In this document: positions 1 through 26,627 of the stretch, piece by piece | How the letters are laid out: every line of letters begins with the position of its first letter | Position numbering within the stretch: the first letter of the stretch is position 1 | Translations under genes and position numbers: made by a program | Source of the DNA: a virus | Virus record (IMG/VR): IMGVR_UViG_3300046010_004033 | Coordinates: 1-26,627 of that record | DNA length: 26,627 nucleotides | Direction: 5' to 3' (one strand) | The notes under the pieces: generated by a model | Database searches by the model: none | Seen by the model: only the letters and a program-made list of their open reading frames with translations | Told to the model about the DNA's origin: nothing

Positions 1-380
1 GAGAAGACGTCGGCATCATACTCTTCTTGCGCTTTGGCGTCGGCTTTTTTCTGTTTAGCTTCGTCAATTGGTATGTGCGCCCAAGTCATCACGCGGAAAA
101 CCACATCTGTGACAGGAATATCTTTAGCGGGAACCAGGAATTCATCTATTTTACGTTTGTTTCCTAGCAATAATTCTGCTTCTTGTGCTTCTTTAGCCAG
201 ACGTTCTGCACGGAGTTTGCGTGCTTCTTGTATGGATTTCTTGGTAATCTTGTCAACTCCTAAGACGATCATGTCATAGTTCTTTACTTCATCGTTGATG
301 AAACTACAGTAGGTCAGCTTGCTTTTTGCAATTTCCTTGAGGATATCTTTATTATTAAGATAATTCACCTTTCTAGTCAT
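1..380 (-). CDS. Conserved phage hypothetical protein, N-terminal part (cut by window edge)
   Basis: Reading the minus strand from the ATG at 380-378 gives an open frame of 126 codons that runs off the left edge. The protein begins MTRKVNYLNNKDILKEIAKS and is strongly charged. A Lys/Arg/Glu/Ala-rich stretch at about residues 50-80 looks helical or coiled-coil, followed by a more hydrophobic part (VPAKDIPVTDVVFRVMTWAH) and another Lys/Ala-rich helix. A Shine-Dalgarno-like AAGGAAA lies just upstream of the ATG. This is the only gene on the minus strand and it diverges from the structural cluster, so it is probably transcribed at another time. I do not recognise a function; there is no signal peptide or membrane segment. 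The start is chosen because it has the ribosome site and is the first ATG after the divergent intergenic region. Confidence 0.75.
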   Translation of the reverse strand, partial: MTRKVNYLNNKDILKEIAKSKLTYCSFINDEVKNYDMIVLGVDKITKKSIQEARKLRAERLAKEAQEAELLLGNKRKIDEFLVPAKDIPVTDVVFRVMTWAHIPIDEAKQKKADAKAQEEYDADVF

Positions 381-452
381 TATTAAGTTTCCTTTTAAAC
401 TACTACTATTATATAGTCAATAAATACATGATAGCAAGAGGAATTTGATAAA
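381..452. promoter_or_regulatory. Divergent intergenic promoter region
   Basis: This 72-bp AT-rich gap separates the minus-strand hypothetical gene from the plus-strand baseplate cluster. Facing right, AATAAATA at 419-426 fits the NATAAATA late-promoter form known from T4-like marine phages (T4 itself uses TATAAATA) and lies 26 bases before the ATG at 453. Facing left, the minus strand carries TATAAT at 413-408, a sigma70-type -10 box, about 28 bases before the ATG at 380; I see no good -35 box at normal spacing. Sequence matches are seen directly; promoter activity is inferred. Confidence 0.5.
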
Positions 453-1451
453 ATGGCATTTTTTCCGAAACAGGACACAGGCATACCCAACCCTACCAGC
501 GTAAATTTCGGTGGATCCAGCACAGCGTTTGATCTACTGAATCCCAGCAAGGCACGCAACGCTATCTCTGGACTGCTACCTGGAGGCATGAGCAGCATGT
601 CCAAAGGCATACCCAACATTGGGTTCCAAAGCATGTCAGGCACGAATGGTGCCACAGCAGCCGCGGAAGATGACTGGCGTGTGCGTGTGAGTCTCAGTCC
701 CAATGCCAAACTATTTTATCAAGATATCAGCCAAGGCAGTAACGCAATCATGCATCCTTTACTGGAAACCAATGGTGTTATCTGGCCCTATACTCCCAGC
801 ATCACTGTTAGCCATGCGGCAAATTACCTATCTACTCCTCTCACACATAGTAACTATCCCGCACACTTCTATAACAACAGTGAAGTGCAGGACATACAGA
901 TCTCAGGTGATTTTACCGTGCAGAACATGGAAGATGGACAATATCTCATGGCTGCAGTGTATTTCTTCCGCTCAGCTACCAAGATGTTCTTTGGACAGGG
1001 ATCTAACGCAGGTAATCCACCACCCATAGTGTTCTTAGATGGATATGGCAGCCACTATTTCCCTCACGTACCCTGTGTGGTCACTAACTTCACACACGTG
1101 CTGTCAAATGATGTTGATTACATCCAAGTGCCGATCAGCCAGACAGTGTTAGATACTAGTCCAGTGGATCCTAATCGTAGCGTGAATCTAACACCCGAAG
1201 AACAGAAATATGTGCCTAGCCTACTGGTATCTAACACACAGGCCACGACACCCAGTACACAGGCCACGGTGCGCAACAGTAGGACCAAGACCATCACGAC
1301 TACTACACGTGTACCAACTACCAGCACAGTCACAGCTACTCTGCGTCCAATGTATAGTCGCAGTAATCTACACAACAGATTTAATCTCGATGACTTTGCC
1401 GCAGGCAAGCTAGTGGCTGATCAACAAAATGGATTTGGGGGATTCATCTAA
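453..1451 (+). CDS. Baseplate tail-tube initiator/cap-like protein (gp54/gp48-like)
   Basis: This 332-residue protein is close in length to T4 gp54 (320) and gp48 (364), the two proteins that cap the baseplate hub and nucleate the tail tube. The conserved body is at about residues 73-245. It starts with WRVRVSLSP, then GVIWPYTPSI, then HSNYPAHFYNNSEVQDI and a helix ending in YFFRSATKMFFGQG, then PPPIVFLDGYG and DVDYIQVPIS. This pattern resembles tube-like proteins placed beside gp53 and the hub in large myoviruses. The N-terminus is Gly/Ser/Pro-rich and the tail (about 260-300) is Thr-rich, probably flexible. It starts the structural operon, preceded by a late-promoter candidate and a GAGGAA ribosome site at 439-444. 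Its last base overlaps the next start (TAATG), implying translational coupling. Which of gp54 or gp48 it matches cannot be decided by eye; the virion role is fairly sure, the exact name less so. Confidence 0.55.
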   Translation: MAFFPKQDTGIPNPTSVNFGGSSTAFDLLNPSKARNAISGLLPGGMSSMSKGIPNIGFQSMSGTNGATAAAEDDWRVRVSLSPNAKLFYQDISQGSNAIMHPLLETNGVIWPYTPSITVSHAANYLSTPLTHSNYPAHFYNNSEVQDIQISGDFTVQNMEDGQYLMAAVYFFRSATKMFFGQGSNAGNPPPIVFLDGYGSHYFPHVPCVVTNFTHVLSNDVDYIQVPISQTVLDTSPVDPNRSVNLTPEEQKYVPSLLVSNTQATTPSTQATVRNSRTKTITTTTRVPTTSTVTATLRPMYSRSNLHNRFNLDDFAAGKLVADQQNGFGGFI

Positions 1452-1753
1452 TGGCCATCGCTTACAACAAGACCAGTCCCTATGCAAATACCAATACATT
1501 TGCTTTTTTCTTAGATGTTGCTGATATTCCTGCGATACCTTATGATCCAAATGACGTGCAGTACCAAATTGATGCGATCTATAGAGGTCGTCCAGATCTA
1601 CTGGCTTTTGACCTATATGGTGACAGCAGTCTATGGTGGGTATTTAGTGTACGCAATCCAAATGTCCTGCAAGATCCTATCTTTGATTTTCTACCCGGAG
1701 CAATCATATTCATTCCTAAAAAAGACACGATAACTTCTATACTAGGAATATAA
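1451..1753 (+). CDS. 53: Baseplate wedge subunit, gp53-like (LysM-like fold)
   Basis: This is a 100-residue protein. Its centre reads YRGRPDLLAFDLYGDSSLWW, followed by VFSVRNPNVLQDPIFDFLPG and a closing IIFIPKKD. This is the signature of the gp53 wedge family and of LysM-like baseplate proteins: Arg-Pro-Asp-Leu-Leu, a Tyr-Gly turn, a Trp-Trp pair, an Asn-Pro loop and a final short strand. In T4, gp53 links neighbouring wedges around the hub. T4 gp53 is about twice as long, so this may be the LysM-like part only. The start overlaps the preceding stop by one base, and a strong GGGGGA ribosome site (1437-1442) lies inside the end of the upstream gene. Position between the tube initiator-like gene and the hub supports the call. 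Confidence 0.6.
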   Translation: MAIAYNKTSPYANTNTFAFFLDVADIPAIPYDPNDVQYQIDAIYRGRPDLLAFDLYGDSSLWWVFSVRNPNVLQDPIFDFLPGAIIFIPKKDTITSILGI

Positions 1754-1759
1754 TAAATC

Positions 1760-4516
1760 ATGGCTACCACATCAGTAACCACTCCAGCACAACAGGCCCA
1801 AGAATTTTTTGTCAGCAAGGGGTGGACACCAGCCCAGGCAGCGGGACTGGTGGGAAATTTCCAAGCAGAATCCGGAGTGAATCTCAAGACCAATGCTGTT
1901 GGTGATGGTGGAACAGCCTACGGTATAGCACAATGGAAGCCAAATCGCCAGGCAGATTTCCAAGCGAAATATGGTTTCCCCATACAGCAGGCCAATCTGA
2001 ACCAACAGTTGGAATTCGTAAACTATGAATTGACTGAGGGCAAAGAACAGGCCGCGGGAGCCAGGATCCGAGCAACAACCACCGCTGGTGAAGCCGCAGC
2101 TGTCACTGATCAATATTATGAAAGAAGCAGTGGAATTGCTAGGCAAAAACGCATAGACTATGCTAATTCTCTCTATGCCGGCAGAGATCCTACAGTAACA
2201 CCACCACCGACCACACAGGCTGCCATAGATGCCAATTCAGGAACCAGCAGCCAAGTCGAACCTGCAACAGAAACCGCCCCTGGCCAGACTGGATTTTACA
2301 AGATCCCTGGTGGAAAAACCAATAGTATTCCATTGGCCGATCAACCAGACAGCGTGGATACCAGCAAACCTTTGCCCAATGTCTTGCATCAATATCCCAG
2401 TTACATCTACGCACTGAGCCTGCACCTGCTGTCAGCACAAGAATATAATAATGTAATCAATAGTGGCACGTACACGCCCAACAGAGTATTAGTGGCCAGT
2501 GCTGGTAGATATAATAACATTCCTGGGGTCAAGCAATTCATACGCAGTCCTTACTTTGCTGAAGATTTCTATTTTGACGAATTTACTATGACCACGGTCA
2601 TAGGCACCAACAGCCATTCTCGCAACACCAATGCTATAGAGATGGCATTTACTCTATTAGAACCCTATGGCATGACCCTGATCAATCGACTGCTAGATCA
2701 AGCCAATGATCCTGAATTAAATTGTTCTAATTATCTAGACATGGTTTACCTCCTACAGATTGATTTCTTTGCCAGCAATGATGCGGGAGAAATCGTAGGC
2801 ATAGTTCCGGGGATTACCAAACGCTTTCCAATAAAACTCACACAGATGAATATCAAGGCCGGTGTCCGAGGATCAGAATACCAGATACAGGCAGTGCCAT
2901 ATAATCATTCAGCTTTTGATCAAACCACAGTGAGCACACCAGCTAACTTTGAATTGGTTGCTGGGTCGGTCGGCGAGATGTTTCAGTCTGGCACCAACAC
3001 TAATCCACAAAAACAAGTTACCAGCCTACCCGGAGCACTAAATGGCTGGCAAAATGATCTAGTAAAAAATAACAAGATAGCAGTTCCAGACACCTATGCG
3101 TTTAATATCGATCCAAAGATTGCCGATTCTGCCTTAACCTCAGCATCCACGTTAAGTGCCAGAGATACCAGCATGGCGAATCCCTTGGATACCAACAGCA
3201 TCAGGCAAAGCAATCTAGGAACATCTACCAAAGATTATAATGCACTGACTCGTACAGTCGGAGTCAATGCAGGCACCAGCATAGATAAGATCATCGATAA
3301 TGCAGTAAGAAACAGTGACTATATTAAAAATCAGATAGCCATACCCGACGGAGTTGATCCCCAGGCGTATCTGCAACAAAAAGCACAGCAACAGGATCAA
3401 CCATTGAATTGGTACAGGACCACTCCAACAGTTACCTTGGGAGAATTTGATCCCATACGCAAGGTCTACAGCCGGAATATTACCTACAACGTGCAACCAT
3501 ATACGATCTACAATGTCAAATCAGATGTGGCTCCACAGGGCAAGATAACCAATTTCGTTAAGAGCTATAATTACATCTACACAGGCAAGAATGATGATGT
3601 GATTGATTTCGATATCAATTTTAATACGCTGTACTACACTGCACAGACGGCCTATAGAGACGCAGTGGCTAGCATATACAAAGCACCTAGCAAATCAGAT
3701 GCTGGAACAGCACAGAATTCGGGTAATTATCAGGGACAAGCCCAAGGACCAAACAGTGTCATGCCAATGGTAATGAAACCACAGGTATATAATGCTCGCG
3801 CCAGAGCCACAGGAGGCAGTATCGGTGCCAAAGATGTAGCAGTAGCTGATCTCGAAGACAGTTTAATGACATTGAGCGCGGCAGACATGCTCAGTGTTAA
3901 TCTAAAGATCTTAGGTGACCCACAATTTTTAAAACAGGATGACTGTTTCTATACTCCATTGACTACTAGCATACCAACCAACGATCCTAGATTGACTGGT
4001 AATGGTAGTTTGCGAACTGACTACGGCGAGATATATGTGCTGTTGACATTCAGGACACCAACAGACATAGATGAAGACACAGGGCTGATGAAGTTTAGCC
4101 AAAATTATAGGACCAGTGTGTTTTCGGGAATATACAAGGTACTAACGGTACAGAGTGAATTCCGATCTGGACAGTTCACCCAGACCTTGAATTTGATTAG
4201 ATTACCTAATCAATCTGAGTATGATTATGTTAACCAATCACAGAACAGCAATGATCAGAGACTAAATGATCTTGACCCAAATACCACAGCACCATTGAAT
4301 ACGAATCCTCTGGTACAGAACGTGCCAGTTCCGCCGCCATCACAATTGATCGGTGAAGCCACATCACAACAATCGGCACAGAGCCTGTTTACCAACCAAA
4401 TACCACCATTATTAGATTCTGCGCAACAGCGATTAATTAATGTAAATAATACGGCACCAACGGTGTTGATTAACACCTCTAATCAACCAGAGACTAACAC
4501 ACCGATACTAACCTAA
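1760..4516 (+). CDS. Baseplate hub protein with N-terminal tail-lysozyme domain
   Basis: This 918-residue protein has two parts. Residues about 10-140 form a phage tail-lysozyme domain (Phage_lysozyme2-type): GLVGNFQAESG carries the probable catalytic Glu37, and YGIAQW at 54-59 is the second hallmark. It should cut peptidoglycan locally during injection. A Pro/Thr/Gln-rich linker (about 145-200) follows. The rest looks like a gp27-type hub: about 205-400 with LPNVLHQYPSYIYALSLHLL and FDEFTMTTVIG, and about 590-830 with VNLKILGDPQFLKQDD, a reading frame of long beta strands, and SVFSGIYKVLTV. The C-terminus (about 840-918) is Asn/Gln/Pro-rich and probably disordered. It lies directly before the gp5-like spike, as expected if the two assemble together. 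An AGGA site 12 bases upstream fits the start. The lysozyme call is strong; the gp27 assignment is from layout and beta-rich pattern. Confidence 0.7.
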   Translation: MATTSVTTPAQQAQEFFVSKGWTPAQAAGLVGNFQAESGVNLKTNAVGDGGTAYGIAQWKPNRQADFQAKYGFPIQQANLNQQLEFVNYELTEGKEQAAGARIRATTTAGEAAAVTDQYYERSSGIARQKRIDYANSLYAGRDPTVTPPPTTQAAIDANSGTSSQVEPATETAPGQTGFYKIPGGKTNSIPLADQPDSVDTSKPLPNVLHQYPSYIYALSLHLLSAQEYNNVINSGTYTPNRVLVASAGRYNNIPGVKQFIRSPYFAEDFYFDEFTMTTVIGTNSHSRNTNAIEMAFTLLEPYGMTLINRLLDQANDPELNCSNYLDMVYLLQIDFFASNDAGEIVGIVPGITKRFPIKLTQMNIKAGVRGSEYQIQAVPYNHSAFDQTTVSTPANFELVAGSVGEMFQSGTNTNPQKQVTSLPGALNGWQNDLVKNNKIAVPDTYAFNIDPKIADSALTSASTLSARDTSMANPLDTNSIRQSNLGTSTKDYNALTRTVGVNAGTSIDKIIDNAVRNSDYIKNQIAIPDGVDPQAYLQQKAQQQDQPLNWYRTTPTVTLGEFDPIRKVYSRNITYNVQPYTIYNVKSDVAPQGKITNFVKSYNYIYTGKNDDVIDFDINFNTLYYTAQTAYRDAVASIYKAPSKSDAGTAQNSGNYQGQAQGPNSVMPMVMKPQVYNARARATGGSIGAKDVAVADLEDSLMTLSAADMLSVNLKILGDPQFLKQDDCFYTPLTTSIPTNDPRLTGNGSLRTDYGEIYVLLTFRTPTDIDEDTGLMKFSQNYRTSVFSGIYKVLTVQSEFRSGQFTQTLNLIRLPNQSEYDYVNQSQNSNDQRLNDLDPNTTAPLNTNPLVQNVPVPPPSQLIGEATSQQSAQSLFTNQIPPLLDSAQQRLINVNNTAPTVLINTSNQPETNTPILT

Positions 4517-4527
4517 CGGAACGACAT

Positions 4528-5742
4528 ATGGCGATAGATTTTCGAATTGGTACTAAGATAAACAAGAGCCTGAGAACAGATCTCGCTCCAGCTACCAACA
4601 TCTCACCTTTTCCCTACATCGGAATAGTTAAAAACAATCTTGATCCCACACGCTGTGGTCGCGTCCAGGTATTCATTCCTGAGCTAGGTGGCAATCCCGA
4701 TGATCCAGCCAATTGGCGCACGATAAGCTACGCTAGTCCATTCATGGGCTATACTAGCACAGAAATAAATCAGACTGACGCCCAGGATAACAAAGAATCT
4801 TTTACTAACGTGACCCACACATATGGTATGTGGATGGTACCACCAGATATTGGAGTAGAAGTCATCTGTATGTTCATCGCTGGTGACCCTATGCGTGGTT
4901 ATTGGGTGGCCTGTGTAAATTCAAATCTCAGTAGATATATGCTGCCCGGGCTTGCTGGCAGCACAAACGTAAACTCGACATTCGCAACTGCCAATGCCAA
5001 GGCCAGTTATACACCTGGCGATCAACTTCCAGTGGTAGAATTCAATGAAAATATACCCTCCAATGAAACTAATTCTAATTTTTATAATGCTCCTAAACCC
5101 ATACATGAAACACAATATGCGGTGCTTAAACAGCAGGGCCTAGACAAGGACACAGTTCGAGGCACTATATCCAGCAGCAGCCAGAGAGAAACTCCTAGCC
5201 AGGTATTTGGCATCAGTACCCCTGGACGTCCCTTGAATGACCCAGCTGATGATCCCAATTATGTTAGGAAATTAAATGCAGGCACGCTGACAGAAGACTA
5301 TTATCGTGTTAAATCACGCAAAGGCGGTCATACCTTTGTCATGGACGATGGCAGTGTATTAGGAGTCGATCAGCTGGTTAGATTACGCACAGCCGGCGGA
5401 CATCAGATACTCATGCACGATACAGAAGAAACTATCTATATCAGCCATGCCAAGGGCAACAGCTGGGTTGAGCTAACCAAAGATGGCAGCATCAACATCT
5501 ACAGCAAATCAGGATTTAATCTACGCAGTGAAGGAAATGTTAACATACACAGTGATCAAAATATTAATTTAAATGCTGGTGGTAATATTTACATGAACAG
5601 GGCCGCTAACGTATCAGCAACAGTAAACTCGTTACCTAATACAGTATTCCAAAGTAATACAGGAACCTGGATAAACACAGCCAACAGTATAAGCACTATC
5701 AGCACTGTGGCTCCAACACATGAGCCATTTTATAGGGGCTAA
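4528..5742 (+). CDS. 5: gp5-like baseplate central spike (OB fold plus beta-helix needle, no lysozyme)
   Basis: This 404-residue protein has the two outer parts of T4 gp5. Residues about 28-135 resemble the OB-fold: PYIGIVKNNLDPTRCGRVQV, then YGMWMVPPDIGVEVICMFI and GYWVACV, a pattern shared with VgrG-type spikes. Residues about 266-310 start a beta domain (GGHTFVMDDGS, then LRTAGGHQILMHDTEETIYI). From about 318 to 360 there is an eight-residue repeat (INIYSKSG, FNLRSEGN, VNIHSDQN, INLNAGGN, IYMNRAAN), the octad of the triple-stranded needle. The lysozyme that T4 carries between these parts is absent; here a polar linker of about 130 residues fills the gap and the lysozyme sits on the neighbouring hub gene. 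The spike is expected to be a trimer. A GGA ribosome site lies about 8 bases upstream. The gene ends 8 bases before gp25 starts. Confidence 0.8.
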   Translation: MAIDFRIGTKINKSLRTDLAPATNISPFPYIGIVKNNLDPTRCGRVQVFIPELGGNPDDPANWRTISYASPFMGYTSTEINQTDAQDNKESFTNVTHTYGMWMVPPDIGVEVICMFIAGDPMRGYWVACVNSNLSRYMLPGLAGSTNVNSTFATANAKASYTPGDQLPVVEFNENIPSNETNSNFYNAPKPIHETQYAVLKQQGLDKDTVRGTISSSSQRETPSQVFGISTPGRPLNDPADDPNYVRKLNAGTLTEDYYRVKSRKGGHTFVMDDGSVLGVDQLVRLRTAGGHQILMHDTEETIYISHAKGNSWVELTKDGSINIYSKSGFNLRSEGNVNIHSDQNINLNAGGNIYMNRAANVSATVNSLPNTVFQSNTGTWINTANSISTISTVAPTHEPFYRG

Positions 5743-5750
5743 ATACGATT

Positions 5751-6125
5751 ATGGCCACTACATATAAAGGATTTAGCACGCAGAACGGAAGAAATTTTCG
5801 CCTTGCAGACTTTGATCTGATCAAACAAGATATATTAAATCACTTTAACATCCGCAAGGGTGAAAAATTGATGCGTCCGAACTTTGGCACTATCATCTGG
5901 AACGTCCTGCACGAACCCTTTACTGAAGATCTAAAAAGCGTGATCACACAGGATGTTAAAGCTATCGCCAGCTATGATCCGCGTGTGAGCTTTGATAATA
6001 TCATTATTACTGAATTTGATCAAGGCCTACAGATAGAACTACAACTACGCTACGTCTTATCCAATCAAACCAACGTCATGCTGTTGAATTTTAACGGCAC
6101 GACCAACCAACTAACCACAGCATAA
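5751..6125 (+). CDS. 25: Baseplate wedge subunit gp25 (GPW/gp25 family)
   Basis: This 124-residue protein matches the length of T4 gp25 (132) and its pattern. DFDLIKQDILNHFNIRKGEK is followed by LMRPNFGTIIWNVLHEPF, then the helix EDLKSVITQDVKAIASYDPR and a final beta sheet. The R-P-x-F-G-T-x-I/L-W box is the family hallmark. gp25 homologues sit next to gp6-type proteins in T4, P2 (gpW) and type VI secretion baseplates, where they help link the wedge to the sheath. The gene lies immediately before the gp6-like gene, as expected. Despite the old family title, no lysozyme activity is implied. An AGGGG ribosome site (5734-5738) precedes the start. The stop is followed by a 52-base gap carrying a late-promoter candidate. 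Confidence 0.9.
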   Translation: MATTYKGFSTQNGRNFRLADFDLIKQDILNHFNIRKGEKLMRPNFGTIIWNVLHEPFTEDLKSVITQDVKAIASYDPRVSFDNIIITEFDQGLQIELQLRYVLSNQTNVMLLNFNGTTNQLTTA

Positions 6126-6148
6126 TAAACTACCCAGTTTTTGTTCCT

Positions 6149-6156
6149 GATAAATA
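6149..6156 (+). promoter_or_regulatory. Candidate late promoter GATAAATA before the gp6-like gene
   Basis: GATAAATA, followed by CTATATAATAGG, lies in the 52-base gap between the gp25 and gp6-like genes, 21 bases before the ATG at 6178. It fits NATAAATA, the late-promoter form described for T4-like marine phages. A TATAAT at 6160-6165 immediately follows and could act as an additional -10 box, although a transcript from it would start almost at the ribosome site (AGGA, 6166-6169). The motif is seen directly; function is inferred. Confidence 0.5.
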
Positions 6157-6177
6157 CTATATAATAGGAAAAGAAGC

Positions 6178-9100
6178 ATGGCAATCACCACGAGACAAAC
6201 CAGTTTATTAATTGCAGAAGATTGGACCAAGTTATATCAATCTTTCCGTAATGCAGACTTCCAAAGCTATGATTATGAAACTCTGCGTGCTAGTATGGTC
6301 AGCTATCTACAGCTTTACTACCCTGAAGATTTTAACGACTTCATAGAAAGCAGCGAATTTATCGCACTGATTGACATGATCGCCTTCCTAGGGCAAAGTC
6401 TTGCTTTCCGCGCCGACTTAAATGCCCGTGAAAACTTTATCGATACTGCACAACGCCGTGACAGCATACTTAAACTTGCACGCTTGATCAGCTATAATCC
6501 CAAACGCAATATCAACAGCAAAGGGCTTTTGAAGTTTGACTCAGTCAGTACTACTGAAACCCTATACGACAGCAATGGGCTTGATCTCAGCGGACTGGTG
6601 ATCAACTGGGCAGATGCTGGTAACAACAATTGGTTAGAACAATTCACCCTGATCCTAAATGCGGCATTCGTGAATAATCAAAGCGTTGGTAAGCCCAGCA
6701 ACAGCCAGATCATCAACGGCATCATCAATGAAGAATATCAGATTAATTTATTGACCAATACCCTGGCTCGATTCCCCTTTAATTCCACAGTAGCGGGCAC
6801 CCAGATGCCGTTTGAGATGGTCAGTCCTACCAGCGCAGGTAAGACCTATATATATGAATCCAATCCCAGTCTGAATGCTCCATTTAACGTTCTCTATAAG
6901 AACGATAATCTAGGCAATGGATCTGCTAACACAGGGTTCTTCCTTTATTTTGTACAGGGAGCTCTACAAAGTATAGACTTTAATTTTGCAGAAAGCATTC
7001 CTAATCGTGTGTATAGCGTTAATACCAACAACATCAACAACAGCGATATTTGGTTATATAGCATAGATGTCAACGGTAATTTAAATGATCTATGGCAAGC
7101 TGTACCAGCGGTGGCCAATACAAATGTCATCTATAATCAGATGCAGAATAGAAATATCTATCAGGTAAACACACGTGCTAATGATCAGATCGATCTAGTA
7201 TTTGGCGATGGAAGTTTTGCTAATATTCCACAAGGTACCTTTAGACTCTACTATCGAACCAGTAACGCCTTACAATACAAGATCACTCCGGATGAAATGC
7301 AGGGCATAGTCATTCCCGTAAATTATGTCACAGCCACAGGACGTATCGAAACACTTAACATCACGGCTAGCCTACAGTATACTGTGGCCAATGCTACCAC
7401 CAGAGAAAGCCTTGACGATATCAAGCAAAAAGCACCACAACAATATTACACGCAAAATCGCATGATCACGGGCGAAGATTATAATATCTTACCCTATACC
7501 CTGTTCAATGATATATTAAAAATCAAAGCAGTGAATAGAACTAGTTCAGGTATCAGTCGTTACTTAGATGTCATTGATGTCACAGGCAAATATTCCAGCA
7601 CCAACATCTTTGCACAAGACGGCATGATCTACAAAGATACATTTATCAACACATTTAGTTTTGACTACAATACCACCAATGACATCTATCGGGTGATCTA
7701 TGATCAGGTACAGCCCATAGCAGAAGCACCCGAAACCCTACAGTTCTTCTATTCAGATTACCCCTTGATAGAGCTTAACGACATTCGATGGCATACATCA
7801 ACTACTATCGCCAATGGTTCGACTGGATTTTTCGTTGATGCTAGTGGTAAGATCCTGCAGATTGGATCTGCGGTGACTAGTAATAATCAATACATAGTCC
7901 AGAATTCGATAGTGAGATTTTCAGCAGGACCGGGCAACTATTTTGATGCTAATAACTATGTCAAGGTTGGCGTTCCCAGCAAATCGGGAGACAAATACTA
8001 TATCTATGCAGCCATTGAACTGGTAGTGGGTGATGGGACCAATCGTGGACAAGGTAATCTATCCAGTGGCCAAGGGCCAGTGACCATCAATGCAGTCATC
8101 CCCAGTATCGGTCTCGATCTAGCAGAACAAGACATCATTGGTGACAAGGTATTTGCTGTGTTCAACAATAATTTCTCAAATAGCCTGGTCGCACAGATGG
8201 TCAGCTACATACAGGCCTTTGCTAATTTTGGTCTGCGCTATGATGTACAGTCGGGCACTTGGAAGATCATCACTCCACAGGATTTAAATACTGCGGACGA
8301 ATTTAATCTGACAAATGCAGGAAATACCAGTGGGCAAGCCCTTGATTCGAGTTGGATCATAGCATTCCAAACAGTGGGCCAGACCTACACAGTAAGCTAT
8401 CGTGGATTGAACTATGTGTTTGAAAGTGTACAGGAAACCAACTTCTACTACGATGGCACTACTAAGATATTTGATGCGGCCACGGGATTGACCATCCGCG
8501 ATCAGATAAAAGTATTAAAAGTCAACACTAATCCTGACAATGCTAGTCCATTGGCCCTAGACTACATCTGGAACGTGTACAAGAGCGTGACCAATGTTGA
8601 TGGCTATGTAGATATCAATAAGATATTATTAACATTCTCAGACAGTGACAACGATGGAGTTCCTGACAATCCTGAACTATTTGATCTGATCGTAAACCCA
8701 GCTGTGAATACCAACAGCAAGTATGTATATTTCGTGCAGACAGTGGGCTACGATAATTTTGCAGTGCAAGAACCTGTTGATAACAACACAGTGGTGTCTA
8801 TATATAGTTCATTGAGAGATACACAGATCGCGGCCACGCTGTATCAAAATGGACAGTTGTTCTACATACCAAATGACAACAAGTTCTATAAACTCAGTGT
8901 AAGTGGAGCTGTTTATACCCTAGTGGAACAGACTGGCACCGGTAGCACGGATCTCTATACTGCCAAACTTGGCCGCCAGGACATCTATTTCCAATATCGC
9001 CACAATAGTCCAAACAATCGACGCATCGACCCAAGTCCAAATAACATCATTGACTTGTATATAATGACCCAGCAGTATGCCATTGACTACATAGCGTGGG

Positions 9101-9813
9101 CACAGGATATCACAGGTACTATCATAGAACCAGCGGCACCGACCAGCGAAGAATTAGAAACCAACTATAGTACATTAGATAACTATAAGGCTGTCAGTGA
9201 TACTATAATCTACAATCCAGCGGCTTTTAAACCTCTGTTTGGCAGCAAAGCTATTCCAGCACTGCGAGCTACGTTTAAAGTGATCAAGAATCCTAATGTG
9301 ATAGTCAGTGATAATGATATCAAGACTTCAGTTATCGCTGCTATCAATCAATACTTTGACATCGCCAATTGGGATTTTGGTGAAACGTTCTATTTCAGTG
9401 AACTAGCGGCATATCTGCACGTACAATTGGTTCCAAAGATTTCCAGCATCATCATAGTACCAGCCAACGAATCAGAAGTGTTTGGTAGCTTGATGCAGGT
9501 AAATGCCAACATAAATGAGATCATTACCAGCTCTGCTACTGTCAATGATGTCAAGATTATTTCAGCAATTACTGCCGCACAATTAAATCTAAGAGAAGGT
9601 ACGATTATTACAGACATTGATACTAGTAGTGCTGGTACAAGCAGTGTGCGTATAACAACACCTACTAGAACTAGCAGAACCACAAGCAGTGGCAGTGGCA
9701 GTGGCAGTGGCAGTAGTTCAGGTGGTGGCAGTTCAGGCGGTGGCAGTAGTTCAGGTGGTGGCAGTAGTTCAGGTGGTGGTGGCAGTTCAGGCGGTGGTGG
9801 CTATGGATACTAA
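6178..9813 (+). CDS. 6: Baseplate wedge protein gp6-like, enlarged, with Gly/Ser tail
   Basis: This 1211-residue protein is nearly twice T4 gp6 (660). The N-terminal third is the most family-like: YLQLYYPEDFNDFIESSEFI, then MIAFLGQSLAFRADLNAREN, DTAQRRDSILKLARLISYNP, later QIDLVFGDGSFANIPQGTFR (about 337-356) and RMITGEDYNILPYT (about 428-441). These are hallmarks of gp6/baseplate-J wedge proteins, which form the ring of dimers that opens when the tail contracts. The C-terminal part (about 1010-1140) is helix and strand-rich and typical of the gp6 core end. The extra middle (about 500-950) is beta-rich and contains DSDNDGVPDNPE at 822-833, a calcium-loop-like motif. The last 40 or so residues are almost only Gly and Ser, ending GGGGYGY. 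It follows gp25 as in T4. AGGA 8 bases upstream supports the start. Confidence 0.85.
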   Translation: MAITTRQTSLLIAEDWTKLYQSFRNADFQSYDYETLRASMVSYLQLYYPEDFNDFIESSEFIALIDMIAFLGQSLAFRADLNARENFIDTAQRRDSILKLARLISYNPKRNINSKGLLKFDSVSTTETLYDSNGLDLSGLVINWADAGNNNWLEQFTLILNAAFVNNQSVGKPSNSQIINGIINEEYQINLLTNTLARFPFNSTVAGTQMPFEMVSPTSAGKTYIYESNPSLNAPFNVLYKNDNLGNGSANTGFFLYFVQGALQSIDFNFAESIPNRVYSVNTNNINNSDIWLYSIDVNGNLNDLWQAVPAVANTNVIYNQMQNRNIYQVNTRANDQIDLVFGDGSFANIPQGTFRLYYRTSNALQYKITPDEMQGIVIPVNYVTATGRIETLNITASLQYTVANATTRESLDDIKQKAPQQYYTQNRMITGEDYNILPYTLFNDILKIKAVNRTSSGISRYLDVIDVTGKYSSTNIFAQDGMIYKDTFINTFSFDYNTTNDIYRVIYDQVQPIAEAPETLQFFYSDYPLIELNDIRWHTSTTIANGSTGFFVDASGKILQIGSAVTSNNQYIVQNSIVRFSAGPGNYFDANNYVKVGVPSKSGDKYYIYAAIELVVGDGTNRGQGNLSSGQGPVTINAVIPSIGLDLAEQDIIGDKVFAVFNNNFSNSLVAQMVSYIQAFANFGLRYDVQSGTWKIITPQDLNTADEFNLTNAGNTSGQALDSSWIIAFQTVGQTYTVSYRGLNYVFESVQETNFYYDGTTKIFDAATGLTIRDQIKVLKVNTNPDNASPLALDYIWNVYKSVTNVDGYVDINKILLTFSDSDNDGVPDNPELFDLIVNPAVNTNSKYVYFVQTVGYDNFAVQEPVDNNTVVSIYSSLRDTQIAATLYQNGQLFYIPNDNKFYKLSVSGAVYTLVEQTGTGSTDLYTAKLGRQDIYFQYRHNSPNNRRIDPSPNNIIDLYIMTQQYAIDYIAWAQDITGTIIEPAAPTSEELETNYSTLDNYKAVSDTIIYNPAAFKPLFGSKAIPALRATFKVIKNPNVIVSDNDIKTSVIAAINQYFDIANWDFGETFYFSELAAYLHVQLVPKISSIIIVPANESEVFGSLMQVNANINEIITSSATVNDVKIISAITAAQLNLREGTIITDIDTSSAGTSSVRITTPTRTSRTTSSGSGSGSGSSSGGGSSGGGSSSGGGSSSGGGGSSGGGGYGY
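9685..9802 (+). repeat. Gly/Ser-coding tandem repeat at the 3' end of the gp6-like gene
   Basis: The DNA consists of reiterated GGCAGT hexamers (about 9688-9714) followed by imperfect copies of GGTGGTGGCAGTAGTTCA and shorter GGTGGTGGCAGTTCAGGC versions. It encodes a Ser/Gly stretch with GSGSGSGSSSGGG-type units ending at the stop codon. Such repeats readily change length by slippage and give a flexible linker or tail. It is confined to the last codons, so length change would not break the frame when units are multiples of three. Confidence 0.9.
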
Positions 9814-9854
9814 TTTATAAAAACTAAAACATTACAATTGAGAAAACTAATATA

Positions 9855-12800
9855 ATGGCAATTAGAAAGACACAGACATTTTTACCACAGATATTCCAAA
9901 CTGACACGAATCAGAAATTCTTGTCGGCTACCATGGATCAACTGGTCAGCGAACCAGATCTAGAAACTCTGTATGGATACATCGGTCGTAAATTTTCTCC
10001 CACATTCGTTAATTCAGACAGCTATGTGATTGAATCTAGTGCAGATAGACAAAACTATCAGCTTGAACCTAGCATAGTGATCAGAGATAAGCAGAAGAAC
10101 ATAACTTTCTTTGCTAGCTATCTAGATCTATTAGCTAAGATTCGATACTATGGTGGTATCACTACAGATCAGAGTCGTTTGTTTGAACAAGAATATTATA
10201 CATTTGATCCATTGATCAGCTACGATAAATTCGTTAACTTTAGTCAATACTATTGGACACCTAGTGGCCCTGATCCAGTGGAAGTCAGCACCAGTGGTGT
10301 TGATCTAACTGTGACCTACACCGTAGAACGTGATGCACCTAACAACAGATATATTTTCAAAAACAATGGTGTAGGATACAACAGTATTATCCTAGCCAGA
10401 GGTGGCGTATACGAATTCGTAGTAGATCAACCTGGACATCCCTTATGGATACAGACTGAATTAGGCACAGATGGTAAATTAATAGCCACACCAACATTGA
10501 GTTCTCGTACAGTATTAGGCGTAGAAAATAACGGTACGGATCAAGGTACTATCACATTCCGTGTGCCACAATCAACGGCCCAGGATAGATTCCTAAACAT
10601 GCCTATCGCTGCCGAAGTCGAGTATGCGGCACCTTTACCGTACGCAGCACTACAAAATAAAACAGTCAGCCAATTCCTTGCCGCATATCCACAATATGGT
10701 GGTATCACTGGTCAGCTCAATGGAAAAGAACTGATTTTTATCAATTCTTCAGCCTACGACAATCTCGGAGAAGCCGCTTGGACGAATGCTAATGTTAACT
10801 ATGGATCACAAACAGCCAATGTGGCTAATGTAGCTATTGGTGCTGTTGGAACTAACACACTAAAACTTAACTCAGTCCAAAATGTCTATGCGAATCTGAT
10901 CATCACAGGCACAGGTATTCCAGCTGGAACCACTGTGGTCAATGTCAGCACAGGCGGTAGTTCGATTTTACAAACATTCTTAGTTACAACTGTGCCAAAT
11001 CCTGACACTCCACCTCCTAACAGCATTTATCAGTTAAATGGAGCAAACAAGCCTATATTGACACTGATACGTGGTGGAGTCTACACCTTTGACCAAAGTA
11101 GTGCTTCCAACATTAATCATCCTCTAGCGTTTCAAGATAGCACCGGTGCTGCATTTACCAGAGGTGTTATTAGTACAGGTACTCCAGGAACTGCTGGCGC
11201 ACAAACAGTTTTTACAGTGCCTAGCGATGCGCCTGATAGTTTACTATATCGTTGCACAACCCACGGCAATGGTATGGGTAATACGATCATAGTGAGTGGT
11301 GTAAATATTACTCTGAGTGCCAATCTTACAGCTAATGCAGCAGGATCATATTCATTTGTCAGTACAGAATATAATTCAGGATATAATGTTCCTGATGCAG
11401 ATCGCTTTGATGTATGGAAAGTAGTTTATGTCGACGCTGGTATAACTAACAGCAGTGGCGGCATCGACTATCTGGTGCAACTTGTTCGTACTACGAATAT
11501 CAATACCAATGAAAAGGTGTATATCAGATATGGATTAGTAAATGCCAATAAATTATACTACAAGGACTTTGACGGATTTCTTAAAGAAGTTCCATTGATC
11601 ACAGCCACATTAAACAACTTATGGATACAAGATGCCACTGTTGGTACACTATATCAACCCGTACAGATTGTTGAGTATGCAGGATGGACGATCGATGCCA
11701 ATGAAGAGATCATTGGCAAGCAAAATTATACCAGTCCCAATGGAGTAGAATTTACTTCAGGATTAAAAGTCCAGTTTGGTGATGATGTTACTCCCGCTAG
11801 TTATCAAAATCGCCAGTTCTATGTTGAATTGGTGGGAGATCTCGGTAGTGGCATAAGATTGGTGCCAGTAGACGAACTAGTGACTCCAGAAGCCTACAAT
11901 GATGAAAATGCCACGAATTATCCTCTGATCAGAATAATTCTAAGTGAACAGGTAACAGAAAATATCCCCACAGGTACAACGATATTAATTGGTACTACCA
12001 GCGTATTAACCTATGAAGAAGTTATTCTTGGTAAAAATTATATAACCACATTGACCAGTGTAGATCAATCACAGATAGGTGAGGTGGTATCCGGTTTAGG
12101 AATTCCTGAAGGAAGTATAGTCAGCTCGGTTCGTCTTAACACGGTATTTCCAGATTACATTACCATCAACAAGGCCAGCCGAGACCGCAATGCCTGGTCA
12201 CGGAATAATCGCTGGACCCATGTTGACGTGATATTAGCCACAGCCGAGTATAATGGAGTCCAACCAGTATTTGATCAAAGCAGCCGAGCGCAACGACCTA
12301 TCATACAGTTTGAATCTGACATACAGCTGATCAATGAAGGACGTGTGGCCAAGGCACCTATCGACATATTAGATACAACGACCTTAAATGCCTTTACGGA
12401 TCTGCAGGGGAAAACTTTTAGCACGGCATTTGGCATAACCTTATTCGATGGGCTGCGTGTGGTATTTGCTGCCGATCAAGATCCCTTGGTAAACAGCAAG
12501 ATTTACGTGGTTAATCTGGTCCAATATGATGTTGACAGCTTTGGCAGACCCAGTGGTCCGATTTATATTAATTTAACCCTAGCAGATGATGGAGAAGTCG
12601 ACGCTTATTCTACAGTAGTAGTTAAACTTGGTGAATACAAAGGTAGCCAATGGTGGTATGATGGTGTCCAATGGAATGAGAGCCAACAGAAAACAAGCCT
12701 ACAGCAGGCTCCCTTATTTGACATACTGGACAATACCGGCAAGAGTATCTCAACATATCCTAGAAGCACTTTCAGAGGTACTAAGATATTCAGCTATGTT

Positions 12801-15800
12801 GAAGGCACAGGAACAGTTGATCCAGTCCTAGGGTTCGCTCTGAGCTACAAGACTTTCCAAACCCAGGGAGATATCAAGTTCCAGAATTATTTTAATACTG
12901 ACACATTTGAGTATATAACTGCAGATGGTGTCCTAACAACAGATAAGATCAATCTCAATTATATTCAGAAGATAAGAGATGCCGCAACTTTAGTACCTAA
13001 GAATACTTGGCTAACAGTACCAGAAGCCAGCAGACAGTATCAACAGATCAGCTATATCTATGATGGATCTAACAATCCATTTCCGATCGACATAACTCCC
13101 GTTGCATCTGTTACTATCCCCAGTGTCAAGGTGTTCCAAAACTTCGTTTATCTAGACCCCAGCAACTGGACATTGGCCAACAATGAGATCACTTTGCTTA
13201 CTTTAACTGAGCAAGATGAAGGTGATCAGATAGATATCTTGATTTATAGCAGGGACGTCAGTAAATTAGGTTTCTATCAAGTCCCACAGAATTTGGATCT
13301 AAATGCACAGAACATTGACATTGATACATTGACCCTTGGTCAGATAAGAAATCACTTGATAGCTCAGGCACAAAACAGCACGATATTAGTAGGTGAAGTT
13401 CTTGCACAGAGTAATCTCCGTGATATCGATATCAAACAACAGGGTGGCACGATCCTACAACATTCAGCACCAACCCCATACGCCAGCCTATTCCTGATTG
13501 ATGAAAAGGCAAACTTTGTTAACGGGCTAAGATTTGCACAACAAGAATACACCAGATTTAAAAATAAGTTCCTTGAACTCAGCACCAGCTTAAATGGTAT
13601 TAATGCTGATGATCCAGTGGCCAGCGTTGACTTGATCATAACGAGGATCACGCAGGTCAAGAACAGGACATTTCCTTGGTACTACTCCGACATGGTACCG
13701 TACGGTCCATTGAAGAATATCGTGGGTCAGATTGGCAGCATCGATGGGTTTGAAATATTTGACCCGTTGAAACTAAACTATGAGATCACTGAAATATTCA
13801 ATGACCAAGAACTCAGCAACAAGGCAGTGTTAGTTTATTTAAATAATGTTCAGCTGATCAGAGGTATCGAATATAATTTCAGCACAGATACTCCTAGCAT
13901 TAATTTTACCACAGAACTTGCTGTGGGAGATATAGTCAAGATAGTCGAATACTCAAACACTGATGGTAACTACATACCAGAAACACCCAGCAAGTTAGGT
14001 CTATGGCCTACTTACGTCCCTGAAATATTCTTAGATGATACCTATAGAGTGCCCACAACGGTCATCAGAGGACACGATGGCAGTATTACTCCATCATTTG
14101 GAGACTATAGAGATCAATTCCTACTTGAATTAGAAAAAAGGATCTATAATAATATCAAGCTACCTCAGAACTCTGTGTTTGGTGATATATTCCGAGTGAT
14201 CCCTGGTAAATTCAGAGACAGTGATTATAGTCTAGCTGAGATCAATCAGTTGTCCAGTATAGATTTCTTAAACTGGATTGGCAATAATAAACTAGATTAT
14301 TCAACAAATGATACTTTTGACCCCAACGATCAGTTCACTTGGAACTACGCAGAATCAACTGATAGAATAGACGGTAGTAAACTACAAGGTTCGTGGCGAG
14401 CCTGTTATCAATATTTCTATGACACCATACGTCCGCATATCACTCCCTGGGAAATGCTGGGATTCTCAGCTGAACCAGACTGGTGGCAGGCATTCTATGG
14501 TCCGGGACCATACACGGGTGGTAATAAACTCTTATGGGATGACCTAGAAGCAGGACTCATCCGTTACGGTGACCGTGCTGGTGTTGATATTAATTATCGC
14601 CGCCCTGGATTAAGTGCGGTAATTCCGGTCGATGTCAATGGTAATCTATTGAGTCCAGCACAGGCGTTATCACGATCATTTAACAGCAAGAGAACAGCCA
14701 GTGCATGGGCCATTGGACAATACGGTCCAGTAGAATTTGCTTGGAGGAACAGCAGTGAATTTCCTTATGCTATACAACAAGCCCTGGCATTAGCCAAACC
14801 GGGTAGGTATTTTGGATCATTGATTGATACTTATAACTACACACCATTGAATCTACTTAATGATCTTGATGAATTACCTGACGGAACTGTCGCAGGTTCG
14901 CAACAATATCTGACTCGCACGACTAATCATCATCTCACACAAGATGCAGTTAACTTCAATGGTAATACCAATTCAGGCACAGTGTATAGAGGATCTGGGT
15001 ATATCAACTGGGTCGCTGACTATTTGACAAACCTAGGCATCAATCCCACAGCCTATCTCATACCTCTATTGGAAAACTTCCAAGTTAATCTTGGCTACAA
15101 GCTAGCAGGATTCACTGATCAACGTTACCTAGAAGTTCTAGCTGAACAGGTCAGTCCAACCAGCACCAATGCCAGCGTGTTAGTACCTGATGAAAATTAT
15201 AAAATTTATCTAAACGAAAACCCAGTGCCGGTTGACAAGATAGTCTACAGTGCTGTGATCGTTGAGAAAACCACCAATGGTTACAGTGTTCGTGGATATG
15301 ATCTATTCAACAGTTACTTTACCATCATTCCTAGCGTGGTAAATTCCAATGCCAGCAGGATCACGGTCCAGAATAGATCTGCTACCATATATAATAACTA
15401 TCAGAATCTTAAACTACAAGTTCCATATGGTTATGAGTTTACCACTCCACAACAGGTATCAGATTTCTTGATCAGCTATGAACGCTTCTTGGTCGCGCAG
15501 GGATTCACTTTCACAGAAACAGATCCCACACTAAACGAGATACGTAACTTTAGACTCAGCGTAAAAGAATTCTTATATTGGAGCCAACAGGGATGGAAAC
15601 CAGGTAGTATTATTGTATTAAGTCCTGTAGCAGAAACCATCAATGCCATCAGTGTTAATAGCATCACAGCTGGTATCGAAGATAGCCAATATGGCAGCAA
15701 GGTCCTTGATCAGAATTTTGGTCTGGTGAAAAATAACAACTATACCGTGGTAAGGACCCCTAACACATTTAAGTTAAGTCTCAATAATTCAGCCAGTGTG

Positions 15801-18800
15801 ATCGCCTACGTTGAAGTCAATCTGGTACAGTATGAGCATGCATTGGTCTTTGACAACCTCACTGTGTTTAACGACGTTATCTATCAACCAGAAAGTGGTA
15901 GTAGACAGTATCGGTTGAAACTCGTTGGACAAAAAACTGCTGCCTGGGATGGTAGTCTCAGCCCAGCTGGATTCATTTATAATTCTGGCGTAGTTGCTAC
16001 TTGGAATCAAGGTCGAGACTATCTCAAAGGTGATCTAGTAGACTATAAGAATCAATACTACACTGCCCTACAAGATGTTGCGGCGAACCCAGCGTTCCAG
16101 TTCCAATTTTGGCAACAGATTGATGCTAGCCAGATACGAACCGGACTATTACCGAATTTCTCAACCTTGGCAGTACAGAGCCAAGGATACTATGACTCCT
16201 ACAGCAAGATCCGTGATGAAGATCAGCTGAGTTTCAGTCATGCGTTGATTGGATTCAAACCTCGACAGTATCTAGCAGATCTTGGATTGTCTAGGACCAC
16301 ACAGATAGAATTCTACAAGGGATTCATCAAGCAGAAAGGCACAGCTAATGCAGTTAATGAAATGCTGACTGCGACATTTAATAATTTAAGCAGCGATATT
16401 AAATTCTATGAAGAATGGGCCATGCGTGTGGGCGAATATGGAGCCCTGGACAGTAATCCATTCGTGGAAATACCCTTAGATGAACAGGCATTTGGTGCGA
16501 ACCCTAGCGTGGCCAGATTCCTTACTGCCGCAGACAATAATCTAGCAGATGGAGTAAGTTCATTCAATCAATCACAGCTATATAAATCCTATGGCAGCTA
16601 TACTGGTAATGTGGCCTTAAACAGAAACCAGTATAGTAATGTCGACAATGATATTCCTACAGCGGGGTATGTCAATATTGATGACGTAGATTTAGCTATA
16701 TTTGATCTGGCAGATTACGTGGATCTCAACAACGATATAGCCAACATGGGCAGTGGATATACCATATGGGTGGCCAAAGATTTCACACAGGATTGGAATG
16801 TCTATCGCGTGACTGAAACTAATAATTCAGTTCGGCAAGTAGCCAACGCATCAAATGGGTATGTGACTTTCACTACCAAGACCCCACATGGATTTATCTC
16901 TGGCGATATATTCTTAGTTAAAGATTTCCTTACAGCGTTTAATGGATTCTATCAGGTCCACAGAGTCATGAGCCTCAATGAGGTCATGGTTACCTATGCA
17001 GGATCAACAGCCAATCTAACTACCTTATCGGGTAGTGGTATGTTGTTGAGAATGGATAGCATGCGATTCAAGTACATAGAAGATAGTCGTATTTACGGTC
17101 TGACGAATCCACCCAACGGTTGGAAAGTAGGTGATAAGATTTGGATTGATGATGATGCAGAAACCACAGCAGTGCAAGGACAACCATTCGGAACGCAACC
17201 TAACGGTACTTGGAAAGTCTATGAAAAACAAACACCATGGACTTATCAACAAGAGTTACTAAAAGGATTAGGATCTTACACGACTGATGACGGTTACGGA
17301 ACATCAATCAAGATGTCAGCAGATGGATTGATAGTGGTAGCAGGATCTCCTCAGAGCGGGGTAACTGGCAGTGTTAGCACTTTCCTAAAAAACTACGAAG
17401 GAGTATTTTTAGAAAGTTTTAGCATCAGTCCATTAGGTGCTAATACCAGAACATTTGGCTCAGCAGTTGATCTAGCCACTAGGTCAGATGGGTCAGTAAC
17501 TCTTGGAGTAGGCGCACCCACTAGTTTCACTGCAAATGCAAACGTTGCTGTAGGACTAGTTTACATTTATAATAAATCGTTAAGCTCAACCAGCTTTGAG
17601 AGGGGACAAGTCCTGGTAGGCAATACCGGAGATTTATTCGGCACCAGCCTGGCATTTAATCAAACTGGTGAATGGGTCTATGTGGGTGCACCTGGCACTA
17701 ATAGAATGTATGCCTATGGTCTAAATAGATTCATATCTCCACAAGAACAAGTCACATCAGTCAATGATAAAAATATTCTAACCATCAATGATGGTATCCT
17801 GGCAAACATAGGCGATATAATCTCACAACCAGCGACTGGAGCCCGGGCTACTATTGTAGATATAATTGATGCAGGTAATCTAGAGGTTGATAACGTTACT
17901 AACTTCTATTATGGTGCTAATATAATTATCGCTAATGTAACAGTTGATGCTACTGTGTTCATCACCAGTGGAGCTTATGTAAACGACACAGCACGATTCC
18001 CAAGAACAAAATCCAATATATCAATAACTAATAGCATTCCATTAACGTTTGTTCCTGAAGTAATTATTAATGGAAACGTAGATCCAAATTCATTACTAAT
18101 TACCAACGATGGTAAGACTTATATTCCAACAGTTGACTATGTCATAGTAAGTAATGTACTAGCTGTTGGAGGATATGATGTAAGCTTCATCAGCGGCAAT
18201 GTTGAACAGAGCGACGTTACCATACGCCAACAGCCTTACTATCAATTGGTACAAGAATTACCAATGTCATCAACCGGTATCAGTAGTGTAACTGATGCTG
18301 AGTATGGTTTTGCGCTAAGTTCTAGCTTTGGTGGCGAACAGGTGGCGGTAGGTGCACCCAAGGATACAGTAAACGTTGGTGTGTTTGCCACCACCACAAC
18401 CAGTGATATTGAAGTTTCTATAAACGTTGGCGTGTTAACGTCAAGTATATTATATCAAGGTAATGTAGCCAGTCTGACATCATACAACGAATATACTGGC
18501 TCCGGAGCGGTTTATGTATGGGATCGCGTGATTGAAGCATTTAATACTATCACTGATGCAGTATCAGGAACAGGTGGACAAGACTATAGAACTGTTAATC
18601 CAATTGCCAGCGTATACAAGGTTACCTTAGACAACATTGAAGTAACCAATTATACAGTTGCCAACGCCGCAGGTAACATATCAGGTGTTCGTGACACTAT
18701 TAGATTTGTTAGTCCGCCACCGATTGGTCGTGTGATGTTTGTTGAGGTCAACAAATTTAACCTATTAGAAAGGATAGTTGGAGTAGACAGCTTAGAAGGC

Positions 18801-21800
18801 GGACTAGCAGCCATCCAGAAAGATGCCTACTTTGGCACCAGCCTGACTATCTGTAGTAACAACTGTGCGATTTATATTGGCGCACCTAACTATGACAATG
18901 GTACTGAATACAATAGTGGTGCTGTATGGAAATTCCATAACAAAGGTAGATTATATGGTACTAACACAGCCTATGGAACAAATCCAATATTCACCCCTGG
19001 TGATACGATTCGACTAAATGACTTTGAAGTTACAGTAAGTGGTCGGTTAATGCCAACTGCATTTGATGTAAGTACGGCTACATCTATACTTGATATACCA
19101 TCAAACTATGTAAGCGCCAATATACTTGCACTTAGCAGTGATATTGTAGCTAATGTTGGTCAAGTTATAAGTCAAAATTTTGGCAGTGGCTATTATGCTA
19201 ATGTAATCGTATTAGAAAATACTACTCCGAGCACCAGTAACGTAGTCGTAGCATCTAAATTTATCACAGTAGGTGGTAACATCAGGCTTGGCGGGTACAT
19301 GACTGCTAATGTATTTAACTATGGTCCTGGTAATGTAGTAACTGTATATGCTAATACCGGTGCAGGATACAACGGTACTGTATCATCTGCTTATCCAATG
19401 GCCAGCTTAGATAGCTTAGTTTCTGATATTAATTCAGCTGGTATATTAGGTGTATCAGCTACTAATAGTGCAGGGCGCCTGAGATTAGATTCTGATGTTA
19501 CTGTGGCCAAGGATCTACTGCGTATAGTATCCGGTGTTCGCCAGCCCGGCAGTGCCGGAGTCCTTGCAGCGTCTAATACGATAGTGTTCGCATTCATGCA
19601 GATCATCATCAATCCCTTTGGTAATCCTGGAGAGTACTTTGGTAACAAGGTCAAACTAGCGGCCAATGCCTACATGTTGGTCATTGGTAGTCGTCGTGGT
19701 ACTACCAGGAAGTTAACCACATTTGATGCGACCACTACAGCACTAGGCACGAGATTTGATGATGAGACCACAAGATGGTTTGATAGCATACAGGGCAGTG
19801 GTAGCGTGTACATCTATGAGTTATATGATGATCCTCGTAATCAAGTTGAAAATCCAGGACGCTATGCTTATGCGCAACAACTTGATCCAGGTGATCTAGT
19901 TCCGGGCAGCCAATTTGGTGCCGCTGTAGACATCGAAGGAACATTCATCACTGTGTCAGCTCCTAGTGCTACGGTAGCTAATGCCGCACCTAACTCAGGT
20001 ACAGTTTATATATTTTCTAACCCAACTATGACTCGCGGGTGGGAATTGATACGTTATCAACAACCTAAAGTTGATGTGGAAAGCATCAATAGGATCTATC
20101 TATACAGTAATCAAACTAATACTATCTTAGCTGACCTACAGTTCATCGACCCAGCCAAAGGTAAGATCTTTGGTCAGGCTGAACAGGAAATATCATTCAA
20201 GACAGAATATGATCCCGCAATCTATAATAGAGGATCTAACCCAGCTGCAGATATCAACACTAACATCTATTGGAGCAGCAATCAAGTTGGTAAGGTATGG
20301 TGGAATCTATCAAGAGTCCGATATGTTGACTATGAACAAGATACACTAACCTACCGCAGCCTATATTGGGGACAACTATTCCCAGGTTCAACTATTGAAA
20401 TCTACGAATGGGTAGAAAGTACTGTATCACCAAGCCAATATGTGATAAATGGTGGAGATGGTATACCTAAGTATGCCGATGATTCAGCTTATGTAGAAGA
20501 TATAACTGTGGACGCATTCACTGGTATAATCACCACCAAATACTATTATTGGGTCATCAACAAGACCAGTGTTGATCCTAATGATCCTACTAGACGCATA
20601 CCGATATCAGCTGTAGCAGATCTTATAGCTAATCCTAAAAATCAGAACATTGCCTATGCGGCCATGATACGCCGTGATGCTATAGCATTTTATAATGTAA
20701 GTGACTATCTAAGTGCCGATAATACTATTATGCATTTGGATCATCAGCTGACAATCAACTCAGACATCATACACAGTGAATACCAATTAGTACAGAAAGA
20801 CAACATCAATGATCCAGTTCCAGTCAAGATAGTCGACAAGTTGATCGACAGCCTATCTGGGATAGATCGCAACGGATCAACCGTGCCTGATCCTAAACTG
20901 AGTCCAGCTGACCGCTATGGTATTGAAATACGTCCAAGGCAAAGTATGTTTGAAGATCGTCTACGGGCTGGTAGCGAGATGGTATTGTATGTAAATAATA
21001 TCTTACTAGCTAATCCCGTGGTTGAACAGTTTAGCCTAGAAGGAATGAATGCCGCAGAACCTATACCTAATATCAAACTAGGTGAATATGATCAAAGCGT
21101 AGCTACTGAAATAGAATTAGAATATATCGATACAGATGAACTTGATCCCGGATATCGAGTCTTGGTCTTGACTGATATCGGCCAAGAGGGGCTATGGGTA
21201 CTGTATGTGCTATCAGAACAAAAATCCTGGGAGATCGTTCGCATTCAAAGTTACAAGACTAGTCTATATTGGCAATACACAGATTGGTATGGAGTTAAGG
21301 CCGATGGTGCCAGATATAGCAGCACCGACAAACCTGATTTCAGCGTGAACACCGCTAATGATGCACTAAAACTAGCAGCCACAGAGGGACAACTGATCTA
21401 TATCAGCAATGCCACAGGTAATAATACCTGGCAACTGGTAGAAGTAGAAACTGATGGCAGTTTTAAAGTGGTTGGTATACAGAATGGAACTATACAGGTG
21501 GATCAACGTCTGGTAGATTTTGCCGGACAGGGTCTGGGATTTGGTAATCAGGATTTTGACAGCAACAGATTTGATCAGAACCCAAATATAGAAATTAGAA
21601 ATATCTTAACAGCGTTGAAAAATGACATATTTGTCAACACTCTCCAAGGTGAATTTAACAAGTTATTCTTTGTCATGGTCAATTATCTATTGACTGAACA
21701 GACCTATGTTGATTGGTTGTTTAAGAGCAGTTTTATCAGCGTCACACACAAACTTAGAACTCTCAGTCAGTTTCCTAGTTATGTTGTTGATAATCAAACC

Positions 21801-24800
21801 TACTATCAAGATTACATCAATGAAGTTAAACCTTTCAGAACCAAGATTCGTGAATACACGATTGATTATATTGGCGACGATAGTTTTGATGGGGACATTA
21901 CTGACTTTGATTTACCCGCTTATTATGACACATCAACAGGATACGGTATATTCCGTAGCCCCAGCGGCGAACGTCCTTATGTAGATCAAGATTCAGCTAC
22001 ATGGCAGACATGGCCATGGAACCAATGGTATAACAATCGCGATCTGCAGGTTTCTAGCATAAGGATAACAAATCCTGGTCAGGGTTACACGTTACCTCCT
22101 ATAGTTACTATAGTCAGTACTGATGGTAAGGGATCAGGAGCAACCGCCTTGGCCACTCTAGATGGTAACACTGGTGGAATAGCTATTATCACGGTCACAG
22201 ATCCAGGTAGTGCTTATACCACCACACCAACAGTGATCATCAACGGCAGCACCATTGGCAATATTATAGCCATTGGCGGCAACGTTTCTACAACATCTAC
22301 AAATACCTACACACTGTCAACAGTTACTGGTTTATTTGTTGGTATGACTGCTAACACAGCGTTTGCCGCTGATACGCAGATCACCAGCATTGATGAAGGC
22401 AATCTGCAGATAACCATGGACGCCGGCAATCTTACTACATTTACTGGTAGCGTCATCAGCTTTGGTTATCCAGGACAAGAAACAGGAACTCCGGCAACTG
22501 CCTATGCGGTCATGAGAAATCCGCAGACAAGAAACTTTGATACCACTATCAAATTTGATCGTATTACCTACGATAGCACGGTGCAGGAATGGCAATCTAA
22601 TACAGCTTATACAGTAGGACAGATCATCACCCATGCTCATCTTGATGGAAATGTTATGATCCGCAAGGCCTATGAGGTAACTGCAAACGCAGTTTCAGGA
22701 ACCACATTCCTTGCTAGTGATTATACAGAATATGCCGCTGGCCGTTTTGACAATGCAAATGATCGAATCGTGGGCTATTACGAACCTGGTAGCATCATGC
22801 CAACAGTTGATGTGATCTCTGTACCGTTAACACTGGCCAACAGTGCTACAAATACAAATACCATATATGTATATTCCGTAGATGGGATATTTCCTGGTAT
22901 GTACATTGGTAATTTAGGTGTCAGATCAGGATATATCACTGAAATAGTAGGCAACGTATCAGTGATGATTGACAGTGTTGGATCCATGGGAACCATCGTT
23001 GGTAATCTGGTTGCCGGTAGCAGGATCGTGACCGGAGTGATTGGAGACATTACTGCTATCCGTGCAGATGAAATAGTTACGAACATAGGACAGGTCCTAG
23101 GTGACTATGTAACAGGCCCTGGCATATCATTAAACACTACTGTGACAGCAAATACCGTAGCTGGTACTATTTCATTAAGCAATCAAGCCGCTACGACTGC
23201 TAATTTTGCAAACATAATCTATGGTGGTACAGTCATATCTGTGTCGCAGATAACACTCAGTGTTCCTGTATCTCTAGCAACCAATGATACTATCACAGCA
23301 AGATATGAAAGCCTAGATCAGTTGATCACGGGCATTGATTATCCTAATGCTCCAGTTAGATCACCAACTTTCCGTTCTGATCCACTATTTGGTCGTAACT
23401 GGGATAACGCTGCCTATGATGGAGTCCAATATAGCCGAGATGGTATTGCCTTGTTATCAACTAATGCCTACGATATTTCTCTATACAGCTTGTACGGCGG
23501 AACTCTAGGATTCGCTCCCGAAGATCTCATTACCTATGGTGGCGATTTTATTGACACATATCACAGCCGTGCTCCTGAAGAACTAGTGCCTGGTATCACA
23601 TTTGATACTTTAGACATGAGAATCTATACCAAGATTGATGCTAATGCCAATGTCATAGCTTATCGTGTGTTTAATAACATGCTGGGAGATACAGGATATC
23701 TACGCATATCTTCGGCTAACACTACTGCACTAACATCTCAATTGACTATCAATGACAGTGAAATATATGTGGCAGATGCTACAAAATTAAGTGCTCCAGA
23801 TAAACTAACAGCCACACCCGGAGTCATATTCATCAACGGTGAACGCATCACCTATTATAGAAACTACAGTAGTGAAGTAGTAACATGGACAGCTAGTACC
23901 AATTTTGTAGTAGGCAGTATTTTAAATTATGGTAATGTCATAACATTTAGCTCACCAATCACAGCTAATCGCGGAGAATATATTGCACAGGCAAATGTTG
24001 GTGCTAACGCAATCGTTACAGCCAACGTGGTAAATTCTACAACAGTACCGGTTTACTATGCAACCGCCACAGCATTTAGTCTAGGTGCTAATACTATACA
24101 AGTAACTTCTGGTATTAATGCAGTACAGATATCGGAAATTCTAGCATCAGGTAATGCACAAATATGGAGTGTGGCTGGCAACAGCAACATCAGAGTTACT
24201 ACAACCGCAGTGCTGACCACGGGTACAGAGATACAGTTTAATACAAGTTTTGGTAATGTTGTTGGTAACATCACCTACTACATAGAATCAGTGTATGGTA
24301 ATGCGGCCACAAGTCCAACGGTACCTGTGGCCAATGTTATTAAAATTGCTAACACAGCTAACGGTGCTCCTGTAACTGATCTGGTTGCGAATTTCTACAG
24401 TAATATCACAGCCAATGTTATTACTATAGTTGATTACAATGCTTACCCTATAACTAGTGCTGAGGCCTACTACAAGACCACAGGTAATGTCAATTCTATA
24501 ACATTCAACTATGCTAACGTAGTTCAATTGCCTAGCCTAAATATCCTGAGCCAGATCCATAGAGGTACACAGGGCACAGGCAGTGCCGGTGTTTATCCTG
24601 TTGGAATGGAGGTACTAGATGGTGGTCGAGATCAATTGGTTCCAGCAACTGCAAACGTCAGCAGAATAACTACCACAGCTACTAGTGGACAAACAGTATT
24701 CCCAACACCTAGATATCAACTAAGATCTAGTACAGACAATCAACAACAACTGAGGGTTTCTGTAAACGGTACACCAACATTCATCAATGCCTACAACGAA

Positions 24801-25148
24801 GTTGCTAGTTCATCGACCACAGTCAGCTACACAGGTACAGATGGTAATCTAGTAACTGTAATCGTAGAATACGGCAATACCATCACATTTGTTACTGGGT
24901 TAACTAGTGGTAGCACAGTCGTAGCTGAAGTTGATGTTTATTATGCTAACGTATGGTATAACAGTGGAATCGGCACAATAACTGACGGTTTAGGATTTAC
25001 TGGTGCAAATACCACAGCAACAAACTTCCTAAGGGGTTACCCAGTAACCAGCACAGCGATACCTGGTGTAAGTAATCCTGTGACCACTGAAGATGCGATA
25101 AATACACTAACCACTGAAACAGATGATGAAATATATACTGAGGATTAG
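9855..25148 (+). CDS. Giant baseplate/virion structural protein in gene 7 position (5097 residues)
   Basis: This single open frame encodes roughly 550 kDa. It directly follows the gp6-like gene, where T4 has gene 7 (1032 residues), so a wedge role is inferred from order. Conserved-looking core blocks: 1-145 (QKFLSATMDQLVSEPDLETL, NYQLEPSIVIRD, FSQYYWTP); about 1516-1660 (TPWEMLGFSAEPDWW, WDDLEAGLIRYGDRAG); about 2133-2212 (TQIEFYKGFIKQKGTANAVN, then YEEWAMRVGEYGALDSN); about 3949-4026 (TYVDWLFKSSFISVTHKLRT, NEVKPFRTKIREYTIDYIGD). Between and inside these lie a degenerate and a complete cupredoxin-like module (153-255, 392-482), seven FG-GAP blades (2471-3395), a Gly-Tyr beta repeat (4073-4132), and several Asn/Val/Thr-rich beta modules. 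No signal peptide or membrane segment was seen. Only a weak ribosome site (GAG, 12 bases upstream) in an AT-rich leader precedes the ATG. The frame is intact throughout. Virion structural role is fairly sure; equivalence to gp7 is not proven. Confidence 0.75.
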   Translation: MAIRKTQTFLPQIFQTDTNQKFLSATMDQLVSEPDLETLYGYIGRKFSPTFVNSDSYVIESSADRQNYQLEPSIVIRDKQKNITFFASYLDLLAKIRYYGGITTDQSRLFEQEYYTFDPLISYDKFVNFSQYYWTPSGPDPVEVSTSGVDLTVTYTVERDAPNNRYIFKNNGVGYNSIILARGGVYEFVVDQPGHPLWIQTELGTDGKLIATPTLSSRTVLGVENNGTDQGTITFRVPQSTAQDRFLNMPIAAEVEYAAPLPYAALQNKTVSQFLAAYPQYGGITGQLNGKELIFINSSAYDNLGEAAWTNANVNYGSQTANVANVAIGAVGTNTLKLNSVQNVYANLIITGTGIPAGTTVVNVSTGGSSILQTFLVTTVPNPDTPPPNSIYQLNGANKPILTLIRGGVYTFDQSSASNINHPLAFQDSTGAAFTRGVISTGTPGTAGAQTVFTVPSDAPDSLLYRCTTHGNGMGNTIIVSGVNITLSANLTANAAGSYSFVSTEYNSGYNVPDADRFDVWKVVYVDAGITNSSGGIDYLVQLVRTTNINTNEKVYIRYGLVNANKLYYKDFDGFLKEVPLITATLNNLWIQDATVGTLYQPVQIVEYAGWTIDANEEIIGKQNYTSPNGVEFTSGLKVQFGDDVTPASYQNRQFYVELVGDLGSGIRLVPVDELVTPEAYNDENATNYPLIRIILSEQVTENIPTGTTILIGTTSVLTYEEVILGKNYITTLTSVDQSQIGEVVSGLGIPEGSIVSSVRLNTVFPDYITINKASRDRNAWSRNNRWTHVDVILATAEYNGVQPVFDQSSRAQRPIIQFESDIQLINEGRVAKAPIDILDTTTLNAFTDLQGKTFSTAFGITLFDGLRVVFAADQDPLVNSKIYVVNLVQYDVDSFGRPSGPIYINLTLADDGEVDAYSTVVVKLGEYKGSQWWYDGVQWNESQQKTSLQQAPLFDILDNTGKSISTYPRSTFRGTKIFSYVEGTGTVDPVLGFALSYKTFQTQGDIKFQNYFNTDTFEYITADGVLTTDKINLNYIQKIRDAATLVPKNTWLTVPEASRQYQQISYIYDGSNNPFPIDITPVASVTIPSVKVFQNFVYLDPSNWTLANNEITLLTLTEQDEGDQIDILIYSRDVSKLGFYQVPQNLDLNAQNIDIDTLTLGQIRNHLIAQAQNSTILVGEVLAQSNLRDIDIKQQGGTILQHSAPTPYASLFLIDEKANFVNGLRFAQQEYTRFKNKFLELSTSLNGINADDPVASVDLIITRITQVKNRTFPWYYSDMVPYGPLKNIVGQIGSIDGFEIFDPLKLNYEITEIFNDQELSNKAVLVYLNNVQLIRGIEYNFSTDTPSINFTTELAVGDIVKIVEYSNTDGNYIPETPSKLGLWPTYVPEIFLDDTYRVPTTVIRGHDGSITPSFGDYRDQFLLELEKRIYNNIKLPQNSVFGDIFRVIPGKFRDSDYSLAEINQLSSIDFLNWIGNNKLDYSTNDTFDPNDQFTWNYAESTDRIDGSKLQGSWRACYQYFYDTIRPHITPWEMLGFSAEPDWWQAFYGPGPYTGGNKLLWDDLEAGLIRYGDRAGVDINYRRPGLSAVIPVDVNGNLLSPAQALSRSFNSKRTASAWAIGQYGPVEFAWRNSSEFPYAIQQALALAKPGRYFGSLIDTYNYTPLNLLNDLDELPDGTVAGSQQYLTRTTNHHLTQDAVNFNGNTNSGTVYRGSGYINWVADYLTNLGINPTAYLIPLLENFQVNLGYKLAGFTDQRYLEVLAEQVSPTSTNASVLVPDENYKIYLNENPVPVDKIVYSAVIVEKTTNGYSVRGYDLFNSYFTIIPSVVNSNASRITVQNRSATIYNNYQNLKLQVPYGYEFTTPQQVSDFLISYERFLVAQGFTFTETDPTLNEIRNFRLSVKEFLYWSQQGWKPGSIIVLSPVAETINAISVNSITAGIEDSQYGSKVLDQNFGLVKNNNYTVVRTPNTFKLSLNNSASVIAYVEVNLVQYEHALVFDNLTVFNDVIYQPESGSRQYRLKLVGQKTAAWDGSLSPAGFIYNSGVVATWNQGRDYLKGDLVDYKNQYYTALQDVAANPAFQFQFWQQIDASQIRTGLLPNFSTLAVQSQGYYDSYSKIRDEDQLSFSHALIGFKPRQYLADLGLSRTTQIEFYKGFIKQKGTANAVNEMLTATFNNLSSDIKFYEEWAMRVGEYGALDSNPFVEIPLDEQAFGANPSVARFLTAADNNLADGVSSFNQSQLYKSYGSYTGNVALNRNQYSNVDNDIPTAGYVNIDDVDLAIFDLADYVDLNNDIANMGSGYTIWVAKDFTQDWNVYRVTETNNSVRQVANASNGYVTFTTKTPHGFISGDIFLVKDFLTAFNGFYQVHRVMSLNEVMVTYAGSTANLTTLSGSGMLLRMDSMRFKYIEDSRIYGLTNPPNGWKVGDKIWIDDDAETTAVQGQPFGTQPNGTWKVYEKQTPWTYQQELLKGLGSYTTDDGYGTSIKMSADGLIVVAGSPQSGVTGSVSTFLKNYEGVFLESFSISPLGANTRTFGSAVDLATRSDGSVTLGVGAPTSFTANANVAVGLVYIYNKSLSSTSFERGQVLVGNTGDLFGTSLAFNQTGEWVYVGAPGTNRMYAYGLNRFISPQEQVTSVNDKNILTINDGILANIGDIISQPATGARATIVDIIDAGNLEVDNVTNFYYGANIIIANVTVDATVFITSGAYVNDTARFPRTKSNISITNSIPLTFVPEVIINGNVDPNSLLITNDGKTYIPTVDYVIVSNVLAVGGYDVSFISGNVEQSDVTIRQQPYYQLVQELPMSSTGISSVTDAEYGFALSSSFGGEQVAVGAPKDTVNVGVFATTTTSDIEVSINVGVLTSSILYQGNVASLTSYNEYTGSGAVYVWDRVIEAFNTITDAVSGTGGQDYRTVNPIASVYKVTLDNIEVTNYTVANAAGNISGVRDTIRFVSPPPIGRVMFVEVNKFNLLERIVGVDSLEGGLAAIQKDAYFGTSLTICSNNCAIYIGAPNYDNGTEYNSGAVWKFHNKGRLYGTNTAYGTNPIFTPGDTIRLNDFEVTVSGRLMPTAFDVSTATSILDIPSNYVSANILALSSDIVANVGQVISQNFGSGYYANVIVLENTTPSTSNVVVASKFITVGGNIRLGGYMTANVFNYGPGNVVTVYANTGAGYNGTVSSAYPMASLDSLVSDINSAGILGVSATNSAGRLRLDSDVTVAKDLLRIVSGVRQPGSAGVLAASNTIVFAFMQIIINPFGNPGEYFGNKVKLAANAYMLVIGSRRGTTRKLTTFDATTTALGTRFDDETTRWFDSIQGSGSVYIYELYDDPRNQVENPGRYAYAQQLDPGDLVPGSQFGAAVDIEGTFITVSAPSATVANAAPNSGTVYIFSNPTMTRGWELIRYQQPKVDVESINRIYLYSNQTNTILADLQFIDPAKGKIFGQAEQEISFKTEYDPAIYNRGSNPAADINTNIYWSSNQVGKVWWNLSRVRYVDYEQDTLTYRSLYWGQLFPGSTIEIYEWVESTVSPSQYVINGGDGIPKYADDSAYVEDITVDAFTGIITTKYYYWVINKTSVDPNDPTRRIPISAVADLIANPKNQNIAYAAMIRRDAIAFYNVSDYLSADNTIMHLDHQLTINSDIIHSEYQLVQKDNINDPVPVKIVDKLIDSLSGIDRNGSTVPDPKLSPADRYGIEIRPRQSMFEDRLRAGSEMVLYVNNILLANPVVEQFSLEGMNAAEPIPNIKLGEYDQSVATEIELEYIDTDELDPGYRVLVLTDIGQEGLWVLYVLSEQKSWEIVRIQSYKTSLYWQYTDWYGVKADGARYSSTDKPDFSVNTANDALKLAATEGQLIYISNATGNNTWQLVEVETDGSFKVVGIQNGTIQVDQRLVDFAGQGLGFGNQDFDSNRFDQNPNIEIRNILTALKNDIFVNTLQGEFNKLFFVMVNYLLTEQTYVDWLFKSSFISVTHKLRTLSQFPSYVVDNQTYYQDYINEVKPFRTKIREYTIDYIGDDSFDGDITDFDLPAYYDTSTGYGIFRSPSGERPYVDQDSATWQTWPWNQWYNNRDLQVSSIRITNPGQGYTLPPIVTIVSTDGKGSGATALATLDGNTGGIAIITVTDPGSAYTTTPTVIINGSTIGNIIAIGGNVSTTSTNTYTLSTVTGLFVGMTANTAFAADTQITSIDEGNLQITMDAGNLTTFTGSVISFGYPGQETGTPATAYAVMRNPQTRNFDTTIKFDRITYDSTVQEWQSNTAYTVGQIITHAHLDGNVMIRKAYEVTANAVSGTTFLASDYTEYAAGRFDNANDRIVGYYEPGSIMPTVDVISVPLTLANSATNTNTIYVYSVDGIFPGMYIGNLGVRSGYITEIVGNVSVMIDSVGSMGTIVGNLVAGSRIVTGVIGDITAIRADEIVTNIGQVLGDYVTGPGISLNTTVTANTVAGTISLSNQAATTANFANIIYGGTVISVSQITLSVPVSLATNDTITARYESLDQLITGIDYPNAPVRSPTFRSDPLFGRNWDNAAYDGVQYSRDGIALLSTNAYDISLYSLYGGTLGFAPEDLITYGGDFIDTYHSRAPEELVPGITFDTLDMRIYTKIDANANVIAYRVFNNMLGDTGYLRISSANTTALTSQLTINDSEIYVADATKLSAPDKLTATPGVIFINGERITYYRNYSSEVVTWTASTNFVVGSILNYGNVITFSSPITANRGEYIAQANVGANAIVTANVVNSTTVPVYYATATAFSLGANTIQVTSGINAVQISEILASGNAQIWSVAGNSNIRVTTTAVLTTGTEIQFNTSFGNVVGNITYYIESVYGNAATSPTVPVANVIKIANTANGAPVTDLVANFYSNITANVITIVDYNAYPITSAEAYYKTTGNVNSITFNYANVVQLPSLNILSQIHRGTQGTGSAGVYPVGMEVLDGGRDQLVPATANVSRITTTATSGQTVFPTPRYQLRSSTDNQQQLRVSVNGTPTFINAYNEVASSSTTVSYTGTDGNLVTVIVEYGNTITFVTGLTSGSTVVAEVDVYYANVWYNSGIGTITDGLGFTGANTTATNFLRGYPVTSTAIPGVSNPVTTEDAINTLTTETDDEIYTED
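10311..10619 (+). other. Degenerate cupredoxin-like module in the giant protein (residues about 153-255)
   Basis: The segment has the same outline as the better module downstream: a strand ending in ILARGGVYEFVVDQPGHPLW, a middle loop, then GTITFRVP followed by the closing strand RFLNMPIAAEV. His195 in GHP matches the first His of the second module, but the Cys and second His of a copper site are missing. Fold assignment is by pattern only. Confidence 0.4.
11028..11300 (+). other. Cupredoxin-like module with full type 1 copper ligand set (residues about 392-482)
   Basis: The module opens with YQLNGANKPILTLIRGGVYT, has NHPLAF with His422, and closes with FTVPSDAPDSLLYRC followed by TTHGNGMGNTIIV. 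This gives Cys467, His470 and Met474. His, then Cys-x2-His-x3-Met near the C-terminal end, is the ligand order of plastocyanin-type sites; plastocyanin has one more residue between His and Met. Similar modules occur in structural proteins of marine phages. Whether copper is bound is unknown. Confidence 0.6.
17265..20039 (+). other. Seven-bladed FG-GAP-type beta-propeller with inserts (residues about 2471-3395)
   Basis: Seven segments share an opening aromatic-Gly-x-Ser/Ala, a strand ending in V-G-A-P or a near form, and a closing strand of the type S-G-x-V-Y-x-Y. The openings are at residues about 2480 (GYGTSI, AGSP), 2534 (TFGSAV, VGAP), 2595 (LFGTSL, VGAP), 2817 (EYGFAL, VGAP), 2993 (YFGTSL, IGAP), 3262 (YFGNKV, IGSR) and 3354 (QFGAAV, VSAP). 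Closing strands include VYIYNKS, AVYVWDR, AVWKFHN, SVYIYEL and TVYIFSN. This is the FG-GAP pattern of integrin alpha propellers. Blades 1-3 are 54-61 residues apart; later ones are stretched by inserts to 92-269. Confidence 0.7.
22071..22250 (+). repeat. Gly-Tyr beta repeat pair in the giant protein (residues about 4073-4132)
   Basis: Two copies of a repeat, N/D-P-G-x-x-Y-T followed by a Pro-x-V-x-I strand: NPGQGYTLPPIVTIVSTDG and DPGSAYTTTPTVIING, joined by a segment GSGATALATLDGNTGG. The pattern is typical of short beta-rich repeats in phage structural proteins. Start-to-start distance is 43 residues. No enzymatic role is suggested. Confidence 0.6.
25097..25104 (+). promoter_or_regulatory. 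Candidate late promoter GATAAATA before the fibre-like gene
   Basis: GATAAATAC lies inside the last codons of the giant gene (coding Ala-Ile-Asn-Thr), 46 bases before the ATG at 25151. It is identical over nine bases to the site at 6149 before the gp6-like gene. A separate promoter would let the short fibre-like genes be expressed independently of the 15-kb giant gene. Function is inferred from the match only. Confidence 0.4.
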
Positions 25149-25150
25149 AA

Positions 25151-25948
25151 ATGACGATTAAGATTAGCCAACTTGCAAATTTAACGGTAGTCCAAGCCAA
25201 TACCGTAGTTCCTGTTGTAAGCAATATCACTGGCACATTGACTACGGTGCAGGCTAATGTCCAACAATTAAGAGATTATATTGTTGCTACAGGAGTAAGT
25301 GCAAATATTACAGCATTGTATACCAATGCGGCCACACAGAGCGATCTAATCATAGGTATCAATAGCAACGTTACACAGGCCAACTTAGGTATGAAAGGAT
25401 ATGTAGACAGCATATCAGGCAGTGAAAGCATCGCTAACGTAAATATGAAAGGATACATTGACGGGCAAATCACAGCAGCTAACACAGGAGTCACAGCTTC
25501 TAATATTGGTATGAAGGGCTATGTAGATCAGGCTAATAGTATACAATCAGCACAGATTAACGCAGCTAACATTGGCATCATTGGATACATAAATCTTGGT
25601 AACACTTCAATGAAATCATATGTCGATGGGCAAATCACAGCAGCCAATACCAGTGTTACATCCGCTAACGTAGGTATGAAAGGATATGTTGATAATCAAA
25701 CTTATAGTAATGTACAGGCCTTTGCATTTTTAGTCACCGAACTTCCAAATTATGAAGGAGATATTGGAGTTAATGTCAACATCACCGATGGAACAGTCAC
25801 AGCAGACAGCTTTGTTGGTAATGGTAGTCAGCTGACTGGTATAGCCTATACCATGGGTAATATTAGCCATTGGGCAAGTAATGTAACTACTATATCTGCA
25901 GCATTAGATCAGTTAGCTGAACGTATATATAACATTGAGAATCCATAA
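25151..25948 (+). CDS. Repeat-rich tail-fibre-like structural protein
   Basis: This 265-residue protein opens with ISQLANLTVVQANTVVPVV, a start typical of small phage fibre or neck-type proteins that list discretised strands. Residues 78-183 contain six copies of N-x-G-M-K-G-Y-V-D or close variants, beginning at 78, 96, 118, 140, 151 and 173, separated by runs such as GQITAANT. The C-terminal part has DSFVGNGSQLTGI, a motif common near the ends of trimeric phage fibres, and then a helix (ISAALDQLAERIYNIENP) that could trimerise. No enzyme or adhesin domain is recognised. The gene starts two bases after the giant gene's stop, with GAGGA (25140-25144) six bases upstream, and has its own promoter candidate. 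It probably forms a thin fibre or a connector at the baseplate edge; this role is inferred. Confidence 0.6.
   Translation: MTIKISQLANLTVVQANTVVPVVSNITGTLTTVQANVQQLRDYIVATGVSANITALYTNAATQSDLIIGINSNVTQANLGMKGYVDSISGSESIANVNMKGYIDGQITAANTGVTASNIGMKGYVDQANSIQSAQINAANIGIIGYINLGNTSMKSYVDGQITAANTSVTSANVGMKGYVDNQTYSNVQAFAFLVTELPNYEGDIGVNVNITDGTVTADSFVGNGSQLTGIAYTMGNISHWASNVTTISAALDQLAERIYNIENP
25382..25699 (+). repeat. Six-copy 11/22-residue repeat in the fibre-like protein
   Basis: Units start with Asn at residues 78, 96, 118, 140, 151 and 173. The spacings are 18, 22, 22, 11 and 22 residues, so all but the first are multiples of 11. At DNA level the 17-mer GGGCAAATCACAGCAGC occurs at 25463-25479 and again at 25628-25644, 165 bases (55 codons) apart, showing fairly recent duplication. 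Confidence 0.85.
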
Positions 25949-25956
25949 GGAATAAC

Positions 25957-26627
25957 ATGGACAATACAGCGATAAATAAGAGTATGGATACTAAACTAAA
26001 TCAAAATCAACCCGAAAAGAAGCCTGATGAACGCGGCGGAATTTACCTCCAAGGCCATCTCAAGATATTTGACCCCAAATCTAAGGAAGTCTTCGTGGAC
26101 AAGCGCAACGCCATACACTATGAAAATTTTTCAGTATGTCTAGCACAAAACGCCGCAAACAAGGGCACTAATTTTATTACTGAGATGCACTTTGGCAACG
26201 GTGGTACTACGGTAGACCCTACTGGTGTTATCACTTATTTGCCTACTAATACCAACGTACAAAACGCTGATTTGTATAATCCTACATATTTTAAGATCGT
26301 AGATGATACAAATGCGGCTAATACTGACCCACTGAATAACAAGCTAACGGTAAATCACACCCCAGGATTAAAATACACAGACATATTAGTTACCTGTCTA
26401 TTGGACTACGGTGAACCAAGTAATCAAGCAGCATTTGATAATAGTCAAAATTTAAATGAACCTTTTGTATTTGACGAACTAGGTTTATTTGGATCATTAC
26501 CTGGTGCCAATGGTCTAGGTGCAGGTTTACCACTATTAACACATGTGATTTTTAGCCCGGTGCAGAAGGCACTGAATAGGCTTATTCAAATTGAGTATAC
26601 GGTGAGAGTTCAAACGCTAACAAACTT
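25957..26627 (+). CDS. Probable virion structural protein, N-terminal part (cut by window edge)
   Basis: An open frame of 223 codons runs from the ATG at 25957 to the right edge. AAGGA at 25947-25951 is a good ribosome site. The first 25 or so residues are polar (Asn/Gln/Lys/Asp). Then comes a folded-looking part: GGIYLQGHLKIFDPKSKEVF, VDKRNAIHYENFSV, and FITEMHFGNGGTTVDPTGVI. Later segments are DILVTCLLDYGEP, FVFDELGLFGSLPG and a final strand IQIEYTVRVQT. The opening G-H-L-K-I-x-D-P and D-K-R-N-A-I-H-Y-E-N strings resemble conserved structural proteins I associate with the late regions of large myoviruses, but I cannot name a function. It sits 8 bases after the fibre-like gene and is likely co-transcribed with it. 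No membrane segment was seen. Confidence 0.65.
   Translation, partial: MDNTAINKSMDTKLNQNQPEKKPDERGGIYLQGHLKIFDPKSKEVFVDKRNAIHYENFSVCLAQNAANKGTNFITEMHFGNGGTTVDPTGVITYLPTNTNVQNADLYNPTYFKIVDDTNAANTDPLNNKLTVNHTPGLKYTDILVTCLLDYGEPSNQAAFDNSQNLNEPFVFDELGLFGSLPGANGLGAGLPLLTHVIFSPVQKALNRLIQIEYTVRVQTLTN

Follow-up and report, generated by a model that had tools for sequence, protein, structure and literature searches.

Human integrins grip their ligands with a seven-bladed propeller. What could a propeller of this type be doing midway along the baseplate protein of a phage? The question is raised by the window, by which we mean the whole 26.6-kb virus contig analysed here. One open reading frame on its plus strand encodes a giant baseplate protein of 5,097 amino acids (9855..25148), and the evidence given below supports the reading of residues ~2461-3395 of this protein as a seven-bladed FG-GAP propeller of integrin-like fold, with a ring that we infer to be closed.

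Genomic setting of the giant protein

The giant gene stands after gp6, the last of a run of baseplate genes on the plus strand (1451..9813) recognized by PHROG and Pfam matches: gp53 (1451-1753, with a Pfam match just over the cut-off), the phage tail lysozyme (1760-4516), a gp5-type OB protein (4528-5742), gp25 (5751-6125) and gp6 itself (6178-9813, PHROG E 1.2e-299). At its left edge, the window also encodes a late sigma factor, on the minus strand. The order of the baseplate genes is identical in the phages PA5oct and CBB, and the homologues of the giant protein in both have been found in virions: PA5oct gp355 is marked as detected by ESI-MS/MS, and CBB_236 yielded 21 peptides in mass spectrometry of virions (PMC5259590). 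The family phrog_10938, a virion structural protein, matches the giant protein before and after the propeller (E values of 1.6e-73, 2.1e-175 and 2e-73) and nowhere inside it. We refer to these flanks as the chassis. The upstream chassis covers residues 1280-2440 (13692..17174, plus strand) and is conserved with cultured jumbo phages; the downstream profile region covers residues 3380-4140 (19992..22274, plus strand), its first 16 residues overlapping the end of blade 7. Gene order, the profile matches of the neighbours and the mass spectrometry of homologues thus bear out the original prediction, which had placed the propeller inside a baseplate protein.

Neither the upstream nor the downstream chassis profile has a sequence match among solved baseplate proteins, so the place of the giant protein in the wedge is read from gene order. 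Nor does the giant protein show a sequence relation to solved gp7 of the T4 wedge, to which it is linked only by standing after gp6. Contigs of relatives reach 289, 343 and 354 kb, which makes a jumbo phage the likely source of the window. A photosystem gene, which would be a sign of a cyanobacterial host, is present in none of nine related contigs.

The repeat

Seven aromatic-Gly openings are found in the giant protein (residues 2481, 2534, 2595, 2817, 2993, 3262 and 3354), all of them where they had been predicted. Each is kept in at least 34 of the 36 rows of an alignment of relatives from IMG/VR (34, 36, 36, 36, 34, 36 and 35 rows for openings 1 to 7), while the sequence between them is highly variable, with long stretches that are filled in part of the rows only. 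A strict form of the motif, defined as [FYW]G, 12-24 residues and a V-G-A-P-like turn, matches seven times within residues 2436-3410 and not once in the other 4,122 residues of the protein; 2,000 shuffles of the segment gave a mean of 0.10 matches and a maximum of 2. One of the seven strict matches is a second register at residue 3255, the spacing in blade 7 being too short for the strict form.

The Pfam profile FG-GAP_2 (PF14312) scores 42.8 bits on the window protein in HMMER, against a curated cut-off of 23, and matches 32 of 32 relatives at E values up to 0.1, the best being 2.8e-34. The original prediction had taken fewer than six significant FG-GAP hits as evidence against a propeller. 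The protein as a whole passes the cut-off, and the count of single repeats falls short of six: one stretch passes alone in the window, and four do so in the compact relative L066. The Asp-rich calcium loops of integrins had been described as not evident, and this holds, since the motif DxDxDG is absent from the window and occurs three times across all relatives, against 4.3 times in shuffles. Because these cage motifs are absent, we describe the segment as integrin-like rather than as an integrin propeller proper.

Fold and probable ring closure

A profile built from 35 relatives and compared with all PDB chains returned integrin alpha sequences as its first 54 matches, the best being integrin alpha-4 (E 7.2e-13); all non-integrin matches had E values above 0.05. 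Integrins are reached by the profile only, as phmmer with the single window sequence found no match in PDB. Neither did tblastn detect a match to the window propeller among cultured phages, or a relative of it in bacterial genomes. An AlphaFold2 model of the window segment (pLDDT 78.9, pTM 0.80) was assigned by DSSP a strand order of 1-2-3-4 in each of seven blades (7 x 4), the membership of strands in blades being our own assignment. Superposed on PDB structures, this model does find integrins, at low TM scores (0.1-0.3) and high rmsd. The poor superposition is probably due to the inserts, which make up about half of the model, and the compact relative L066 (604 residues) was modelled instead. 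Its model (pLDDT 85.6, pTM 0.88) has integrin alpha chains as the first 47 of the 50 best PDB matches listed, with E values down to 6e-13 and a TM score of 0.60 on an alpha-5 chain over about 650 columns. Among viral models, the window model matched FG-GAP proteins of giant viruses and also one uncharacterised giant-virus protein of 411 residues (TM 0.73 on the target). The integrin-only PDB matches of the profile, the 7 x 4 strands and the fold match of L066 agree in supporting the predicted integrin-like seven-bladed propeller.

The blades, all on the plus strand and located by motif and DSSP, can be followed along the gene. Blade 1 (opening at 2481) occupies 17292..17426 and blade 2 (2534) 17451..17618. 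Blade 3 (2595) is divided into strands 1-3 (17634..17726) and strand 4 (18237..18263, by DSSP). Blade 4 (2817) is split twice, into strands 1-2 (18300..18356), strand 3 (18504..18545, DSSP) and strand 4 (18732..18776, DSSP), and blade 5 (2993) once, into strands 1-3 (18828..18941) and strand 4 (19587..19610, DSSP). Blade 6 (3262; 19635..19880) has a 2-3 loop of 36 amino acids, and blade 7 (3354; 19911..20018) is the only one that passes FG-GAP_2 alone, with a match at 19875-20015.

N-terminal to blade 1, DSSP places a strand at residues 2463-2468, within PWTYQQELL (2461-2469; 17235..17261, plus strand). This is the probable strand 4 of blade 7, which would close the ring in the 1+3 manner of integrins. 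The DSSP strand order fits such closure, as does the junction in the propeller-free relative L081, which shows that WELIRYQQ, the sequence following blade 7, is part of the chassis. The closure itself is drawn from the linear match of the L066 model to integrins.

Presence and absence of the propeller

When IMG/VR was scanned with the compact alignment, 413 stretches proved to encode a relative of the propeller, and in 80 of the 80 contigs kept from these it lies between the same two chassis profiles. In the listed rows, matches to the upstream profile run to its positions 1134-1139 and those to the downstream profile begin at positions 1-5. The gap between the two is about 920-960 residues with the propeller, against 33 residues in L081. 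The cultured phages PA5oct, CBB, RaK2, XbC2 and JNE01 have the chassis and lack the propeller at the joint, and FG-GAP_2 has no match in the whole genomes of PA5oct, CBB and SCTP-2. The predicted behaviour of the propeller as a block, present or absent as a unit, is therefore observed. Other sequences may occupy the site: in Atu_ph07 the upstream joint sequence is followed by different repeats towards the downstream chassis, and Salicola phage SCTP-2 has ~260 extra residues at the joint. A LamG domain was considered for the latter; the match to Laminin_G_3 (E 0.026) is weak and below the cut-off.

Within the uncultured clade, absence of the propeller is shown for L081 alone: FG-GAP_2 matches L079, one of the 32 relatives counted above, and L080 is almost identical to L079. 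In a tree of the upstream chassis, L081 falls inside the uncultured clade and the cultured propeller-free phages fall outside it, which would make one gain and one loss the simplest reading of the history of the propeller. This was a quick tree, with L081 and several others on long branches.

Variable inserts

The original prediction was silent on what lies between the blades, where we observe inserts that are domain-size, variable and apparently recombining. The domain-size inserts A, C and D lie in the 3-4 hairpins of the adjacent blades 3, 4 and 5, the blades themselves being constant. Insert A (17727..18236, plus strand, as are all inserts) ranges from 3 to 248 amino acids in relatives, the beta-rich insert C (18546..18731) from 47 to 63, and insert D (18942..19586) from 91 to 351. 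Blades 4 and 6 also have long 2-3 loops, that of blade 4 forming insert B (18357..18503; 11-66 amino acids in relatives). By integrin convention, the 3-4 hairpins lie on the face opposite the usual ligand face. Insert C is possibly Ig-like, although the inserts match Ig and carbohydrate-binding families only below the cut-off. The domain CBM_X2 was considered for insert C and Flagellin_IN for the end of insert D, and both were set aside, the CBM_X2 matches of relatives and the Flagellin_IN resemblance being weak and below the cut-off.

Comparison of the window with its two closest relatives gave dN/dS ratios of 0.04-0.09 for the chassis, 0.08-0.09 for the blades and 0.31-0.34 for insert A, which is the part evolving fastest. 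Every ratio in this comparison is below 1, and positive selection was not found. Part of insert D, a cassette at residues 3041-3200 (18975..19454, plus strand), is 96-99% identical at the DNA level to L002, with L002 being ~72-80% identical on either side; in L014 and L011, the nearest relatives, DNA identity around the cassette is mostly 80-96% and much of the cassette is missing. From the jump in identity to L002 and the large absence from L014 and L011, we read the cassette as one that was probably exchanged by recombination. Of two probes for the exact cassette DNA elsewhere in IMG/VR, one matched the L002 contig alone and the other had no match. The inserts also share a module of ~60 amino acids. 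Its 98 copies are spread over 34 of the proteins and lie in inserts A and D and close to the C-terminus. Insert A of the window holds one copy (residues 2640-2702), and the module of the cassette is related to it (pairwise E 2e-6).

Possible function of the propeller

The location of the propeller in the baseplate, together with the variable and exchangeable small beta domains that it bears, points to adhesion. With moderate confidence, we favour the view that the propeller is a block inserted at the joint of the giant baseplate protein of uncultured jumbo myophages and working there as an adhesion hub. The propeller disc would be anchored in the baseplate by the conserved chassis that flanks it, and the blades would serve as a constant scaffold. 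Variable small beta domains would be presented by the 3-4 hairpins of blades 3-5 and the 2-3 loops in blades 4 and 6, and these domains could touch the surface of the host, or some secreted glycan, as the baseplate lands. The analysis shows the repeat, the fold class, the insertion site, the presence or absence of the block, the variability of the inserts and the exchange of one loop cassette; we infer surface exposure and ligand binding, and likewise the face that would bind and a possible effect on host range. The propeller would then probably be an adjustable gripping element at the tail tip, able to bind a ligand.

A further step, which we take only tentatively and hold to be rather doubtful, would treat the joint as an adhesin socket, occupied by an integrin-type hub, possibly by a LamG-like domain in SCTP-2, or by nothing, with host recognition retuned by cassette exchange. 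If true, it would amount to a plug-board on a fixed propeller, with small loop cassettes traded between phages.

Could the propeller bind no host molecule at all and be purely structural, a spacer or a contact between wedges by which the jumbo baseplate is made larger or stiffer, with insert variation as neutral loop turnover? Purifying selection throughout (dN/dS <=0.34), the mid-chain position between conserved flanks and the existence of several homologous phages without the propeller, as expected of a dispensable part, are in line with such a role. Yet the clustering of domain-size inserts on one face, at three neighbouring blades, is better explained by an exposed, changing surface, and the shuffled modules and the recombined cassette would suit a packed interface less well, which leaves the spacer an unlikely explanation. 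Still less probable is a docking role, in which the propeller would hold another virion protein, be it a fibre, a spike or the C-terminal portion of the giant protein itself. The integrin alpha propeller docks the integrin beta subunit in this manner, integrins and other FG-GAP propellers are established to make stable protein-protein contacts, and strand conservation is highest in blades 5 and 6 (0.71-0.85), as would fit a constant partner; the variable inserts, on the other hand, would require a separate role. Least of all do we expect an enzyme, such as a glycosidase-like propeller: a degrading activity is among the roles proposed for the PhiKZ gp131C propeller (PMC4901313), but the sequence and fold matches of our segment are to integrins and not to enzyme propellers, and a catalytic signature was not found in it.

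The adhesion hub thus remains our preferred reading. A widespread group of uncultured jumbo phages has an integrin-type adhesion fold built into its tail baseplates; propeller-free relatives provide natural controls, and a loop swap is on record. Together, these findings make a specific, testable proposal for how such phages may alter their binding target.

Comparison with known systems

The phage propeller resembles integrin alpha (alpha-4, alpha-V and alpha-5) in its seven FG-GAP blades with the same strand order, in its linear alignment without circular shift and, probably, in closure by an N-terminal strand. Unlike integrin alpha, it lacks the calcium cage motifs, it carries large inserts in its 3-4 hairpins in place of an I domain between blades 2 and 3, and it is embedded mid-chain in a baseplate protein.

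PhiKZ gp131C (PDB 4GBF) also places a propeller of seven blades at the baseplate of a jumbo phage, with candidate roles as receptor-binding domain or degrading enzyme (PMC4901313); it differs in being a separate C-terminal domain of another protein, and it is absent among the best 50 fold matches listed for L066. The adhesion device of phage phi11 likewise contains a propeller, for which a GlcNAc pocket has been proposed (PMC4901313), but that propeller has five blades, belongs to a homotrimeric receptor-binding protein and has glutamine cyclotransferase, not integrins, as its best match. PRD1 P2 is another phage propeller of the tail-tip and receptor-binding group (PMC4901313), and CBB has Kelch propellers (PMC5259590). 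FG-GAP repeats themselves occur in Vibrio phage nt-1 ORF127 and in cyanophage S-TIM5 gp054, the latter annotated as a virion structural protein; unlike the propeller described here, both are free proteins of ~400 amino acids away from baseplate genes, with no insertion in the wedge. PA5oct gp355, CBB_236 and RaK2 ORF070w, of the phrog_10938 type, share the chassis on both sides and the gene order, the first two also being virion proteins, and all three differ by having no propeller at the joint.

The literature searched, which covered few subscription papers, held no description of an FG-GAP or integrin-like propeller in a phage baseplate. Propellers at phage tail tips and in receptor-binding proteins are already known; what is added here is an integrin-type fold inserted in a baseplate protein.

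Additional features of the giant baseplate gene and its neighbour

In the giant baseplate protein, residues 380-490 (window 10992-11324) form a module matching PHROG tail-connector entries. Its residues NHPL ... YRCTTHGNGM make up a cupredoxin-like ligand pattern, a candidate copper site. The module could be aligned in none of the seven relatives compared, and for this reason it looks like a recent insertion.

The giant ORFs of the relatives L068 and L069 reach 6,177 and 6,089 aa, respectively, and in both an extra segment, roughly 900 residues long, is inserted around query residue 900. In four others (L075, L074, L082 and L083) the gene is apparently split in two. The first ORF, of about 3,650 aa, stops around query residue 3881; the second, of 1,014 aa but truncated in L082, begins around query residue 3913. 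Directly before the giant gene, short tandem repeats (window 9686-9797) encode the Gly/Ser-rich C-terminal tail of the gp6-like protein.

Within the conserved chassis flanking the propeller, residues 2049-2080 (window 15999-16094) contain a CBM_5_12-like motif scoring under the cut-off; chitinases are weak matches of the chassis profile, and the homologue in PP408249 bears the annotation "chitin-binding type-3 protein". Further downstream, a GxGYxxxPxV repeat module occupies approximately residues 4056-4135 (window 22020-22260). About ten dispersed copies of this module occur in phage Atu_ph07 (L098), and tail and neck proteins of Synechococcus phages contain single stretches similar to it.
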